A stretch of DNA of 64,000 nt. Source: Haloarchaeobius salinus. GTDB lineage: Archaea; Halobacteriota; Halobacteria; Halobacteriales; Natrialbaceae. The stretch is taken from assembly GCF_024464185.1 (NCBI RefSeq), contig NZ_JANHAU010000005.1:124001-188000 (forward strand), written 5' to 3'. The notes beneath the pieces were generated by a model. The model was not told the DNA's origin. It did not search any database and saw only the letters and a program-made list of their open reading frames with translations. Below, piece by piece: positions 1 to 64,000 of the stretch (within the stretch, counting starts at the first letter, position 1; the number at the start of each line of letters is the position of its first letter). A program made the translations under genes and the position numbers.

Positions 1-156
1 CACCACGCCGAGCACCGGCCCCAGGAACGTCGTCGCCACGACGAGTGCGTCCTGCCAGGCTGGCAACGGCACCGGCACCAGTCCGTGTGTCAGCCCGTGG
101 GTCGTCGCGGCGGCGAGGTGGAGCACGAGCACGCCCGGGAGGAGACGGCTGCGCAT
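1..156 (-). CDS. Partial membrane protein (N-terminal 52 residues)
   Basis: An open frame runs from an ATG at 156 off the left edge of the window. The visible 52 residues are hydrophobic, with a first apolar stretch at about residues 5-18 and a second at about 36-52, so it is probably an integral membrane protein. The ATG lies 2 nt after the stop of the upstream epimerase gene, so the two are likely co-transcribed. The family cannot be named from this fragment. Confidence 0.55.
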   Translation of the reverse strand, partial: MRSRLLPGVLVLHLAAATTHGLTHGLVPVPLPAWQDALVVATTFLGPVLGVV

Positions 157-158
157 CG

Positions 159-1118
159 CTACGCGTCCACGACCTCGCCGGTCGCCCGCCAGCGCGACAC
201 CACCTGCGACAGCCCCTCGTCCACCGTCGGATACTGGGGCTCCCAGTCGAACGCCTCGCGCAGTCTGTCGTTCGAGGTCCGCATCGGCTCGGTGAGCAGT
301 CGACGCATGTTGTCGTCGACGAACAGCCCGGCCAGCCAACCCGGAATCCGTCGCGGACGAGGGGCGTCGAGCTCGTCCGCGAAGCGCTGGAGGAAGTCCG
401 CGTACGTGGTCGGGCGGTCGTCGACGACGTGGAACGTCCCGGTGGCGTCGCCGTCGACCGCGGCGGCGAAGGCGCTCGCCGCGTCGTCGACGTGGACGAA
501 CGACAGTTCCGCGTCGTCCCGCCCCAGGAGGCCGCCGGCGATGATGGGCATGCGACGGTCGAGCAGCCCCTCACCGAACTTCCGCGTGTGCACCGTGTCG
601 GGTGCATAGAAGTAGCCGCCCCGGAGAACGACCGGCTCGAACCCGTGCGTCTCGGCCCCCTCGGTGACGATTCGCTCGGCGTCCAGCGCGGACCGCGTCG
701 AGCGGTCCGGCTGTGGCTCGGCCTCCTCGTCGAACCGGCTCCCGTCCGGCTGCCGTGCCAGCCAGACGACGCTCTGGAGGAGCAGGCGGTCGGCGTCGTG
801 CTCGGCGGCCGCGGCGACGAGGTTCTCGGCACCCTCTCGGCGCACCCGGTCGTTCAGCTCCCACTCCTCGTCGTCGGGGTTCGTGTCGGTCGGGATCTTC
901 GTCGCCGCGTGGACGAGCACGTCCGCACCGTCGGCGGTCTCGACGACCGAGTCGCGGTCGCGGGCGTCGCCACGTCGTGGCGCCCCACCGTTCTCCCGGA
1001 CGACCCGGTCGCCCTCGCTATCCCGCGTCAACCCCACCACGTCGTGGCCCCGGTCGGCACAGAGCGCGACGGTCCGACGGCCGAGTACGCCGGTCGCTCC
1101 AGCGATGAACACATTCAT
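159..1118 (-). CDS. NAD(P)-dependent epimerase/dehydratase (extended/atypical SDR)
   Basis: The 319-residue protein begins with a Rossmann nucleotide-binding motif (GATGVLGRRT, residues 7-16), which is the GxxGxxG pattern of extended or atypical SDR enzymes. The rest matches the NAD(P)-binding epimerase family in layout and length. The substrate is unknown; haloarchaea carry many such enzymes acting on nucleotide sugars or quinone-like compounds. The ATG at 1118 is preceded by an A/T-rich element near 1170 shared with the divergent bat-type regulator. A membrane-protein gene follows after 2 nt. The family assignment is secure and the function is not. Confidence 0.85.
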   Translation of the reverse strand: MNVFIAGATGVLGRRTVALCADRGHDVVGLTRDSEGDRVVRENGGAPRRGDARDRDSVVETADGADVLVHAATKIPTDTNPDDEEWELNDRVRREGAENLVAAAAEHDADRLLLQSVVWLARQPDGSRFDEEAEPQPDRSTRSALDAERIVTEGAETHGFEPVVLRGGYFYAPDTVHTRKFGEGLLDRRMPIIAGGLLGRDDAELSFVHVDDAASAFAAAVDGDATGTFHVVDDRPTTYADFLQRFADELDAPRPRRIPGWLAGLFVDDNMRRLLTEPMRTSNDRLREAFDWEPQYPTVDEGLSQVVSRWRATGEVVDA

Positions 1119-1169
1119 ACGCTGTCATTGCTCGCCGTCGCCAAGCCCGAACTGCCGACATTGGTCGGG

Positions 1170-1180
1170 TTATTTTTGTA
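1170..1180. promoter_or_regulatory. Shared A/T-rich core promoter element between divergent genes
   Basis: The sequence TTATTTTTGTA lies about 25-30 nt upstream of the ATG at 1202, the usual position of a haloarchaeal TATA box in a leaderless gene. It is also the only strong A/T element in the 83-nt gap upstream of the divergent epimerase. Confidence 0.5.
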
Positions 1181-1201
1181 TTCAGGTGACGACCGACGTT
1201 C

Positions 1202-1867
1202 ATGCGCTACCTCACGCTCCGTGTTACGGGGGCCGAAGCGGAGCTGCACCCGCTCGTCCCCGCACTCACCGACGAGTCGGTGTTCCGGGACGCCCAGATG
1301 GTCGACTGGGCACCGTCGCTCGACCCGCCACGGGCGACGGTCCTGCTCTACGTCGACGGCGACATCGAGCGGTTCGTCGACGTGCTGGAGGAGACGGACC
1401 TCGTGCTCGACTACGACGTGACACGCGTCGGCGACGAGCGGGCCTACGTCTACGTCCACTCGGAACCGCACCCGGTAGAGTGGCAGTTGTTCGATGTGGG
1501 AACCACCGAGGGGCTCATCCCGGTGTTCCCGATCCAGTACCATCACGACGGTTCCATCACGGCCCGAATCGTCGGCCCGACGGAGACGCTTCAGGCTGCG
1601 GTCGAGTCGATGCCCGGGGGCGTCGAGACGAAGCTCGAACGTGTCGGCGAGTACGACCTCGGCCGGCCACCGATCCCGCCATCACTGCCACCCCGACAGC
1701 GCGAGGCGCTCGTGACCGCGCTCGAACTCGGCTACTACGAGGTGCCGCGGGCAGCGGGCCGGGACGACGTGGCGGCCGCCATGGGCTGCGCCCCCAGCAC
1801 GGCCTCAGAGCACCTGCAGAAGGCGGAGCGCCACGTCGTCAGGACCTACCTGAACCGGAACGGGTGA
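1202..1867 (+). CDS. Bat-type helix-turn-helix transcriptional regulator (HTH_10)
   Basis: The 221-residue protein has an N-terminal part typical of haloarchaeal bacterioopsin-activator-like regulators and a C-terminal HTH_10 domain at about residues 155-218. That domain shows the family features: PPRQREAL at its start, an LGYYEVPR turn, and STASEHLQKAE in the recognition helix. No PAS or GAF sensor is present, so this is the short form that lacks a ligand-sensing module seen in Bat. It is transcribed divergently from the epimerase, which it may regulate. The target and signal are unknown. Confidence 0.88.
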   Translation: MRYLTLRVTGAEAELHPLVPALTDESVFRDAQMVDWAPSLDPPRATVLLYVDGDIERFVDVLEETDLVLDYDVTRVGDERAYVYVHSEPHPVEWQLFDVGTTEGLIPVFPIQYHHDGSITARIVGPTETLQAAVESMPGGVETKLERVGEYDLGRPPIPPSLPPRQREALVTALELGYYEVPRAAGRDDVAAAMGCAPSTASEHLQKAERHVVRTYLNRNG

Positions 1868-1936
1868 CCGGGGTGGGTTCGAACCCGGTCGGCTGCATCC
1901 GACCACCGAGGTGGGCCCGGCAGACGTTCGTCCCGT

Positions 1937-2806
1937 TCACTCCGTCGACTCGTCCGGGCGGTCGTCTCCCGAGACCGGCCCACCGGAATCCGTCGGCTCC
2001 GTCGCAGTATCGTCCTCCGATACCTGCTCGTCGTCCGCCGCTTCTTCAGCAGGCTCGGGCAGGTCGCGGACGACGAGCACCGGGGCGGCTGCACCCTCTG
2101 CCACGCGCTCTGCGTCGTCGCCGAACAGCGCGGAGAGCACCGGCGGCCCGCCCTCGCCCATGACGACCACGTCGAACTCGGCGGTCCGGGCGACGATATC
2201 GTAGATCGGGGTCTCCGAGTCGCTGGTCTCGACCGTGATGCGTGCCGGGTCGAAGCCTCGCTGCTCGAGCGTGGCGTCGGCGCGCTGGACCGCGGATTCG
2301 GCGTCGTAGCCGCCACCTTTCACGCCCCAGAGCGTGACCTGCCCGTCGTCATCGGCGAGGAGTGCGGCGACGAGGTCCACGAGACGGGCGACGTCTATCT
2401 TCCCCCGGACCGCGACGAGTACGTCCTCGACCTCGCCGGTCGGGTTCGGAAGCAGCATCGCCGTCGCACCGACCTCCTCTGCGACGCGCTCGACAGTCTG
2501 GTCGCGGTTGTGGGTGAAGACGACCCGGGTCTCGATGTCCCGCCCGGCGTCGCGGAACGCCTCCGCGATCGCATCGACAGCCTCCTGGGCGCGGTCCTCG
2601 AACTGCATACTCCCCTGCTCCGTCGGCGTCTGGTCCGGGAGCACGTGGTAGCCCAGGACGACGATCTTCGCCGGCGCGAGGAAGTCCACCAGCGGTTCGG
2701 GTATCGTCTGCCCCTCCAGCACCCGCACCGGGATGAGCACCGTCGGGGGTTCTCGTACCTGGCCGTCCTCGGCGTCCATGGCGTCCGTGGTCGCGTCCCA
2801 GGACAT
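1937..2806 (-). CDS. UspA-family protein partnered with an amino-acid permease
   Basis: A 289-residue cytoplasmic protein with universal-stress-protein-like character: alternating hydrophobic strands, an ATMLLPNP-type loop at about 140, and a second alpha/beta unit with VVMGEGGPPVLSALFG near 235, which resembles the nucleotide-binding G-rich loop of UspA. It ends in an acidic low-complexity tail. Its ATG directly abuts the stop codon of the upstream APC permease with no gap, so the two are translationally coupled. Permease-UspA pairs are common in haloarchaea, where the Usp part is thought to modulate the transporter. The specific ligand is unknown. Confidence 0.8.
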   Translation of the reverse strand: MSWDATTDAMDAEDGQVREPPTVLIPVRVLEGQTIPEPLVDFLAPAKIVVLGYHVLPDQTPTEQGSMQFEDRAQEAVDAIAEAFRDAGRDIETRVVFTHNRDQTVERVAEEVGATAMLLPNPTGEVEDVLVAVRGKIDVARLVDLVAALLADDDGQVTLWGVKGGGYDAESAVQRADATLEQRGFDPARITVETSDSETPIYDIVARTAEFDVVVMGEGGPPVLSALFGDDAERVAEGAAAPVLVVRDLPEPAEEAADDEQVSEDDTATEPTDSGGPVSGDDRPDESTE

Positions 2807-4249
2807 TCAAACCACCCCCTTCAGCGAGACGTCGTTCGCGTAGTAGCCGTACCAGACACCCGAGGCGACCATGATCGCGATACCGATGAGCTGTGATGTG
2901 GGTTTCATGAACAGGATGAGTCCGAAGCTCGCGAACGCACCGAGGCCCGCGACCAGTCGGTAGGCCGGGACACGGAATTCGGGGTCGTACCACTCGGGCT
3001 CGTCGCGTCGCATGGCGATGAGCGCCACGCACATCAGCCCGTACATCACCAGATGGAGGAACGAGGCGACCTCCGCGAGCACCTCGACCTCCCCGTAGGC
3101 GACCAGCACGAGCACGGGACCGCCGCCCATCGCGAGTGCGATGTGGGGCGTCCCGTACTGCAGGTTTATCCGGCTCGCGAAGCGGGGGAGTATCGCGTCC
3201 TTGCTGAGCGCGAACACCGCCCGGGAGGTGGAGAGGATGGAGGCGTTCGCGCTGGAGACCGTGGCCAGCAGTCCCGCGAGGAGGATGACGATGGCACCCG
3301 GCGCACCGACGAAGTTACGGGCGACCTCCACGATGGCGGTCTCCCCGAAGCTCGAGAGCGTGTCGCTGCCGAAGGCGCTGGTCGCGACGAAGATGGTCGC
3401 CACGTACAGCGTGCCGACGACGAGCACCGACCCGACCATCGCGAGCGGGAGGTTCCGCCCGGGGTCCTTGATGTCGCCCGCGACCGTCGCGACCTGCGCG
3501 AAGCCGAGGTAGGACGTGAACACCAGCGCGGCCGTCGTGAACACCGGGAGCGGCCCGAACGGAAGGAACCGCTCCGGGGTACTGGCTCCACCGAACACGC
3601 CGACTGCGTCCAGACCGCCGTAGCCGAGGAACAGGACGAGGATGGTCAACAGCAGGCCGACGACGTAGTTCTGCAGCGCCGCCGCGTTCTCGGTCCCGAA
3701 CAGGTTCAGGGCCGTCAACAGGACCCCGAACACGAGCGCGAGCGGGACGACGACCGACACGTTTCCGACGACTACTCCGGCTTCGGCCAGCACGGCCGCC
3801 GCGTAGTTCCCGAAGCCGACGAGGTAGAACGCGGTGGCGAAGACGAGCCCGAGCCAGATGCTGATGCCGACGATAGCTCCGGCGAGGGCACCGAGCGCAC
3901 GCGAGATGAAGTAGTAGCCCCCGCCTGATTTCGGCATCGCGGTCGCCAGCTCCGATGCCGGGAGCGCCACCAGGAGCGCGATGACCGCACCCAGCGCGAA
4001 GGAGCCGGCGGCGGCCGGCCCGGCACGGCCGGCTGCGAGCCCCGGGAAGACGAAGATGCCCGCGCCGATCATCGTCCCGATACCGATGGCCAGTCCACCC
4101 TTCAGACCGATGGACCGTTCGAGTTCGGTACCCTCCTCGGTGACGGAGGCCTCACCGGACGCAGACTCGACGGTCGTGACCTGTTCGGGCGACTCGCCCT
4201 CCCGGTTCGCACCCGCCGTCGTCGCGGCCTGTTCCTGACCAGTCCCCAT
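2807..4249 (-). CDS. APC-superfamily amino acid permease
   Basis: A 480-residue polytopic membrane protein with about 12 hydrophobic segments. The first helix carries the APC signature [19 protein letters not shown] (about residues 47-65), with the glycine-rich unwound region that binds substrate. The frame stays open about 49 codons further upstream, but that extension is basic and lacks haloarchaeal composition. The ATG at 4249 gives an acidic N-terminus and is preferred. The stop abuts the UspA gene. The substrate is probably a cationic or neutral amino acid but cannot be specified. Confidence 0.88.
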
Positions 4250-4692
4250 GTGTATCCGTGATACTCGACCAGCATCGTGAAAAAAGTGCGCCAGGGTTCG
4301 GCCACGGGCCGGAGTCGGCGTCGAGTCGGCAGTCACGCGACGACGAGGGATGTGACTCACTCGCGGTCGGGAGTTCATCTCGTCGGACGGCCACAAGACA
4401 CGGTCGGAGGATGTGAGAAGAAATATCGCGTGGGACCTGGCAGAGTACTGGTTGGTCCGCGAGCAGGACCACGGGACGGCGGGGCAGGCTATCCGAACGT
4501 ATCGACCCTCCTCAGTGCAATGTCGTTCGGCTACACGCTCCTCGTAGCCCGGGACGACAGCCCGCGCTCGTACTGAGGTGGCGATGGCACCGACGACGGC
4601 ACTGAAACGCTGGTACGTCGGGGGACAGGTTCACCGGGACGATCCGATGCACCAGCCGGACTCTGGAGATGGCTCAGCCGGAGTGAGGCCCG
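4250..4692. other. Intergenic region, no supported gene
   Basis: This gap holds the permease promoter (a T-rich tract on the minus strand near 4277-4284) and a 99-codon plus-strand open frame whose composition is unlike the neighbouring proteins. I see no recognisable gene, RNA or repeat here. Confidence 0.4.
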
Positions 4693-5322
4693 CTACGGAG
4701 ACGCCCTGATGCCGACGAACGAGCCCTCACCGTACCCCTCCGCCACCGGTTCCCGCTCGTCGATGTCGCCCGGCCAGTGGAAGATCGTCTGCACGAACTC
4801 GAACTCGGTGAACCCCGCCGCTTCGAGTGCTCCGACCAGCTCGTCGGTCGAGACGAACACCGCATCGCGGTAGAACGGGTTCTCGGACTGCTTCTCCTGG
4901 TACACCTGTCCGACGGGGCTATCGCGGTCGATGTACCCGATGACGAGCGAGCCGTCAGGCCGCAGGACGCGTCGGGCCTCCGACAGCGTCTGCGGGATGT
5001 CGTCGACGAAGCAGATCGTCGTGACGAGCAGGGCCGTGTCGAAACTGCCGTCGCGGAACGGCAGCGCCTCGGCGACGCCCCCGACCGCGTCGACGCCTCG
5101 CTCGCGAGCCCGGGCCAGCATCCGCGCTGCCGGGTCGAGGCCGACCTGCATCCCGAGCGGTGCAGCGAACCGGGCGCTGCCGACGCCGATCTCCAGGCCG
5201 AGTCCCGGCTCCGGAACGAGCTGCTGGAGCACCCTCACCTCCGACTTGTAGGCGGCTTCGTTTTCCTCGAACCACGCGTCGTATCGGTCGGTGTGGCGTT
5301 CGAAGGGTCCCGTCCTGGGCAT
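4693..5322 (-). CDS. Class I SAM-dependent methyltransferase (Methyltransf_11 type)
   Basis: The 209-residue protein shows motif I GLEIGVGSARFA (about residues 41-52), motif II/III around MQVGLDPAARML, an acidic loop, and the post-IV motif EARRVLRPDGSLVIGY. These are the marks of a small-molecule Rossmann methyltransferase. The acceptor is unknown. It faces a cupin gene across a short divergent gap. Confidence 0.87.
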   Translation of the reverse strand: MPRTGPFERHTDRYDAWFEENEAAYKSEVRVLQQLVPEPGLGLEIGVGSARFAAPLGMQVGLDPAARMLARARERGVDAVGGVAEALPFRDGSFDTALLVTTICFVDDIPQTLSEARRVLRPDGSLVIGYIDRDSPVGQVYQEKQSENPFYRDAVFVSTDELVGALEAAGFTEFEFVQTIFHWPGDIDEREPVAEGYGEGSFVGIRASP

Positions 5323-5399
5323 GCGTGAACTTCGACTGCCCGGAACGTACCGCTACGGGAGCCTGCGGGTATTTGGTCGCTGCCCCCGATTGGTGTGCC

Positions 5400-5738
5400 A
5401 TGGATATCGTTCCCGAATCCGACGTCGAGGCGACCGAGGCGGTCGATGGGGCCCACCTGAAGCTCCTGGCTGGCGGCAGCGAGATGAACGTACAGCACTT
5501 CCGGATCGAGCCCGGTGCGACCGTCCCCGAGCACAGTCACCCGCACGAGCAGACGGGCTACCTGCTCGAGGGAGCGCTCACGTTCTTCGTCGACGGCGAG
5601 ACACACGTCGTCGAGGCCGGCGACTCCTACGTCCTCACGGGCGGCGAGTCCCACGGCGCCGAGAACCGCGGTGACGAACCCGCCATCGGGCTGGACATCT
5701 TCAGCCCGCCACGTGACGATCCCGACTGGCAGGACTGA
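5400..5738 (+). CDS. Single-domain cupin protein
   Basis: A 112-residue cupin. The conserved metal-binding motifs are visible: cupin motif 1 as PEHSHPHEQTGYLLEG (residues about 40-55, with His, His and Glu ligands) and motif 2 as GGESHGAENRGDEPA. The ATG at 5400 is chosen because upstream sequence in the same frame overlaps the divergent methyltransferase and is arginine-rich. The function could be enzymatic or sensory. It converges with a pirin gene 60 nt downstream. Confidence 0.87.
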   Translation: MDIVPESDVEATEAVDGAHLKLLAGGSEMNVQHFRIEPGATVPEHSHPHEQTGYLLEGALTFFVDGETHVVEAGDSYVLTGGESHGAENRGDEPAIGLDIFSPPRDDPDWQD

Positions 5739-5798
5739 GGCGGGCGAGCAGTGGCAAGCGGTTCCGCACGCCGCTGGTCGGACTCGGCGGCCGCGGAC

Positions 5799-6569
5799 TC
5801 AGCGCCCGATGGTTCCCTGCCGGGTGACCGGCGCACCCGGGTCGATGCAGAACGCGACGAGTATCGACGGTTCGCGCGCCGTGACAGCGACGTCCTCGAC
5901 ACCCTTCACGAGCGCGGATTCCGTGTGGCCGAGGGCCGTCCCGTCCGGACCGATACGCACCGCCCCCTCGAACACGTAGAGGTAGGTGTCCCAGCCCGCT
6001 CGGGAGGGGAGGGTGGTGCTCGCGCCCTCGTCGAGGCGACAGTCGTAGAACTGGACCTCGTTGCGAACCCGGAGCGGTGCCTCCCCGTCCTCGGGACCGA
6101 ACAGATACCGCCACTCGTTGGGTTCGGGCCCGGGGATCGGCTCGTGTTGGATCTCGGGCTCGAGGTCGAGACCGTGCGGACGGACGAAGATCTGCAGCAT
6201 CCGTAGCGGCGGGTCCGCCGCAAGCGTCTCCTCGGCGTGCCAGAAGCCACTGCCGGCCCCCATGACCATGAGGTGCTCGGCATCCGTGACCAGCTCGTTC
6301 CCCTGTCGGTCGTCGTGTCGCATCACGCCGGCAGGCACCCACGAGATGATCTCCTCGTTTCGGTGCTGGTGCATCCGGATCAACGTCCCCGGGTCCATGA
6401 AGGACTCGACGACCGTCGCCAGTGGGCCGTAGCCGTGGTCGTCGTGGCCCGGGACTGCACGTCCGGGGAAGTTGAAGTGGATGCGGAACTTGCCCTGGTT
6501 CTGGGAGATATCGGTCCGAGGAGCCGTGTGTATTCCGGGCTCCGAGGTGGCCGACGCTGATTCGTCCAT
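5799..6569 (-). CDS. Pirin-family bicupin protein
   Basis: A 256-residue protein with an N-terminal pirin cupin: GYGPLATVVESFMDPG, MHQHRNEEIISWV (metal-binding His-x-His and Glu) and a GSGFWHAEE segment. Pirins are iron-binding proteins, some of which act as quercetinases. The ATG at 6569 is preferred over an 88-codon upstream extension that is arginine-rich and overlaps the promoter of the divergent HTH gene. The role in this organism is unknown. Confidence 0.87.
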   Translation of the reverse strand: MDESASATSEPGIHTAPRTDISQNQGKFRIHFNFPGRAVPGHDDHGYGPLATVVESFMDPGTLIRMHQHRNEEIISWVPAGVMRHDDRQGNELVTDAEHLMVMGAGSGFWHAEETLAADPPLRMLQIFVRPHGLDLEPEIQHEPIPGPEPNEWRYLFGPEDGEAPLRVRNEVQFYDCRLDEGASTTLPSRAGWDTYLYVFEGAVRIGPDGTALGHTESALVKGVEDVAVTAREPSILVAFCIDPGAPVTRQGTIGR

Positions 6570-6723
6570 CGATACCAGGGTAGGGCTTCGACGTTCATAT
6601 GGGTTGGTTTCCCGGTGGTGACCCGCTCGAACCTGAACTCGGAGCCCCCCGGAGACGGTCGGGTGGTCAGAGCGCACACGCGGTGCGCTGTTAAGATGCC
6701 TCCCCGTCCATCGTGGGGTATCG

Positions 6724-6990
6724 ATGTCCCAGAGATCGCCACTCTCCGCCTCCGAGTCGGGGGCCGGACTGCTGGATCTGCCGCCGAGTGCGAAGCTGGT
6801 CGCGAAGACGCTCGAATACGAGGGCGACGCCACGCAGTCCCAGCTCGCCGAGTCGACGCTCCTCCCGGTTCGAACCGTCCGGGATGCACTGACGCGCCTT
6901 GAGGCACAGGGCCTCGTCAGCTCCCGTATCTCGTTTCGGGACGCACGGATCCGGGTCTACTCGCTGGATATCGAGCGAGAACGGCACTGA
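6724..6990 (+). CDS. Small winged-helix (MarR/TrmB-like) DNA-binding protein
   Basis: An 88-residue, single-domain regulator. The core reads LPPSAKLVAKTLEYEGDATQ, then a LLPVRTVRDALTRLEAQGLV recognition helix, then a wing SSRISFRDARIRVYSLD. It is clearly paralogous to the protein encoded at 40216-40506: both have the sequence PSxKLVAKxL, the RTVRxALxRLE helix and the SFRDARxRxYxLD wing. A TATA-like GTTAAG element lies about 30 nt upstream. No effector domain is present, so it may work as a simple repressor or chromatin-associated factor. Confidence 0.82.
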   Translation: MSQRSPLSASESGAGLLDLPPSAKLVAKTLEYEGDATQSQLAESTLLPVRTVRDALTRLEAQGLVSSRISFRDARIRVYSLDIERERH

Positions 6991-7076
6991 CCACCTGTCG
7001 GCGTGGGTTCGACCGTGCTGGCAGGTATCGTGGGTACCACCACCACGGTTTTGGAACCGGGGCGCTAGCACCGACC

Positions 7077-7796
7077 ATGGCACGCACGGCTGTTATCGCG
7101 GGCGTCGGTCCTGGTCTCGGCGAGTCGCTCGCGAGGAAGTTCGCGTCCGAGGGCTGTGAGGTTGCCCTCTTCGCCCGGAGCGCGGCGTTCATCGAGGAGT
7201 TGGCCGCCGACCTCCCCGAGCCGGGTGCTGGGCTCGCGGTCCAGACCGATCTCGCCAGCGTCGAGCAGATCCGGGACGGGTTCGAGACGGTCAGGGACCA
7301 GTTCGGCCCGGTCGATATCCTGGTGAATCACGCGAGTGCCGCGTCGTGGAAGGGCCTCATGGAGTCCAGCGTCGAGGAGTTCGAGCGACCCTGGAAGGTC
7401 AACGGCCGTGGTGCGTTCGTCTGCTCGCAGGAGGCCGTCGGTGACATGGTGGACACCGGCGGTGGCACCGTCATCTTCACCGGCGCGACCTCCGCGGTCC
7501 GGAGTCTCGGCGGGACAGTCGGGTTCACCGCGGCGAAGTTCGCGGCCCGCGGGATGGCGATGGACATGGCACAGGAGTTCGGTCCCGAGGGCGTCCACGT
7601 CGCACACGTCGTCATCGACGGCCAGATCGACGGCCCGGGAGCACGCGAGCAAGCCCCGGACCGCGACGGGGACACGTTCCTCGACCCCGACCGGATGGCC
7701 GAGACCTACTGGCATCTCGTCGAACAGGACCAGGTCGACACGCAGCCGTTCGAGGTGCACATCACCAACGGACCGCAGAACACCGAGTTCGTCTAG
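7077..7796 (+). CDS. Short-chain dehydrogenase/reductase (SDR)
   Basis: A 239-residue SDR with a slightly atypical cofactor motif GVGPGLGESLARKF at residues 8-21 and the NHASA segment in place of the classical NNAG. The usual Tyr-x3-Lys catalytic pair is replaced by a sequence around VGFTAAKFAARGMAMDMAQE, where the Lys is kept but the Tyr position is Phe or Thr. That suggests an altered or lost canonical catalytic mechanism. Close relatives in haloarchaea are annotated only as SDR oxidoreductases. The substrate is unknown. Confidence 0.85.
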   Translation: MARTAVIAGVGPGLGESLARKFASEGCEVALFARSAAFIEELAADLPEPGAGLAVQTDLASVEQIRDGFETVRDQFGPVDILVNHASAASWKGLMESSVEEFERPWKVNGRGAFVCSQEAVGDMVDTGGGTVIFTGATSAVRSLGGTVGFTAAKFAARGMAMDMAQEFGPEGVHVAHVVIDGQIDGPGAREQAPDRDGDTFLDPDRMAETYWHLVEQDQVDTQPFEVHITNGPQNTEFV

Positions 7797-7828
7797 CAGG
7801 TCGGAGCCGGGTCAGAGCCAGCCCGAAC

Positions 7829-8803
7829 TCACTGGAGGCCCATCGCCTCGATCTGCTCCTGGTACCGGTTCCGGATCGTGACCTCCGTCACCTGCGCCAC
7901 CGCGGCCACCTCGCGCTGGGTCTGCTTCTCGTTGCACAGCAGCGAGGCCGCGTAGATCGCTGCCGCGGCGAACCCCGTCGGCGACTTCCCCGACAGGAGC
8001 CCCTGTTCGGCCGTCACGTCGATTATCTCGTTCGCCTTCATCTCCACCTCCTCGCTCACGCCGAGTTCGGAACAGAACCGGGGGACGTACTCCTTCGGGT
8101 CGACGGGCTCCATCCTGAGGCCGAGCTCCTGCGAGATGTACCGGTACGTGCGCCCGATCTCCTTCTGCTCGACACGCGAGACCTCCGACACCTCCTCGAG
8201 ACTGCGCGGAATCCCCTCCTGTCGGCAGGCGGCGTACAGACAGCTCGTCGCCACGCCCTCGATGGACCGACCACGGATCAGGTCCTCGTTCAGTGCCCGC
8301 CGGTAGATCACCGACGCCACCTCGCGAACGGACCGCGGGACGCCGAGTGCCGATGCCATCCGGTCGGTCTCGCTGAGTGCGAACTGGAGGTTCCGCTCCC
8401 CGGCGTCCTTCGTCCGGATGCGCTCCTGCCACTTCCGGAGGCGCGACATCTGACTGCGCTTCTCCGAGGAGAGCGACCGGCCGTACGCGTCCTTGTTCTG
8501 CCAGTCGATCTGGGTCGTCAACCCCTTGTCGTGCATCGTCTGCGTCGTCGGTGCCCCGACACGACTCTTGCTCTGGCGCTCCCCGTGGTTGAACGCCCGC
8601 CACTCCGGCCCCCGATCGATCATCTCGTCTTCGAGCACCAGTCCGCAGTCGTCGCAGACGAGCTCGTCACCGTCACCGCTCGTGACGAGCTGTTCCGACC
8701 CGCACTCCGGACACGACTCCGTCTCCGATTCTCCAGTGTGCTCTTCCTGTTCCGATTCGGTGACCGCCTCCTCTGTCTCCGCGTGCCGGTTCAGACGAGC
8801 CAT
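7829..8803 (-). CDS. tfb: Transcription initiation factor IIB (TFB)
   Basis: A 324-residue general transcription factor. The N-terminal zinc ribbon has Cys pairs at residues 31/34 (CPEC) and 50/53 (CDDC), followed by the B-reader region ([15 protein letters not shown]) and two cyclin-like repeats. It recruits RNA polymerase to TBP-bound promoters and reads the BRE. Haloarchaea encode several TFB paralogues, so I do not assign a letter. The acidic, glutamate-rich N-terminal leader of about 30 residues precedes the ribbon. A strong TATA box sits about 32 nt upstream of the ATG. Confidence 0.96.
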
Positions 8804-8834
8804 TAAGTCTACTGCCTATTACTTGTTCAGGCTG

Positions 8835-8840
8835 TTTATA
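8835..8840 (-). promoter_or_regulatory. TATA box of the tfb gene
   Basis: On the minus strand the element reads TATAAA, centred about 34 nt before the ATG at 8803. This fits a leaderless or very short-leader haloarchaeal promoter. Confidence 0.6.
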
Positions 8841-9059
8841 CGTGTTGTCCGTTTGGTTACGCACGAACCCACAGATCTGCCCCTCCGAGTAACCACCCTG
8901 CCTCATCGCGTCACAACTCGCAGAGCGAGTCGCCCGGGTCCACCTCGTCGCGACGGTCACGCTCCCGTGGATAGCGACGGACAGCGATGTAACGATCCAC
9001 CGCGTTACCGCATATTACGACCGGAGCGGAGGTGTTCTAACACCGCGACCACGTGCAGA

Positions 9060-9557
9060 ATGATGGAAATAGTGAAGGTTTCACAGCCGAGTGGGGAGAG
9101 CGTGCTAGAAGGGTTCTACGACAAGGTCGAGGTCGGCGAGACGGTCGAGACCATCGGCCGGACGGTGACGGAGAGCGACGTCGTGAATTACGCGAACGCG
9201 ACGGGCTGCTGGCTGCCGATCCACACCGACCGGGAGTTCGCAGCGGAGACGCAGTACGGCGAACGCGTCGTCCAGGGGACGTTCCTGCTCGGGCTCGCAG
9301 AGGGGTTGCTGTACTCGAACGAGCCGACGGGGATCCGAGCGAATGCTGGGATGGAGTCGATCCAGTTCCATCGACCCGTCTTCGTCGACGATACGGTCCA
9401 CTTCGAGGTAGAGGTGCTGGAGAAGACGCAGCGCGATGACCACAGCGGCGTCGTGACGCTCGACGTGGAGGGCAAGAACCAGGACGACGCGACCGTCGTC
9501 GAGTACCGGACGAACCTGCTGATGATCACCGAGGACGCACACGAGACACATGACTGA
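9060..9557 (+). CDS. MaoC-like (hotdog) dehydratase
   Basis: A 165-residue hotdog-fold protein. It has the MaoC features: an N-terminal VGETVETIGRTVTESDVVNYA segment start, then WLPIHTDREFA, which places Asp and His like the R-hydratase Dx4H motif (here I-H-T-D), and GTFLLGLAEGLL. MaoC enzymes hydrate enoyl-CoA esters. Two adjacent ATGs exist at 9060 and 9063. The gene overlaps the following acyl-CoA ligase by 8 nt, which implies a common pathway of CoA-ester metabolism. Confidence 0.85.
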   Translation: MMEIVKVSQPSGESVLEGFYDKVEVGETVETIGRTVTESDVVNYANATGCWLPIHTDREFAAETQYGERVVQGTFLLGLAEGLLYSNEPTGIRANAGMESIQFHRPVFVDDTVHFEVEVLEKTQRDDHSGVVTLDVEGKNQDDATVVEYRTNLLMITEDAHETHD

Positions 9558-11181
9558 GACAGCCGACGACCACGAGTACGACAGTGAGGAACCGCACACC
9601 GGACTCTTTCAGTGGTATCTCGAACGCCGCGCAGCGACGAGACCGGACACGCGAGCGTACACGTACTCGCCGCTGGGGCTGGTCGCGGCGACCGAATCGG
9701 CGGCGACCTGGGGCGAGTTGAACGACGCCGCGAGTCGGCTCGCCGCGCAGCTCGCAGCGGACGGGGTGGAAGCGGGGGATTTCGTGGCGACCCTGTTCCC
9801 GCCGTCGGGGCCGTTCGCCGAGGTGTACTTCGCGGCGGCGAAGCTCGGCGCGACACTCGTGCCACTGGACCTCCGGGGGAAACCCGCGGACCACCAGCAC
9901 GTCCTCGCGTCGACGGAGCCCGCCGCGTTCGTCGGCGCAGGACAGTACCGCGACACCGACTTCCAGGCGGTCCTCGAGGAGGTACCCGCGTTCGAGGGGA
10001 TCGGGTCGACGTACTGGCTGGGTGCGGACTACCACGCGGACCTCCCCGAAGCAGGAGCGTACGAGTGGACGGCGGCGGACCCCGACGGAACGCCGAAGAC
10101 CGACGACTCACCGGGCTGTACGGATCCGGATACGGGGCTGCTGGTGGTGTTCACGAGCGGGACCACCGGCGACCCGAAGGGCGCAGTGCTCTCCCATCGG
10201 AACGTCGTCTTCCAGGGGACCGCTATCTCGTCGGTCTGGGATATCGACGATTCGGACACGGTGCTCGTGCACCTGCCGACCGACCACGTGGGCGGTGCGA
10301 CGGAGCTCATGGGCAGTGCGGTCGTCGCCGGCGCTGACGTGGTGTTCCTGGACGCCTTCGATCCCGGCGTCGCTCTGCAGTTGATCGAATCACGGTCCAT
10401 CTCGATGGTCGGGAACGTTCCCGCGATGTGGGGGATGCTGTTCAACCACGACGACTTCGCCGAGACCGACCTCTCGTCGCTGGACGTCGCGGTGGTCGCC
10501 GGGCAGGCACCCTCCGAGGACATCCTGGCCGGGATGGCGCAGGCGGCGACGCATGCGGTCACCGGCTGGGGGCTCACGGAGACGGCTGGGTTCGTGACCC
10601 TCACCGAGCTCGGGACGCCGGTCTCCGAGATGACCACGACTGTCGGGAAGCCGTTCCCGGGCTTCGACGTCCGCACCGTAGCGGACGGCGAGTTCCTCCC
10701 GGAGGGGGAGACGGGAGAGATCGTGGTCCGTGGCGACGGCGTCATGGACCGGTTCCTCACCGCGGAGCAGACGGAGGGGGCGTTCGTGGAAGGAGAGTGG
10801 GTCCGGACCGGCGACCTCGGCTTCGTCGACGACGACGGGCACGTCCGGCTGCGCGGCCGCAAGAAGAACATGTACATCTCCGGGGGCTACAACGTGTACC
10901 CACCGGAGGTCGAGGCGGTGCTGACCGACCACGAGGCGGTCGAGCAGGCGATGGTCATCGGTGTCGCGGACGACACCTGGGGTGAGGCCGGACACGCGTT
11001 TGTCCTCAGAACGCCCGGGAGCGACCTCACGGCGGCCGGTGTCGAGGAGTACGGCGAGCAGGAGCTCGCGGACTACAAACAGCCCGTCGAGTACACCGTC
11101 GAGGACGAGCTGCCGTTGACCGCCCTCGGGAAGATCGACCGCCAGCAGATCATCGAGAGCTACGACTTGGACCCGGTCTGA
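9550..11181 (+). CDS. AMP-dependent acyl-CoA synthetase/ligase
   Basis: A 543-residue member of the ANL adenylate-forming superfamily. The AMP-binding P-loop VVFTSGTTGDPKGAVLSH is at about residues 199-216. The A5-like GWGLTETAG and A8-like VRTGDLGFVDDDGHVRLRGR motifs follow. The C-terminal catalytic lysine is in LTALGKIDR near residue 533. It should activate a carboxylic acid to its CoA ester. It overlaps the MaoC gene by 8 nt, so the pair probably activates and then hydrates or dehydrates an acyl-CoA. The acid cannot be named. Confidence 0.92.
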   Translation: MTETADDHEYDSEEPHTGLFQWYLERRAATRPDTRAYTYSPLGLVAATESAATWGELNDAASRLAAQLAADGVEAGDFVATLFPPSGPFAEVYFAAAKLGATLVPLDLRGKPADHQHVLASTEPAAFVGAGQYRDTDFQAVLEEVPAFEGIGSTYWLGADYHADLPEAGAYEWTAADPDGTPKTDDSPGCTDPDTGLLVVFTSGTTGDPKGAVLSHRNVVFQGTAISSVWDIDDSDTVLVHLPTDHVGGATELMGSAVVAGADVVFLDAFDPGVALQLIESRSISMVGNVPAMWGMLFNHDDFAETDLSSLDVAVVAGQAPSEDILAGMAQAATHAVTGWGLTETAGFVTLTELGTPVSEMTTTVGKPFPGFDVRTVADGEFLPEGETGEIVVRGDGVMDRFLTAEQTEGAFVEGEWVRTGDLGFVDDDGHVRLRGRKKNMYISGGYNVYPPEVEAVLTDHEAVEQAMVIGVADDTWGEAGHAFVLRTPGSDLTAAGVEEYGEQELADYKQPVEYTVEDELPLTALGKIDRQQIIESYDLDPV

Positions 11182-11800
11182 CTCCAGCAGGCGGACTTTC
11201 TCCAGACGACTGTCGGGTGCCATATCGAGTCGATATGACGGTGGCGCATCGACCGGGAGGCGATCGAACCTCACCGCGGACAGGCGACGTCAGTGGCTGT
11301 ATTCGATGCTGCCGTCCCGATTCCGTTCGAGCCCGGATACACGAGCGGCAGGACTGACCGTGTCGACTTGGTATGACAGCCAGCAGAGTTATCGTGGTCG
11401 GGTGGCAAATTTTACCTGGATGGACCGGAGGGGGTCTGTCCGGGGAACGAATCAGACTCATTTCCGATTCCAAACGACACGGCCGAACCCCTCGCCTACT
11501 CCCCCACCTTCGACGGGAGAAGACCGACAGTCGGCGTCCGGTCCGTCGTCCTGGGCACGAACTCCGATGAGAAAGAGCTGGCGCTCTCCCCGGACAGACC
11601 CGAAACGACCGGGGTCTCGCCCTCCCCGCGTCGCCACCGGTAGGGACGGACCGAATGCGCTTCTCGCCAGACACTCAACCTCGACGAGCGGTTCCTCGAA
11701 CGAGGGTCGTGACACTCGGCACGGTCGATGCCGACCAGAAGACGGCAGTCGACGCCGGCCTGCACAACACCTATGATTTCACCGTGCAAATTGCTAGCGT
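11182..11800. other. Intergenic region of about 620 nt, no supported gene
   Basis: Several overlapping open frames on both strands lack family features or typical acidic composition. The stretch carries the formamidase promoter near its right end (CTATGATTT around 11770). It may be decayed coding DNA, but I could not identify a source gene. Confidence 0.35.
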
Positions 11801-13105
11801 ATGTCGGAACACATCCACGAGACGCTCGAGGTCGACGAGTTCACGCTCGGACTCGTCGGGCCGGACCAGGAGTGGGCGGGAACTGTCGCCGACGGCGGGA
11901 CCGTGAAGACGCACACGCCGGCCGGCTGCTGGGGACCGATGATCACGCCGTCCTTCCGCGGCGGCCACGAGGTCACACGCCCGATCTTCGTCGAGAACGC
12001 GGAGCCGGGCGACGCCCTGGTCGTCAGGATCAAGGACGTCGAGGTGACCAGTCTCGCGACCAGTACAGGCAGTATGGCCGAACGGGAGGGTGCGTTCGGT
12101 GACGACCCGTTCGTCGACCACCGGTGTCCGGAGTGTGGCGCTGAATGGCCCGAGACGATAGTCGAGGGAACCGGCGAGGATGCGATCCGGTGTGCCGAGT
12201 GTGGCGCGAACGCGTCCTCGTTCGGGTTCGAGTACGGCTACACCGTCGTCTTCGACGACGACCGGACGGTCGGCATCACCGTCGGCTCCGAGGGCGCACA
12301 CGACCTGGCCGAGCGCGCCGACGAGGCGATGGCGCTCCCCGAGAACTCACGGCAGCACCCGATCCTGTTGTACGAGCCCGACGAGATGCCGGGGACGCTC
12401 GGCCGCCTCCGGCCGTTCATCGGCAACATCGGGACCACACCGGCGGTCGAACTCCCCGACTCGCACAACGCCGGTGACTTCGGACAGTTCCTCATCGGTG
12501 CCGAACACGACTGGGGGCTGGCGGACGAGACCGAACTCGAGGCCCGGACGGACGGGCACATGGACTCGAACGAGGTGCGTCCCGGCGCGACGCTGATCTG
12601 CCCGGTGCGCGTCGAAGGCGCAGGGCTGTACGTCGGCGATCTCCACGCGAACCAGGGCGATGGCGAGCTCTCGCTCCACACGACCGACGTGAGCGGGAAG
12701 ACCGAACTCGAGGTCGAGGTCATCAAGGGGCTCGACCTCGACGGGCCCATGCTCCTGCCGAACGAGGCCGACCTGCCACACATCGCGAAGCCGTACTCCG
12801 GGGCCGAGCGCGAGGCCGGGCAGGCACTCGCCGACGAGTACAACGTCGAGACGCTGCACGACGCGGCACCGGTCCAGTTCATCGGCTCCGGCGCGACGAT
12901 CAACGATGCGACGGAGAACGCGTTCGACCGGGCGAGTTCGCTGTTCGGGATCACCGAGGGCGAGGTGCGCTCACGCTGTACCTTCACCGGCGGCGTCGAG
13001 ATCGCACGGCTCCCGGGAGTCGTCCAGTTGACCATGCTCGCACCGACGGCGCTGCTGGAGGAGGTCGGGCTCGCGGAGACGGTCCGGGAGCAGTACGGTC
13101 TCTGA
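11801..13105 (+). CDS. Acetamidase/formamidase (FmdA_AmdA family) with CxxC insertion
   Basis: A 434-residue amidohydrolase of the FmdA/AmdA family, which hydrolyses formamide or short-chain amides to ammonia and acid. Family motifs include GPMITPSFRGGHEV near the N-terminus, IGNIGTTPAV around residue 208, and VYVGDLHANQGDGEL-like YVGDLHANQGDGE around 276-288. Residues about 109-131 hold two Cys pairs, RCPECGAEW and RCAECGAN, forming a small zinc-ribbon-like insertion that I would not expect in the core fold. It converges with the MoaD-like gene (13 nt gap). Confidence 0.9.
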   Translation: MSEHIHETLEVDEFTLGLVGPDQEWAGTVADGGTVKTHTPAGCWGPMITPSFRGGHEVTRPIFVENAEPGDALVVRIKDVEVTSLATSTGSMAEREGAFGDDPFVDHRCPECGAEWPETIVEGTGEDAIRCAECGANASSFGFEYGYTVVFDDDRTVGITVGSEGAHDLAERADEAMALPENSRQHPILLYEPDEMPGTLGRLRPFIGNIGTTPAVELPDSHNAGDFGQFLIGAEHDWGLADETELEARTDGHMDSNEVRPGATLICPVRVEGAGLYVGDLHANQGDGELSLHTTDVSGKTELEVEVIKGLDLDGPMLLPNEADLPHIAKPYSGAEREAGQALADEYNVETLHDAAPVQFIGSGATINDATENAFDRASSLFGITEGEVRSRCTFTGGVEIARLPGVVQLTMLAPTALLEEVGLAETVREQYGL

Positions 13106-13118
13106 CAGGGGGTGTCGG

Positions 13119-13379
13119 TCACCCACCACGCATCGCAGGGAAGATCTTCACCTCGTCGTGCTTCGACACGGGCTGGTCCCACGTCGCCTTCTCATCGTCG
13201 ACCATCACACGGACGCTCGGTCGGAGGCCGCCGTCGTCGTCGACGAGCTGTGAGGCAGTCCGCGGGTACTCGCCGAGGAACGCCTCGAGCAGGTCTCCGA
13301 CGGTCCCGCCATCCGCTGGAACGTCCACGACCTTCTCGCCCGTTGCGGTCCGCAATGGTCCGTACACGTACACCTCCAT
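13119..13379 (-). CDS. MoaD/ThiS-type ubiquitin-like small archaeal modifier protein
   Basis: An 86-residue beta-grasp protein. It starts MEVYVYGPLRTA and ends in FPAMRGG, with the terminal Gly-Gly needed for adenylation and thiocarboxylate or isopeptide formation. In haloarchaea such proteins act either in molybdopterin sulfur transfer or as SAMPs conjugated to target lysines. The ATG at 13379 is chosen over a longer arginine- and serine-rich extension. No E1-like or moeB gene lies next to it, so the two roles cannot be told apart here. Confidence 0.85.
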   Translation of the reverse strand: MEVYVYGPLRTATGEKVVDVPADGGTVGDLLEAFLGEYPRTASQLVDDDGGLRPSVRVMVDDEKATWDQPVSKHDEVKIFPAMRGG

Positions 13380-13639
13380 TGGCGGTGGTAGGGCCGGGTG
13401 ATACAAAGCTGTGGCTTCCCGCCGGGTTCTCATCGCCGTGAGACGAGCGACGACCAACCGGAGAGGCAGAAGGCAGTTGTGAGTAGACCCTGGAGTCCGG
13501 CGGTCCACTGTCTCGGGTCTGCTTCGGAGGAGCCTCGATGAACTGCCACTCGAGCGGTGTCTCAACGGAGCCTAACACGGGAATCCAGGTGAGCGACCAC
13601 AACACCTAATTGCAAACGTGAGATACGTGATTAGCCACC

Positions 13640-15337
13640 ATGGATCTCGTCTTTTTCTCGTACGTCGTTCTCTTCGCGCTCTCTGGTGTCGCCTGTCTCG
13701 GCAGTATTCCACGGGCACGCACGATCCAGCATCCCGGCACCCGGAGGGCGTTCGTCGCGTTTCTCGCGTCGGTTGCACTCTGGTGTGGTGGATACCTCGG
13801 CTACTTGCTCGCGCCGACTTCCACGAGTAAAACCGCCCTGTACGTCACCGGGTTCATCTTCGCGTTCGTCGCGGTCGGCGCGTGGGTATGGTTCTGTGCC
13901 GAATACACCGGCCGGTCGCTACAGAACACGCCGTTCCGCTACCCCGCACTGGCCGTGTTCCTCTTCCTCATCGGGCTCAAGATCACGAACCCGCTCCACA
14001 ACCTCTACTTCACCACGGAATGGACGACAGAGCCGTTCCCCCATCTGGCGATCAATCATCAACTGCTGTACTGGGTCGTCCTCGGGCTCTCGTACGCGGT
14101 CATCATGGTCGGGTTCTTCATGCTCGCGGAACGGCTGTACCAGACCGGGACCGATAGCCGGCCGCTCGTCATCCTCTTCGGAATCACCGGCGTCCCGGCA
14201 GTCGCGACGATCCTCAGCGAGCAGTCCGCGACACTCCTCCCCCTGATGTACGAACCACCGGGTGTCGCGGTCTTCGCTGTGGGCACCCTCTTCGTCTACT
14301 TCGACCGTTTCGAAGCGATTCGGATGACCACTGGGACGACGAGGCCGGCGATATACCTCGACCAATCGAACCGGGTACGGGACTTCAACCACGCCGCGGA
14401 GACAATCTTCCCAGGGCTTCCGGACGCGGTCGGGGAACCGATCGCCGTGGTGAGCGAGAGACTCGCCGATCACATCTCCGAGACGGAGGTTGTATCCGTC
14501 ACCGAGGACGGGGAGACCCGCTACTACGAAGTCGCCACGACACCGTTCCTCTCGGGGGAAGTGCGGACTGGACAGCTAGTGACGATCACGGACGTCACCG
14601 AGCGGGAGTCGTACCGGCGGAAACTCGAGGAGAAGACCGAACAGCTCGAGGCGCTGAACCGGGTCGTCAGACACGACATCCGAAACGATATGGCAGTGGT
14701 CCTCGGCTGGGCAGAATCGCTGGAGGACCACGTGGACGCGGAGGGAGAGGAAGCACTCGACCGTGTGATTCGCAGTTCCGAGCACATCGTAGAGCTGACC
14801 GAGACCGCACGCGCGTTCATCGAATCCCTCACGGACGACTCCGTTGCGGACCTGAAACAGGTCGACGTTCGGACGATAGTCGAGGCGGAACTGACCACTG
14901 CTCGGGAGACGCATTCAGCGGCACGCTTCGAGATCGCCGGTGAACTGCCAGCAGCCCCCGTCCAGGCGAACGAGATGCTGTCGTCGGTGTTCCGGAATCT
15001 CCTGGAGAATGCTGTCCGGCACAACGACAGCGCAACGCCCAGAGTCACGGTCAGTGGAGCGGAACACGAGGACTCCGTGCAGATACGGGTCGCAGACAAT
15101 GGTCCGGGTGTTCCGGACGACCGGAAGGAGCAGATCTTCGGGAAGGGCGAGAAAGGAATCGACAGTCCGGGGTCCGGGATCGGGCTGTACCTCGCTCACA
15201 CGCTGACGAAACAGTACGGTGGTGCTGTCTGGGTCGAAGACAACGAGCCGACCGGCGCTGTGTTCGTCGTCGAGCTTCCGCTCTACAGCGACACCGGGTC
15301 AGAGACGACACGAACCCAAACAGACCCCGCTGGATAG
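13640..15337 (+). CDS. Sensor histidine kinase with 7TM N-terminal domain
   Basis: A 565-residue sensor kinase. Residues 1-225 contain about seven membrane helices of the haloarchaeal histidine-kinase N-terminal 7TM type. A PAS-like domain spans about 230-322. The dimerisation H-box is LNRVVRHDIRNDM with the phosphoacceptor His345. The HATPase_c domain follows with an N-box (FRNLLENAVRHND), the G1 box VADNGPGVPDD and the G2 box SGIGLYLAHTL. No response regulator is adjacent, so it may signal to an orphan regulator. The ligand sensed through the membrane domain is unknown. Confidence 0.92.
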   Translation: MDLVFFSYVVLFALSGVACLGSIPRARTIQHPGTRRAFVAFLASVALWCGGYLGYLLAPTSTSKTALYVTGFIFAFVAVGAWVWFCAEYTGRSLQNTPFRYPALAVFLFLIGLKITNPLHNLYFTTEWTTEPFPHLAINHQLLYWVVLGLSYAVIMVGFFMLAERLYQTGTDSRPLVILFGITGVPAVATILSEQSATLLPLMYEPPGVAVFAVGTLFVYFDRFEAIRMTTGTTRPAIYLDQSNRVRDFNHAAETIFPGLPDAVGEPIAVVSERLADHISETEVVSVTEDGETRYYEVATTPFLSGEVRTGQLVTITDVTERESYRRKLEEKTEQLEALNRVVRHDIRNDMAVVLGWAESLEDHVDAEGEEALDRVIRSSEHIVELTETARAFIESLTDDSVADLKQVDVRTIVEAELTTARETHSAARFEIAGELPAAPVQANEMLSSVFRNLLENAVRHNDSATPRVTVSGAEHEDSVQIRVADNGPGVPDDRKEQIFGKGEKGIDSPGSGIGLYLAHTLTKQYGGAVWVEDNEPTGAVFVVELPLYSDTGSETTRTQTDPAG

Positions 15338-15359
15338 CGGTTCCCTCTGCCCAGAATGG

Positions 15360-15641
15360 TTACGACAGCGAACGTGTGATAGCTGGCACGGACCGCCGTG
15401 AGTACGTAGCAGGTCTGACCCTCCCAATCGCGTTGACTACCGTGGAGTGATGTGAGAGATCGGCCTCGCTGAGGCCGAACTTCCAGAGAATTCGTGCTAT
15501 ATCGCTCAGCAAATCGAGGCGGTCTCGATAGGATCTGTCGAGGGGAACCCGCAGACGGTGGAGGGACTCAACCGCGTAGTCGGCGATCGCAGTGTTCGCT
15601 AACCGGACCGCCTTGCTCGTGAAGCGGGAGCGTTTCGACAT
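15360..15641 (-). pseudogene. IS5-family transposase N-terminal fragment
   Basis: The frame from an ATG at 15641 gives about 76 residues that resemble the N-terminus of haloarchaeal IS5-family transposases: MSKRSRFTSKAVRLAN, then a SLHRLRVPLDRSYRDRLDLL segment and FGLSEADLSHHSTVVNAIGR. In the family this region is followed by the DDE catalytic domain, which is missing. The frame then runs into unrelated sequence and stops. I infer an old insertion-sequence relic. The match is from recalled family sequence and was not aligned. Confidence 0.6.
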
Positions 15642-15802
15642 AGAGCCTCGACGATCTCCCGCTTCGTTTCCCAATTTCTAACTGTCGAAGTCGACGCCGC
15701 CTAGTGATCCACCAGATCCCTATGGTTTATTTCACTTGGAGGATCGTGGCCCGACCAATGAGGCCCACATCGGATTCCGTGTCATCAGGTCGACCGAATC
15801 TC

Positions 15803-16669
15803 CTACTGTGTGACTGTGCCAGCGAACAGACTCAGCTCTGGGTCGGAGCCCTTTCGAGCCATAACGACGGTGTTCTGTGCCTGCTCACGGATTTCGGTCA
15901 CCTTCGAACCAAATATCAATCGTCGTAATTTCCCCTTTTGTGGTGCCCCGATGACCGTCAAATCGTGATAGGCGGATTCCTCGATTATCTCCGACGTGAC
16001 ACCGTTGCCATCGATGATGCGGGTATCTACCTCGATAGTATCAGAGATCTGTACTGCTCCTGCTTCGAGAAGCTCCTCTGCTTCTGCTCGTTTCAGTCCA
16101 GAGTTGTCCGTCTCGAGGATGTGCACGAGTTCGATCCACGCATCGTTGGCTGCGGCGAGAGAACTGGCGACGTTCACAGCGGCTCCGGAGTGTGGACCCC
16201 CGGCAATTGGAACGAGTATCGATGCAATCGATTCAGGTGAGGATCGTCCATTGACGACGACTGTATCGCAACCTGTGCGCTTGGCGATTTGTGCTTCGAT
16301 GCGCTCCGATGCATCGTCTCCCATTACGATAATGTTGATGTGGAATGTAGCTGCTGCCGTAGCAACTGTCTCGATGGGACTCGGCCCTGTGAGGGGTAGG
16401 CCGAGCACATCCACGTCGATCGAAGTGCTATCCCGGGCACGAAGAACCGTCTCGGCCACGTCACGAGTTGTTTCGTACGACGCAGTGCCGGTCCCGGTCT
16501 CGATCTCACCGATAAGTAGCTGGGTGTCTAGAGATGTCGCAATCGCCCCCGCGATACTGAGAACGGTGTCGGACTCCCGCTGAAAAAACGGGTACAGCGT
16601 TCGCGTCCTCGACGCACTCTTCGGATCACCATCCAACGGCCGGTCCTGCTCGTCTGGTGGGTCACTCAT
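15803..16669 (-). CDS. Universal stress protein (two-domain UspA)
   Basis: A 288-residue protein with two UspA-like units, each about 140 residues. The first contains INIIVMGDDASERIEAQIAK and the second LTVIGAPQKGKLRRLIFGSK, which correspond to the G-rich nucleotide-binding loop of the UspA fold. It is transcribed divergently from the Trk K+ operon. The codon composition is noticeably more A/T-rich than in the surrounding genes, and it sits next to an IS relic, so it may have been acquired. A role in controlling K+ transport is plausible from position only. Confidence 0.82.
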   Translation of the reverse strand: MSDPPDEQDRPLDGDPKSASRTRTLYPFFQRESDTVLSIAGAIATSLDTQLLIGEIETGTGTASYETTRDVAETVLRARDSTSIDVDVLGLPLTGPSPIETVATAAATFHINIIVMGDDASERIEAQIAKRTGCDTVVVNGRSSPESIASILVPIAGGPHSGAAVNVASSLAAANDAWIELVHILETDNSGLKRAEAEELLEAGAVQISDTIEVDTRIIDGNGVTSEIIEESAYHDLTVIGAPQKGKLRRLIFGSKVTEIREQAQNTVVMARKGSDPELSLFAGTVTQ

Positions 16670-16923
16670 TTCCTACCTATTTTTGCTTTGAGCATTTAGT
16701 ACTATCTCTGTTCATAGGAGCGCAATATTTGGTTCATATATTCTTCATCCACCAGAACAGACAGTTCAGAAACACATAGGTTAAGTCACTCCGGAATTCA
16801 CACCGAGACAGACTGATGATCTGCAGTCTTCGTTCCACCAGCACGGTCGACTCACCTGTCCCGGATCCGTTCGGTCGACGACCAATCCCACGTCACGCCC
16901 CCCCACGACAGGTGTAGCTCGAT

Positions 16924-17607
16924 ATGTACATCATCATCGTCGGTGCGGGCGACATCGGAACACCGCTGATCGACATCGCGACTCGGTCCGGGAACGAGGT
17001 CGTCGTCATCGAGCGTGATCCCGATAAGGCCGACCGCGTCGCGAACCAATATGACTGCCTCGTCCTCAACGCCGACGCGACGACGAAGGAGACGATCAGC
17101 GACGCCGGCGGCGAGCAGGCCGACGCGATTATCTCGACGACGGACCAGGACGCGACGAACATCATGGTGTGTCTCCTAGCTCAGGAGTTCGATATCCCCG
17201 CCATCCTTTCCGTCGTCCACAACCCCGAGCACATGGGGCTGTTCCGCCAGATCGGTGTGAACACGATGCAGAACCCACAGCAACTCATCGCGGAGTACCT
17301 CTACCGTGCCGTTGCACGACCAGCGATCGTTGATTTCATGCGAATCGGTGAGGAGGCGGAGGTGTTCGAAATCGAGGTGACGCCGGAGGCCCCGATTACA
17401 GGGAAGTCGCTGAACGAAGCCGCCGCCTCCGGACTGCTCGACGACGACATGCTCGTCGTAGCGATCGAACGGAACGGCGAAGGACACCCGATAACCCCAC
17501 GAGGGAACACCGAGATCGAGGCTGGTGATATCCTCACCGTGTACTCGGGTGTCGGGGCCGATCCAGAGATAACCGACATCTTCGGCCACCACGAGGACCG
17601 GACGTGA
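16924..17607 (+). CDS. trkA: Trk potassium uptake regulatory subunit TrkA (RCK)
   Basis: A 227-residue cytoplasmic gating protein. It has an RCK_N domain with the NAD-binding motif IIVGAGDIGTPL (residues 4-15) and the acidic ribose-binding end of strand 2 (VVVIERDPDKA). An RCK_C (TrkA_C) domain is at about 140-222, including EVTPEAPITGKSLNEA. It gates TrkH in response to nucleotides. The promoter region upstream contains ATAGGTTAAG near 16780. It is the first gene of the operon. Confidence 0.93.
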   Translation: MYIIIVGAGDIGTPLIDIATRSGNEVVVIERDPDKADRVANQYDCLVLNADATTKETISDAGGEQADAIISTTDQDATNIMVCLLAQEFDIPAILSVVHNPEHMGLFRQIGVNTMQNPQQLIAEYLYRAVARPAIVDFMRIGEEAEVFEIEVTPEAPITGKSLNEAAASGLLDDDMLVVAIERNGEGHPITPRGNTEIEAGDILTVYSGVGADPEITDIFGHHEDRT

Positions 17608-17668
17608 TGGTGACTGACGCCCACCCGTATCGAGCCGGACGAACGACCCCATACCATGTGTTCAGGAC

Positions 17669-19228
17669 ATGAACGCGTCGTACGCACCGGTTGGTCGTGA
17701 CGTCGGCCGCATGCTGCAAGCGCTCGCAGGACTGGTACTGATCACGATCCCCGTCTCGCTGGTCTGGGGGGAGTACTACGTGCTGCCAGCGCTCCTGCTG
17801 TCCGCACTCGTCCCGCTCGCGAGTGGCCGACTCCTCACGTCCGCGTTTCAGGACGCATCGGACCCGGGAAAACTCCACGGGATGATGGTCGCAGCGGCAG
17901 GCTGGTTCTCCGTCGCACTGTTCGGCTCGCTGCCGTTACTCCTGATCGCCTGGACCATTGCGCTCGATCCGGTGTACTTGGACGCCCCAGCGCTCAACGG
18001 ACGGGCCGCGTCGACGGTCGGAGCGTTCAGAAACCCGCTCAATGCGGTGTTCGAGTCGATGAGCGGGTTCACCGGGACCGGACTCACGATGACCGACGAC
18101 GAGTCGGCACTGCCGCGGACGCTACAGTGGTGGCGAACGTTCATCGAATGGATCGGCGGTGTCGGCGTCATCGTCCTGACGACCGCGATCCTCGCCCGAC
18201 CGGGGAGCGGTTCGCTGACATTGTACGAGAGCGAAGCCCGGTCCGAGAAGATCCACCCGAGTATCGTCTCGACGGTCCGGACCATCTGGTGGATCTTCCT
18301 GCTGTTCACCTTCGTCTCGATACTCGTCCTTTGGCTGGCGGGGATGCCGCTCTGGGGCGCGATCAACCACGCGATGACCGGGCTCGCCACCGGTGGGTTC
18401 TCCATCACGGACAACTCCATCGCGACGTACGACAGCGCCGTGATCGACTTCGCGCTGATCCCCGTGATGATCCTCGGTAGTATCGCCTTCCCCATCCACT
18501 ATCTGATACTGCAGGGTGACCTGAAGAACCTCTACACCGACCTCCAGACGCGATGGATGTTCGGCTTCTTCGGGGCTGGCTCATTGCTGCTCTCGGCGAT
18601 GGTGTATACCAGTGGGACCTACGACTCCTGGTTCGACGCCGTGCGGTACGGGCTGTTCCAGTTCGTCTCTGCGATGTCCTGTACCGGGTTCCAGACCGCG
18701 GTCGACTCGACGAACGTCGCCCTCGGAAAGTGGCCTGCCCAGGCACAGTTGACTGTCACATTCGGTATGGTCGTCGGGGCAGCCGCTGGCTCCACCGTGG
18801 GTGGCATCAAACTCATCCGACTCGCGACACTCGTGAAGGGAATCCGTCACCGGATCACGGACGTTTTCGTCCCCGATACGGCGGTCCGTCGGCTCCAGAT
18901 CGACGACAGGCGGCTCACCGAGGAAGAGGCGAACCGCGAGTTGGGTGAGGCAGCCATCATCTCGGTTCTCTGGTTCGTGTTCCTCGCCCTCACGACGTTC
19001 GTGCTCCTGCTGGTGCTGCCCGAGAACCAGTACACGCTGGAGAACGTCGTCTTCGAGGTCGCGAGCGCCCAGGGTAACGTCGGCCTTTCGTCCGGCATCA
19101 CCGGTCCGGGGATGCCGACAGTCGGGAAGCTCTTCTTCCTGTTCAACATGTGGATCGGTCGGCTGGAGATTATTCCCGTCCTCGTACTGCTCAGGGCGTT
19201 GTTCACCCGTGGAGGACTGTACCGATGA
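17669..19228 (+). CDS. trkH: Trk/Ktr potassium transporter pore subunit TrkH
   Basis: A 519-residue membrane protein of the TrkH/KtrB superfamily with four repeated M1-P-M2 units. The pore-loop glycines are visible in SMSGFTGTGLT, TGLATGGFSI, SAMSCTGFQTA and SAQGNVGLSSG, so all four selectivity-filter segments are present. It works with TrkA to import K+, which haloarchaea accumulate to molar levels. The stop overlaps the next start by 4 nt (ATGA), so the 72-residue protein is translationally coupled. Confidence 0.95.
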   Translation: MNASYAPVGRDVGRMLQALAGLVLITIPVSLVWGEYYVLPALLLSALVPLASGRLLTSAFQDASDPGKLHGMMVAAAGWFSVALFGSLPLLLIAWTIALDPVYLDAPALNGRAASTVGAFRNPLNAVFESMSGFTGTGLTMTDDESALPRTLQWWRTFIEWIGGVGVIVLTTAILARPGSGSLTLYESEARSEKIHPSIVSTVRTIWWIFLLFTFVSILVLWLAGMPLWGAINHAMTGLATGGFSITDNSIATYDSAVIDFALIPVMILGSIAFPIHYLILQGDLKNLYTDLQTRWMFGFFGAGSLLLSAMVYTSGTYDSWFDAVRYGLFQFVSAMSCTGFQTAVDSTNVALGKWPAQAQLTVTFGMVVGAAAGSTVGGIKLIRLATLVKGIRHRITDVFVPDTAVRRLQIDDRRLTEEEANRELGEAAIISVLWFVFLALTTFVLLLVLPENQYTLENVVFEVASAQGNVGLSSGITGPGMPTVGKLFFLFNMWIGRLEIIPVLVLLRALFTRGGLYR

Positions 19229-19443
19229 GACTCGACGAACTCCCCCTGGTCCGCTACGTCTTCGAGTCCGGCCCGGACGATCCCGTGTTCGATGCGCTCC
19301 TCCTCAGTGGCCCGCTGCTCATCGGGATACTCGCCATCGTCGGCCGGTCGCCGATTTCGGTCGGACTCGCCGTACTGTACCTGCTCGTGTTCGCTGGCTA
19401 TCTCCCGTACAACTGGTTCAGGAACCGAAGACAGGAACGGTGA
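19225..19443 (+). CDS. Small two-helix membrane protein in the Trk operon
   Basis: A 72-residue protein whose ATG overlaps the trkH stop by 4 nt. It has two hydrophobic segments (about residues 25-39 and 46-62) followed by a basic tail RNRRQER, so both ends probably sit in the cytoplasm. I recognise no family. Its strict coupling to trkH suggests an accessory or stabilising subunit of the transporter. Confidence 0.75.
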   Translation: MRLDELPLVRYVFESGPDDPVFDALLLSGPLLIGILAIVGRSPISVGLAVLYLLVFAGYLPYNWFRNRRQER

Positions 19444-19482
19444 ACAGAAATGGTTTGGCAGCACGGACCCTACGGGTACGAC

Positions 19483-20232
19483 ATGGACTACCGGCTAGAT
19501 GAAATCGACAAGCGAATCCTCTATCATCTGGCTCTCGAGGCACGTGACACCTCTGCGCCCGACATCGCTGAGGAAGTGAACGTGTCAGCGGGGACAATCC
19601 GTAACCGGATCAACCAGTTAGAGGAGCAGGGAATCATCAGAGGCTACCACGCCGATATCGACTACGAAAGGGCGGAAGGGATGCTCACGAACCGGTTCAA
19701 GTGTACGAGTGCGGCAGCTGATCGAACCAAACTCGCGAAGCAGATCCTCCAGATTCCAGGGGTCGTGAACATCCGTGAGATCATGACCGGGAAGGCCGAT
19801 CTGGAGATCAAAGCCGTCGGGAGCGACACCAGAGATCTCACACGGATCGGGGATGCGATCCTCGAACTGGGCGTGGAGATCGAGGACCAGGACATCATCA
19901 AGCGCGAGCACTTCCGGCCGTATCGGCCGTACGGTCCGGCCGAGACGCGGCACTCCCCGTCGATAACTGATTTCATGAGTCTCGCCGGCGACGCCGAGGT
20001 CGTCGAACTCACGGTACGTGAGGGTGCCCCGATTACGGGAACCACGCTTCGAGAGGCGAACTCCGATGGGCTCCTGGAGGAGGGCCTGCTCGTCGTCGCG
20101 CTCGAACGCGACGGTGAGGTCCTCACGCCACACGGTGAAACGAAGCTCGAGCCGGGCGATCTCATCACCATCTTCGTCCACAACGGCCAGAGCGGCCAGG
20201 TCGAATCAGTGTTCGCGCCGCAGGAGGCCTGA
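19483..20232 (+). CDS. Lrp/AsnC regulator fused to an RCK_C (TrkA_C) domain
   Basis: About 249 residues from the ATG at 19483 (an ATG at 19450 would add 11). The N-terminus is an Lrp-type HTH (DEIDKRILYHLALEARD, then VSAGTIRNRINQLEEQGIIR), and an RAM-like segment follows. The C-terminal about 80 residues form an RCK_C domain (ELTVREGAPITGTTLREA, LEPGDLITIFV) that closely parallels that of TrkA in the same operon. The fusion suggests that the regulator reads the same ligand as the transporter gate and adjusts trk transcription. The ligand is not known from sequence. Confidence 0.88.
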   Translation: MDYRLDEIDKRILYHLALEARDTSAPDIAEEVNVSAGTIRNRINQLEEQGIIRGYHADIDYERAEGMLTNRFKCTSAAADRTKLAKQILQIPGVVNIREIMTGKADLEIKAVGSDTRDLTRIGDAILELGVEIEDQDIIKREHFRPYRPYGPAETRHSPSITDFMSLAGDAEVVELTVREGAPITGTTLREANSDGLLEEGLLVVALERDGEVLTPHGETKLEPGDLITIFVHNGQSGQVESVFAPQEA

Positions 20233-20348
20233 CGAAACATCGCTCACCGGGGCTCCGGATTGTGAGGTTTCGGCCCAACCGGGAGAGCGTGTCATCCATC
20301 CGCAGATAGTTCGCACCCCGAATGGCGATTGCGAACATTACGGAAAGT

Positions 20349-20390
20349 CACGGGGGGAGCCCCGTGCTTTTACGTGGGGATGGATCCCAC
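20349..20390 (+). repeat. Hairpin resembling an IS200/IS605-type right end
   Basis: A perfect 7-bp stem, CACGGGG-GGAG-CCCCGTG at 20349-20366, is followed by CTTTTACGTGGGGATGG. This arrangement resembles the tnpB-distal ends (sotRNA or omega-RNA region) of haloarchaeal IS1341/IS605-group elements. There is no tnpB frame beside it, so it would be a relic. The resemblance is from memory. Confidence 0.4.
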
Positions 20391-20570
20391 AACTCCCCGG
20401 CAAGCAACGGTCACCGCGCTGACCGGATGTGTCGATTAGTGTCGTTTCGTACTGAGCTGTAAGTACCTCTGAATCCCATGCTGGGAGAGGAGTAACGGCT
20501 GGTTGGTACAACCAGTAGTCGTCTCCCGAGGCGGCTACGATTCCGAAACATCTCAACTCAGCGGTGCGGT

Positions 20571-20610
20571 CCCGTGGGAATCCTCACCCTTCAGCACGTG
20601 GAGGACGTCA
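20571..20610 (-). repeat. Second IS605/IS1341-like end fragment
   Basis: On the minus strand this reads GACGTCCTCCACGTGCTGAA then GGGTGAGGATTCCC, similar to the sequence that borders many haloarchaeal IS1341-group genes. It lies about 200 nt from the hairpin at 20349 and in the opposite orientation, with no transposase between. It is probably part of the same or a nested relic. Confidence 0.35.
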
Positions 20611-20826
20611 CCCCCCGCTCGACATCGTTCGAGACGAACCAGGATCCGAAGTTCGGGTCCATCTTCACCATTGCGTATCCTGTTCCCCCTCGTTCGACAG
20701 CAGGTGCGTCTCATCGAGGGGCATCGCCACCCCCAGATCCGCTCGCTTCGAACCCAGCATCTGAGAAGGGACGGAGGTCAGCCGTGGGACCGCCGAGTGC
20801 TCTCGGGGAACGGGACACACCACCGT

Positions 20827-21468
20827 TCAGAAGCGTCGGTCCTCGACGACGCTGCGCACGAGGCCGGCGAGGCGCTCACGGAGCGGCCGGACGATGGGGT
20901 TCGGCTGGCTGCCGAGGTACGCGGTCATCGGGTCGTACTCACCGGTCTCGAGCAGGTGGAGGAGAACGGCCGTCACGCGGTGGTTCCCGTCGAGTATCCT
21001 GGTCTGTGCTCGCCCACGTCGGGTGAGCAACACCGGCGCGGGCACCGACTCCCCGGCGGCCACTCGCTCCCGGTCGGCGAGGATGTGCTCGACGTCGACG
21101 CCGGTCTCCGCGGCGAGCGTCGCGGGCGGTTCCTGCTGGATTCGTCGAGCGCCATCGAGCACGCGACGGTCGTCTGCGAGGCCGCCCCACAGCGAATCGG
21201 CGGGCCCGTCGATGTAGCGGAGTCGCCGGAGCTCGGCTTCCCGGAGCTGGAGTCGATACCACCGGGGCGCTGGGTCGGCGTGGAAGATGGCCGCCGCGCC
21301 CGGTTTCCTCGCGAGCAGTGCCTCGTGGGCCTCGCGCGTCGAGAGCTCGTCGATCCGGTCGGCATCGAGGTTGTCGTCGCGCTTGTCCGCCTCCAGGGCG
21401 AGCCAGTGGTCGATGACCGTCCGTCGTGGGACCCGTTCGAGCCCGTCGGGCGTGGACAGGCCCCTCAT
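20827..21468 (-). CDS. ParB/sulfiredoxin-fold-like protein
   Basis: A 213-residue protein. Near residues 158-175 it carries RILDGNHRVTAVLLHLLETG, which matches the DGNHR-type motif of the ParB-like nuclease/Srx fold. The rest is charged, with no membrane segments. The ATG at 21468 overlaps the stop of the pentapeptide gene by 4 nt, which fixes the start and implies translational coupling. In this fold the motif binds nucleotide or CTP, or phosphorylated substrate. I do not assign a function. It is the last gene of a three-gene operon. Confidence 0.7.
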   Translation of the reverse strand: MRGLSTPDGLERVPRRTVIDHWLALEADKRDDNLDADRIDELSTREAHEALLARKPGAAAIFHADPAPRWYRLQLREAELRRLRYIDGPADSLWGGLADDRRVLDGARRIQQEPPATLAAETGVDVEHILADRERVAAGESVPAPVLLTRRGRAQTRILDGNHRVTAVLLHLLETGEYDPMTAYLGSQPNPIVRPLRERLAGLVRSVVEDRRF

Positions 21469-23291
21469 CGGTGGACCGACCGCGTGAGTGTGAACACGAA
21501 CAGTGCGACGAAGAACGCCCCGATGAAGCCCTCGAGCGCGGAGAACACCCGGAGGCCGAACGAGTCCACGCCGGGGACCGGTGGGGTGCCGATGATGAAC
21601 GAGATGAAGCTCTGGAAGCTGAAGAGGACGTACTCGCGGAACGGGACACCCGCGCTTCCAGGGGCGAGACCGGCCGCATACAGCACTGCGAACCCGAGGC
21701 ACAGGCCGGCCGACGACAGCACCACCCTGCTCGGGCGCTCGCCGTAGCCGGTCGTCGCGCCCATCGTCAGGTTGGCCACCCACCGCCAGAGGCCGGTCCA
21801 GCCACGACGGCGTGGCAACGCACGGAGGCGCTCGCCGTGGCTCAGCCGTCGATACCCCATCTCCTTGCGGAAGAACTCGCCCGCCGCCCGGGTGTCGCCC
21901 GCCGCGGTCGCCCCGCGCTTGGCGCGGAGGTAGGTGTTCTCGATGCCGGCCATTCCGAGTGCTGCGTCCGTCGTATCGCTCCAGAGCCCGAGCCACCGGC
22001 CGACCGCTGCGCGGAGCCCACCGTCGCGGCCGTAGCCGTGGATCCGCCAGTCGACCGCTTCGAAGGCGTCGCGGTGGCCGGCGACGTCGAAGTCGTCGAA
22101 CTCGGTCCGGAAGAGCCGCAGGTGGTCCAGTCGGGGGCCGGGTTCGTCGCTCCCGACGAGGTCGACGTCGCCGAGCACCCCCTTGGTGAGGTCGGCACGA
22201 CTGTCCGTCAGTCGGAGTTCGCCGCCGTCGAGCCTGCTTCGGGAGAGATCGACCGGCGTGGCCGCTGCGGCCGGTGCGAGCCTGATATCGTCGAACCGGG
22301 CGTCGCGTGCGTGTGCCTCGTCGGCGAAGCTCGTGTCGACGAGCGTCGTGAGTCCACGACCGGCGGCCTCGTCGAGGTTCGCGACCGCGGTGAACTGTGC
22401 GCCGTGGAAGTTCGCGCTCTGCTCGAACTGGGCCTTGGCGAAGGTGGCGTAGCGACGGTCTTTCTCCGCTCCTCCGGGTGAGCCGTCGGCTTCGTCACCG
22501 AACCGGGCGCGTGTGAATCGTGCCTTGCTCTCGAAGCGACTCCGATAGAAGGAGACGTTCCGGCGGAAGCCAGCGCCGACGAACGTGGCCGTCTCACCGA
22601 ACCGCGCGCTGCGAAACGACGCGTCGCCGCGCACGGTCGCGAACCGCATCGAGAACATGCTGTCGGGGATCGTGGTCCCAGAGAGGTCGAGCCCGCCGTG
22701 GACGACCGCGAATCGGAGGTCGATCGGGACCGTCACGGAGGCGGTCAGTTCCCGGTTCGACAGGTCGAGCGTTCCGAAGCGCGCACCGTCGAGCGCCCGG
22801 TCGGCGGGGTCGTCCGATTCGATGGCCGCCACGAGCGCATCCCGGACCCGTTCGTCGTCCTTCTCGTCCGGGGGGAGGTGGAACAGACAGCGGTCGTCAC
22901 GGACCGCCTCGTGCGGGCATGCACTCGCAGGGTCGTCGGTTGCCGCATCGGCCAGCATGTTCACCTCGCGCCACGCGGTCTCGACCTCGTCCCAGGTGAA
23001 CCCGAGCGTCTCGGCGTCGTACCGCTGGCAGAGCGTCCATGCGGGCGTCCATCGGAGTCGTGCGGGCGACTCGTCGAGGCGCTCGCCGAGGCGCTCCAGT
23101 GCGGCCGTCCGGCCGCGGTTGGTCCGGACCTGGTTGACGCCGGATTCGGCGCGAAAGCGCAGGAACATGTGCATCGACCACTCGCGCAGGCTCGCCTCCA
23201 CGCGGGCCTGCCACGCCGGCGAGGCGTAGTACGTGCACTGACTGTCCATGGAGCGTTCACCACCGTTCGGGGCTTCAATCTCCCGGCTCAT
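21465..23291 (-). CDS. Pentapeptide-repeat protein with C-terminal two-TM channel-like domain
   Basis: A 608-residue protein. Residues about 15-130 form a helical N-domain ending in a Cys/His cluster (CPHEAVRDDRCLFH). Residues about 165-370 show pentapeptide-like A(D/N)LxX repeats, such as ASFRSARFGETATFVGAGF and RATFAKAQFEQSANFHGAQF patterns. The C-terminus (about 510-608) has two hydrophobic helices flanking FQSFISFIIGTPPVPG, the position of a channel pore loop, but without the TVGYGD filter. The start is supported by a 4-nt overlap with the upstream glycosyltransferase stop. Confidence 0.8.
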   Translation of the reverse strand: MSREIEAPNGGERSMDSQCTYYASPAWQARVEASLREWSMHMFLRFRAESGVNQVRTNRGRTAALERLGERLDESPARLRWTPAWTLCQRYDAETLGFTWDEVETAWREVNMLADAATDDPASACPHEAVRDDRCLFHLPPDEKDDERVRDALVAAIESDDPADRALDGARFGTLDLSNRELTASVTVPIDLRFAVVHGGLDLSGTTIPDSMFSMRFATVRGDASFRSARFGETATFVGAGFRRNVSFYRSRFESKARFTRARFGDEADGSPGGAEKDRRYATFAKAQFEQSANFHGAQFTAVANLDEAAGRGLTTLVDTSFADEAHARDARFDDIRLAPAAAATPVDLSRSRLDGGELRLTDSRADLTKGVLGDVDLVGSDEPGPRLDHLRLFRTEFDDFDVAGHRDAFEAVDWRIHGYGRDGGLRAAVGRWLGLWSDTTDAALGMAGIENTYLRAKRGATAAGDTRAAGEFFRKEMGYRRLSHGERLRALPRRRGWTGLWRWVANLTMGATTGYGERPSRVVLSSAGLCLGFAVLYAAGLAPGSAGVPFREYVLFSFQSFISFIIGTPPVPGVDSFGLRVFSALEGFIGAFFVALFVFTLTRSVHR

Positions 23292-24352
23292 CGATCCAGG
23301 ACGCGCGAGCGGAGGAACGCCCGCAGCCCGGTGGTCGTCGCGGTGTACGACGGCTGTCGCGCGGCCGTGTCCGCGGCGGCCGTCCCCAGGCGCACGAGCA
23401 GCTCTCGGTCGTCGGCCAGCCGGGCGAGGCGCTCCCGGAGCGTGTCCGGGTCGTCGGGTGAGACGAGATAGCCGTTCTCGCCGTCGACGACGACGTCACC
23501 GGCACCCCCGGCCGCAGACGCGATGACGGGGAGGCCGAACCCCATCGCTTCGAGGTAGACGATGCCGAACCCCTCGTGCCGGGACGGGACCGCCAACAGG
23601 TGTGCGGCTGCCAGTCGGTCGGCCAGGTCGGCGTCCGGGAGGAACCCGGTGAACGTCACTCGGTCGTCGATGCCCGCCGCCGTCACCTGCCGCTGGAGAC
23701 GCTCCGCGTAGTCGGGAGCGGCGTCCAGAGCGCCGACGACCGTCAGCTCACAGTCCGGCACTGCCGCCACCGCGTCGATCAGCCCGTGGACGTTCTTCCG
23801 TGGGACGACGCTCCCGACCGCGACGATCCGAAGCGGCCCGTCGATCGCGCGTCGCTCGATCACCGTCGGGGCAGGAGTGGTCCGGTCGTCGAAGCGGTCG
23901 CCGGCCGGTTGCCCGACGTGCAACGGCCCGTCGTAGCCGTGCGCTCGAACCGTCCTGGCCGTGTCGTGACTGGTCGTCACCACGGCGTCGACGCTGCGGA
24001 GATACGCCCGTTCGACGGCACTGTACCACCGCTGTCGGAGCGGTGACCACCGCTCGCTCGCCCGGAGGTGATGGACGATGGAGACGATGGGCGTCTCGCT
24101 GTCGACCCGTCGATTCCAGCCGACGAGCGTCGGATGTGCGAGTTCGTCCTGCAGCACGACGTCGTACCGCTCGAGGTCGGGCGGCGTCCCCCGGAGGCCG
24201 GCCCACAGGCCGCGATGGTAGTCGTACCACGGGAGCTCGTGGACGGTGACCGTCTCACCGGCCGCCCGCAGCTCCTCGACCAGCCGTCGGTCGTACCTGA
24301 ACCCCCCTGTCGTCGTGTCGAGCTCGCCGTAGAGTACCAGCCCCAGCTGCAT
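23288..24352 (-). CDS. GT4-type glycosyltransferase (GT-B fold)
   Basis: A 354-residue glycosyltransferase of group 1 (GT4). The C-terminal domain has the nucleotide-sugar-binding region (VAVGSVVPRKNVHGLIDAV) and the EX7E motif in SRHEGFGIVYLEAMGFG. There are no membrane helices, so it is cytosolic or peripheral. It is the first gene of a tightly overlapping operon with the pentapeptide/channel protein and the ParB-like protein. The acceptor is unknown. Confidence 0.92.
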   Translation of the reverse strand: MQLGLVLYGELDTTTGGFRYDRRLVEELRAAGETVTVHELPWYDYHRGLWAGLRGTPPDLERYDVVLQDELAHPTLVGWNRRVDSETPIVSIVHHLRASERWSPLRQRWYSAVERAYLRSVDAVVTTSHDTARTVRAHGYDGPLHVGQPAGDRFDDRTTPAPTVIERRAIDGPLRIVAVGSVVPRKNVHGLIDAVAAVPDCELTVVGALDAAPDYAERLQRQVTAAGIDDRVTFTGFLPDADLADRLAAAHLLAVPSRHEGFGIVYLEAMGFGLPVIASAAGGAGDVVVDGENGYLVSPDDPDTLRERLARLADDRELLVRLGTAAADTAARQPSYTATTTGLRAFLRSRVLDR

Positions 24353-24598
24353 TCACCGGGTGTTCGCAGTGCGGGGGTTTGAATGCACGCACGTATCATA
24401 CTCACCCGGTAGTGACCACTCACTGCCGGGCGCACTCGCGGTCGACGCGGACGACCGCACCGTCCCACGTCCTTCGTCGGCATTCACACCACGCAACTCC
24501 CCCGGCAACCGGTGGAACCGTGATTTGGGATCTCACGCTGCTGCGCTGTCGGCTGTTCTGGATTCCGGATCGAGACAGTCACGTCTGATGTCTCGAAT

Positions 24599-26088
24599 TC
24601 AAAGGCCGTCATCGCTCGCTGTCGCCCCGACGCCAGTTTCGTCGAGGTCGACTTCGGGTTCGGTCAGGCCACTCCCGCGCCACGTTCCGCGGCGGTACCA
24701 GACGTACGCGATGGTCGCTCCGACGACGTTCGAGACAGCGAAGGACAGCCAGACGCCCGTTTCACCGAGCGTGCCCGCAGTGACCCACGCGATCGGGAAT
24801 CGGATGACACCGAGCGTCAGCACGGATATCGCGGCCGCAGTGAGCGTCTTCCCGGCACCGCGGAAGCTCCCCGTGTATGCCCGCATGATACCCATGAACC
24901 CGAACGTTAGCGCGACGTAACGGATGAACTCGGCTCCGATGCTGATCACATCGGCAGCGTTCGTCTGGTCGGCACCGACGAACACCGAGACGATGGGCTC
25001 CGGGAACACGAAGGCGACGACGCCACCGACGCTGAGGACACCGAAGAGGACTTTCGCAGCCAGCCCTGCTGCTCGTTCGGCGCGGTCCGGTTTGTCGGCA
25101 CCGATGTTCTGGCCCGTCATCGTTTCGACGCCACGGGCGACGGCGAGTGCGGGGAGGAAGGCGACCGAGAAGACACGGGTCCCGATGCCGTACGCGGCGA
25201 CGACGGTGTCCGGGAACATCGCGACGATGACCAGCAGAAGGTTCATCGACACTGCTCGTCCGGTACCTTCGACGGACGCCGGAAGACCGATGCGAACGAG
25301 TCGGCGGAGATAGGAGAGGTCGGGGACCATGTCGTGGAGGCGGATCTGGACGCCACGGTTCCCACGGAACATGATAGCCAGGCCGACGACCAGTGCTATC
25401 GCGCGCGAGAAGATCGTCGCGATGGCGGCCCCTTGGATGCCGAGTTCGGGGAACGCGACTGTGCCCACGAGGGGTGCGTTCTCGACGACCGTCCAGCCGA
25501 AGATGAGGAACGGGTCGATGATGATGTTGAGAACGACAGAGCCGAACATCACGATCATCGGTGTGATCGTGTCGCCGTACCCGCGCATGAGCGCGACGAA
25601 GACGGCGAAGCCGAACATGAACAGCAGGCCCAGTGAGATGACTTCCATGTAGCTCGTCGCGAGCGGCTGGACGTCCTGAGAGACACCCATCACACCGAGG
25701 AACGTGTCGACGCCGACGTAGCCGATGGCACCGAGGACGACGGAGGCGATGACAGCGAAGGTCACCGTCTGCGAGGCGGCGTACTCGGCCTCGCGTTCCT
25801 CACCCGCACCCGTGAACTGGGCGACGAGGACGCTGCCCGCGACGGAGATCCCCATCCCGAGCGAGATGAGCAGGAAGACCATCGGAACGCGAAGCTAATC
25901 GCAGCCAGGGCGTCCGTGCTGTACTGGCCGAGCCAGAACGTATCAGCCAGGTTGTACGCCGTCTGAAGGAGGTTCGTCACGACGATCGGCATCGAGAGGA
26001 AGAACAGTGGCTTCCCGATGCTGCCCGACGTCAGGTCGAACTCCTCGGGACCCCTGAACAACGCGGAGATGCGGCTTCGCAGCCCCAT
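24599..26088 (-). pseudogene. MATE-family multidrug exporter, frameshifted
   Basis: The N-terminal part (from the ATG at 26088; PLFFLSMPIVVTNLLQTAYN and LADTFWLGQYSTDALAAISF) and the remaining 427 residues (from 25882; MVFLLISLGMGISVAGSV onward) lie in different frames. In the family these join as AISFAFPMVFLL. Here the joint reads TTCCGATG where TTCCCGATG would keep frame, so one C is missing at 25883-25885. The rest is intact, with 12 helices in total. It overlaps the TetR stop by 1 nt, so it was probably the regulated transporter. This may be a real inactivation or a sequencing error. Confidence 0.85.
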
Positions 26089-26705
26089 CAGTGGGCTGCC
26101 TCCGATAGCTCGTCGGCGACTAGATGCTGCTCGGCGTACCGTATCACCGTGGCGTGGAGCTTCTCCGACGGGTAGTCCACGGCAACGCGTCGTGTGTGAG
26201 CCCCCGTGATGGCCGTCACGAGGAACTCGGCGTCGACAGCCGGGTCGACGGTTTCGGCGAAGTCACCGGTCGTCACGCCAGCCGCGAGGATATCCCGTAG
26301 CCGTTCGAACAGCACCACATCGAACTCCGTCAGCCGTGTCTGGATGGCGTCGTCGTACGGCGCTTGCGCCTTCGCCTCCAGTAGTGCAGTGCGGAGTTCC
26401 TGGCCAGGCGGCGCGGCTTCGTTCGTGAGGACGGTCTCGAAGACCGCGAACAGTTGCTCTCGCGGGGTGCCACCGTCGACCGCCGGAAGTCGTGCAGTGT
26501 ACCGTTCGTACAGAAAGTCGAGGAACTCGATGAAGAGGTTCCCCTTGCTGTCGTAGTAGTAGTGGATGGCGGCTTTGCTTCGGTCTGCCTCGTCGGCGAT
26601 ATCTTCCAGGGTGAGGTTCGCGTATCCGTGTCGGCAGAGGGCACGATACGTTGCCTCCAGGATCTCGGTCGCTGTGTCGTCCTCCATTGCGGTTGAGCCT
26701 GTCAT
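26088..26705 (-). CDS. TetR/AcrR-family transcriptional regulator
   Basis: A 205-residue TetR regulator. The N-terminal HTH is EATYRALCRHGYANLTLEDI through ADEADRSKAAIHYYYDSKG, with the TetR consensus recognition helix. It lies immediately upstream of, and overlaps by 1 nt, the MATE exporter, so it most likely represses that operon. A second ATG 6 codons in (MEDDT) could be the start. An inverted repeat 19-36 nt upstream is a candidate autoregulatory site. It is closely similar in its HTH to the TetR gene at 28449-29042. Confidence 0.9.
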   Translation of the reverse strand: MTGSTAMEDDTATEILEATYRALCRHGYANLTLEDIADEADRSKAAIHYYYDSKGNLFIEFLDFLYERYTARLPAVDGGTPREQLFAVFETVLTNEAAPPGQELRTALLEAKAQAPYDDAIQTRLTEFDVVLFERLRDILAAGVTTGDFAETVDPAVDAEFLVTAITGAHTRRVAVDYPSEKLHATVIRYAEQHLVADELSEAAH

Positions 26706-26723
26706 AGAAAAGTCAACGATGTC

Positions 26724-26741
26724 TCACCCAGAACAGGGTGA
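26724..26741. promoter_or_regulatory. Inverted repeat upstream of tetR-MATE
   Basis: TCACCC-AGAACA-GGGTGA lies 19-36 nt upstream of the tetR start and also in the 73-nt gap to the divergent HalOD1 gene. It is a candidate TetR operator. It has not been compared with other sites. Confidence 0.4.
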
Positions 26742-26778
26742 ACAACAAGTGTTTCAGACGTAAGTAGCTAATACTATT

Positions 26779-27015
26779 ATGGATGAAAGGGTTACTCAGC
26801 AAATTATTGAAGCAATAGCTGATGTTGAAGGGGTAGAACCCGAGAACTTGCATAATGTTCTCGAAGACGAGGTTTCTACGGATGCGATAAGAGAATTGGT
26901 CAACCACAGCAGTAATTCGTGGCGACTTCAGTTTGAGACGCGAAATCACATTATACAGGTGATGGGAAACAACACTATTCTCGTTGACGGCAAGCAAAAA
27001 CGAGCGTCCTTCTGA
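26779..27015 (+). CDS. HalOD1-family small protein
   Basis: A 78-residue protein of the haloarchaeal output domain 1 type. It has the layout of the family: helix (VTQQIIEAIADVEGVEPENL), then a short region LHNVLEDEVSTDAIRELV, then two strands (WRLQFETRNHIIQVMGNNT and ILVDGKQ). HalOD1 domains often act as the output part of response regulators and also occur alone. The gene is clearly A/T-rich compared with its neighbours, consistent with acquisition near the insertion sequence. Confidence 0.75.
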   Translation: MDERVTQQIIEAIADVEGVEPENLHNVLEDEVSTDAIRELVNHSSNSWRLQFETRNHIIQVMGNNTILVDGKQKRASF

Positions 27016-27030
27016 ACTCTGTATCCCTCG

Positions 27031-27153
27031 TTACCACGGAACAAGAGAATAATCCGTCAGCCCAGCACCAAGGATCCAATAGATGATTGCACTGAATGCC
27101 ATCAATGCCAACAGGACAATATGGAGGTTTCTCTCTTGGCGAACTCTGTTCAT
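27031..27153 (-). CDS. 40-residue single-helix membrane protein
   Basis: A complete frame from an ATG at 27153 to a TAA at 27031 encodes 40 residues. A basic N-terminus (NRVRQERN) precedes a hydrophobic helix HIVLLALMAFSAIIYWILGA and a short polar tail ending SLVPW. It is convergent with the HalOD1 gene. The charge pattern and helix length look like a real small membrane protein. Its A/T-rich composition matches the HalOD1 gene and suggests a shared origin. Confidence 0.5.
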   Translation of the reverse strand: MNRVRQERNLHIVLLALMAFSAIIYWILGAGLTDYSLVPW

Positions 27154-27222
27154 ACTATACTAAGGGACTGGAGACGGAAATACAGCAGGACTCCCCCAAT
27201 GGAGTGTGTTATACGATTCACC

Positions 27223-28230
27223 TCATAGCGTCAGCTTCTCACGTCCAAGATCATCTCCTCGTTCGAAGTTGGTAATTACAACGACGAGTCGGAGACACAG
27301 CGCAAGGAATACTTCTGTTCGTGCGTGGACGTGGCCTCGGGCGCGGACGTGCCCGAGGCCGCAGTCCTTGACTGCGTCGTTGGTTCGTTCGACTCCTGTC
27401 CGGTTATTGTACGTCTCGTCCAAGATAGATTGTTCCAGCTGAACGTCCTCGCTGTGTTCCTCAATTCGGTCTTCGATCCTGTACTCGATGTCTTTCGGGT
27501 CGTCAGTGTTTCGCGGGTTGTATGTGGCGATTGGCACGACGCCTGCGACCAGCAGGCGGTCGTGCAATTCGAGGATGTCGTAGGCACTGTCTCCAAGCAT
27601 CCAGATGGGTGTATCGACGGCGAGCGCGTCACGCGTGACGCGCATCGCCGTCTCCTGATCCGCTTGCTTGGCCTGTGTGAACTCCGCTGCAATCGGTATC
27701 TTTGCACCGGTCGAGACAATCGTACAGCCGAAGCCGTAGTAGTACTCTTCAGCCGTTGGATCGTAGTTCCATGACGCCGCGTCGTTGTACTGGATCGGCT
27801 CAACGTGTGTCGAATCGATAGAGTACGTCGAGTCGAGCAGGCCGCGGGCGGCGGCCTGCTCGACGAGCCTGTCGAAGACATCGTCGATAACGTGTTCGAG
27901 GTCGGTGAGAAACCGGTCAATCGTGTCTCTGGATGGCGGTTTGTCGAGTCCACAGTAGTACCAAACGAGACCGTTCTGGAGTTCTCGTGCAACCGGACGC
28001 GTTCCGTAGATGTCCTTGTAATAGCAGTGCAGAAAGCCGCAAAAGAGGTCTGGTGGCTGATGGACTCGTGTTCGCCCCCGCCTTGAGGGGGCGAACACGT
28101 CGTACTCCAGCAGAAACTCGAACTCAAGGTGCTCAAACAGCGGTACTGTCTCGGTGGCCGCGACATTCAAGAAGTCGTCTACCGAAGCTACGTCTTGCAG
28201 GGCGTTGGTACTGCTGGACACAGTTTCCAA
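27223..28230 (-). CDS. IS4/IS5-type DDE transposase
   Basis: A 335-residue transposase. The first catalytic Asp is in STYSIDSTHVE (D139), the second in WMLGDSAYDIL (D214), and the Glu is E281 within Y274-N-N-R277-T-G-V-E281, giving the Y(2)R(3)E(6)K signature of the IS4/IS5 superfamily. No internal stop or frameshift is visible, so it could still be active. The likely start codon is TTG at 28230, or a GTG three codons later. A 16-nt palindrome lies 8 nt upstream of the start. Confidence 0.9.
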   Translation of the reverse strand: METVSSSTNALQDVASVDDFLNVAATETVPLFEHLEFEFLLEYDVFAPSRRGRTRVHQPPDLFCGFLHCYYKDIYGTRPVARELQNGLVWYYCGLDKPPSRDTIDRFLTDLEHVIDDVFDRLVEQAAARGLLDSTYSIDSTHVEPIQYNDAASWNYDPTAEEYYYGFGCTIVSTGAKIPIAAEFTQAKQADQETAMRVTRDALAVDTPIWMLGDSAYDILELHDRLLVAGVVPIATYNPRNTDDPKDIEYRIEDRIEEHSEDVQLEQSILDETYNNRTGVERTNDAVKDCGLGHVRARGHVHARTEVFLALCLRLVVVITNFERGDDLGREKLTL

Positions 28231-28238
28231 ACCCTGCG

Positions 28239-28254
28239 GCCTCCCTTGGGAGGC
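28239..28254. repeat. Perfect palindrome inside the IS, upstream of the transposase start
   Basis: GCCTCCC-TT-GGGAGGC lies between the inferred right TIR and the TTG start codon. As RNA it could fold into a hairpin covering the ribosome-binding region and limit transposase translation. Confidence 0.6.
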
Positions 28255-28292
28255 TTTCTATGACACGCTCTTGCGGTTACCATCCTAACTTA

Positions 28293-28308
28293 TTAACTAA
28301 TTAGTCAA
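28293..28308. promoter_or_regulatory. Palindromic A/T-rich site upstream of the second TetR gene
   Basis: TTAACTAATTAGTCAA has a perfect 10-bp core (ACTAATTAGT) and a one-mismatch extension on each side. Its size and symmetry resemble TetR-family operators. It lies between the IS end and the TetR gene at 28449. Confidence 0.4.
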
Positions 28309-28448
28309 AAGGGCTTCGACAACGGTGCATTTCATCTACATCAGCTAACGTACCGTCTGGTGGCAGCTCTGACTAACTGATTGATAACCCAGAGTGTTCG
28401 TCCCGGAGAGCACAATTATTATCCAACGGTGTGTAGAACCGGCACCCA

Positions 28449-29042
28449 ATGGGCGAACCATCGGAGCGTACCTTCACGGACGCCGAACGAGCGATCATGG
28501 AGGCGACCTATCGGGCACTTCGGGAACACGGGTACGCCAACCTCACGATCAAGCGGATCGCAGACGAGTACGGGAAGTCCACGGCCGCAGTGCATTACTA
28601 CTACGAGACCAAGGACGAACTCCTCGCAGCCTTCCTCGACTACCTCCTCGATCGGTTCGCCGACTCGATACACGACATCGAGACGACCGACCCGGAAGAA
28701 CGGCTGGAACTGCTGCTCGACGAGCTCCTCGTCAGACCGCAGGAGAACCCCGACCTCTCCATCGCGCTGCTGGAGATGCGGAGTCAAGCCCCCTACAAGG
28801 AGGCGTTCAGTGAGCGCTTCCAGCAGAACGACGAGTACATCCGATACACACTCAAGGCCGTGATCAATCACGGAATCGACGAGGGCGTGTTCGCCGACGT
28901 CGACGCCGACTACGTCACCCGTTCACTGATGACGATTGCGGACGGGGCCCGGACCCGAGCAGTGGTGTTGGACGATCTCGAAGCCCTCGAGACCGGTCGG
29001 GAGACCGCACGCGAATACGTCGACAGGGCGCTTCGGCAGTAG
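28449..29042 (+). CDS. TetR/AcrR-family transcriptional regulator (second copy)
   Basis: A 197-residue TetR regulator. Its HTH (MEATYRALREHGYANLTIKR, then STAAVHYYYETKDELL) resembles that of the TetR at 26088 in both the first helix and the HYYY turn. No transporter gene adjoins it: the gene on one side is a kinase and the other side is the IS. A TATA-like AATTATTA sits about 33 nt upstream of the ATG. Its original target may have been lost or be elsewhere. Confidence 0.9.
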   Translation: MGEPSERTFTDAERAIMEATYRALREHGYANLTIKRIADEYGKSTAAVHYYYETKDELLAAFLDYLLDRFADSIHDIETTDPEERLELLLDELLVRPQENPDLSIALLEMRSQAPYKEAFSERFQQNDEYIRYTLKAVINHGIDEGVFADVDADYVTRSLMTIADGARTRAVVLDDLEALETGRETAREYVDRALRQ

Positions 29043-29048
29043 GTCAGG

Positions 29049-30839
29049 TCACTCCGGTGGCTCCACCTTCGGCAGTTCGACGACGAACACCGAGCCGGTG
29101 GGCGCACCGTCTTCGACCCAGACCTCACCACCGTAAATGTCGACGAGGGTGTCCACCAGGTAGAGCCCGATCCCCGTCCCGTCGCTGCCCAACCCTTTCT
29201 CTCCTTTCCCGAAAACCGCATCCTTCCGGTCGTCAGGGATTCCCGGCCCGTCGTCCGCGACGTTGACCCTCACGGCCTCCGCTCGCTCCGTGACCGACAC
29301 GTGGACCTCCGGCACGACCTTCGCGTTGTGTTCGACGGCGTTCGCGAGGAGATTCCGGAACACCGACCCGAGGAGGTCGTTGCCCTCAACGGAGACCCGC
29401 GGGACCGACTCCTCCAGCGTGACCTCCGCGTCCGTATACTCCGTCCTGGCGTCCTCGACCGCCCGTTCGAGCGTCCGCTGGAGGTCGACCGGCTCGGTGT
29501 TCTCCTCCGCCGAGAGCATCACCTCGGACATGTTCCGCGCCGTCAGCGTCAGCTCGACCGCGTGGCTCGCGGTCTCCTGAACCGTCCGGAGCAGTTCCAT
29601 CCCCGAGTCGTCGACGTGACTCGCGAGTGACTCCGCGTACGCCGTCACGAGTTGCAGGTCGTTCCGGATGTCGTGGCGGAGTATCTCGTTCAGCATCTCG
29701 AGGTCGTCACGCTGGGCTTCCAGTCGGCGTTCGTACTCCTTTCGCTCCGTGATGTCCTGTGCAACCTTGTGGATGTGGTCCGTCCCGTCGTCGTCCTGAT
29801 AGAGCGACGCCGTCACGGCGACGTCGATGGTCTCACCGTCGACGGTCAGCAGTTGCTCCTCTCGCTTGACCTGGTTGGAGTCCGCGTCGTAGAGTGCGGC
29901 TATGAGATCCTCGCGGTCGCTCGGCTCCGCGTAGAACTCCACGACGCTCCGCCCGGCGAGTTGATCGTCCGACTCCGCTCCCAGCAGCGAGACCAGTCCG
30001 GGATTCAGGTACTCGAACGTCCCTTCCGGGTCAGGGGTCGTTCTGAACACGCCACTCGGGACCGTCTCGAGGAGTTCGGAGGTCAGTCCGAGCTGCTGTT
30101 CGTACCGTTTCTGCTCCGTGATGTCCTGCTGGAAGCCGACGAAGCTCGACACCGTACCGTCGTCCGACCGGACCGGCGCGACCGTGACCCGGTTCCAGAA
30201 CTCGCTGCCGTCCTGCCGGTAGTTCCGCAGCTCGACGGTCACCGGCTCCTCGGCATCGATACCCCTTCGAAGTCGAGCGGCGGGCTCGCGAGCGGTCCCT
30301 TCGCCCTGCAGGAATCGACAGTTCCGGCCAACGACGTCGCTCTCACTGTAGCCGGTGAGCTCCTCGAAGCCCTCGTTGACGTAGACGAGCGGGTTGTCGG
30401 GCTGTCCGGGGTCCGAGAGACTGATACCGATGGGCGCGGTGTCGATCGCCTGGAGCTTCCGGGACATCGCCTCGGTGTCCGTCGTCGCTGTGGTCCTCAC
30501 GACGAAGTAGCGTGGGTCCTCACCGGCGGTAGCCTCGACAGCAGCGACCCGGACCTCGACGGACACCGCACCACCGGCGTCCGTCCGGAGTACCCATCCG
30601 GTCGTCGCTCCCGAGTCAGCAAGCGCCTGGAGCTCGCCGAACAGGCTGGACGACGGGCTGCTCCGCTGTTCGACGATCTCCGCCAGTGCGCGCCCGCGGA
30701 GGGACTGACACTCCGACCCGACGAGATCGGCGAACCGCGAGTTACAGTCCTCCACCCGGCCAGCCTCCCGTCCGAGGACGACGAGACCGTCCGGACTCTG
30801 GTCGATCACCGCCTGGAGGGCAGTCCCGGAGAGGTTCAT
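29049..30839 (-). CDS. PAS-LOV-PAS sensor histidine kinase
   Basis: A 596-residue soluble kinase. PAS-1 spans about 7-115 and PAS-3 about 250-368. The middle domain (about 130-242) is LOV-like: GRNCRFLQG with C174 as the possible flavin-adduct cysteine, N206 in NYRQDG, N216 in FWN, and Q237 in VGFQQD. These are the residues that contact flavin in phototropin LOV domains. The H-box is EILRHDIRND (H389), and HATPase_c has FRNLLANAVEHNA, ADDGPGIPDD and TGIGLYLVDTL. The ATG at 30839 is preferred to one 7 codons upstream. It converges with the TetR gene. Confidence 0.92.
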   Translation of the reverse strand: MNLSGTALQAVIDQSPDGLVVLGREAGRVEDCNSRFADLVGSECQSLRGRALAEIVEQRSSPSSSLFGELQALADSGATTGWVLRTDAGGAVSVEVRVAAVEATAGEDPRYFVVRTTATTDTEAMSRKLQAIDTAPIGISLSDPGQPDNPLVYVNEGFEELTGYSESDVVGRNCRFLQGEGTAREPAARLRRGIDAEEPVTVELRNYRQDGSEFWNRVTVAPVRSDDGTVSSFVGFQQDITEQKRYEQQLGLTSELLETVPSGVFRTTPDPEGTFEYLNPGLVSLLGAESDDQLAGRSVVEFYAEPSDREDLIAALYDADSNQVKREEQLLTVDGETIDVAVTASLYQDDDGTDHIHKVAQDITERKEYERRLEAQRDDLEMLNEILRHDIRNDLQLVTAYAESLASHVDDSGMELLRTVQETASHAVELTLTARNMSEVMLSAEENTEPVDLQRTLERAVEDARTEYTDAEVTLEESVPRVSVEGNDLLGSVFRNLLANAVEHNAKVVPEVHVSVTERAEAVRVNVADDGPGIPDDRKDAVFGKGEKGLGSDGTGIGLYLVDTLVDIYGGEVWVEDGAPTGSVFVVELPKVEPPE

Positions 30840-31225
30840 AATCGAAAGAAGGAGGCGCACCGATTAGCCCTTTGTGGCCACGGGTACCGTGTCGGTCCTG
30901 CTCGGTCAGTTGAAAGAGCTATGCCACTGGTGTGTCCCGTGCATCGACTGGTCCTTTTCCAGGCCACCGCCACCCTCCGCTCGGAGGCTCTGCCGGGCCC
31001 TCGTGAACCGGGAGGAGAAGCTCGTTGACCGCGACCTGCACGTCGAGACCGGCGAATCGGCGATGACCGACGCCCTCGACGAAGTCAACCTCCGAGGGAC
31101 GTCGTCGTCAGCTTCTGTGGCCTGCTACCACCCCCGGTCTCGGGCGAGTCGCGAAGCGAGCACGGGGACGAGAATCAGCTACCGACAGGCTTCGGACGTG
31201 CTGAGTGGAGGAGCCCGAGGTGACG
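30840..31225. other. Intergenic region, no supported gene
   Basis: This stretch separates the LOV kinase start from the stop of the SDR gene. Its upstream part should carry the kinase promoter. I see no coding frame with recognisable features. Confidence 0.4.
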
Positions 31226-31984
31226 CTACTGGACCGAGTAGCCCCCGTCGACGGGGAGTGGCTGCCCGGTCACGTACGACGCGTCCTCGGAGCAGAGCCA
31301 GACGACTGCGGCAGCGATCTCCTCCGGCTGACCCAGTCTGTCTGCGGGGATCGCGGCGACCGTCGCCTCCATCGACTCAGGGTCCTCTTCGCCAGAGCGG
31401 GCGACCATGGGCGTGTCGATGACGCCCGGTAGCACCGCGTTCACCCGGAGGCCGTCGCTGCTGAATTCGACGGCCGCGGTCCTCGTCAGTCCGACGACGC
31501 CGTGCTTGCTTGCGACGTACGGGCTCAGATTGGGGAACCCGAGAATGCCAGCGATCGAGGACGTGTTCACGATGGCCCCGCCACCGCCCTCCAGCATGGC
31601 CGGGATCTCCTCTCGCATCGCGTAGAACACCCCGTTGAGGTTGATATCGAGGACCCGGTTCCAGTTCGCGTCGTCCTGTTCGGCGAAGCCGACCTGGTCG
31701 CCCTCGATACCCGCGTTGTTGAACGCGAAGTCGAGCCCACCGTACGTTTCGACGGCCGTTTCGACCGCGGTGGCGAGGTCGCCTTCGTCCGTGACGTCCG
31801 TCTCCACGAACGTGGCCTCGCCCCCATCGGCCTCGATCCGGGAAACGGTCTCTTCGCCGCCCTCTACGTCTATATCGGCCGCGACGACGCTCGCCCCCTC
31901 TTCCGCGAACCGCTTGGCAGTCGCGCGCCCGATTCCCGAGGCCGCACCGGAGACCAACGCGACTCCGCCGTCGATACCGTTCAT
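31226..31984 (-). CDS. Classical SDR oxidoreductase (glucose-dehydrogenase-like group)
   Basis: A 252-residue SDR with the full set of motifs: SGAASGIGRATAKRF (cofactor binding, residues 12-26), NNAG, the catalytic Ser in IVNTSSIAG, YVASKHGVVGLT with the Tyr-x3-Lys pair, and PGVIDTPM. It therefore should be a functional NAD(P)-dependent alcohol or ketone oxidoreductase. Substrate unknown. It is monocistronic. Confidence 0.93.
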   Translation of the reverse strand: MNGIDGGVALVSGAASGIGRATAKRFAEEGASVVAADIDVEGGEETVSRIEADGGEATFVETDVTDEGDLATAVETAVETYGGLDFAFNNAGIEGDQVGFAEQDDANWNRVLDINLNGVFYAMREEIPAMLEGGGGAIVNTSSIAGILGFPNLSPYVASKHGVVGLTRTAAVEFSSDGLRVNAVLPGVIDTPMVARSGEEDPESMEATVAAIPADRLGQPEEIAAAVVWLCSEDASYVTGQPLPVDGGYSVQ

Positions 31985-32891
31985 ACGAGACCACCCGTCC
32001 CGTCGAGGCTGGGGTCTGCCACCTCACGCCGAGTGAACCCGTACCCCGTCGTCGACGCCATCACGTGCTCACCTCGAACCCGACCACGGCTCTGTTCCCG
32101 ACTGCGACGTCTGTACTCGCCCCTGCCGTGACAATTGGTTGCATCACACAAGCTAGTACGCCTTTCGAGATATTTCTGAGTTCTGTTCGGATATTGAGGT
32201 GTAGAACGTCGCCTCACGGCCACGGACATTGTCGGTTCGTCCAGCACGAGGACCGATACCCGCGACGGCAATGCTTCTCCCCGTAATCACTGCCCCATCG
32301 ACCAGCGTTTCACATCCCCCACTCGTACTCGACCACCCTGATCGCGAACGGGTCGAAACGGTTCTGGATATTTGTAATCTCGAGTATATTTTGGATCCTG
32401 CGCGGGATAGTTCGACTGGGACTTTAACGGATCGAACCCTCCGTATACTAGTCGATAATCCACCGGCGTTTGCCTGGACCACCCTCTCCCTCCTGCGTTT
32501 TTTTGCCTGGTCCATGCATATCTGGTCGAGATTGGCTAGACCGGCTGGCTAGACCACTCTGACGGGAACCACCAGAGCGACAGTCTTGGCCGCCACAGCT
32601 GCCAATCTCGACTCAAGTACTTCTACCAAATACCGAGCTGAGAGGAAAGTGAACCTCCATAGTATCTATCCTGATATTTCCTTCAGTGTGGACAGCTCCC
32701 CAGGTTCTTCAGAGAACGGGACTCCTCGGTGATTGCAGGACCCAACCTCGTTCAGAAACGGGGTATCAGGCCGGGGCGACGCTTGTACGGTTTCGGAAGA
32801 CACGAATTGTTCGTCAGCTCCAGCCCGTAAGTAGTTCGTGTATTAACTCGGGGACAGAGACAGTGCCACGACTGTGAGTTCGGCGGCTGCG
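31985..32891. other. Intergenic region of about 900 nt, A/T-richer than average
   Basis: Open frames on both strands here (up to 120 codons) lack recognised domains and have unusual composition. A short direct repeat GGCTAGACC occurs at 32534-32542 and 32547-32555. I could not identify a gene. Confidence 0.4.
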
Positions 32892-34421
32892 TCAGTCGGC
32901 CTCGGCGCCAGTAACCGCGTACACCGATGGATCTTCGCCCGCACTGTTCGTGGTCCACCTGGAGACGGCGAGGGTCAGGGCCAGCCCCAGGAGCATCCCG
33001 GCGATGGCCGGTGTCCAGCCGAAGTAGTCGGCCGGGAGGGCGACGACCGGACGGCCGAGCAGGAGCTCTGAGAGGTATCGCAGCACCTCGAACGTGCTGA
33101 GGAGGTAGAACAGCTGGGAGCCACCGATACCGGCGGAGATCCCCCACTTCGTCGTCCCGTCCCAGTACAGCGCCACCAGCACGGGGAGCGCGAGCTGTGC
33201 GAAGCCGCTGAACGCGGTGTCGCCGATCTGGACCAGCGTGCCGGGCGCGTAGAGGCTGGCGACGAACGACAGCGACGCGAATATCACGACACCGATCCGT
33301 GCGACCGTCGCCTCGCCACCGAGCGCGTCGTCCACCGCGTCTGCCCGGCCGGTCAGCGGCCGGTAGAGGTCCCTGGTGAGGTATGAGGCCCCGGAGAGCA
33401 GCATCGAGTCACTCGAGGACATCATCGCGGCCATCGCGCCGGCGACGACGACGGCCGTGAACCACGGTGCCGTGTACGCCTCGAGCACGGCCGGGACGAC
33501 GTTCCCCCCCTCGGGCACCTCGACGCCAAGCCCCGCGGCCCACGTCCCGAGCATGAACGCCGGGACGAAAAGCAACACGACGAGCACGGGCCACAGCGAC
33601 AGCGTCCGCTTGAGCACGCGCTTCGACCGCGCGACGAAGAACCGCTGGTTGATCTGGGGGAACATCGTCACGCCGAAGGCGATGCTGATCGCCGTCGAGA
33701 GCATCCACTGGGGCGAGTAGACGCCACCTCCCAGCCGGAGGAACTCCGGGTTCGATGCCGCAACAGCGTCCGTCGCGGCGGTCGCCCCGCCCGCGGCCGA
33801 GAGCACCCAGCCGATGGCCACCCAGACGATGCCCAGCATGAACAGACCCTGGAGCGTGTCGGTCCAGGCGACACCGCGCATTCCCGCGATAGCGACGTAG
33901 AGAATCATGAACAGCGTAATCCCCCCCGCCCCGACCCAGAACGGGACTGCGCCGTCTGTCAGCCCGACGATCGCCTGCCCCGCACCCTTCTGCTGGAGCA
34001 TCACGTACGGGAACAGCCAGAAGATGCTGATGGCGGCGACGGCACCCCGGAGCCAGGTGGAGCCGAACCGGTCGCCGAGCATCTCGCCGAGCGTGACGTA
34101 GCCGTTCTTCCGGCCGACGAGCCACTGCTTGTAGCCCAGTACGTACCAGAGGATGGCGAAGAGGATGCCGTCCATCAGGCCCATCACGAGTATCCACTCC
34201 GGCCCCGCCGAGTACGCGAGGTTCGGGCCCCCGAAGAAGGTGAACGCCGACAGCAGCGTCGCGAACGTCGTGAAGAGCAGGACGACGGTGCCGAAGGTCC
34301 GCGAGGCGAGGTAGTAGTCCTCGGCCGTCCGGTCGGTCAGCCGGTAGGCCAGCAGGCCGACGCCCAGCGCGACCAGTAGGTAGCCGGTGACGATTCCCAG
34401 CTGGAGTGTGGTCTCCGCCAT
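32892..34421 (-). CDS. Sodium:solute symporter (SSS family)
   Basis: A 509-residue membrane protein with about 13 helices. It starts with the SSS arrangement ATGYLLVAL-like GYLLVALGVGLLAYRLTDRT followed by AEDYYLASRTFG, and it contains GVAWTDTLQGLF and MSSSDSMLLSGASY, both characteristic of the family's core (Na+-site helix TM8-9). Substrate unknown. It is preceded, 3 nt away, by a DUF3311 protein, the usual partner of this SSS subgroup. Confidence 0.92.
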   Translation of the reverse strand: MAETTLQLGIVTGYLLVALGVGLLAYRLTDRTAEDYYLASRTFGTVVLLFTTFATLLSAFTFFGGPNLAYSAGPEWILVMGLMDGILFAILWYVLGYKQWLVGRKNGYVTLGEMLGDRFGSTWLRGAVAAISIFWLFPYVMLQQKGAGQAIVGLTDGAVPFWVGAGGITLFMILYVAIAGMRGVAWTDTLQGLFMLGIVWVAIGWVLSAAGGATAATDAVAASNPEFLRLGGGVYSPQWMLSTAISIAFGVTMFPQINQRFFVARSKRVLKRTLSLWPVLVVLLFVPAFMLGTWAAGLGVEVPEGGNVVPAVLEAYTAPWFTAVVVAGAMAAMMSSSDSMLLSGASYLTRDLYRPLTGRADAVDDALGGEATVARIGVVIFASLSFVASLYAPGTLVQIGDTAFSGFAQLALPVLVALYWDGTTKWGISAGIGGSQLFYLLSTFEVLRYLSELLLGRPVVALPADYFGWTPAIAGMLLGLALTLAVSRWTTNSAGEDPSVYAVTGAEAD

Positions 34422-34424
34422 GGG

Positions 34425-34640
34425 TCACACCTCCTCGATCCCGACGCCCCACGCCCGACGAACGAACACCCGGAAGGCGACCGAGGCCAGCAGCATCCAG
34501 CCGATGTGCCACCAGAGCCACACCGGGAGCCCCGCGACGACCGTCCCGTCCCGCCAGAGGAACCACGGGATCGCCAGCGCCGAGAGCAGCACGGCGACCA
34601 CAGCCCAGACCCATCCGCCTCGTGTTGCGCGTGCCGACAT
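34425..34640 (-). CDS. DUF3311-type small membrane protein, SSS partner
   Basis: A 71-residue protein with two hydrophobic helices (about 9-28 and 39-61), including the VWLWWHIGWMLLASVAF segment that resembles DUF3311. It lies 3 nt upstream of the SSS symporter gene. Such pairs are recurrent in bacteria and archaea and the small protein is presumed to be a subunit or assembly factor. The ATG at 34640 follows a clear TATA box. Confidence 0.75.
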   Translation of the reverse strand: MSARATRGGWVWAVVAVLLSALAIPWFLWRDGTVVAGLPVWLWWHIGWMLLASVAFRVFVRRAWGVGIEEV

Positions 34641-34670
34641 CAGTGAATGTGGAGTTCCCAGTCGCTGTTC

Positions 34671-34678
34671 AGATAAAC
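34671..34678 (-). promoter_or_regulatory. TATA box of the DUF3311-SSS operon
   Basis: GTTTATCT on the minus strand, about 32 nt before the ATG at 34640, as expected for a leaderless haloarchaeal transcript. Confidence 0.55.
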
Positions 34679-35193
34679 GTTCCTGCTGCGGCCCGTTGCG
34701 TGGCGGGCGACCGCGTCGTCCTGGGTCGGGCCTTATTCCACGACGACCATGCAGAGGGTATCGGCGACCACAGAGTAGGCGATGTCGTACGGGCCACTCC
34801 ATCCGAGATGGGTTTCGAGGCTCGCTGGACACTATCCCTATATAACTAGACTATTATTGAAATCGGAGGATTGTTCCAATCTGGGCTGCGGTGGTAGTTC
34901 CACCCAGCAGCGCGCACAGTTCGCAGTCGAATCTGGAATACACCGAATACCAAAGTATACTATCGTTTTACTGTTGTCTCCCCGCCTGAGAAGGACAGAA
35001 AAGGGAGGGTTCGAATGCCATATCACGAACCCAGTCCAACTGGTGAGCAGGAGAGACAGCCAGATAACATTTATATGAATATTTGTATATCTTCGATACT
35101 CTCAGTTAGATGTTGTTACAGAAGCGGGTTTGTACTCGGTCGAACCGGCTCGGACCGAACCACCGACGGGACGAGGGCGGACACCCTGTCGAC
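34679..35193. other. Intergenic A/T-rich stretch, no supported gene
   Basis: The region from about 34835 to 35110 is strongly A/T-rich for this genome and contains several TATA-like runs (TATATAAC, ATTTATATG). It carries no frame I can support. Confidence 0.4.
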
Positions 35194-37152
35194 TCAGATT
35201 TCCGTGATGGTCCGCTTGTCGACGTCTACCGCGTCCGCGTCCTCCGGGAGCAGTGCGACGACGAGGAACTCCGGATACTCGGCGAAGTACGCCACGAGCT
35301 TCGCGATGCGGTCCGAGTCGATGGCCTCCAGCGAGTCCAGCAGCATCACGGGGACCGACTCGTAGAGTTCGTGGACGAGATACCCCGCGAGGGCGACGAC
35401 GAGACCGACGACCTCGCGCTCGCTCTCGCTGAGGGTCTCGACGGTGCCCTCGTACGCACCCCCCGACTCGGACTCCCGGACGATGTGGAGCTCGAACACC
35501 GTCTCCTCGACCTTCCTGCGGCCCTGTTCCGTCTCCCGCTCCTTGCGTTCGATCCAGATGCGGGCGATGTTCTCGTACCCGAGGATGTCGAGTATCTCCG
35601 CCATGTGGTCGTTGAACTCCTCGACGGCGTTCTCCTCGAGGCGGTCGATCCGGTTCCTGAGCTCGTCCAGCTCCTCGACCAGCTGGTCCCGGCGGGCCTC
35701 CAGCTCCGCTCTGTCGTCGAGGAGCGATTCGAGCTCCTCGATCTCGGACTCGGCGGTGGCGAGCTCGTCCTCCTTCTGGTCGAGTTCCAGCTCCACCCTG
35801 TTCGCCTCCCTGTGGAGTGCCAGTATCTCGTCGTAGTCGGACGACTGCTCCTCCTCGACTGCCGCCTCGAGCGCTTCGATCTCCTCGTGTAGCGTCTCCC
35901 GCGTCTCCTCGAGTTCCTCGATGCGGGCGCGTTTCGCGTCGAGCTGGACGTCGATTTCGGCCAGCCGGTCCTCGAGTGACTCCCGTTCGTCTTCTGACGC
36001 CTCGGCCTCGGCGATCCGCTCGGTCGTCTCGTCGATGCGGTCCCGGATGGACTCCCGTTCGGCCAGCTTCTCCTGTCGGAACGAGCGGAGTCGGTCGAGC
36101 GTCTCCTCGATGTCCTCGCGGGCGACGCGGGAGCCACAGGTCCAGCAGGTCACGGAGCTCTCGTCCTCGAGCAGCTGGTCCGTGACCGGTCCGTCCCGCT
36201 CGTCGTGGTCGTCATCGGCGAGCACGGCCGCGATTTCGTTGTCAGTCCCCGTCAGCATCTCCTCGTTGAACTGCACGACGCTCTGGAGTTCGTTCATCTG
36301 CGCGGTCACCGTACGCTGGCGCTCCCGAAGGTCCGCGAGGTCGCTCCGGAGGGCATCGAGGTCCGTACCGGGTCGGTCGGCCAACACTGCTCGACGGTCC
36401 TGTTTCTCCTCGCGCTCCGACTCCAGCGAGGCGATTGTCTCACGGAGCGTCTCGAGCTGGAATCGGATGTCCTCCAGTTGCGAGCGGTGCTCCTTCAGCT
36501 CCGACAGCCGCTCCTCGATGGCCGCCGTGGATTCCCGCCCCGCCGACAGGTCGCCGTCCGCCCGGTCGATCTCGGCAGCCAGTTCGTCGAGCCGTTCGCG
36601 TCGCTCCCCGATGGCCGACTCGAGCTCCCGTTTGCGGCGTTCGAGCTCCACCAGCTCGGGCTCCCGCTCCGCTATCGACGAGAGCCGGTCGTCGATGTCC
36701 CGCTTCTCGGCCTGGCGGAGCTCGATCTCCGCCTCGATCTCGGCAGTGTCGATCGGACGGGTGAGGAGTTCGTGGAGGTTCTCCCCGCGAGCGACCGCCC
36801 GGCGAGCCTCGTTCTCCTCGAGGAGGAACGCGAACAGGTCGGCGGTCTCGGGGTCGTCCAGATAGCCGGACCCGGTCGCGGTGACGGTCCCGTTTCGGCG
36901 TTCGAACCGGCGCTCGACCACGGTATCCCCGAGCGAGAGCTCCACACGACCCTCCGCCGCATCTCCCTTGAGCGTGTACTGGTCGCTCCCCATCGCCGCC
37001 ATCAACGCCTGCAGGAAGGAGGTCCGGTTCGTCGCGTTCCGTCCCTCCAGCACGGAGACGCCCTCCGAGAGCGTCACCGACGTCCGCGAGATACCGCCGA
37101 CGTTCTCCACCTGAAGAGAGAGTTCCCCGCGCAGGGATTCAGCCTTCGACAT
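35194..37152 (-). CDS. Archaea-specific SMC-related protein (Sph3-like)
   Basis: A 652-residue coiled-coil ATPase-like protein with an N-terminal SMC head (about 1-130), two long glutamate/arginine-rich coiled coils, and a CWTCG hook at about residues 334-338. The Walker A is degenerate: GRNATNRTS at 37-45 has Arg where the invariant Lys should be and lacks the central glycines. The C-terminal head has TLSESEREVV (signature-like) and VPVMLLDSLEAID (Walker B-like). It adjoins an RdfA gene, the same order as sph3 and rdfA in Haloferax, where both affect rod formation. Confidence 0.85.
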   Translation of the reverse strand: MSKAESLRGELSLQVENVGGISRTSVTLSEGVSVLEGRNATNRTSFLQALMAAMGSDQYTLKGDAAEGRVELSLGDTVVERRFERRNGTVTATGSGYLDDPETADLFAFLLEENEARRAVARGENLHELLTRPIDTAEIEAEIELRQAEKRDIDDRLSSIAEREPELVELERRKRELESAIGERRERLDELAAEIDRADGDLSAGRESTAAIEERLSELKEHRSQLEDIRFQLETLRETIASLESEREEKQDRRAVLADRPGTDLDALRSDLADLRERQRTVTAQMNELQSVVQFNEEMLTGTDNEIAAVLADDDHDERDGPVTDQLLEDESSVTCWTCGSRVAREDIEETLDRLRSFRQEKLAERESIRDRIDETTERIAEAEASEDERESLEDRLAEIDVQLDAKRARIEELEETRETLHEEIEALEAAVEEEQSSDYDEILALHREANRVELELDQKEDELATAESEIEELESLLDDRAELEARRDQLVEELDELRNRIDRLEENAVEEFNDHMAEILDILGYENIARIWIERKERETEQGRRKVEETVFELHIVRESESGGAYEGTVETLSESEREVVGLVVALAGYLVHELYESVPVMLLDSLEAIDSDRIAKLVAYFAEYPEFLVVALLPEDADAVDVDKRTITEI

Positions 37153-37209
37153 AGTTGGCGATACCCTCGACGGCTCTTAGTTCTTGTCGTTCACTCACTC
37201 GTCCGCGAG

Positions 37210-37809
37210 TTACTCCGAAGGACAGTCACAGCCGTCGGTCAGTACCCGTTCCAGGTCCATGGACCGTCCGCAGTCACGGCAGACTATCCGGACGTCGACG
37301 AGCACCTCGGGGTCACCGACGTCCGTAACCCCGGCGTTCTGCAGCGATTCGAGTGTCGACTCCGTCACCAGCGACGTCCGCTGCTGGAGCGCGTATATCC
37401 GATCTCTGGCCTGTTCACTCCGTTCCGTGGTAGTCTTCTCGTCGGGCCCCGACGCCTCCAGACAGTTAGTGAGATGGCGGTACACCGTCTGATGTGAGAC
37501 GAGACGGTCGGCGAGCTGCTCGACGTCGACGCCGGCCCGGTCGAGTTCTCGCCTGATCTCGATCACCTCCGATTCGGCGAGCTCGTCCGTGTGCAGGGCC
37601 TCGTAGACGGGGGTCCGACTCCACTCGAATCGACTCACGTCAACAGCGGTCAGCTCGGCCTCCACGAGGTCCCTGTTGAGCGTCTCGGTCAGACTGCGGA
37701 CGCTCGTGCCGTCCTGCCACTCCGCCGTCAGCCAGTCGTCGACGTCGCTGCGGCCGTACTCGGCAGTGACGCGTCCCACCTTGCAGCCACAGTTCTCGCG
37801 TTCAACCAT
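37210..37809 (-). CDS. rdfA: Rod-determining factor RdfA family protein
   Basis: A 199-residue protein with an N-terminal NCGCKVGRV segment (two Cys) and a C-terminal pair of Cys clusters, CRDCG and CDC, which look metal-binding. The middle is helical and rich in charged residues. It is a member of the RdfA family of haloarchaeal cell-shape proteins and lies 57 nt upstream of the SMC-like gene, in the same orientation. Haloarchaea often have several paralogues, so equivalence with the characterised Haloferax protein is inferred. Confidence 0.85.
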   Translation of the reverse strand: MVERENCGCKVGRVTAEYGRSDVDDWLTAEWQDGTSVRSLTETLNRDLVEAELTAVDVSRFEWSRTPVYEALHTDELAESEVIEIRRELDRAGVDVEQLADRLVSHQTVYRHLTNCLEASGPDEKTTTERSEQARDRIYALQQRTSLVTESTLESLQNAGVTDVGDPEVLVDVRIVCRDCGRSMDLERVLTDGCDCPSE

Positions 37810-37825
37810 GTGTTCCAGGACGAAG

Positions 37826-37849
37826 TGTTACAACCATATATTCGTAACG
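37826..37849. promoter_or_regulatory. TGTTAC-N12-GTAAC inverted repeat over the rdfA promoter
   Basis: Half-sites at 37826-37831 (TGTTAC) and 37844-37849 (GTAACG) flank a 12-nt spacer that contains the TATA-like ATATAT. It lies 17-40 nt upstream of the rdfA start. A second site with identical spacing occurs at 39768-39791. Confidence 0.5.
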
Positions 37850-38126
37850 ACACCGTCACTGGTGGCAGTTGTCGCCCCCACGATGACCGAGGAGCGCACG
37901 GACGGTCGAACCGTCGGTAGACCGTCGTTACCGCTGTACGGGGCGTATACTACGAACGCGGCTGGAAGTAGCAGCTGGAAGTAGCAAGACGGTACCGCAC
38001 GACCGTGTCGCTGTGCGGGGCAGAGACATGGTCGAGACCCACCGGAACGACCTCCCTGGACGCACAGTGCGCTTCGACGGCGGTCGATGGGAGCCCACGA
38101 CGGTCGACGCGCTGTCGAGGACCAAC

Positions 38127-38134
38127 AGTTAATC
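38127..38134 (+). promoter_or_regulatory. TATA box of the single-domain UspA gene
   Basis: AGTTAATC about 29 nt before the ATG at 38160 fits a leaderless haloarchaeal promoter. Confidence 0.45.
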
Positions 38135-38159
38135 CCCTGCCCGCCGAACCACACACTGT

Positions 38160-38579
38160 ATGAGCACCATCCTGCTGGCCACGGACGGGAGTGAGTACGC
38201 AAGACACGCCGCCGAACAGGCCATCGAACTGGCCGCGGAGCGTGACGCACCGTTGCACGTCCTCTGTGTCGTGGACAGACGCCGGTTCGACGACCCCGCG
38301 CTCAGTTCGGCAGAGCTGGCGACCATCTACGCGGACGACCACGCGGCCCTCTGTGTCAACGAGGTCACGGAGCTGGCCGAACAGCGGGAGGTCCATGTCG
38401 AAGGCGACACCCGCCACGGCATCCCACACGAGGTCATCATGGAGTACGCCGACGAGGTCGACGCCGAGGTAATCCTCGTCGGGGAGCACGGCGACCACGA
38501 CGAGCACTTCTCCGGCGTCGCCCGGAAGGTACTGGCGGACTCCGACCGGGAGGTCCGTGTGGTGAAAGTGGCGGCGTGA
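38160..38579 (+). CDS. Universal stress protein (single UspA domain)
   Basis: A 139-residue UspA with MSTILLATDGSEYARHAAEQ at the N-terminus and the strand GVARKVLADSDREVRVVKVA at the C-terminus. The ATP-type motif G-2x-G-9x-G(S/T) is only partly kept: it reads LVGEHGDHDEHFSGVARKV. ATP binding is therefore uncertain. The protein is cytoplasmic. It is monocistronic. Confidence 0.9.
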   Translation: MSTILLATDGSEYARHAAEQAIELAAERDAPLHVLCVVDRRRFDDPALSSAELATIYADDHAALCVNEVTELAEQREVHVEGDTRHGIPHEVIMEYADEVDAEVILVGEHGDHDEHFSGVARKVLADSDREVRVVKVAA

Positions 38580-38810
38580 CGAAGCGAGGCGCTCCTCGGG
38601 AGTGTCGCAGAAGCCGTCGCGAGACGGTCTCCAGCATCCGTCACCATCGTCCCATGAGGGTCGTTCCATCCGTGTGCGAGCCACCCGACAGTTCGTGGTC
38701 GAAGCGTGCGAAGCGCCTGTCAGTACGGGAGCCAGGCAGAGTAACTCGCAGAGGCCCACCGTCGCGGACCACTACATCGGTTTGCTGCCCGGCAGACCCG
38801 TCCTCCCTCG

Positions 38811-39407
38811 CTACCCTTCCTCTTCCAGTCCATAATCGCCACCGTACTTCAGGAAGATGTACGCGAGCCCGGTGACCGTGAGTAACGCGACCGTCGTGAG
38901 AACGACCAGGGTCCAGGCCGCATCGGGGATCGTAGGAATCGCCGGGCCGTCACTCCCCTCCTGTGCCCCGCCCGGTGTGACTTCGATACTGGCGACCATC
39001 CCCACGCCTTCGTGTGGGATACAAAAGTACTCGTAGGACCCAGCGACATCGAACGTGTGCCTGAAGGATTCGCCTCCGGGGATGTCACCGGCCGCGGTGT
39101 TACCGACAGCGTAGCCGTTCCGAGCTGGTCCTTCCGCGTCGAAGTCGCCCGACGCGAAGTATTCCGCGTCTTCTGGGATTTCGTCCTCGTACGCCGTGAC
39201 AGAATGACCGATACCGCCGACGTTCACCCAGTCGATGGTGTCCCCCGGGGCAATCGTGATCGAATCCGGATCGAACACGAGCGAGTCCGTCATCTCGATG
39301 GTCTGGCGCTCGCCGTCCTGTGCTGCCACAGCACCGACCACACTTGTTACTGCACTCGCACCTGTCGCTGTCGTCAGGAAGCGTCGCCGGGTCAATCGGG
39401 GTGACAT
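38811..39407 (-). CDS. Halocyanin-like blue copper protein, Tat-exported, C-terminally anchored
   Basis: A 198-residue protein with a Tat signal (RLTRRRFLTTATGASAVTS, residues 4-22), then a plastocyanin-type cupredoxin domain with the four type I copper ligands visible: His in GIGHSV and C-x4-H-x4-M in CIPHEGVGM (YFCIPHEGVGM). A C-terminal hydrophobic helix (about 165-187) followed by KYGGDYGLEEEG anchors it in the membrane. No lipobox Cys is present, so this differs from the lipoprotein type of halocyanin. It probably carries electrons at the outer face of the cell membrane. Confidence 0.92.
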   Translation of the reverse strand: MSPRLTRRRFLTTATGASAVTSVVGAVAAQDGERQTIEMTDSLVFDPDSITIAPGDTIDWVNVGGIGHSVTAYEDEIPEDAEYFASGDFDAEGPARNGYAVGNTAAGDIPGGESFRHTFDVAGSYEYFCIPHEGVGMVASIEVTPGGAQEGSDGPAIPTIPDAAWTLVVLTTVALLTVTGLAYIFLKYGGDYGLEEEG

Positions 39408-39767
39408 ACCGTCTGTAGTTGTTCGACACCGAGCCGCAAAACATCATCGTGAAATGACAGTTTCGAAACTATTTCAACCTCGGTACCTCCGTCGCATCGA
39501 ACTCCCTGGGCCTCCATCGCCCCATTCGCCCACCACAACTGCGAAACACGACGAGTGTCGGTGGTGAATCAACCTGAAGGCCGTGTACCGCCGCCCTGCA
39601 GATCCGACCCCGCGCCCGTCGACTGTTCTTGCGACCCCCGGTGTTCGATTCGCTTGAAGTATGTTTCTCATACAGCGACCACGTGCCGACCATCGGAGTC
39701 ACCCCCGTGGCTCGAACTGCAGCGTTCTGCCGTAAGGTCGACCAGCACCGGAACCCACGGGCAAATC

Positions 39768-39791
39768 TGTTACAGCCCTATTTTTGTAACA
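39768..39791. promoter_or_regulatory. Second TGTTAC-N12-GTAAC inverted repeat
   Basis: TGTTAC at 39768-39773 and GTAACA at 39786-39791 flank a 12-nt spacer containing TATTTTT. The spacing and half-sites match those upstream of rdfA at 37826-37849. No gene is evident beside it. Confidence 0.45.
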
Positions 39792-39841
39792 AACGCATCT
39801 TGGTATCCAATCTACTTGGACGTATTGCGGCCCCGCGCATA

Positions 39842-39859
39842 TTGATTGGTACCAATCAA
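39842..39859. repeat. Perfect 18-nt palindrome
   Basis: TTGATTGGTACCAATCAA is fully self-complementary. It lies 50 nt downstream of the TGTTAC repeat in an A/T-rich intergenic region and could be an operator or a former promoter site. Confidence 0.6.
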
Positions 39860-40215
39860 CACACCCTGCATTCTCGCGAGACACCCGTCTCAGGTTGGGG
39901 GTTCCAACAGTTTTCTGCCGTAAGTACACCTGAGATGGCTCGAGCCTGGACGACTGACTGTACGACTCAACGGAAACTATCCGGAACAATTACTCGGAAC
40001 GTGGACGACTGATGGACGTTCATAATCCGAGTAGTTCGTATCCGATTCGTTCGCCATCGGATGCGCTTGGCGACCCCGAGTTCGTCTACCGCTTGTGACC
40101 CACACGGGACCCGTCCGGATTGGATGCTGCCCACTCCGCTGCAGCAGGTTAACATGAGCGGAAAGTCAGACCCGACCGTTTTTCTCGCCGGTGCCACAAC
40201 GACACGTACGCAGCG

Positions 40216-40506
40216 ATGAGCCACCAACCCCACGAGGAATCGTCGACCTGGGACCAGACGGCGGTCGCGGTCCTGCAGGAGTACCCGCCCAGCGTCAAGC
40301 TCGTCGCGAAGGTGCTCGACGCCGAGGGCGAGTTGAGCCAACGGGAGATCGCCGACGAGTCGCTCCTCCCGCCCCGGACTGTCAGGGCGGCGCTGAACAG
40401 ACTCGAGGACGGAGACCACCTGACGACCCGGTACTCGTTCCGGGACGCCCGGAAGCGCCTGTACACGCTCGATTTCGAGTCCGAGTCCGTCCTGAGCCGG
40501 TCGTAG
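40216..40506 (+). CDS. Small winged-helix (MarR/TrmB-like) DNA-binding protein
   Basis: A 96-residue single-domain regulator, paralogous to the one at 6724-6990. Shared features are YPPSVKLVAKVLDAEGELSQ, the recognition helix LPPRTVRAALNRLEDGDHLT and the wing TRYSFRDARKRLYTLDFES. It differs by a longer N-terminus. There is no sensing domain. It stands upstream of the IclR gene with no overlap. Confidence 0.82.
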   Translation: MSHQPHEESSTWDQTAVAVLQEYPPSVKLVAKVLDAEGELSQREIADESLLPPRTVRAALNRLEDGDHLTTRYSFRDARKRLYTLDFESESVLSRS

Positions 40507-40577
40507 ACCAGTGCTCGCATCTTTCGTCGCACCGTCCGCCACCAGATTCGTCCCAGCTACTCGGATTCACTGCCAAG

Positions 40578-40585
40578 AATTAACT
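40578..40585 (+). promoter_or_regulatory. TATA-like element of the IclR gene
   Basis: GAATTAAC at 24-31 nt before the ATG at 40609, the usual distance for a leaderless start. Confidence 0.5.
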
Positions 40586-40608
40586 GGCCCCACTTCGTAC
40601 GCCGGAGC

Positions 40609-41391
40609 ATGACACCAACCGATTCCGTCAATCGCCCGGTGAAGACGACGGAGTACTCCATCCAGATCCTCGAGTCGTTGAAGTCGACCCCGGGGCAGTC
40701 GCTGGCCGATCTGACCGCGGAGTTCGACATCGCACGCAGCACCATCCACCGACACCTCCTCACCCTCGAGGCGAACGACCTGATCGTTCGCGACGACGAT
40801 GGGCGCTTCTCGCTCGGTCTCAGGCTGCTTGATTTCGGCCGGCGGTCGAGAGAGTACGTCGAGTTCTTCGACGTCGGTCGCCAGCAGGTTGACCGGCTCG
40901 CGGAGACGACCGGAGAGAAGGTCTGGCTCGTCGCCAAGGAGGACGACCACAGCGTCCACCTCTACAAGGCTCACGGCGACAACCCGCTGGAGACGTCGGC
41001 CCAGGTCGGCCAGCGGCGCAACCTCCACCAGCTCGCCGCCGGGAAGTCGATGCTGGCGTTCCTCCCGGACGACGAACTCGACGAGATCGTCGAGCGCCGT
41101 GGCCTCGAGGAACAGACCGACAGCACCATCACCTCCGAGGACGAGCTGCGCGAGGAGCTGGACGCGATCCGCGACCGGGGCTACGCGTTCAACATCGGCG
41201 AGTCGGTGACCGGTCTCAACGCCATCGGCGCGCCGATCCGCGACGAGGACGGCTACCCCGTCGGGGCCATCAGCATCTCCGGCCCCGCCCACCGGGTCAA
41301 GGACTCGTTCCTCACCGAGGAGCTCCCGGACACGTTGCTCGCCGCCATCGACGAGATCCACATCAGTCTCCGGTACGGGACGAACGCCTGA
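40609..41391 (+). CDS. IclR-family transcriptional regulator
   Basis: A 260-residue IclR regulator. The N-terminal wHTH has SIQILESLKSTPGQSLADLT and ARSTIHRHLLTLEAND. The C-terminal effector-binding domain contains RRNLHQLAAGKSMLAFLPDD and GYAFNIGESVTGLNAIGAPI, with the conserved AISISGP element near the end. IclR proteins usually control catabolic operons, so the EthD-HD operon 95 nt downstream is the likely target. The effector is unknown. Confidence 0.94.
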   Translation: MTPTDSVNRPVKTTEYSIQILESLKSTPGQSLADLTAEFDIARSTIHRHLLTLEANDLIVRDDDGRFSLGLRLLDFGRRSREYVEFFDVGRQQVDRLAETTGEKVWLVAKEDDHSVHLYKAHGDNPLETSAQVGQRRNLHQLAAGKSMLAFLPDDELDEIVERRGLEEQTDSTITSEDELREELDAIRDRGYAFNIGESVTGLNAIGAPIRDEDGYPVGAISISGPAHRVKDSFLTEELPDTLLAAIDEIHISLRYGTNA

Positions 41392-41453
41392 CTCGGACGC
41401 GTGCTCGTGGGGCGACCCGTCTCGGCTCCGCCGTCGACCGGGGAGATGGCATG

Positions 41454-41460
41454 TTTTATG
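41454..41460 (+). promoter_or_regulatory. TATA box of the EthD operon
   Basis: TTTTATG 27-33 nt before the ATG at 41487. Confidence 0.5.
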
Positions 41461-41486
41461 TGGCCAACCCGTGATTCCTCACTCGC

Positions 41487-42218
41487 ATGTTCAAGCACGT
41501 AGCGCTGCTCGTCCGGAAGGACGGGATGAGCCACGAGGAGTTCCGCGACTACTGGGAGAACAACCACTCGCCACTGGCGAAGGACATCGAGGGCGTCGTC
41601 CGCTACCAGACGGTCTATCCCACCGAGCCGGAGCACGCCGAGTTCGACGGGATCGCCGAACTCTACTTCGAGACGCTCGACGACCTCCACGAGGCACTCG
41701 GTAGCGAGGGCTCCCGCGACTACGACCCCACCCGCGAGGTCGCAGCGAAGGCCCGCGAGGACGTCGACAACTTCCTCGACGTCGAGAAGCGCCCCCGGTT
41801 CATCGGCGAGGAGAAGGTCTGGAAAGACGAGGTCGACGGCGACACCGACGGCCTCTACAAGCACTCGGCGCTGCTGGTCCGGCAGGACGGGATGAGCCAC
41901 GAGGAGTTCCGCGACTACTGGGAGAACAACCACTCGCCCCTTGCGAAGGACATCGAGGGCGTCGTCCGCTACCAGACGGTCTACCCGACCGATCCCGAGA
42001 ACGCCGAGTTCGACGGCGTCGCCGAGCTCTACTTCGAGGACCTCGACGACCTCTACGAGGCACTCGGCAGCGAGGGCTCCCGCGACTACGACCCCACCCG
42101 CGAGGTCGCGGCGAAGGCCCGCGAGGACGTGAACAACTTCCTCGCCGTCGAGGAGCGCCCCCGGTTCATCGGGCAGGAGAAGGTCTGGAAGGACGAGACC
42201 GATGCCGACGGATACTGA
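41487..42218 (+). CDS. Tandemly duplicated EthD-domain protein
   Basis: A 243-residue protein made of two near-identical EthD-like (dimeric ferredoxin-fold) domains, residues 3-115 and 125-237, joined by VDGDTDGLY. The two copies share 102 of 113 residues, about 90 percent. EthD domains occur in dimeric alpha-beta-barrel proteins needed for degradation of ethers and other xenobiotics; here the two halves would form a covalent dimer. The gene overlaps the HD hydrolase by 17 nt. Regulation by the adjacent IclR is likely. Confidence 0.9.
   Translation: MFKHVALLVRKDGMSHEEFRDYWENNHSPLAKDIEGVVRYQTVYPTEPEHAEFDGIAELYFETLDDLHEALGSEGSRDYDPTREVAAKAREDVDNFLDVEKRPRFIGEEKVWKDEVDGDTDGLYKHSALLVRQDGMSHEEFRDYWENNHSPLAKDIEGVVRYQTVYPTDPENAEFDGVAELYFEDLDDLYEALGSEGSRDYDPTREVAAKAREDVNNFLAVEERPRFIGQEKVWKDETDADGY
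41493..42197. repeat. Intragenic tandem duplication, period 366 nt
   Basis: The two units cover 41493-41831 and 41859-42197, with long DNA stretches identical, for example GGGATGAGCCACGAGGAGTT in both. The high nucleotide identity points to a recent duplication or ongoing gene conversion. Confidence 0.85.
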
Positions 42219-42819
42219 GACCACCGGACGCGACTACGAGGCACAGGTCCGGGACGCCTACCCCGAACTGGAGCACATCGAGGACGATGAACTGCGCGAG
42301 CAGGTCGTCGAGGCGTGGACGCTCGGGCTCGAGCGCGGCGGCTGGCAGGACATCTCCGACATCCCCTACGCCTGGAACATCCACGAGGTCACCAACGTCG
42401 AGCACGTCCGCGGGGTGACGAAGATCGCCATCGAGTCCGCCGAGATTCAGCGCGAGTTCCACGGCGCGGACCCGGACATGGACGTCGTCGTCGCCGCCTG
42501 CCTGCTCCACGACGTCGGCAAGGCCTACGAGTACGTCGACTTCGTCGATGCGGAGATACTCGACGAGCCCGACCGCGAGCACTACGCCAGCGAGGAGATC
42601 CCCCACTCCATCTCCGGCTACGCTCTCGCCCACGAGGTCGGCACACCCCTGGCCGTCCAGCGCGCCATCCCCCACTTCCTCGGCGAGGTGCCCACCCGGA
42701 CGATGGAGGCCGAACTCGTCAAGAGCGCGAACTCGGCGTCCTCGAACGCCATCACCCAGTCCGCCATGGGCATCACCCTCAAGGAGTGGGTCGACCAGTA
42801 CAGCCAGACCCAGAACTGA
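42202..42819 (+). CDS. HD-domain metal-dependent phosphohydrolase-like protein
   Basis: A 205-residue HD-superfamily hydrolase: the first His is in TNVEHVRGVTKIAI, and the His-Asp pair is in ACLLHDVGKAYEY. It starts inside the end of the EthD gene (17-nt overlap), so its translation is coupled to that protein. The substrate is unknown, and HD proteins also include non-phosphatase enzymes. In this operon it may act on the same compound as the EthD protein. Confidence 0.88.
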   Translation: MPTDTETTGRDYEAQVRDAYPELEHIEDDELREQVVEAWTLGLERGGWQDISDIPYAWNIHEVTNVEHVRGVTKIAIESAEIQREFHGADPDMDVVVAACLLHDVGKAYEYVDFVDAEILDEPDREHYASEEIPHSISGYALAHEVGTPLAVQRAIPHFLGEVPTRTMEAELVKSANSASSNAITQSAMGITLKEWVDQYSQTQN

Positions 42820-43004
42820 GACCGCCGTCGGCGTCCGCCGCTGGGTCGACTCGCTCCTTTTCAGTCACAGGATAACAATAACCAGAATCGGCCAAACTAT
42901 GTTCCGAGGAAGGTAACTGGTCGACGGGTCCCTTTCGACCAGTCCGTGCCTGCGGCCCCACCTTCCTCTCGTTTCGTACTGACGATACCTCCGGTGCAGT
43001 TCCG

Positions 43005-43979
43005 TTACAGCGGTTCGAGGCCGGCCTCCTCGCGGAGCACGTCGATGTACCTCCGGAAGCCGGACTCGAGGTCGTACTCGACTTCGTACCCGGTGTCCTC
43101 CTGGAACGCGGTCATGTCCAGGCGCTGGGTCCACGGCAGTTCACCCTCGTCGCTCACCTCGATCTCGGCGTCAGGGATGATGGACTCGACGGTCTCGGCG
43201 GCCTCGCGGATGGACGCCAGCTCGCCCCGGACGTTGTACACCCGCTGGCTGAGGTCCTCTTCGGGCGTGAACGCCGCGAGGCGGAACGCCTGGGCGATGT
43301 CCTCGACGTGCTGCCAGTCGATCTCCTGATCGCCGTACTCGACGGAGAACGACTCCCCGACGGCGGGCTTCTCGACGATGTTCGCGAGGAACGCCGACCC
43401 ACCGGTCTCACGGTACGGGCCGTACGCCACGGTGGGGCGAATCGCGACGTGGTCGACGCCGAACTCCTCGTTGTACACCCGAGCCTGGTGCTCGTTGTAC
43501 TCCTTCGTCGCGCCGTAGAGCGTGTCCGGGTAGACGAGGTCGTCCTCGGTCACCCACCAGTCCCCGCCGTCGTCGTAGTTCGCCGGCGGTGCGTAGACGG
43601 CCGCCGAAGACGCCCACGCGACCCGTTCGACCTGGTCGTCGAGCGTGCGGGCGGCCTCGAAGATGTTGTTCGTCCCCTCGATGTTCACCTGCATGGCGGC
43701 GCGGGGGTTCGACTCCGCCGTGTTCGTCAACAGCGCCGCGAGATGCACGATGTGCGTCGTGTCCGTCTCCGCCACCGCGTTCACCACATCGGTCGGGTCG
43801 CTCACGTCGCCGCGGCGGATCTCCACCTCGTCGGCGATACCCAGCTTCTCGAGGATGCGCGGGTCCGTCGACAGGTCGTACGCCACCACGTCGTGCCCGT
43901 GGTCGAGCAGGTCCTTCGCGACGTACGAACCGATGAATCCGGTACCACCAGTGACTAGGACGGTGTTGCTTGCTGCCAT
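43005..43979 (-). CDS. NAD-dependent epimerase/dehydratase (extended SDR)
   Basis: A 324-residue extended SDR with GGTGFIGSYVAKDL (residues 11-24), the acidic residue after strand 2 (VAYDLST), and the Tyr-x3-Lys pair in DTLYGATKEYNE. The ATG at 43979 is preceded by an element on the minus strand, CGCTTTTTGCG, about 30 nt upstream, suggesting its own promoter. The ThDP enzyme gene lies just upstream in the same orientation. A sugar-nucleotide or acyclic substrate is possible. Confidence 0.91.
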   Translation of the reverse strand: MAASNTVLVTGGTGFIGSYVAKDLLDHGHDVVAYDLSTDPRILEKLGIADEVEIRRGDVSDPTDVVNAVAETDTTHIVHLAALLTNTAESNPRAAMQVNIEGTNNIFEAARTLDDQVERVAWASSAAVYAPPANYDDGGDWWVTEDDLVYPDTLYGATKEYNEHQARVYNEEFGVDHVAIRPTVAYGPYRETGGSAFLANIVEKPAVGESFSVEYGDQEIDWQHVEDIAQAFRLAAFTPEEDLSQRVYNVRGELASIREAAETVESIIPDAEIEVSDEGELPWTQRLDMTAFQEDTGYEVEYDLESGFRRYIDVLREEAGLEPL

Positions 43980-44037
43980 CCCTTCGACCGTCACACGAAC
44001 TCGCAAAAAGCGTTGCGCTGTCAGCGGCTCCTGACGC

Positions 44038-45726
44038 TTACTCGTGGAGCCCGCCGACCTCGGCGTAGAACGACGACTGGAGGCTCTCGACCATGTCGGG
44101 CTCGCGGTCGATGCGCACGTCGACGACCGTCGGCACGTCGTTCGTCTTCGCCTCGGCGAGCCTGTCGTCGAGGTCCGCCGGGTCGTCGACGCGCATCGCG
44201 TCGGCACCGAACCCGGAGACGACGGTCGAAAAGTCGGTGTCGTGGAACTCGACGCCGGGGATCTGGTCGTCCATCTGCCGGACCATCCCCAGGGAGGTGT
44301 CGTTGAGCACGACGAACGTCGGCGCGACGCCGTACTCGACGGCGGTCTCGACACAGGTCATCGTCATCGTGAAGCCGCCGTCGCCCGCGACCGCCACGAC
44401 GTCCTTGTCGGTCGTGATTGCGGCCGAGACCCCGGCGGGCCCTGCCCAGCCCATCCCGCCGACGCCGCCGCTGCCGAAGTACGTCCGGACTGCGGGCGTC
44501 TGCAGGTAGTTGAGCAGCCAGAACCGGTTGTTGCCCGAGTCGGCCGTGACGATGGTGTCCTCGTCGACGATCCGGTCGATTGCGGCGACCGCGCGCTGTG
44601 GCATGATGGGGGTGTCGTCGGAGTCGCACTCCGGGACCGAGAAGTCCTCGCGCGCCTCGGCGGCGCGCTCTTTCGCCCAGCCGGTGCCGCCGCCGGAGGC
44701 GACGGCGAGCGACGCCAGACTCTTGCCGGCGTCCCCGATGAGGCCCACGTCGGCCGGGTACACCCAGCCGGCGTTCCGGGTGTCGATGTCGGCGTGGATG
44801 ATCGTCTGCTCGTCGGGACGGATGAACGAGGCGGCCTGCCAGTTGGTGTCCATCGGGTTCATCCGACAGCCCACGACCAGCAGCGTATCCGCCTCGCTCA
44901 CGACCTGGTTCGCGCCCTCGTGGCCGAACGAGCCGATGACGCCCGCTGCGCGCTCGTGTGTCTCCGGGATCGTCGACTTGCCGAGATACGAGGTGACGAC
45001 GACCGCATCGTAGGCCTCCGCCACGACCTGCAGTTCGTCGTAGCACTGCGAGGCGTGCACGCCGTTGCCCGCGACGATGACGGGACGGTCGGCGTTCGAG
45101 AGGGCGTCCGCCGCCTCGCGCACGTCGGCGTCCGTCGGCGCGGACTGCCAGTTCCGCGTCTGCCGCTCGGGCGACCAGACGGGTGGGACGTCGTCCTCGG
45201 GGACCTCGCTGGTGACGGCGTCGCCGTCCAGTATGACCGCAGTCGGGCCGGGCCGGCCGGCAGTGGCGTGCTTGAACGAGAGCTGCAGGCTCCGCAGTGT
45301 CTCGTTCGGCGTCCGCGGGAACCACCACTCCTTGGTGATGCCGTCGAGGATCTTCGGGAGGGAGAACCCGCCGTAGTCACCGCGGGCCTGCTGGTACGGT
45401 GCGAGCGTGGAGTAGTCGCCGCGCTCGCTGGCCTCCGTGATGGCGACCATCGGCGAGGAGCCGAGACTCGCCTCCATCTGTCCGATGGCACCGATGCTCC
45501 CGACCCACGGCCCCTGCCCGGTGAAGACGCCGGGTTCCTGGTGGTAGCGGCCGTAGAACTCGGCCATCACGCTCGCCTCGCGTTCGTCGCGTGGCCGGAC
45601 GACCTCGATGTCCGAGTCGACGAGCGCTTCGAGGAGCTCGATGGCCCGGCCGCCGGGGTAGCCGAAGAGGTACTCTACGTCGAGATCTTCCAGCGTCTGC
45701 ACGATCTGGTGGCTTACTGTCGTCAT
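44038..45726 (-). CDS. Thiamine diphosphate-dependent enzyme (acetolactate synthase-like)
   Basis: A 562-residue ThDP enzyme with three domains. The N-terminal PYR domain begins VEYLFGYPGGRAIELLEAL, with the catalytic Glu in RPRDEREASVMAEFYGR. The ThDP-binding GDGX26N motif is AGDGGFTMTMTCVET followed by FVVLND about 26 residues after the GDG. Acetolactate synthase, oxalyl-CoA decarboxylase and glyoxylate carboligase are similar in layout. It is followed 58 nt downstream by the epimerase. Which reaction it does is unknown. Confidence 0.92.
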   Translation of the reverse strand: MTTVSHQIVQTLEDLDVEYLFGYPGGRAIELLEALVDSDIEVVRPRDEREASVMAEFYGRYHQEPGVFTGQGPWVGSIGAIGQMEASLGSSPMVAITEASERGDYSTLAPYQQARGDYGGFSLPKILDGITKEWWFPRTPNETLRSLQLSFKHATAGRPGPTAVILDGDAVTSEVPEDDVPPVWSPERQTRNWQSAPTDADVREAADALSNADRPVIVAGNGVHASQCYDELQVVAEAYDAVVVTSYLGKSTIPETHERAAGVIGSFGHEGANQVVSEADTLLVVGCRMNPMDTNWQAASFIRPDEQTIIHADIDTRNAGWVYPADVGLIGDAGKSLASLAVASGGGTGWAKERAAEAREDFSVPECDSDDTPIMPQRAVAAIDRIVDEDTIVTADSGNNRFWLLNYLQTPAVRTYFGSGGVGGMGWAGPAGVSAAITTDKDVVAVAGDGGFTMTMTCVETAVEYGVAPTFVVLNDTSLGMVRQMDDQIPGVEFHDTDFSTVVSGFGADAMRVDDPADLDDRLAEAKTNDVPTVVDVRIDREPDMVESLQSSFYAEVGGLHE

Positions 45727-45911
45727 GTCGATGGGCTCCGCCCGGACACCCGGTGGAGCCGCTCGACGGGCCCGGCACGACCGCACCGCTGGCTGGACCG
45801 CGGACTGTCGACCGGCTCGACCGGATGTTCGGCAGTGACTGCGCTTTCCGGGGCGTCCGTCTTGGTTCTATCGGTGGCGGTCACGTGGTGCCACGGGGAC
45901 GCCTCGAACCC

Positions 45912-47273
45912 TCACTGGACCCAGAGCGTCTTCCGGTTGACGAACTCGCGGATGCCCTGCTTCGAGAGTTCGCGCCCGTAGCCGGAGGCCTTGATGCCGC
46001 CGAACGGAACGCGCGGGTCGGACTTCACGAGTTCGTTGACGAAGACAGCACCCGTCTCGAGCTGGCGACCGATGCGTTCGCCCCGGTCGCGGTCCTGCGT
46101 CCAGACGCTGGCTCCGAGACCGAAGCGAGAGTCGTTCGCGAGTTCGACCGCGCCCTGCTCGTCGTCGACCCGGAAGACGGTCGCGACGGGGCCGAACGTC
46201 TCCTCGCACGCCGCAGGCGCACTCCGGGGCACGTCGGTGAGCACGGTGGGCGCGTAGTAGTGGCCCTGTCTCTCGAGCGGTTCGCCCCCGAGTTCGAGCG
46301 CCGCACCGGCCTCGACACTCTCCTCGACCTGCTCGTGGAGTTCGTCGACGAACGTCGCCTTCGCCAGCGGACCGATGTCGGTCTCGTCGGCCGACGGGTC
46401 CCCGACGGTGAGCTCCGCGGCGGCGCTCGTGAACCGGTCGACGAACTCGTCGTACACCTCGTCGACGACGACGAAGCGCTTCGCCGCGATGCACGACTGG
46501 CCGGTGTTCATGAAGCGGGCGGTCACGGCCGTCTCGACGGCGGCATCCAGGTCGGCGTCGTCGAGGACGACGTAGGGCCCGCTCCCGCCGAGTTCGAGGA
46601 CGGTCTTCTTCAGGTGGTAGCCGGCGGTCTCGGCGACCTTGCGGCCGGCGTACTCGCTGCCGGTGAGCGTGGCGGCCCGGACCCGGTCGTCGGCGAGGAC
46701 CCGTTCGACGTCCCCCGAGCCGACCAGCAGCGTCGTGAACACCCCCTCCGGATAGCCCGCTGACTCGAATATCTCCTCTATTGCGAGGGCACACCCGGGG
46801 ACGTTCGACGCGTGCTTGAGTAGACCGACGTTACCGGCGGTGAGGGTCGGCGCGGCGAACCGGAACACCTGCCAGAACGGGTAGTTCCACGGCATCACGG
46901 CGAGGACGGCACCGAGCGGCTCGTAGACGACCTTCGTGTTCGCCTCGGGGACCGTCGCGAGCCGGTCGTCGGCGAGGTGCGCGCCGGCGTGTTCGGCGTA
47001 GTAGTCACACACCCAGGCGCACTTCTCGACCTCGCTTCTGGACTCAGAGATCGGTTTCCCCATCTCGGTCGTGATGAGCTGGGCGTACTCCTCGACGTTC
47101 TCGCGGAGGACGCTCGCCACGTCGGCGAGCATCGTCTGTCGCTCCTCGATGGGGCGGGCACGCCAGTCGTCGTATGCCGTGGTCGCCCGTTCGAGGGCGT
47201 CGTCGATCTCTTCGTCAGAGTCCGAGTCGTACTCGCGGACGGGTCGCTCCGTCGCCGGGTTCTGGCTCTGCAT
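45912..47273 (-). CDS. Aldehyde dehydrogenase (succinate-semialdehyde dehydrogenase-like)
   Basis: A 453-residue ALDH. The catalytic Cys is in [13 protein letters not shown], the general-base Glu in [11 protein letters not shown], and the NAD-binding region in [14 protein letters not shown]. The ATG at 47273 is preferred to an upstream extension of 66 codons that is arginine-rich and overlaps broken genes. It could oxidise succinate semialdehyde or a related aldehyde. It is read toward the ThDP gene. Confidence 0.93.
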
Positions 47274-47404
47274 GTTCGGCAGGTTTCGGGGACCGCCAGT
47301 TAGGTGTTTCTCCAGAGGCAGCCCCCGGGGGACGAGCTGTCGTGGGAAGAGATGGCGTGCACGAACCGTGAGCCGTCGACGGCTCGTTTGCGGAATGGAG
47401 ACGT

Positions 47405-47494
47405 GTCTACCACGATGCGGGAGTCCGATGACGACCTCTACCGGGAGCTCAAAGCCAACGAGGAGACCCACGCCATCGGCGACTGCGTCTCGCC
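47405..47494 (+). pseudogene. Possible C-terminal fragment of a flavin oxidoreductase
   Basis: About 30 codons on the plus strand read SDDDLYRELKANEETHAIGD then CVSPA. This resembles the NAD(P)/FAD-binding C-terminus of old-yellow-enzyme/2,4-dienoyl-CoA reductase-type proteins (HAIGDCVSPR). The frame then runs into the opposite-strand SDR gene. I infer a truncated gene remnant joined to another truncated gene. Confidence 0.4.
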
Positions 47495-47901
47495 CGCCGC
47501 ATCGCCTCGGCGGCTGCCTTCGACCCGAGGAAGGTACCCATGACGTTGACGTCCATCACCGCGTCGAACTCCCCTTCGGTGAGCTCGGTTATCGGTCCGC
47601 TTTCGAGGATACCTGTATTGTTGACCATAATGTCGAATCCACCGAGTTCCTCGGCGCGGTCGATGGCTGCCACGACGTCCCCCCACCGTGTCACGTCACA
47701 GCCGAGGAACTCGGATTCGACGCCGTCCTCGGACGCGATCAGTTCGTGGGTCGGAACACCGCCCTCACGCGGGTCCTCGCGGACGTCGGCGACGACGACG
47801 ACGTTCGCCCCGAACTCCGCAAGTCGGATCGCGATTGCCCGCCCGTTCCCGCTTGCACCGCCCGTTACAACCGCCGTTCTTCCGTCGAGTAGTTCTGCCA
47901 C
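47449..47901 (-). pseudogene. SDR oxidoreductase, 3'-truncated
   Basis: The 150-codon frame starts as an intact SDR: VVTGGASGNGRAIAIRLAEF (cofactor motif), VADVRED, and IMVNNTGILESG. It reaches about residue 137 (SKAAAEAMRR) and then loses similarity, so the Ser-Tyr-Lys catalytic residues and the rest of the fold are absent. Intact SDRs are about 250 residues. The breakpoint coincides with the truncated oxidoreductase fragment on the other strand, suggesting a deletion. Confidence 0.75.
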
Positions 47902-48157
47902 GGACCACTGGTCAGGAAACGCGAATATATCACTTTGGCCGCGACAGCAGTGCCGAAGCCGAGCGGGCCGCCCAGGGTATCTCGAGCGAACACCAGGAAA
48001 TATATTCTCGGTGTCATTGCAGCAGTATTCCCGAATTATGACTGTTTAGGATGACGTCACAGGTCGCTCGTGAGGCTGCGATGACAGGATGTTCGACACG
48101 TCTCCAGCCGACCCTCGTCACCCACTCGGTCGCGGAGGGAAGCACGGGGACCTGCCG

Positions 48158-48655
48158 TCAGCGGGTGAGGCGTGCGATGATGGTCTCGAACGGGTCGATG
48201 GTACCGCTCGGGGGGTGTGCAGGGTCGATCCACTCGCAGGCGATGACATCTTCACTACCGTTCGGTGTCGGCTGGTCGGCGAGGGTCGTCTCGAACACGG
48301 TGTAGAGCGTCGTCGTATCGGGGCGGGTCGTATGCTGATACTGGCACCGGGCGACGATAGCACCGGGAGTACACCCGCAGGCGATCTCCTCGCGGAGCTC
48401 CCGCGCGAGGCACTCTCGGGCCGTCTCGCCATGTTCCAGACCGCCGCCGGGTAGCGTCCAGAACGTCGAGCCGTCGTCTCGTTGCTCGCGGACGAGGAGG
48501 ACGCGATCCCGCGACGTGACCAGTGCCTTCGCGCCGAATCGCAACGTTCGAGCCGTGGCCGCCGACACCTGACTCGGGGTCGGACGTTGGACCAGCCCGT
48601 CGCTCTCCAGGGTGGACTCGTCCAACTCCTCCCAGGGAGGTGGTGCATCGCTCAT
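48158..48655 (-). CDS. Nudix hydrolase
   Basis: A 165-residue Nudix protein. The Nudix box is complete: GGLEHGETARECLARELREE, matching Gx5Ex7REUxEE. It should hydrolyse a nucleoside-diphosphate-linked compound. The flanking sequences place it as a stand-alone gene with no partner. The specific substrate cannot be inferred. Confidence 0.92.
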   Translation of the reverse strand: MSDAPPPWEELDESTLESDGLVQRPTPSQVSAATARTLRFGAKALVTSRDRVLLVREQRDDGSTFWTLPGGGLEHGETARECLARELREEIACGCTPGAIVARCQYQHTTRPDTTTLYTVFETTLADQPTPNGSEDVIACEWIDPAHPPSGTIDPFETIIARLTR

Positions 48656-49166
48656 TCTTGCCGCGAATGCGTGGATTCGGCTTTGCTATTGATTCCTTAC
48701 GGCGGGAGACCGAGGACTACACAGGCCATACTGCAGACGCCGCGGGGCTAGCTGTTTCGTCGCTGTACGGGAGTACGCACGTGCTAGCACGGGTCGAACG
48801 CCACCGGGTCCCCGAAATCACTGCTTTGGCGGGAGTATCTGTGCCACCTTCACCGAGAGTTCTCCACTTCGATTCGGGAGATCGTTGCTTTCGTTCGCTC
48901 CAGCTGACCGGAGGGTGAACGACGTCGGGCGACAAGCTTCGGAACCCGTGGGTCCGATGACCCCGGCGGGCTGTGTGGGAGAGAGCGGAACGGGAACACC
49001 AACTGGCTCGGTGACAACGCCGCCAACGTCGACGGTGACCGCGACGGCCAGCCGACGTTGGCCGCGATAATCGACAGCAGTAGCCTTGTTCACCGAACGT
49101 GTTCAATAGTTGTGTTCACTGATGAACGGTCGTCCTGTCAGGGAGTCAGGCTCCTTCACTGCCCCC
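48656..49166. other. Intergenic region, with a doubtful 91-codon frame
   Basis: A minus-strand frame at 48818-49093 would encode a 91-residue protein beginning MNKATAVDYRGQRRLAV. I see no family and its composition is not typical, so I do not claim it as a gene. The stretch also holds the Nudix promoter. Confidence 0.35.
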
Positions 49167-50603
49167 TCAGAGCGCTTCGACGGCACCCGCCACACTGAGC
49201 GCGGTCGCCTCGTCGTTCCAGTCCGTGACCACCTGGAGCCCCACGGGCTTGCCGCCGACCGCGCCGCAGGGGACCGAGACGGCCGGGGTGCCGCTGCAGT
49301 TGAACGGGGCCGTGTTCTCGACCGCCCTGAGGAGGCCGTCCATCCCCTCGAGTTCGCCGAACTGGGGCGCGGGGATCGGCGTCGTCGGCATGACGAGCGC
49401 GTCGTACTCCGCGAGCGCATCGGCGACGGTTCGGGTGAACTGCCGTTGCATCCCCTTCGCCGCGACGTACTCGGCCCCATCGCCGTCGGCCACGACACCG
49501 TTCGTGACGAGCAGGCCCATGACGTCCTCCCCGAACTCGCCCCGCTCGTTCGCTGCGGCCAACGCCTCCCTGAGAGCCTCCGTCGTGCCGGTGCCCGTCG
49601 AGTACGAGGCACCGTTCGCCCCGACGAAGGCCGCGAACTCGAGGCCGGCGATGGCTCCGACGGCCGGTCCCATCGTCGCGTAGCCCGCCAGCGAGGTCTC
49701 CTCGGCGGTCGCGCCTGCCTCGGCCAGCTCATCCACCGTCTCCGAGACCCGCGCGGCGACGGCGTCCTCGCTGGTCGCCATCGCCTCCGCCACGACACCG
49801 ATGTCGAGCCCGTCGACACCCGCGTCGACCGCATCGACGTAGCCGGTCGGCTCGGGCGTCCCGCGCGTCGACGGGTCGGCCACGTCCGGGCCCGCGATTG
49901 TCTCGAGGACCCGTGCTGCGGTCCGTACGTCACCGGCGAGTGGCCCGACGTGGTCCAGCGAGTGCGAGAGGTCGACGACGCCGAAGCGGGAGACGCGCTG
50001 GTGTGTCGGTTTGACGCCGACGACCCCACAGAACGAGGCCGGGATTCGGACGGACCCGCCGGTGTCGGTCCCCAGCGCGGCATCGACGTACCCGGCCGCG
50101 ACGGCCGCCCCACTGCCGCTCGAGGAGCCACCGGGGACACAGCCGTCGACGGCCGGGTTGCCCGTCCGACCGTGCGCACACGTCTCGCCGGTGATGTAGA
50201 ACGCGAACTCGTCCATGTTCGTCGTCCCGAGGAGCGTCGCCCCGTCGTCGACGAGACGGTCCACGACGGTCGCATTGTGCGGGGGTTCGTACTCGAGACC
50301 CGGTGAGCCACACGTCGAGGGGACCCCGGCCACGACGACGTTCTCCTTGACTGCGACGTCGAGGTCCGACAGCCGCCCGTCACCGTCGCCGAGTTCGAAC
50401 CGGTAGCGGAAGGCGTTGTACTCGTCGTCGCCGGGGGTCGGATCGACGTGGTTCTCACTCGCCAAGTGCTCGGCTGCGAGGCCGCCGTACTGTGTGGACA
50501 GGTCCTGGGTGGCCTCGAGAAACGCCGCGACGGTCTCGTCGTCGGGGGCGAGGCCGTGCCGCCTGACGACCGCCTCGACGTCGCTTCGATCAATCGATGA
50601 CAT
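49167..50603 (-). CDS. Amidase-signature-family hydrolase
   Basis: A 478-residue amidase-signature enzyme with the Ser-cisSer-Lys triad: K86 in AVKENVVVAG, the Gly-Ser-rich loop VPGGSSSGSGAAVA (about 156-169) with the cis-Ser, and S184 in TDTGGSVRIP. Family members cleave amides and also act in Glu-tRNA-Gln amidotransferase (GatA); this one lacks gatB/gatC neighbours and is more likely a catabolic amidase. The ATG at 50603 is preceded by AGCTATTTTCTG on the minus strand as a TATA-like element. Confidence 0.9.
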   Translation of the reverse strand: MSSIDRSDVEAVVRRHGLAPDDETVAAFLEATQDLSTQYGGLAAEHLASENHVDPTPGDDEYNAFRYRFELGDGDGRLSDLDVAVKENVVVAGVPSTCGSPGLEYEPPHNATVVDRLVDDGATLLGTTNMDEFAFYITGETCAHGRTGNPAVDGCVPGGSSSGSGAAVAAGYVDAALGTDTGGSVRIPASFCGVVGVKPTHQRVSRFGVVDLSHSLDHVGPLAGDVRTAARVLETIAGPDVADPSTRGTPEPTGYVDAVDAGVDGLDIGVVAEAMATSEDAVAARVSETVDELAEAGATAEETSLAGYATMGPAVGAIAGLEFAAFVGANGASYSTGTGTTEALREALAAANERGEFGEDVMGLLVTNGVVADGDGAEYVAAKGMQRQFTRTVADALAEYDALVMPTTPIPAPQFGELEGMDGLLRAVENTAPFNCSGTPAVSVPCGAVGGKPVGLQVVTDWNDEATALSVAGAVEAL

Positions 50604-50708
50604 GCATACTGGGACGGCTTGGCACAGAAAATAGCTAGGGTTCGAGGAACCCCGGTCCACGACGACCGACACCAGACCAGTTATCTGCCTCCGAAGACTG
50701 GTCGGAGT

Positions 50709-51431
50709 GTGACAGACTGGCCCCCACGCGAGCCCGCGGACCCGACCGACGCCATCGAACACCGGGACGAACTGGTCGCCGCGGTCCGCGACCACGCCGG
50801 CGGCATCGCCTACCAGCTCGCCCGGCTCCAGGGCGGCGACTACGGCCGCGAATCGTTCACCACCGACGCCGGCGAGTGGACCGTGAAGTACGAGGGCGGC
50901 GACCTCGAGTTCCTGCTGTTCGAGCCCAAACGCGGCGACGACGTGTACGTCATCTCGACGAAGCAGCCGCCGGAGCCCGGCCCGCTGGCGACCGCGATGG
51001 CGGACTACGACGCGTTCGTCGCCGCGTTCGACCGGTACGTCGAGGAACGAAGCGGCGTCCTCGACGGCGTCTCGACCGAGTTCCCCGACGTGGCGAGCAC
51101 CGACACCGTCGTCGCGGAGCGCGACCGCGTCACCGACCGCATCAGGGAGGTCTGTGACACCATCGCCGCCGAGCTCCGCCGGTACGAGGGCGGCGACTAC
51201 GGCACGTTCACCGAGCGGGTCGACGGGGACCGATGGGAGCTGAAGTGGGACGAGGACGGCACGTCGTACCTCCGTGTGGGTGGCTCCGGCGGCCTCTACC
51301 TGCTCTCGCAGTACGACCAGCCGTCGGCGGCCGACGTGCGGGAGTACGCACCGCGGTTCGCCGGCTTCGTCGACGCCTACAACGAGTTCGTCGCGGACCT
51401 GGAGTCGGACCTCGGCACCGTCGAACTGTAG
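50709..51431 (+). CDS. Conserved hypothetical protein with two related halves
   Basis: A 240-residue protein from a GTG start (ATG candidates lie much further upstream, and one falls in the amidase promoter). Each half contains a similar segment: YQLARLQGGDYGRESFTTDA with GEWTVKYEGG, and AAELRRYEGGDYGTFTERVD with GDRWELKWDEDG. The internal duplication suggests two copies of one small domain. I do not recognise the family. It is transcribed divergently from the amidase. Confidence 0.75.
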   Translation: MTDWPPREPADPTDAIEHRDELVAAVRDHAGGIAYQLARLQGGDYGRESFTTDAGEWTVKYEGGDLEFLLFEPKRGDDVYVISTKQPPEPGPLATAMADYDAFVAAFDRYVEERSGVLDGVSTEFPDVASTDTVVAERDRVTDRIREVCDTIAAELRRYEGGDYGTFTERVDGDRWELKWDEDGTSYLRVGGSGGLYLLSQYDQPSAADVREYAPRFAGFVDAYNEFVADLESDLGTVEL

Positions 51432-51497
51432 GGGGGTCGAGAGATCGGCTGATGGTCGTGTCGGCAGAGTTTTACGGCCGGCTCGCCGCTACCGAAC

Positions 51498-52100
51498 GTG
51501 GATTCCAACGACGTCCGACGCGAGTGGGCGGACCGGTCCGGCGAGTACTCGCCGCGCTACTACGCCCACCGCGGGTCGGACGAGGCGACCGAGTTGCTGG
51601 CCGAGACGCTCACAGAGCGCGTCGGCCGTGACGCGAGCGTGCTGGAGCTCGGCTGCAGCTCCGGCCGTCACCTCGCCGCGCTGGCGGATGCAGGCTTCAC
51701 GGATCTCACGGGCATCGACGTCAACGCGGATGCGCTCGACGTGCTGGCGGAGACGTACGAGGAACTGGCAGCGACCGGGACGTTCCACGTCGCCGCCATC
51801 GAGGAGTTCCTCCCCGAACTCGCGGACGACGCGTTCGACGCCGTGTTCACCGTCGAGACGCTCCAGCACGTCCACCCCGACGAGGCATGGGTGTTCGCGG
51901 AGGTCGCGCGGGTGACCGGGTCGCTACTCGTGGTCGTCGAGAACGAGGGAGAGGAGCCCGGAACGACCAGGGAGGTAGGGGAGGGAATCCCCCTCTTCTA
52001 CCGCGACTGGAACGAGACGTTCACCGCCCACGGACTGCGGGAGGTCGACTCCGGAACGACGAAGCGGGACACCGTCCACGTGTTCGAACCCGGGCGGTGA
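51498..52100 (+). CDS. Class I SAM-dependent methyltransferase
   Basis: A 200-residue methyltransferase with motif I VLELGCSSGRHLAAL (about residues 48-62), motif II GIDVNADAL, and motif IV DAVFTVETLQHV. The start is a GTG at 51498. The acceptor is unknown. It follows the conserved hypothetical gene after 66 nt. Confidence 0.88.
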   Translation: MDSNDVRREWADRSGEYSPRYYAHRGSDEATELLAETLTERVGRDASVLELGCSSGRHLAALADAGFTDLTGIDVNADALDVLAETYEELAATGTFHVAAIEEFLPELADDAFDAVFTVETLQHVHPDEAWVFAEVARVTGSLLVVVENEGEEPGTTREVGEGIPLFYRDWNETFTAHGLREVDSGTTKRDTVHVFEPGR

Positions 52101-52171
52101 CGGGCGACCCGTCCGACCGTGCGAGCGTGTCGTTCGACCCGTAGTAGGGTGGTTTCACTGGACACCACCAG

Positions 52172-53584
52172 TCACATCGAACGGTCGTCCGTCGCGGGCT
52201 CGACGTTGTGGTTCAGCCGGAACCGGTTCTCGGGGTCCCACGTCGTCTTCAGGTCGACCATGCGTTCGTAGTTCTCGCGGTAGGCCGCCTGGGCAGCGCC
52301 GTCGGTCTCGGGCAGGAAGTTGACGTAGACACCACCGGTCGCGTGCGGCGTCATGGCCTCGTGGAACTCGCGGGTCCACTCGATGCATTCGTCGTCGCGC
52401 TCGCGGTCCTCCCAGCGCGTGTGGAGGTTCATCAGGAACTTCGCGTTCCGGTGGGGGTAGGCGGTCGCCGCCACGTCGACGTCGTTTATCGCCCCACCGA
52501 GCTGGGCACAGGCGATCTCGGAGTCCGCCGAGGGGAGCCTCTCCCCGTACTCGACGTAGGTCTCGATTATTTCGTCGGTGAGCGCCTCGAAGTTGTGTGA
52601 CTTCCAGTAGTTGCGCACCCCTTCGGACCCGAGTGGGTCGAACGCCTGCTGCCACTCGGTGTACCGGTGCGGGCCGACGACGTCGGCGATGGGGTCACCG
52701 ATGTCGCGCAACGGCTGGAGCACCCGCTCACCGTCGGACATATCGCCGGCGTAGCAGGCGGCGAGGATGAGCACGCGCTCGCCGTGCCACTCCTCGGGGA
52801 GGAACTCGAGCGGGGGCGCATCGCGGATCACGAACCAGACCGTCGCCTCGTCGGGTGCGTCGGCGACGAACTCACGGTACGCCGTGAGGACGGACTGCGT
52901 GTCCTCGAACGGGTGGACGAGCAGTCCCGCCAGCAGCTCGGGGCCGACCTCGTGGAGCTGGAACTCGAAGGAGGTGACGACACCGAAGTTGCCGCCCCCG
53001 CCCCGGAGCCCCCAGAAGAGGTCCTCGTTCTCCTCGGCGCTCGCGTGGACGAGTTCACCAGCAGCGGTCACGACATCGGCCGAGAGCAGGTTGTCGCACG
53101 TCAGTCCGTACGTCCTGGAGAGCCATCCGAACCCGCCACCGAGGGCGAGTCCGGCGATGCCGGTGGTGGAGTTGTAGCCGACCGGGACCGCGAGCCCGTG
53201 TGCCTGCGTCTCGTGGTCGAGCTCGTTGAGCACGGCACCCGGTTCCACCCGGACCGTCCTCGCATCCGGGTCGACGCGAACCGAGTTCATCCCGGAGAGG
53301 TCGAGCATGACGGCGTCTTCGCCCACGGCGGTGCCCGCGATGTTGTGACCCCCGGACTTCACGGACACTAGCTGGTCGGTCTCCCGGGCGTAGTTCACGG
53401 CGGCCTGCACGTCGGCTGGCCCCGCACACTGGACGACGAGCGCCGGCCGGCGGTCGATCATCGCGTTCCACACCTGTCGTGCCTCGTGATAGCCATCGTC
53501 GTCCGGCAGCAACAGTTGCCCCCGGAGGCTCCGCTCGAGTTCTTCGATTCGTTCCTCGTCGGTCTGTACGTATTCGATTGACAT
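52172..53584 (-). CDS. FAD-linked oxidase with BBE domain (berberine-bridge-enzyme-like)
   Basis: A 470-residue FAD-dependent oxidoreductase. The FAD_binding_4 region contains VSVKSGGHNIAGTAVGEDAV, with the SGGH motif where the His is the usual covalent FAD anchor. The C-terminal berberine/BBE part is present (YRENYERMVDLKTTWDPENR, then FRLNHNV). In this family sugar or alcohol oxidation is common. The ATG at 53584 is used, although a GTG 7 codons upstream is possible. The substrate is unknown. Confidence 0.92.
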   Translation of the reverse strand: MSIEYVQTDEERIEELERSLRGQLLLPDDDGYHEARQVWNAMIDRRPALVVQCAGPADVQAAVNYARETDQLVSVKSGGHNIAGTAVGEDAVMLDLSGMNSVRVDPDARTVRVEPGAVLNELDHETQAHGLAVPVGYNSTTGIAGLALGGGFGWLSRTYGLTCDNLLSADVVTAAGELVHASAEENEDLFWGLRGGGGNFGVVTSFEFQLHEVGPELLAGLLVHPFEDTQSVLTAYREFVADAPDEATVWFVIRDAPPLEFLPEEWHGERVLILAACYAGDMSDGERVLQPLRDIGDPIADVVGPHRYTEWQQAFDPLGSEGVRNYWKSHNFEALTDEIIETYVEYGERLPSADSEIACAQLGGAINDVDVAATAYPHRNAKFLMNLHTRWEDRERDDECIEWTREFHEAMTPHATGGVYVNFLPETDGAAQAAYRENYERMVDLKTTWDPENRFRLNHNVEPATDDRSM

Positions 53585-53897
53585 GAGTTCTGGTTGTATC
53601 GCCACGTCTCTCGCTCGATTCGATCATCGGAGTACCTCCGTGACTGCCCACACTACCGAAATCGGCCCAAGGCCCACGGTGGGACACTCGGAGCCGTCTC
53701 ACCGCTCAGGACGAGTTGCTCGGTATCCGCAGGACAGTATCGGTAACTCACGCAGCCGGTTAGTTATGCGTCGTCGAGCAGCGGTACGGCGGCGTTTTCG
53801 CCCGGGCAGTGGCGTCGACAGTCGGGGGAGCTCCCGTCGTGTAGCTCGAGACTACCGGTTCGCGAGTACGTTTCGCGACCGAGACCCCGGTTCGGGG
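53585..53897. other. Intergenic region, no supported gene
   Basis: About 310 nt between the FAD oxidase start and the stop of the DUF5789-type gene. It should contain the FAD oxidase promoter. I see nothing else. Confidence 0.4.
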
Positions 53898-54497
53898 TCA
53901 GACCCCCAGCCACTCGTCGTTCGCGACGGGGTAGCCGTTCTTGCGGGCGAACTTCGCCGCCTCGCGCCGCACGGAACGCGACCCCGGGAGCTCGCTATCG
54001 TGTGATATCTGGTCGAGTATCCAGTCACGGATGTAGGGAATCCCCTCGTCCTCGTCGTCGGGGGCGAGGTCCTCCAGCGACGTGAACGTCTTCTCGTAGG
54101 CGTCACGCTGCGAACTGCTCAGTTCGACGTGACGAGCCTGGTCTACCGCCTCCACGACGCGCTTCATCGCCGAGGCGACGGTGGGGCGCTGGAGCCGTCG
54201 CCTGACCGCAGTCGGTGAGTCGAACGTCTCCGCGTCGGCGTTCGGCAGCAGTTCGTCGGCCTGCACCGGACCCTCCCGTGCACCGAGCTCGATCCCGCCT
54301 ATCACCTCGACGACCTGCCGTCCCGTCGCCGGGAAGGAGACGGTTTCGAGCGCGGCCTCGGCCTCCGCGAGGGTTTCGAAGTCGACACTGGGCTCTGATT
54401 CGCTCGTGCGCTCCAGCTCCTCGAGGATGGCGCGCTTTCGCTGCCGCATGTCCGCGTCACGGGCCTGTTTCTCCCTGCCGCGTTTGTCGTCTGCCAT
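53898..54497 (-). CDS. DUF5789-like haloarchaeal protein
   Basis: A 199-residue charged, helical protein from the ATG at 54497. An N-terminal KRGREKQARDADMRQRKRA segment is followed by an acidic region with FPATGRQVVEVIGG, and the C-terminus is KFARKNGYPVANDEWLGV. It resembles haloarchaeal DUF5789 proteins. Its function is unknown. A short inverted repeat overlaps its promoter. Confidence 0.65.
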   Translation of the reverse strand: MADDKRGREKQARDADMRQRKRAILEELERTSESEPSVDFETLAEAEAALETVSFPATGRQVVEVIGGIELGAREGPVQADELLPNADAETFDSPTAVRRRLQRPTVASAMKRVVEAVDQARHVELSSSQRDAYEKTFTSLEDLAPDDEDEGIPYIRDWILDQISHDSELPGSRSVRREAAKFARKNGYPVANDEWLGV

Positions 54498-54510
54498 ACC
54501 CACACTACGG

Positions 54511-54524
54511 TATCAGTTCTGATA
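54511..54524. promoter_or_regulatory. Inverted repeat over the DUF5789-like promoter
   Basis: TATCAG-TT-CTGATA, 14-27 nt upstream of the ATG at 54497 and overlapping the TATA-like GTTATC. It is a candidate binding site. Confidence 0.35.
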
Positions 54525-54624
54525 ACACTGTGGCCCGGTGTCGACGCGGATTCCGTGGCGGCACCAGCAACAGCAGGACGTTCGAGACGATGGTGAACTG
54601 CCAGACTGCGAGGCAGCCGGCCCG

Positions 54625-57018
54625 TCAGAGCCGGTCGAGCACCTCGTCCAGCACGGCGACCGTCGACTCGGTGTGGAGGAACTGGTTCTGGTTGCCGCAC
54701 TGGGAATCCATGATGCACGCCGGACAGCCACCGGTGCCCGAACAGTCACAGCCGGCGACGCGCTCGCGGGTCCGGCGGGCGAGCGACTCCGTCCGCTCGT
54801 AGATGCGCCGCGCGAAGCCGAGCCCACCCTCGACCGCGCTGTGGATGAACCACGTCGGGACGCCGGTCTCGGGGTGCAGCGGCGTGCTCAGCCCGCCGAG
54901 GTCGCCCGTGTCCAGTCTGAGCTCCAGCGGCGTGAGCTTGATCATGCCGTGCTCCGCACCGTGGAGGCCACCGCCGAACACGTCCATCACCTCGCCCTCG
55001 CTCGCCGTGGCGGGGTCCAGCCCCCCGACGTCTGCGAGTATCTCGTCCCGGAGGCCGGGTGGCGTCTCGATCCACACGAGGTCGGTCCTGAGTTCGACCG
55101 GCGGGAGACCGGTCGGCTGGAGCGGCGTCGTCGCCTGTCCGGTGCTGATGTTCTTGCGCTGGTAGTGCGTGTAGTGTATCTCGACGGTGCCCGTGCCGTA
55201 GGCGACCGCGTAGCCGTCGCCGAGCTCGCGCCGCTCCTCGACCTCCAGCTCGCGGATGGTCTTCTCGGAGGTGGTCTCGGTGTACTCGTCGGTGCGGACG
55301 CGCTCGACAGTGATGTACGGCTGGGGGGCGTCCTCGACGAACTCGGTGACGAGGTACTGCGCGCCGGCGTGGAGGAACAGCGCACCCTCGTGGTGGTCGC
55401 GGTAGGCCCGGTCGCGGTCGACCGGCTCCATGTCGATGTCGCCGTCGGCGCGACGGACGACGAACTGGGTGTCGGCCGCGCCGTACATCGACACGTCCGC
55501 CTGCGGTCTGGGTGGGCCGGTGTAGCGGACTGCCCTTTCGAGGTCGCCGGCGAGCTGGCCGGCGTCGGCCCACATCTCGACGGCGCGGTCGAGGCGCTCG
55601 CCGTCGAACCACGCCCGGTCGCCTTCCGTGAGGGGCTTCTCGTGTGCGGCACAGCGGACGTGCTCGGCGTAGACGGGGTTGTTCTCCAGCCCGACGACGC
55701 CGTCCTCGATGGCGTCGCCGAGGACGTATTCCGGATGGTCGAGGATGTACTGGTCGATGGCGTCGGCACGGGCGACGAACACCGAGAGGGCGTCGCTGGT
55801 CCCCCGACCGGAGCGGCCCACCTGCTGCCAGAACGACTGTCTGGTGCCGGGATAGCCCGTGAGTATCGTCGCGTCCATCGAGCCCACGTCGATGCCGAGT
55901 TCGAGCGCGTTCGTCGAGGTGACGCCGTCGAGCTGGCCGGTCTTGAACTCGTACTCGGTGCCCCGTCTGGTCTCCTTGCCCAGACCCGCGTGGTACGGTG
56001 CGACGTCGACGTGGCCGTGTCGCGGGTGCTTGCTCGCGGCGTCGCCGGCGTACTTCGCGCCCAGCTCCGCGTTCTTCCGGCTCCGGGCGAACATGAGCGT
56101 CTGGAGCCCGTGCAGGCCGAGGTGGGCGAGGATGGACGCCCCCTCCCAGACCGGGCTCGTCGTCGCCGCGCGGAACGCCTCGAAGTCGGCGTCCTCGTCG
56201 AGTTCGTCCTCGTCCACGGGTGGCTTCCAGAACGCGACGTCGCGGCTCCCCCGGGGGGAGCCATCCCGGTCGACGACCGCGAAGGGCTTCCCGACGAGGC
56301 GTTCCGAGTGCTCGGCGGGGTTCCCGACCGTCGCGGAGGTGCAGACGACCTGCGGGTCGCTGCCGTAGTGGGCGAGGATGCGTCGCAACCGGCGGACGGT
56401 CCACGCGACGTGCATCCCGTGGACGCCGGTGTAGGTGTGGGACTCGTCGACCGCGAGCAGCTCGCAGTTCGCGAAGAAGCGCCGCCAGCCGCCGTGGTGG
56501 CCGAGGTACGTGTTCACGCCGGCGAAGTTCGTGATGACGACGTCGGCGTTCTCGCGGATGTGTCGCCGACGGTCGCCCGGCGTGTCGCCGTCGTACACCC
56601 GTACCGAGAGGTCGAGTCCGAGGCCGGCGAAGAACTCGTTGAGCTCCTGCTCCTGGTCGCGGGAGAGTGCCTTCGTCGGGTAGACCAGCAGCGCCGTCGA
56701 CTCCGGGTCCGCGAGGTGGTTCCGGGCGATCTGGAGCGCGTAGACGTACGTCTTGCCCGACGAGGTCGAGGTGGCGACGCAGACGTTCTCCCCATCGTCG
56801 AGGACGTTCAGCGCCCGCGCCTGGTGGGTGTAAAGATCGCCGACGGCGTCCGAGAACCTACCCGCGAGGTCGGCACGCAGCACCTCGTGTGGGTCCACGG
56901 TGTGCGCCGGTCGTTCCGGGATGGTCTCGGCGTGCTGGAGCTGGCCCTCGTATTCCGGATACGACTCCTGCAGCCGGTCTGCGGAGGTCGGTGCGTCGGT
57001 GGGTGTGTCCTGACTCAT
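54625..57018 (-). CDS. MrfA/Hrq1-type DEAD/DEAH helicase
   Basis: A 797-residue superfamily 2 helicase. Walker A is STSSGKT (about 84-90), DEAH-type motif II is DESH (191-194), motif III CTSATVGN, and motif VI GRSGRG. The C-terminal part matches the DUF1998 region and ends in a Cys cluster with CDC, CPAC and C774 (757-774) like the zinc site of Hrq1 and MrfA. It is 6 nt downstream of the nuclease gene. In Bacillus, MrfA and the nuclease MrfB excise mitomycin C adducts without UvrABC; a similar role here is inferred. Confidence 0.9.
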   Translation of the reverse strand: MSQDTPTDAPTSADRLQESYPEYEGQLQHAETIPERPAHTVDPHEVLRADLAGRFSDAVGDLYTHQARALNVLDDGENVCVATSTSSGKTYVYALQIARNHLADPESTALLVYPTKALSRDQEQELNEFFAGLGLDLSVRVYDGDTPGDRRRHIRENADVVITNFAGVNTYLGHHGGWRRFFANCELLAVDESHTYTGVHGMHVAWTVRRLRRILAHYGSDPQVVCTSATVGNPAEHSERLVGKPFAVVDRDGSPRGSRDVAFWKPPVDEDELDEDADFEAFRAATTSPVWEGASILAHLGLHGLQTLMFARSRKNAELGAKYAGDAASKHPRHGHVDVAPYHAGLGKETRRGTEYEFKTGQLDGVTSTNALELGIDVGSMDATILTGYPGTRQSFWQQVGRSGRGTSDALSVFVARADAIDQYILDHPEYVLGDAIEDGVVGLENNPVYAEHVRCAAHEKPLTEGDRAWFDGERLDRAVEMWADAGQLAGDLERAVRYTGPPRPQADVSMYGAADTQFVVRRADGDIDMEPVDRDRAYRDHHEGALFLHAGAQYLVTEFVEDAPQPYITVERVRTDEYTETTSEKTIRELEVEERRELGDGYAVAYGTGTVEIHYTHYQRKNISTGQATTPLQPTGLPPVELRTDLVWIETPPGLRDEILADVGGLDPATASEGEVMDVFGGGLHGAEHGMIKLTPLELRLDTGDLGGLSTPLHPETGVPTWFIHSAVEGGLGFARRIYERTESLARRTRERVAGCDCSGTGGCPACIMDSQCGNQNQFLHTESTVAVLDEVLDRL

Positions 57019-57024
57019 CGTGTC

Positions 57025-58437
57025 TCACCAGTCCGAGAGCGTGCCCTGCGTGGTGTCGTCCGTCCCGGCATCGGTGCCCGCCGTCGAGACAACACGGTCG
57101 CTCCCCCGGAGCGCGGCCCAGATCGTCGCGAGGGCTCGGACGTCGTCCTCGCAGTAGGTGTCGAAGCGCTCCCAGTCGAGTTCGGTCTCCGGTGACGGGT
57201 CGTCCATCCAGGCGCGGTAGGCGCGTGCGACGGCGGCCCCGGTCAGCCCGGTGTCGGCTGTCTCGTGGCAGAGCGCCGCCGCGACGTCCTCGAGCTTGTT
57301 GGTCCGGCCGGGGAGGACGGCGTTGTCGTCCCGGACGGCCCAGCGGTACGGGTCGAACCGGTCCATCGCGTTCCAGACCGGCTCGAACTCGGGACAGTAC
57401 TCGGCGACGTGCTCGCCGAGCACCTGGAAGTCGAATCTCCAGCCGTTGTAGGCGACGACGGGACGGTCGGCGGCCTCCGCGTCGTACCACGCGAGGAACT
57501 CGCGGATGGCCCCTCCGGGGTCGTCGGGGTCGCGCTGGAGGAACGACCGGTAGGTGCCGTCGTCGGCCGTGCCGTCGAGCACGCCGACGAGCCACGTGAT
57601 TGTCGGGGTCAGACCGTCTGTCTCGATGTCGACGAACACCGGTTCGCCGGCGGGCAGCGGGGTATCGGAGCGACGGACGACCGCTCCGTCCGCGACGGCC
57701 CGGGCGCTCTCCGCGATGCGTCCGGCGGACGACGCACCCAGGCCGTCGAGTCCGGCCAGCGTCTCGACCGACGCCTCGGCGACGGCCGCCCGGCTCCCGA
57801 ATCCGGCCTCGCGGAGCCGCCGTGCGCGGGTGTCGCCGACGCCGTCGAGCGCCTGTAACCCGAGGTTCGAGCGGTCGAGGGACCGCGTGAGCACCTGCCC
57901 GTCGCCGACACAGTCGAGCGCGACCAGCGGTTCGTCGCCCACGCCCGCGTCGGCCCCGGCACCGACGACGGTGAGTCCATCCCACTCGCGGCGGTATTCG
58001 GCCGGGAGCCGCACGGAGAGGTGGACCAGCGTGTCCGCAGCCGCGGCTCTCCCGAGTGCCTCGCGATAGGCAGCCAGCCCGTCGAGCGAGGTCGACAGTG
58101 CGGCCCGGTCCACGTCCAGCGAGAGCAGCCCGGAGAGGACGAACGCCGGCCCGTCCGGGTCGACGGTGGCGAGGTCGTCAGTCGTCGGTGCCAGCACGAA
58201 CTGGACACCGGCGACGGTTCGCGGGCCCCGTCTCGGGTCGTGGCCGTTCGGGTCGAAGACGACCGTCTCGTCGCCGGTGACGCGCCGGAGTGCGCTGCTG
58301 GCCCGGCGTGCCGGCTCGGTTCCGGCCAGTACCACCACGTCCGGCTCGAAGTACGCGAGCCAGTCCTCGAGTTGCGTCGCCGTCGCTCGCTCGACGAAGG
58401 CAGGCGCGACGGCGGCGATGCGGGCCGACGGCTCCAT
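57025..58437 (-). CDS. MrfB/YprB-type DEDD exonuclease with HhH motifs
   Basis: A 470-residue nuclease. Residues 191-252 hold two helix-hairpin-helix motifs (LDGVGDTRARRLREAGF and LDGLGASSAGRIAESA). The RNase H-like DEDD domain follows: D270 and E272 in FVDIETDG, D336 in NGWRFDF, and YCEDDV at about 428-433. The first 180 residues are of unknown function. It starts the helicase operon, with a TATA-like CTATTG element about 30 nt upstream. The layout matches the B. subtilis MrfB partner of MrfA, plus DNA-binding HhH. Confidence 0.87.
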   Translation of the reverse strand: MEPSARIAAVAPAFVERATATQLEDWLAYFEPDVVVLAGTEPARRASSALRRVTGDETVVFDPNGHDPRRGPRTVAGVQFVLAPTTDDLATVDPDGPAFVLSGLLSLDVDRAALSTSLDGLAAYREALGRAAAADTLVHLSVRLPAEYRREWDGLTVVGAGADAGVGDEPLVALDCVGDGQVLTRSLDRSNLGLQALDGVGDTRARRLREAGFGSRAAVAEASVETLAGLDGLGASSAGRIAESARAVADGAVVRRSDTPLPAGEPVFVDIETDGLTPTITWLVGVLDGTADDGTYRSFLQRDPDDPGGAIREFLAWYDAEAADRPVVAYNGWRFDFQVLGEHVAEYCPEFEPVWNAMDRFDPYRWAVRDDNAVLPGRTNKLEDVAAALCHETADTGLTGAAVARAYRAWMDDPSPETELDWERFDTYCEDDVRALATIWAALRGSDRVVSTAGTDAGTDDTTQGTLSDW

Positions 58438-58577
58438 CCGTTACCTCACCCCGAGTGCTGCAGCGCAATAGGCGTGTCCGTCATCGACCCACGACTGAGG
58501 TCGTGAGCTTCCTCCTTGCATCTCCGTGAGGGACCTCCGTCGGTGGGCTGGGGGCATCGTCCGGTCACCGGGCCCCC

Positions 58578-59267
58578 TCAGCTGAGAAAGAGCCGGCGGT
58601 CCGCGCGCTCGTGGGTCGCGGAGAGCACGTCAACGAGCGGGGCGAACGGCGTCATCTCGTCCAGCGACCTGTCTTCGCTGTCGTCGATCGCCTGGACGAC
58701 GACCGGCTGGAGTGCGTCGAGGACGCGCTGGGCGTCGCTGTGCCCGAGCGACATGAGTCGCTGGGCGGCACCGACCTGTCCAGTCAGGAACCCGTGACAG
58801 CAGAGGGCACAGGCGGTCCGCTCGTCGATACCGTCGACCGCGGTGACGACGCCGAGCACCACCGGAAAGTTGCCGGGCGAGTCGTCCCGGTCGACGACAC
58901 GGCCGTACCGGTCGAGTCGGGGGTCGTCACGGAGGTCACGCTGGACGGTGAGGAGTCGGTCGCCAGCCCGCTCGGCACTCTCGCGGAACTCCGCCGGGAG
59001 GGTCGTGGCGGTCAGTCGGCGGTCCGCCTCGTAGACATCCTCGATATCCGCCGCCAACGTGGCGGCGTGGGCGGCACGCAACGCCACCAGTTCACACGGC
59101 CCGAGCAGCCGCCGCAGATACGTCGCGAGCAACGCCTCGAGGTCCGCGGCGTCCGTGACACGGTCCTCCGCCACGAACTGCTCGAGCGCGTACGAGACGC
59201 TGTCCGTCCCGATGGGGAGGAACGAGTCCGCCAGCCGGAACGCAGACAGGGAAGCCACGTCGGTCAT
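58578..59267 (-). CDS. ureF: Urease accessory protein UreF
   Basis: A 229-residue UreF. The characteristic start is LSAFRLADSFLPIGTDSVSY followed by ALEQFV, and the all-helical fold is predicted along its length. It forms a complex with UreD and UreG on apo-urease during nickel insertion. It is the last gene, with a 4-nt overlap with ureE. Confidence 0.93.
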   Translation of the reverse strand: MTDVASLSAFRLADSFLPIGTDSVSYALEQFVAEDRVTDAADLEALLATYLRRLLGPCELVALRAAHAATLAADIEDVYEADRRLTATTLPAEFRESAERAGDRLLTVQRDLRDDPRLDRYGRVVDRDDSPGNFPVVLGVVTAVDGIDERTACALCCHGFLTGQVGAAQRLMSLGHSDAQRVLDALQPVVVQAIDDSEDRSLDEMTPFAPLVDVLSATHERADRRLFLS

Positions 59268-59827
59268 CCGTCACCACCGTCCGCGGAGCGGACGTCGAGC
59301 CCGACCGTCTCGTCGGGTGGGATGTCATGGACATGTCTGTGTCGCGGCCCCCCGCCGTCGTCGAACGTCGTCGGCGGGACGGACTCGAAGTTGACGGGCA
59401 CGCCCTCGGGCACGAGACTCCGGACCGTCGCACGCATCCGGTCACGTGTGTCCGGAACCGGGAACAGCGCCTCCGAGCCGCGCATCGCGAGGTCCCAGTG
59501 GCGGTTGCCGAGCGCGTGTCCGAGTTCGAGCGCCTCCTCGACAGAGATGTCGGCCACCGCGAGGTCGAGGACGAGTGCGTCGACGGGTTCGAGTTCGACG
59601 ACGACCAGCTCCCCATCCTCCGTCGCCAGCACGTCGCCGTCGGCGAGGTCCCGAGCAACCAGGACGCCGAGGTCACGACCCGTCGTCGTCGTGGTGCGGA
59701 CCCGGGAGCGACGCCGGTCAGTCTCCGAGAGCACCACGTCGTGGACGGATGCAGGCGACGTGTCGGCGAGTCGGGTCGCGACGGACCCGTCGTCTCTGTG
59801 CCCGAGGTAGCGGTCGGCGACCAGCAT
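59264..59827 (-). CDS. ureE: Urease accessory protein UreE
   Basis: A 187-residue UreE, the nickel metallochaperone. The C-terminal domain includes ELGHALGNRHWDLAMRGSEA with the conserved GNRHW segment. The tail carries only a short HRHVHDIPPDE stretch rather than a long His-rich run, so its nickel-storage capacity is small. It overlaps ureF by 4 nt and ureD by 1 nt. Confidence 0.93.
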   Translation of the reverse strand: MLVADRYLGHRDDGSVATRLADTSPASVHDVVLSETDRRRSRVRTTTTTGRDLGVLVARDLADGDVLATEDGELVVVELEPVDALVLDLAVADISVEEALELGHALGNRHWDLAMRGSEALFPVPDTRDRMRATVRSLVPEGVPVNFESVPPTTFDDGGGPRHRHVHDIPPDETVGLDVRSADGGDG

Positions 59828-60747
59828 CAGTACTTCCTCCCGGCCGGTGCCGGTGCGTCCAGCAGCGTCCGCCGTGCCCGGTCCCAGGCCAGATGGAGAG
59901 CCGCCTGGACGGTCTCGCTGCGGCCCGCCAGTGCCCGCACGGAGACGCCCGCACCGTTCGGGAGTTCAGCGGCACCGGCACACGCCTCCCCGTCGTCGAC
60001 GGCCGCGTGGATGGCGTCGCTCATGGCGGCCGTGTCCCGGTTCGGAGCGAGGACGTACAGGGTGCCGTACACCTCGAACTCGTCGAGGACGCCGGCGACG
60101 GTCGGGTCGCGCTCCCCGGGTGCGAGGTGGGTCGTGTCGGTGACCAGCAGGCCGTCCGGTCCGGTCACGGTGAGCCTGGAGAGGTACCGCTCGAACGCGA
60201 ACCGCTCGCCACGTGCGAGTCTGCCCGGCACCACCACGTCGCCGACGACGGCGGTCGCTCCGTCTTCGAGCGTCAGCGACAGCTCGTTGCAGTACCGGGC
60301 GTCGGCGTTGACGATCGTCGGTTCCGGCACGTAGTCAAGATGGCCGCCGGTGCCGACCTCGAGACGCGTCTCGGCGGCGGCGTAGTTGCAGCTCATCGAC
60401 TGGACCTTGGTCGCGGCCCCGGTGGAGACGTGCGCGACGGCGTCGCCCTCGACCTCGACCGTCACGTCGAGGCGGTCGCCCTGTGCGATGCCCCCGGTGG
60501 GCGACTGGACGAACACCGTCTCGGCGTCCGGGTGGGGGTCGTGACCGAGCGTGCCGGAGACGTGGAACGGCACCCGTGCGTAGTCGTGGACGAGCCGGGT
60601 GCCCGCCGCTGTCGGCGCGAACCGAAGCTCCAGCACGCCCTCTTTCCCCGGTGCGCCGACGGCCGCCTGCGGTACCGGCTCCGCCGCGTATGACTCGAAC
60701 GCGGGATGTGGTGGTGCGATGCCGTCGACCGGCCGGTCGGTGGCCAT
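59827..60747 (-). CDS. ureD: Urease accessory protein UreD (UreH)
   Basis: A 306-residue UreD. It includes FVQSPTGGIAQGDRLDVTVE, HVSTGAATKVQSM, ETRLEVGTGGHLDYVPEPTI and FERYLSRLTVTG, all typical of the family. It binds urease and forms the platform for UreF and UreG. It overlaps ureE and ureG by 1 nt each. Confidence 0.93.
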   Translation of the reverse strand: MATDRPVDGIAPPHPAFESYAAEPVPQAAVGAPGKEGVLELRFAPTAAGTRLVHDYARVPFHVSGTLGHDPHPDAETVFVQSPTGGIAQGDRLDVTVEVEGDAVAHVSTGAATKVQSMSCNYAAAETRLEVGTGGHLDYVPEPTIVNADARYCNELSLTLEDGATAVVGDVVVPGRLARGERFAFERYLSRLTVTGPDGLLVTDTTHLAPGERDPTVAGVLDEFEVYGTLYVLAPNRDTAAMSDAIHAAVDDGEACAGAAELPNGAGVSVRALAGRSETVQAALHLAWDRARRTLLDAPAPAGRKY

Positions 60748-61370
60748 CAGGCGAACAGCACCCCCTCCCTGACGTGGCGCAGCACCTCGTCGATGCCCTC
60801 CTTGCGCTTGCAGTCGGTGAAGACGACCGGGCCGTCGCGGACGTCCCGCGCGTCCCGCCGCATCACGTCGAGGTCTGCTCCCACGTGCGGTGCGAGGTCC
60901 GTCTTGTTGACGACGAGCAGATCGCAGTCGACGACGCCGGGGCCGCGTTTCCGCGGGATGTCGTCACCCTCGGCGACGCTGATGACGTACAGCGAGTAGT
61001 CCGCGAGCTCGGGGTTGAACGTGGCCGCGAGGTTGTCGCCCCCGCTCTCGATGAGCACGACGTCAAGCTCGGGGGACGCCGCGAGGAACGCATCGATCTG
61101 CTGGAGGTTCATCGACGGGTCCTCCCTGATTCCGGTGTGCGGGCAGGCACCGGTCTCGACGCCCGCCACGAGGTCCGCGGGCACGATGCCGTCGAACCGT
61201 TCACGGAGTCTGTCCGCATCCTCCTGCGTGAGGATGTCGTTCGCGATGACGCCCAGGTCGAGGTCCTGCGCCCTGAGGCGGGGCACGAGTTCGGTCAGCA
61301 GCGAGGTCTTGCCGGAGCCAACCGGGCCACCGACTCCGACCGTCGCCACGTCGCGGTGGGTGAGACTCAC
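60747..61370 (-). CDS. ureG: Urease accessory GTPase UreG
   Basis: A 207-residue SIMIBI GTPase with P-loop [15 protein letters not shown] (about 14-28), the nickel-binding Cys-Pro-His as [11 protein letters not shown] (CPH motif) and [15 protein letters not shown] as the NKxD motif. It hydrolyses GTP to drive nickel delivery. It overlaps ureA by 4 nt. Confidence 0.95.
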
Positions 61371-61747
61371 TCCTCGCTCACCTCGTCGGGTGATTCGGGC
61401 CCCTCGCCTCCGTCGTCAGCGGTGTCTGCCGTCCCAACGCTGTCGGACCGGATCGGGTCGTGGACCGTCACGAGCTTCGTGCCGTCGGGGAACACCGGCT
61501 CGACCTGTATCATGCCGATCATCTCTGGAACGCCCTCCATCACGTCGTCGCGACCGAGCAACTGCGACGCGCCGGAGCGGATCTCGGCGACGGACTGGCC
61601 GTCACGGGCCCGCTCTATGCACCAGTCACTGATGTAGGCGACCGCCTCCGGGTGGTTCAGCACGACGCCCCGTTCCTTGCGACGGCGTGCGACCTCTGCT
61701 GCCGTGAACAGCGTGAGCCGTTCCTGTTCTTTGGCTGTGAGTTTCAT
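61367..61747 (-). CDS. ureA: Urease gamma subunit UreA
   Basis: A 126-residue gamma subunit, beginning [20 protein letters not shown], with [20 protein letters not shown] and [20 protein letters not shown]. It is about 26 residues longer than the usual 100 because of an acidic C-terminal tail, common in halophilic homologues. Start at the ATG at 61747 overlaps the ureC stop by 4 nt. Confidence 0.95.
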
Positions 61748-63450
61748 AGCAGGTAGCGCTGTGCGAGCGGGAGTTCGGACGCCGGTTCGCAGGTGACGTG
61801 TTCGTCGTCGACGCGGACCTCGAACGTCTCCGGGTCGACCTCGATGTCGTCGGGACAGTAGTCGTTGTACAGCATGTCGCCCTTGCCGGGGGTGCGGGTC
61901 CCCTCGACCGGGACCACCCGCTTGTCGAGGCCGTACGTCTCCCCGATGCCGGCTTCGGCGGCTGCCGGAGAGACGAACGCGAGCGAGAGCGACTGCTTCG
62001 CCTTGCCGACCGCCCCGGCGCGCTCGCGCTGCAGGATGGGCTCGCAGGTCATCAGCGAGCCGTTCGCCTCGCCCATCTCCGAGTGGACCGGGAACCCCCC
62101 CTTGAACGTCATCGCGGGCTTGATGCCGAAGAACGCGGGGTCCCAGAGCACCACGTCCGCGAGCTTGCCGGGCTCCAGCGTCCCGACGTACCCGTCGATG
62201 CCGGCCGCGATGGCGGGGTTGACGGTGTACTTGGCGACGTACCGTTTGATGCGGTGGTTGTCGGCGTCGGTACCGTCGTCCTCCGGGAGTGGGCCACGCT
62301 GGGCCTTCATCTTCGAGGCGGTCTGCCAGGTGCGGGACACCACCTCCGCCATGCGGCCCATCGCCTGGGAGTCGGAGGTCATCATCGAGATCGCCCCCAG
62401 GTCGTGCAGCACGTCCTCGGCGGCGATGGTCTCGGCCCGGACCCGGGACTCCGCGAACGCCACGTCCTCCGGGACGTCCGGGTTCAGGTGGTGGCAGACC
62501 ATCACCATGTCCAGATGCTCGTCGAACGTGTTGTCCGTGTACGGCATCGAGGGGTTCGTCGACGACGGGAGCATGTTCGGCTCGCCGACCATCTCCATGA
62601 TGTCCGGTGCGTGCCCGCCGCCCGCTCCCTCGATGTGGAACAGGTGCATCGTCCGCCCGTCGACGGCGGCGAACGTGTTGTCGACGAACCCCGCCTCGTT
62701 CAGCGTGTCGGTGTGCATGCAGACCTGGACGTCCTCGTCCTCGGCGACCGAGAGCGCCGTGTCGATGGCCTCGGGCATCGACCCCCAGTCCTCGTGGAGC
62801 TTGAGCGCGCAGGCCCCGGCTTCGACCTGTTCTCGCAGCGGTGCCGGGTCCGAGGCGTTGCCCTTCGCGTAGAAGCCAACGTTCACCGGCCACGCCTCGG
62901 CGGCCTGCAGGTGGTACTTGACGTTCTCCGGCCCGGTCGTGCAGGTCGTCGCGCCGCCGCCGTAGCCGCCGCCGAGCATCGTCGTGATACCAGACGAGAG
63001 CGCGTGCTCGTGGAGCTGCGCCGAGTTCCAGTGGACGTGGATGTCGAGTGCGCCGGCGGTCGCGATCTTCCCCTCCGCGGGGTAGACGTCCGTCGACGGG
63101 CCGACCACCATGTCGACGCCGTCCATCGTGTCCGGGTTGCCGGCCTTCCCGATACCTGCGATCTCGCCGTTCCGGATGCCGATGTCGGCAGCGACGATAC
63201 CGAGGACCGGGTCGATGACCGTCGCGTTGGTCAGCACCCAGTCCATCGCGCCCTCGGCCTGCGTCACACCTGGAGCCATGCCGAGCCCGTCGCGGAGGGT
63301 CTTCCCCCCGCCGAAGACGGCCTCGTCGCCGTGTGTGCGCAGGTCGCGTTCGACCTCGGCGAACAGTTCGGTGTCCCCGAGCCTGACCCGGTCGCCGGTG
63401 GTCGGCCCGTAGAGGTCCGCGTACGCCTCGCGGTCCAGTTCCCGGCTCAT
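61744..63450 (-). CDS. ureC: Urease alpha (catalytic) subunit UreC
   Basis: A 568-residue catalytic subunit with the whole active site: H138 and H140 (DIHVHW), K217 (ALKLHEDWG, carbamylated lysine), H219, H246, H272, the flap C319-H320 (MVCHHLNPD), and D360 ([11 protein letters not shown]). From K217 on the numbering equals that of the Klebsiella enzyme because a 4-residue deletion near GGYGGG compensates for the N-terminal offset. It hydrolyses urea to ammonia and carbamate with two nickel ions. Confidence 0.97.
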
Positions 63451-63884
63451 TCGGCCGACCCTCCACCGTCGGCGTCGATGCCGTTCGATGTCCCGTCCGA
63501 AGCTGCGTCTGGGTCCGACAGGAAGCCCGCCTCGCGTGCCCGCTCGAGAACCGGCCCCGGGTCCCCATCGACGCTGCCGTTCACGAGTCCGTTCATGCCG
63601 TGCGCCCGCCGCTTTCCACCGAGGGCGACCAGCTCGACGGTCTCGCGGTCGCCGGGTTCGAAACGCACGGCGGTCCCCGCCGGCACGTTCAGGCGCATCC
63701 CCAGTGCCGCCTCGCGGTCGAACGAGAGCGCGGCGTTGGCCTCGAAGAAGTGGAAGTGCGAGCCGACCTGCACCGGCCTGTCACCGGTGTTGGCGACCGT
63801 CACCTCCGCGGTCTCTCTGCCCTCGTTCAGCGTCACCGTACCCTCCCCGGTCCTGACCTCGCCGGGTATCACGCGGTCGGTCAT
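63447..63884 (-). CDS. ureB: Urease beta subunit UreB
   Basis: A 145-residue beta subunit. [19 protein letters not shown] begins it, and [40 protein letters not shown] and [13 protein letters not shown] follow in the standard order. The C-terminal about 35 residues are an acidic extension. The ATG at 63884 is chosen over a longer frame start. It is the first gene of the operon. Confidence 0.95.
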
Positions 63885-63970
63885 CCTTCGTAGTGCCCCC
63901 GGCCGTCGGGAGCCCGACACCGCCGTGTCATTTGTTCACTCACCATACGGACGCGGTTTCGGTGGGTACG

Positions 63971-63978
63971 CAATAAGT
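63971..63978 (-). promoter_or_regulatory. TATA-like element of the urease operon
   Basis: ACTTATTG on the minus strand, about 90 nt before ureB, so the leader would be about 60 nt. It is the best TATA-like match upstream of the operon within the window. Confidence 0.4.
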
Positions 63979-64000
63979 ACACGTCCTTTGGTCAAAATTT

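What the first reader, a model, noticed from the sequence alone, without database searches (positions are those of the whole stretch)
20827..24352. Three-gene overlapping operon: GT4 glycosyltransferase, pentapeptide-repeat/two-TM channel-like protein, ParB-like protein
All three genes overlap by 4 nt, so their products should be made together. The combination of a cytosolic glycosyltransferase, a long pentapeptide-repeat protein with a Cys/His cluster and a two-TM pore-like C-terminus, and a small DGNHR (ParB/sulfiredoxin-fold) protein does not correspond to a pathway I know. A membrane-effector or surface-glycan module are both possible. It sits next to IS-type relics.
Basis: partly seen in the sequence, partly recalled or inferred. 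Interest (0 to 1): 0.65.

Follow-up and report, generated by a model that had tools for sequence, protein, structure and literature searches.

The report
Reshuffled operon with filter-less channel gene
In one salt-loving archaeon, two leftover genes of a widespread but uncharacterised gene cluster that probably makes a GTP-derived sugar compound have been joined with a gene for a membrane protein built like a potassium channel without its potassium filter; the exact trio was seen nowhere else, so it is a local rearrangement rather than a conserved machine.

Summary
The three overlapping genes are real. They lie on the minus strand (GT4 24352-23288, pentapeptide/2TM 23291-21465, ParB-like 21468-20827), with both overlaps ATGA. 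The trio is not a conserved module: no second instance was found in 342 genomes of the order. The GT4 and ParB-like genes instead descend from a conserved haloarchaeal cluster: Zn-dehydrogenase, PTPS-like enzyme, GT4, methyltransferase, often ParB-like protein and GTP cyclohydrolase III. Of 139 genomes with this GT4, 138 also carry the cluster's PTPS; the exception is this genome, which also lacks its methyltransferase and dehydrogenase. The pentapeptide gene sits where some relatives have the methyltransferase. A similar dehydrogenase-PTPS-GT4-methyltransferase row, with GTP cyclohydrolase II, creatininase and RibD-type reductase, occurs on a Streptomyces plasmid, which suggests a GTP-derived glycoside of unknown identity. 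The ParB-like protein has the sulfiredoxin/ParB fold, without recognisable DNA-binding domains. The pentapeptide protein is a solenoid plus TM1-pore helix-TM2; its whole subfamily has lost the TxGYG potassium filter, and its best Foldseek match is HalA, an anti-phage ion channel. The operon has about 70% GC (flanks 60-65%) and is absent from congeners, so it was probably acquired horizontally. Joint function is unproven.

The parts
23288..24352 (-). GT4 glycosyltransferase (354 aa), intact E-x7-E (E260, E268) and K186; orthologue of the PTPS-linked haloarchaeal GT4
21465..23291 (-). pentapeptide-repeat solenoid protein (608 aa) with N-terminal CPH..CxFH cluster and C-terminal TM1-pore helix-TM2 whose potassium filter is degenerate (SFISFIIGTPP)
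20827..21468 (-). ParB/sulfiredoxin-fold protein (213 aa) with DGNHR; often encoded in or beside the ADH-PTPS-GT4-MT cluster in other haloarchaea
23288..23291 (-). ATGA overlap GT4/pentapeptide gene
21465..21468 (-). ATGA overlap pentapeptide/ParB-like gene
20344..24598 (.). segment between the collinear left flank (TrkH/Lrp-TrkA) and the MATE gene; high-GC, absent from the matching place in three congeners

Best explanation
The locus is a strain-specific, probably horizontally acquired high-GC operon. It was assembled from two genes (GT4 and ParB/Srx-fold protein) of a conserved haloarchaeal cluster (Zn-ADH, PTPS-like, GT4, SAM methyltransferase, ParB/Srx, often GTP cyclohydrolase III) and an unrelated pentapeptide-repeat 2TM membrane protein that occupies the methyltransferase's slot. 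Shown: gene content, overlaps, orthology, absence of cluster PTPS, methyltransferase and ADH from the genome, predicted folds, and loss of the TxGYG filter across the subfamily. Inferred: the parent cluster makes a GTP-derived (pteridine- or pyrimidine-type) glycoside; the GT4 transfers a sugar to a small cytosolic acceptor; the ParB/Srx protein is a nucleotide-binding enzyme or switch, not a partition protein; the pentapeptide protein is a tetrameric membrane protein whose solenoid couples to a pore that is not K+ selective, or no longer a pore. The three are co-translated, but a shared function is not demonstrated; I think it likelier that this is a reshuffled remnant than a dedicated three-part pathway.
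For: GT4 genomes carry the cluster PTPS in 138 of 139 cases, the exception being G000; methyltransferase genomes carry PTPS in 179 of 179. ADH, PTPS and MT absent from G000; its single PF01242 match lies elsewhere (C2) and was not hit by the cluster PTPS query. Cluster order seen in L061, L063-L068, L071, L072, L119, L121-L124, L126-L130, L132, L134, some without ADH or ParB, and annotated on Haladaptatus and Haloarcula plasmids. In L061, L063, L064 and L066 the order is GT-MT-ParB; here GT-Penta-ParB. Collinear ADH-PTPS-GT4-MT with GCH II, creatininase and RibD_C on a Streptomyces plasmid. All three genes 70-71% GC versus 57-66% for the flanking genes tested; left flank collinear in congeners, which lack the operon. 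Folds. Window copy keeps all invariant residues of the GT4 and ParB alignments.
Against: GT4 and ParB are intact and keep their conserved residues, and coupling to the pentapeptide gene is exact, which is more than a decaying remnant needs; this could be a functional new combination. GT4 sequence is not specifically closest to pterin glucosyltransferases. No paper held in the library characterises the parent cluster, so its product is inferred from gene families only. The genome is in 17 contigs, so a missing gene could in principle lie in a gap.
Confidence: 0.62

Rival explanations
1. Membrane-effector module: the pentapeptide 2TM protein is a HalA-like gated channel that kills or arrests the cell; the GT4 and ParB/Srx proteins make, modify or sense the nucleotide or sugar ligand that holds it closed.
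For: Best Foldseek match of the model is HalA (9nyi, E 2.5e-5) followed by KirBac/NaK channels; the paper PMC13275509 describes HalA as an ion channel blocked by poly-dA adducts of HalB; the ParB fold binds nucleotides in general (PMC12704722); translational coupling; strain-specific island-like locus.
Against: No nucleotidyltransferase or convincing defence hit among the neighbours; the trio occurs nowhere else; GT4 and ParB belong to a biosynthetic neighbourhood elsewhere; the channel filter is lost.
Confidence: 0.13
2. Working variant of the parent pathway: GT4 and ParB still make the glycoside from a pteridine supplied by other genes, and the pentapeptide membrane protein exports or senses it.
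For: Catalytic motifs kept; GTP cyclohydrolase III and another PF01242 protein are present in the genome; solved pterin glucosyltransferases are GT4 enzymes matching this protein (5ze7, E 8.8e-15).
Against: Every other genome with this GT4 keeps the dedicated PTPS; window GT4 sits on a long branch, 1.13 versus median 0.43; the GT4 family profile is closer to sucrose-phosphate synthase and MshA than to pterin glucosyltransferases.
Confidence: 0.15
3. Surface-glycan or protein-glycosylation module.
For: GT4 family membership.
Against: No flippase, oligosaccharyltransferase or sugar-nucleotide gene was identified among the flanking proteins scanned; orthologues lie beside PTPS and GTP cyclohydrolase genes.
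Confidence: 0.05

Closest known systems
Haloarchaeal Zn-ADH / PTPS-like / GT4 / methyltransferase cluster (e.g. Haladaptatus caseinilyticus plasmid OOF89_RS15125-15145)
   Same: GT4 and ParB-like genes are orthologous; GT4/MT coupling in the Haladaptatus plasmid resembles the coupling here
   Different: PTPS, ADH and methyltransferase are gone here and a pentapeptide membrane gene stands in the methyltransferase slot
Actinobacterial cluster with PTPS homologue (Streptomyces globisporus plasmid; PTPS family's best solved relative is SCO6650, 3d7j)
   Same: ADH-PTPS-GT4-MT order
   Different: adds GTP cyclohydrolase II, creatininase and RibD_C; no ParB-like or pentapeptide gene found
HalA of the Hailong anti-phage system (PDB 9nyi)
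   Same: pentapeptide solenoid together with a channel region; top Foldseek hit
   Different: no HalB-type partner seen; potassium filter degenerate; 608 aa versus 371 aa with an extra N-terminal region
Pentapeptide-repeat Ion_trans_2 proteins of haloarchaea (e.g. L083, L088, L091, L099)
   Same: same N-terminal Cys/His cluster in most, same solenoid, helical linker and TM-pore-TM C-terminus
   Different: those keep T-(V/I/L/A)-G-(Y/F)-G; this protein's subgroup does not
Sulfiredoxin / SerK / SbnI branch of the ParB fold
   Same: single ParB-fold domain with G-x-x-R-type motif (GNHR), no HTH
   Different: extra helical insert; substrate unknown; no significant sequence match to solved members

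Membership tests
GT4 glycosyltransferase | Glycos_transf_1 domain with E-x7-E motif | tested here: met
   PF00534 E 5.9e-39; E260, E268 and K186 invariant in 32 homologues
Haloarchaeal ADH-PTPS-GT4-MT cluster | GT4 of this clade | tested here: met
   groups with the PTPS-linked GT4s, far from paralogues of its own genome
Haloarchaeal ADH-PTPS-GT4-MT cluster | cluster PTPS, methyltransferase and ADH in the genome | tested here: not met
   none found in G000; no trace in the window
ParB/sulfiredoxin fold | fold | tested here: met
   model pLDDT 90; the top VIA rows are sulfiredoxin, ParB, Noc, SerK and SbnI, Z 4 to 6.2
ParB partition protein | HTH and C-terminal dimerisation domains, ParA partner | tested here: not met
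   213 aa; the model ends in one C-terminal helix after the fold and no Pfam domain is found; no ParA-like gene identified beside it
SerK-type small-molecule kinase | catalytic Glu (E30 in SerK) and phosphorylation of a small substrate | not tested
   no residue-level structural alignment available
2TM K+ channel | TM1-pore helix-TM2 | tested here: met
2TM K+ channel | TxGYG selectivity filter / Ion_trans_2 hit | tested here: not met
   filter region reads SFISFIIGTPP; Ion_trans_2 matches 6 of 15 family members and not this one
2TM K+ channel | tetramer that conducts ions | not testable with these tools
   no multimer prediction or assay
Hailong (HalA/HalB) | pentapeptide plus channel effector architecture | tested here: met
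   HalA 9nyi is the top Foldseek hit, E 2.5e-5
Hailong (HalA/HalB) | adjacent HalB nucleotidyltransferase | tested here: not met
   neighbours are GT4, ParB-fold, MATE, TetR, TrkH, Lrp-TrkA

The most novel reading that the evidence does not exclude
A new kind of membrane effector: a pentapeptide-solenoid pseudo-channel without a potassium filter, controlled by a small glycosylated or nucleotide-derived ligand that the co-translated GT4 and ParB/Srx-fold enzymes make or sense.
Probability: 0.08. Interest if true: 0.75.

Novelty: new variant of a known kind. Interest (0 to 1): 0.4.

Why it matters
The trio itself looks like a one-off rearrangement. It exposes two things worth following: a conserved but seemingly uncharacterised cluster (Zn-ADH, PTPS-like, GT4, methyltransferase, often next to a GTP cyclohydrolase) shared by haloarchaea and actinobacteria, which likely makes a GTP-derived glycoside; and a haloarchaeal pentapeptide-channel family in which a whole subgroup has lost the potassium filter.

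Tried and rejected
Conserved three-gene module: rejected, no second instance. Defence island: PADLOC gives no hit for the three proteins and only weak wHTH-type similarity for the neighbouring Lrp-TrkA protein. GT4 as a recognisable pterin glucosyltransferase: solved tetrahydrobiopterin glucosyltransferases match at E 8.8e-15 in a single-sequence search, but the family profile ranks sucrose-phosphate synthase, MshA and mannosyltransferases first, so acceptor identity is not supported by sequence. ParB family profile against PDB sequences: nothing significant. Degenerate-filter C-terminus alone against PDB sequences: nothing. Sigma-70-type promoter scan: uninformative for an archaeon. Searches for phosphohalopterin and sulfohalopterin in the paper library: no hits; papers on the COG0720 family and on Hailong are not held. 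Literature on SCO6650/SCO6655: only a metabolic-model paper.

Full report
Observation. The three genes are real, intact and on the minus strand: GT4 24352-23288 (354 aa), pentapeptide protein 23291-21465 (608 aa), ParB-like protein 21468-20827 (213 aa). Each junction is ATGA, a 4-nt overlap. Base composition by codon position is coding-like in all three and nearly identical between them (GC 0.70-0.71, GC3 0.86-0.87), while the flanking genes tested have 0.57-0.66.

The trio is not a conserved unit. Homologues of the ParB-like protein occur in 59 of 342 genomes of the order, GT4 orthologues in 139, and pentapeptide relatives at E<=1e-30 in 23. In the 40 neighbourhoods first examined, pentapeptide relatives were never near GT4 or ParB orthologues, and the coordinates show no further case. 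A scan of GTDB 220 with the pentapeptide protein, which reaches close relatives only, gave two loci at 35 and 44% identity; their neighbours were not read.

GT4 and ParB belong to another neighbourhood. Around them lies a repeated cluster: Zn-dehydrogenase (PF00107), PTPS-like protein (PF01242, E 9.6e-26), GT4, SAM methyltransferase, often the ParB-like protein, and in some loci GTP cyclohydrolase III (PF05165, E 6.8e-90). Counting over 342 genomes: of 139 with this GT4, 138 have the cluster PTPS, and 179 of 179 genomes with the methyltransferase have it; ParB-like proteins co-occur more loosely (44 of 59 with GT4, 47 of 59 with PTPS). The one GT4 genome without the PTPS is the window's own, which also lacks the methyltransferase and dehydrogenase but keeps GTP cyclohydrolase III on another contig and one other PF01242 protein, presumably the ordinary QueD-type enzyme (that identity is inference). 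In L061, L063, L064 and L066 the order is GT4-MT-ParB; here the pentapeptide gene takes the MT slot. On a Haladaptatus plasmid the annotated order is ParB-like, zinc alcohol dehydrogenase, '6-carboxytetrahydropterin synthase', GT4, methyltransferase.

What the parent cluster does. All 29 PTPS-like proteins aligned have Glu (E26) four residues before the first His of the HSH zinc motif, where the PTPS/QueD family has its catalytic Cys (the comparison with known active sites is from general knowledge). Their best solved relative is SCO6650 of Streptomyces (3d7j, E 3.1e-17), then QueD. A Streptomyces globisporus plasmid holds dehydrogenase, PTPS, GT4 and a methyltransferase in the same order, followed by RibD_C, creatininase and GTP cyclohydrolase II; an Arthrobacter plasmid holds dehydrogenase, PTPS and GT4. 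GTP cyclohydrolase plus RibD_C plus creatininase points to a pathway from GTP through formylaminopyrimidine-type intermediates; PTPS, GT4 and MT then suggest a glycosylated, methylated product. That product is an inference: the GT4 family profile does not rank pterin glucosyltransferases first, and no paper held here describes the cluster. From memory only, haloarchaea and Sulfolobus contain modified pterins, and a Streptomyces GTP cyclohydrolase II paralogue near SCO6650 stops at the formylaminopyrimidine stage; these are leads, not tests.

Window GT4. It groups with the cluster GT4s and far from paralogues of its own genome, on a long branch (1.13 against a median of 0.43) and without strong support for its exact place. 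It keeps every invariant residue.

ParB-like protein. AlphaFold2 with 31 homologues gave pLDDT 90. Foldseek matches are weak (best E 0.055), but the VIA-align list is headed by sulfiredoxin, ParB, Noc, SerK and SbnI, Z 4 to 6.2. Z under 8 is middling; the case rests on the consistency of the list and the invariant DGN(HR) motif. There is no HTH or dimerisation domain, which resembles the sulfiredoxin/SerK type. A recent survey (PMC12704722) describes the ParB fold as a versatile nucleotide-binding module and SerK, SbnI and Srx as members without the DNA-binding parts.

Pentapeptide protein. The family-wide N-terminal CP(H/R)...CxFH cluster is present; residues 170-380 form a pentapeptide solenoid (HetL 3du1 Z 19.9), followed by helices, TM1 520-542, a pore-type helix 551-567 and TM2 578-607 (mean pLDDT 73, so detail is uncertain). 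Pfam Ion_trans_2 matches 6 of 15 family members, those with a T-x-G-(Y/F)-G filter; the window protein and seven relatives form a subgroup where this reads SFhxhhLG instead, yet the two groups align over 111 columns with P 99.5% and E 1.7e-22. Canonical members match K+ channels in PDB. The best Foldseek hit of the whole model is HalA (9nyi, E 2.5e-5), then inward rectifier and NaK channels. So it works like, or derives from, a solenoid-gated 2TM channel, but it fails the potassium-filter test.

Surroundings. The left flank, window 15819-20343, is collinear at 75-89% identity in three congeners, after which collinearity stops; the operon's GT4 and ParB are absent from the three congeners covered (G003-G005), and the MATE/TetR flank matches a different place in G004. 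With the GC contrast this suggests horizontal acquisition. The nearest recognised transposase is at 27223-28230. The MATE gene appears frameshifted near 25885, so the region shows some decay.

Conclusion. The locus is best read as a reshuffled, horizontally acquired operon: two leftovers of a widespread, apparently uncharacterised GTP-derived glycoside cluster fused in expression to a filter-less channel-like protein. A dedicated membrane-effector system is possible but has no comparative support.

Noticed in passing
L147 (Streptomyces globisporus plasmid NZ_CP108665.1) 5641-12897; L144 (Arthrobacter plasmid): Zn-ADH, PTPS, GT4 (and in Streptomyces a methyltransferase) in the same order as in haloarchaea, with RibD_C, creatininase and GTP cyclohydrolase II in L147: a possible cross-domain biosynthetic cluster of unknown product.
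   Followed up: partly
window 24599-26088: The MATE efflux gene is split by a frameshift near 25885 (two overlapping ORFs continuing one protein): pseudogene or sequencing error.
   Followed up: partly
L083, L088, L090 upstream of the pentapeptide channel gene: Canonical-filter pentapeptide channels share a conserved neighbourhood with a multi-TM protein and two further small proteins; the function of this operon was not examined.
   Followed up: no
L095, L096, L098: Relatives of the pentapeptide protein with the pore loop missing or only a single C-terminal TM: stepwise loss of the channel within one family.
   Followed up: no
window 19450-20232: Lrp/AsnC-type wHTH fused to a TrkA_C domain next to TrkH, conserved in congeners: a potassium-uptake regulator directly beside the operon.
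   Followed up: no

Follow-up and report, generated by a model that had tools for sequence, protein, structure and literature searches.

A PAS-LOV-PAS histidine kinase of Haloarchaeobius salinus with a predicted blue-light sensor domain

The gene, its domains and the kinase core

The gene lies on the minus strand at 29049..30839 of the window, that is, of the whole 64,000-nucleotide stretch of DNA analysed, which comes from the salt-loving archaeon Haloarchaeobius salinus. Its limits were taken from the list of open reading frames and by direct reading, and its domains from Pfam; it runs from an ATG start to a TGA stop and encodes a PAS-LOV-PAS-histidine kinase of 596 aa. An alternative GTG start at 30860, seven codons upstream of the ATG, would yield a protein of 603 aa. 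The 596-aa form is the likelier of the two, because the closest relative found has its start at the position matching the ATG (MTLSAAAY versus MNLSGTAL).

Three PAS domains and a HATPase_c domain were detected by Pfam above the respective cut-offs, and a HisKA match below its own. The protein is acidic (114 D+E against 52 K+R), and a strongly hydrophobic segment was not found along its length, the highest 19-residue stretch averaging 1.12 on the Kyte-Doolittle scale. All features of the protein are given on the minus strand. The N-terminal domain, PAS1 (30483..30827; Pfam PAS_8; elements 5-118 of the model), and PAS3, located between the LOV domain and the kinase (29751..30104; Pfam, alignment and model), are both without LOV residues.

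The kinase core begins with a helical linker and the DHp helices (aa 364-442; 29514..29750), which were delimited on the full-length model (block pLDDT about 59-83) and by a weak HisKA match (E 0.0065; 16.9 bits against a cut-off of 26.9); a homologue, L036, reaches 27.1 bits with the same model. His389 in the motif LRHDIRND (29673..29675) was assigned as the predicted phospho-acceptor by alignment and direct reading. The HATPase_c catalytic domain with its N, G1 and G2 boxes (29067..29378) matches PF02518 with an E value of 2.9e-20 and 73.2 bits, against a cut-off of 26.4. The kinase core is judged to be real from this HATPase_c score and from His389 in RHDIRND, which is invariant in the 11 proteins of alignment A1 (this kinase and its ten homologues with the best E values, L030-L039).

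The full-length model (pLDDT 79.0, pTM 0.35) has low global confidence and is partly reliable. In it an unbroken helix, residues 364-406, runs from PAS3 into the DHp region and carries His389; it was modelled with modest confidence (block pLDDT about 59-83). In all 13 proteins measured (the 11 aligned ones plus L004 and L005) the His follows the D of the last DI/VT motif at a distance of 27 residues; these include the paralogue L004, in which it is the LOV domain that precedes the kinase. Linker length has been described for YF1 as a rule for signal polarity (PMC6798134). A light-on or light-off assignment on that basis was considered and dropped, since the register of one DHp family is not transferable to another.

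Flavin-site residues, profile ranking and fold of the LOV domain

The LOV domain with its flanking helices (aa 124-255 of 596; 30075..30470) was delimited with the NCBIfam model YtvA_fam, LOV matches in the PDB, a structural model, Foldseek and VIA-align. It was aligned to the LOV stretch of YtvA taken from the PDB sequence matches, and compared with a list of the YtvA residues taken as flavin contacts, among them N37, N61, R63, Q66 and R79. Cys174 in GRNCRFLQG (30318..30320) is the predicted flavin-adduct cysteine. Asn206 (30222..30224), Asn216 (30192..30194) and Gln237 (30129..30131) were identified by alignment and direct reading as the equivalents of YtvA N94, N104 and Q123, the last being the signal-relay glutamine. 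In the initial annotation these four residues had been named as the light-adduct and flavin-binding set of the middle PAS domain, and all four are exactly right in the 596-aa numbering. The alignment with known LOV domains that it had proposed added N149, N173, R175, Q178 and R191, the equivalents of YtvA N37, N61, R63, Q66 and R79. By the same alignment R175 and R191 are the phosphate-side arginine pair, N206 and N216 are ring-binding and Q237 is the signalling residue.

At the remaining positions of the list the kinase has Ser142 for T30 (30414..30416; alignment and direct reading), Ala for V75, Ile for L82, Leu for I92 and Val for both L106 and I108, all of them exchanges between small or hydrophobic residues. 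N149, N173, C174, R175, Q178, R191, N206, N216, Q237 and H389 are invariant in A1. PAS1 and PAS3, which served as an internal control on the same chain, show no equivalents of YtvA C62, R63, Q66, N94, N104 and Q123.

In the profile search the domain was not placed outside LOV, and LOV models and LOV sequences of the PDB ranked first. The best curated NCBI model was YtvA_fam (aa 137-262 in the 603-aa numbering; E 1.4e-46, 159.1 bits), followed by other LOV proteins and scoring above the generic sensory_box PAS model. The whole-protein cut-offs of YtvA_fam (NF052652; 250 bits against the 159.1 bits of the LOV part) and of NF052306, the model for blue-light-activated histidine kinases (450 bits against 143.3), were not reached, as expected, because the architecture differs. 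The best PDB sequence matches of the stretch were the LOV domains of YtvA and YF1 and those of other LOV proteins.

A structural model of the LOV stretch, derived from an alignment of 15 LOV-like domains of which one (L005) is degenerate, reached a pLDDT of 91.6 and a pTM of 0.83. Its top structural match was the LOV domain of Meiothermus ruber (Foldseek E 1.5e-14; VIA-align Z 21.2, rmsd 1.2 over 132 residues); Brucella LOV-PAS structures (6ph3, 6pps and 6ph4) and YF1 were also among the top matches. The PAS domain of the EAG1 channel, which is not known to be a flavin photosensor, aligned with a Z of 17.7 (VIA-align), so the fold supports a LOV assignment and is not proof by itself. Judged by its sequence, the middle PAS is a canonical LOV domain.

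Homologues, distribution and gene neighbourhood

Matches to the kinase at E 1e-90 or better were obtained in 25 of 391 sampled genomes of the class, its own included. The ten homologues in A1 all have the LOV motif. The lower-scoring loci L040-L053 and L057 matched through their PAS and kinase parts, and a pattern search found no LOV motif in them, some being cut by the end of the locus. The invariance seen in A1 thus speaks for the LOV-bearing group only, and light sensing is not what defines the wider kinase family. The homologues L036-L039 (718-743 aa) appear to contain an extra PAS domain between LOV and kinase, PAS3 being matched twice; Pfam, run on L036, found four PAS stretches. Their DI/VT motifs are spaced by 121-123 residues in L036-L038, and one motif was undetected in L039.

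The best relative in the class sample (54% identity) belongs to another family of the order, and the other five genomes of the genus gave, at E 1e-60, no match to sensor plus kinase above 37% identity, one genome being without any match; the gene is therefore patchy. A full-protein scan of named genomes returned five relatives, none of which entered the alignments: two were haloarchaeal (Halobellus clavatus, 51%, kinase part only; Halonotius terrestris, 34%, aa 15-600) and three bacterial (kinase part). The kinase also matched 53 plasmid records, each at less than 60% identity.

LOV-like domains as such are widespread: they were found in 132 of 145 sampled genomes of the class, the own genome included, with the LOV-stretch profile at E 1e-30 or better. 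This profile contains one degenerate row and so counts LOV-like, not intact, domains. Of the 52 LOV-like domains that were aligned, 30 came from loci at the head of the class list and 22 from the genus list, the five of the own genome included. The adduct cysteine occurs in 46 of them, in a sample that leans towards Cys, the profile having been built mostly from intact domains; the counts were the same when the best-scoring domain per locus was used. An earlier count of intact motifs by pattern on 30 loci (21 NC, 1 NT and 8 missed) was replaced by the profile alignment, which covers 52 of 52. Two single LOV-like domains have another residue in place of the cysteine and are otherwise near-complete in LOV residues, with Met in L112 (NMRLLQG; G001:C1:1629658-1630041) and Thr in L090 (NTRFLQG; G107:C5:58045-58431).

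The gene neighbourhood was searched as a clue to the partner of the kinase. The eight flanking genes (23288-37152) encode a glycosyltransferase, a MATE transporter, two TetR regulators, a DDE transposase, a short-chain dehydrogenase (SDR), a sodium:solute symporter and an AAA_23 ATPase, and none of the eight matched a response-regulator model. When the eight genes and the kinase were compared by tblastn with 13-14 kb around each of ten homologues, no conserved neighbour was found; at E 1e-8 the matches were kinase to kinase plus one generic SDR match at 31%. Relatives of the TetR genes are present in each of the five further genomes from the genus (up to 68%, in G004) and relatives of the SDR gene in two of the five (59-60%, in G003 and G004), in each case at different places in the genome. 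With no response-regulator match nearby and no conserved neighbour, the context names no pathway or partner and was rejected as a clue.

The two TetR-type regulators (26088-26705 and 28449-29042) flank the DDE transposase (27223-28230) and share 40% identity along part of their length; the second faces the kinase gene, and the ends of these two genes are 6 bases apart. A second histidine kinase is encoded in the window on the plus strand (13640-15337), with an N-terminal HisKA_7TM and a PAS match.

Predicted light signalling in the kinase and its host

The domain order, the complete flavin-site signature, the kinase signatures, the conservation, the predicted LOV fold, the lack of a strongly hydrophobic segment and the fixed spacing from the D of the DIT motif to the His were computed directly. 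The 29049-30839 product is, with a probability of about 0.84, a soluble haloarchaeal PAS-LOV-PAS histidine kinase with flavin-based regulation by blue light through a Cys174 adduct. The kinase very probably senses blue light through its flavin and signals to the kinase core, and the blue-light-regulated two-component sensor proposed in the initial annotation is well supported at the level of sequence, by the LOV-first profile ranking, the invariant flavin contacts and the precedent of ALovD-1 (described below).

For flavin binding, the photocycle, the signal path, phosphotransfer and the existence of a partner, we infer what follows by homology and from what is established about LOV photochemistry. 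By homology, the LOV domain would bind a flavin, probably FMN. Blue light would then drive the formation of a covalent adduct between Cys174 and C4a of the flavin, as in established LOV photochemistry, and the adduct would re-orient Gln237 on the central sheet. The resulting strain may travel along the helix at the C-terminal end of the LOV domain, then through PAS3 and the signalling helix of fixed length to the DHp helix that bears His389, where the change would alter how autophosphorylation is balanced against phosphatase activity. A response regulator, probably encoded at another place in the genome, would then receive the phosphate.

Flavoprotein PAS domains such as that of NifL are redox sensors, and a NifL model also matches the LOV stretch (E 1.4e-32). 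The LOV domain might thus be photoactive in vitro, but in the cell its flavin would report redox or oxygen, the kinase being a redox or energy sensor on which light acts only as a disturbance; other inputs could come from the PAS domains on either side. We consider this unlikely: the adduct cysteine has no obvious purely redox role, and nothing would then prevent its drift, yet all 11 aligned proteins have it and, in a sample leaning towards Cys, so do 46 of the 52 LOV-like domains. Even less probable, at long odds, is that ligands of PAS1 or PAS3 mainly control the kinase and that the LOV domain survives as a relic with a structural or dimerisation role. The serial arrangement of three sensor domains, in which PAS3 separates LOV from the kinase, would allow for this, as would the extra PAS domain at that place in L036-L039 (Pfam on L036 only); against it, the flavin site of the LOV domain is invariant in the 11 proteins, and PAS1 is invariant only at D17 and N33. 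That an ordinary PAS domain resembles LOV by chance can practically be dismissed, since the fold is indeed shared with a non-LOV PAS domain (EAG1, Z 17.7) but the signature contacts are complete, LOV-specific models rank first and the sister domains PAS1 and PAS3 show what a non-LOV PAS looks like.

Several known systems come close to this kinase. The LOV domain has the same flavin contacts as those of YtvA of Bacillus and of the LOV-FixL chimera YF1. YtvA is not known to have a kinase; in the engineered YF1 the LOV domain adjoins the kinase, and in the present protein the two are separated by a PAS domain. The order of LOV, PAS and kinase is that of the Brucella LOV-HK (LOV-PAS-HK), which is not known to have an N-terminal PAS domain.

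A close likeness is to ALovD-1, the middle one of three PAS domains of a Halonotius histidine kinase, which was reported in 2025 to bind FMN and to have a slow 446/390 nm photocycle (PMC12202551). ALovD-1 shares with the present domain the haloarchaeal origin, the middle place among the three PAS domains of a histidine kinase, a GxNCRFLQ-type motif and a Ser near the flavin methyls. The related full-length protein WP_120100563 has 726 aa, against 596 aa here, and ALovD-1 has a Tyr in the LOV motif where the kinase has Phe176, a comparison made from the published description (PMC12202551). The double UVA peak of ALovD-1 is attributed there to its Ser14 (PMC12202551), and by analogy Ser142 suggests that a split UVA band may occur in the present domain. 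Halobacterial LOV kinases were catalogued in 2014, with 167 archaeal LOV proteins in 82-85 species; the kinases of Halobacteria described there combine LOV with RR, GAF and PAS modules (PMC4844311). The search pattern of that paper matches this kinase, and no difference in kind from the catalogued kinases was seen. Being of the same kind as the ALovD-1 kinase and the catalogued ones, the kinase represents nothing new in kind. Well formed but ordinary, it belongs to a family that had been described before in haloarchaea, and by itself it alters no established view. To the little-tested haloarchaeal LOV kinases it adds a clean example in which the flavin site is complete and a PAS domain would act as relay from sensor to kinase.

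The genome of H. salinus, which is 99.98% complete, holds five strong LOV-like domains, four of them intact in the Cys, both Asn residues and the Gln, the fifth degenerate, and one photolyase-family match. Bac_rhodopsin gave no match in this genome, with relatives searched as positive controls, and neither did heliorhodopsin; Bac_rhodopsin was found in 41 of 59 sampled genomes of the class and in four of the six of the genus, and heliorhodopsin in two of the six. In a host that shows no rhodopsin gene the usual rhodopsin background would be absent, so light responses could be assigned to LOV or to the photolyase/cryptochrome-family protein. It is conceivable, and we offer it tentatively as rather less than an even chance, that this kinase, L002, the Bat-type LOV-HTH protein L003 and the LOV kinase L004 make up a rhodopsin-free, flavin-based light-sensing network. 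The kinase would be a recent addition to it, because the other five genomes of the genus gave no match of comparable extent and identity.

The Bat-type gene (REC-LOV-GAF-BAT-HTH_10) at locus L122 (G000:C1:274000-289000; gene 6141-8120, gap to 5919) keeps the LOV cysteine. Its protein is intact, about 90% identical to the copies in genomes G002, G003 and G004 and 72% to that in G001. A rhodopsin gene and a lycopene-cyclase-like gene (a weak match, 28.8 bits against a Pfam cut-off of 27, for the G001 copy only) adjoin the LOV-HTH gene in G001, G002 and G004. Neither was found by tblastn at E 1e-15 in the 15-kb LOV-HTH stretch of the own genome or of G003, and in these two the LOV-HTH gene adjoins a malate/lactate dehydrogenase gene. 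With no adjacent rhodopsin, the LOV-HTH regulator, if still acting, must have other targets.

In the LOV paralogue L005/L121 (G000:C9:34821-35210), a REC-PAS-LOV-PAS-HK protein (Pfam, L005 only), the adduct Cys is replaced by Trp and the signalling Gln by His. Both replacements are found again, together and in frames of similar length, in three further genomes of the genus (L113, L116 and L120). By this recurrence the L005-type paralogues look like a maintained Cys-less class and not like random loss.
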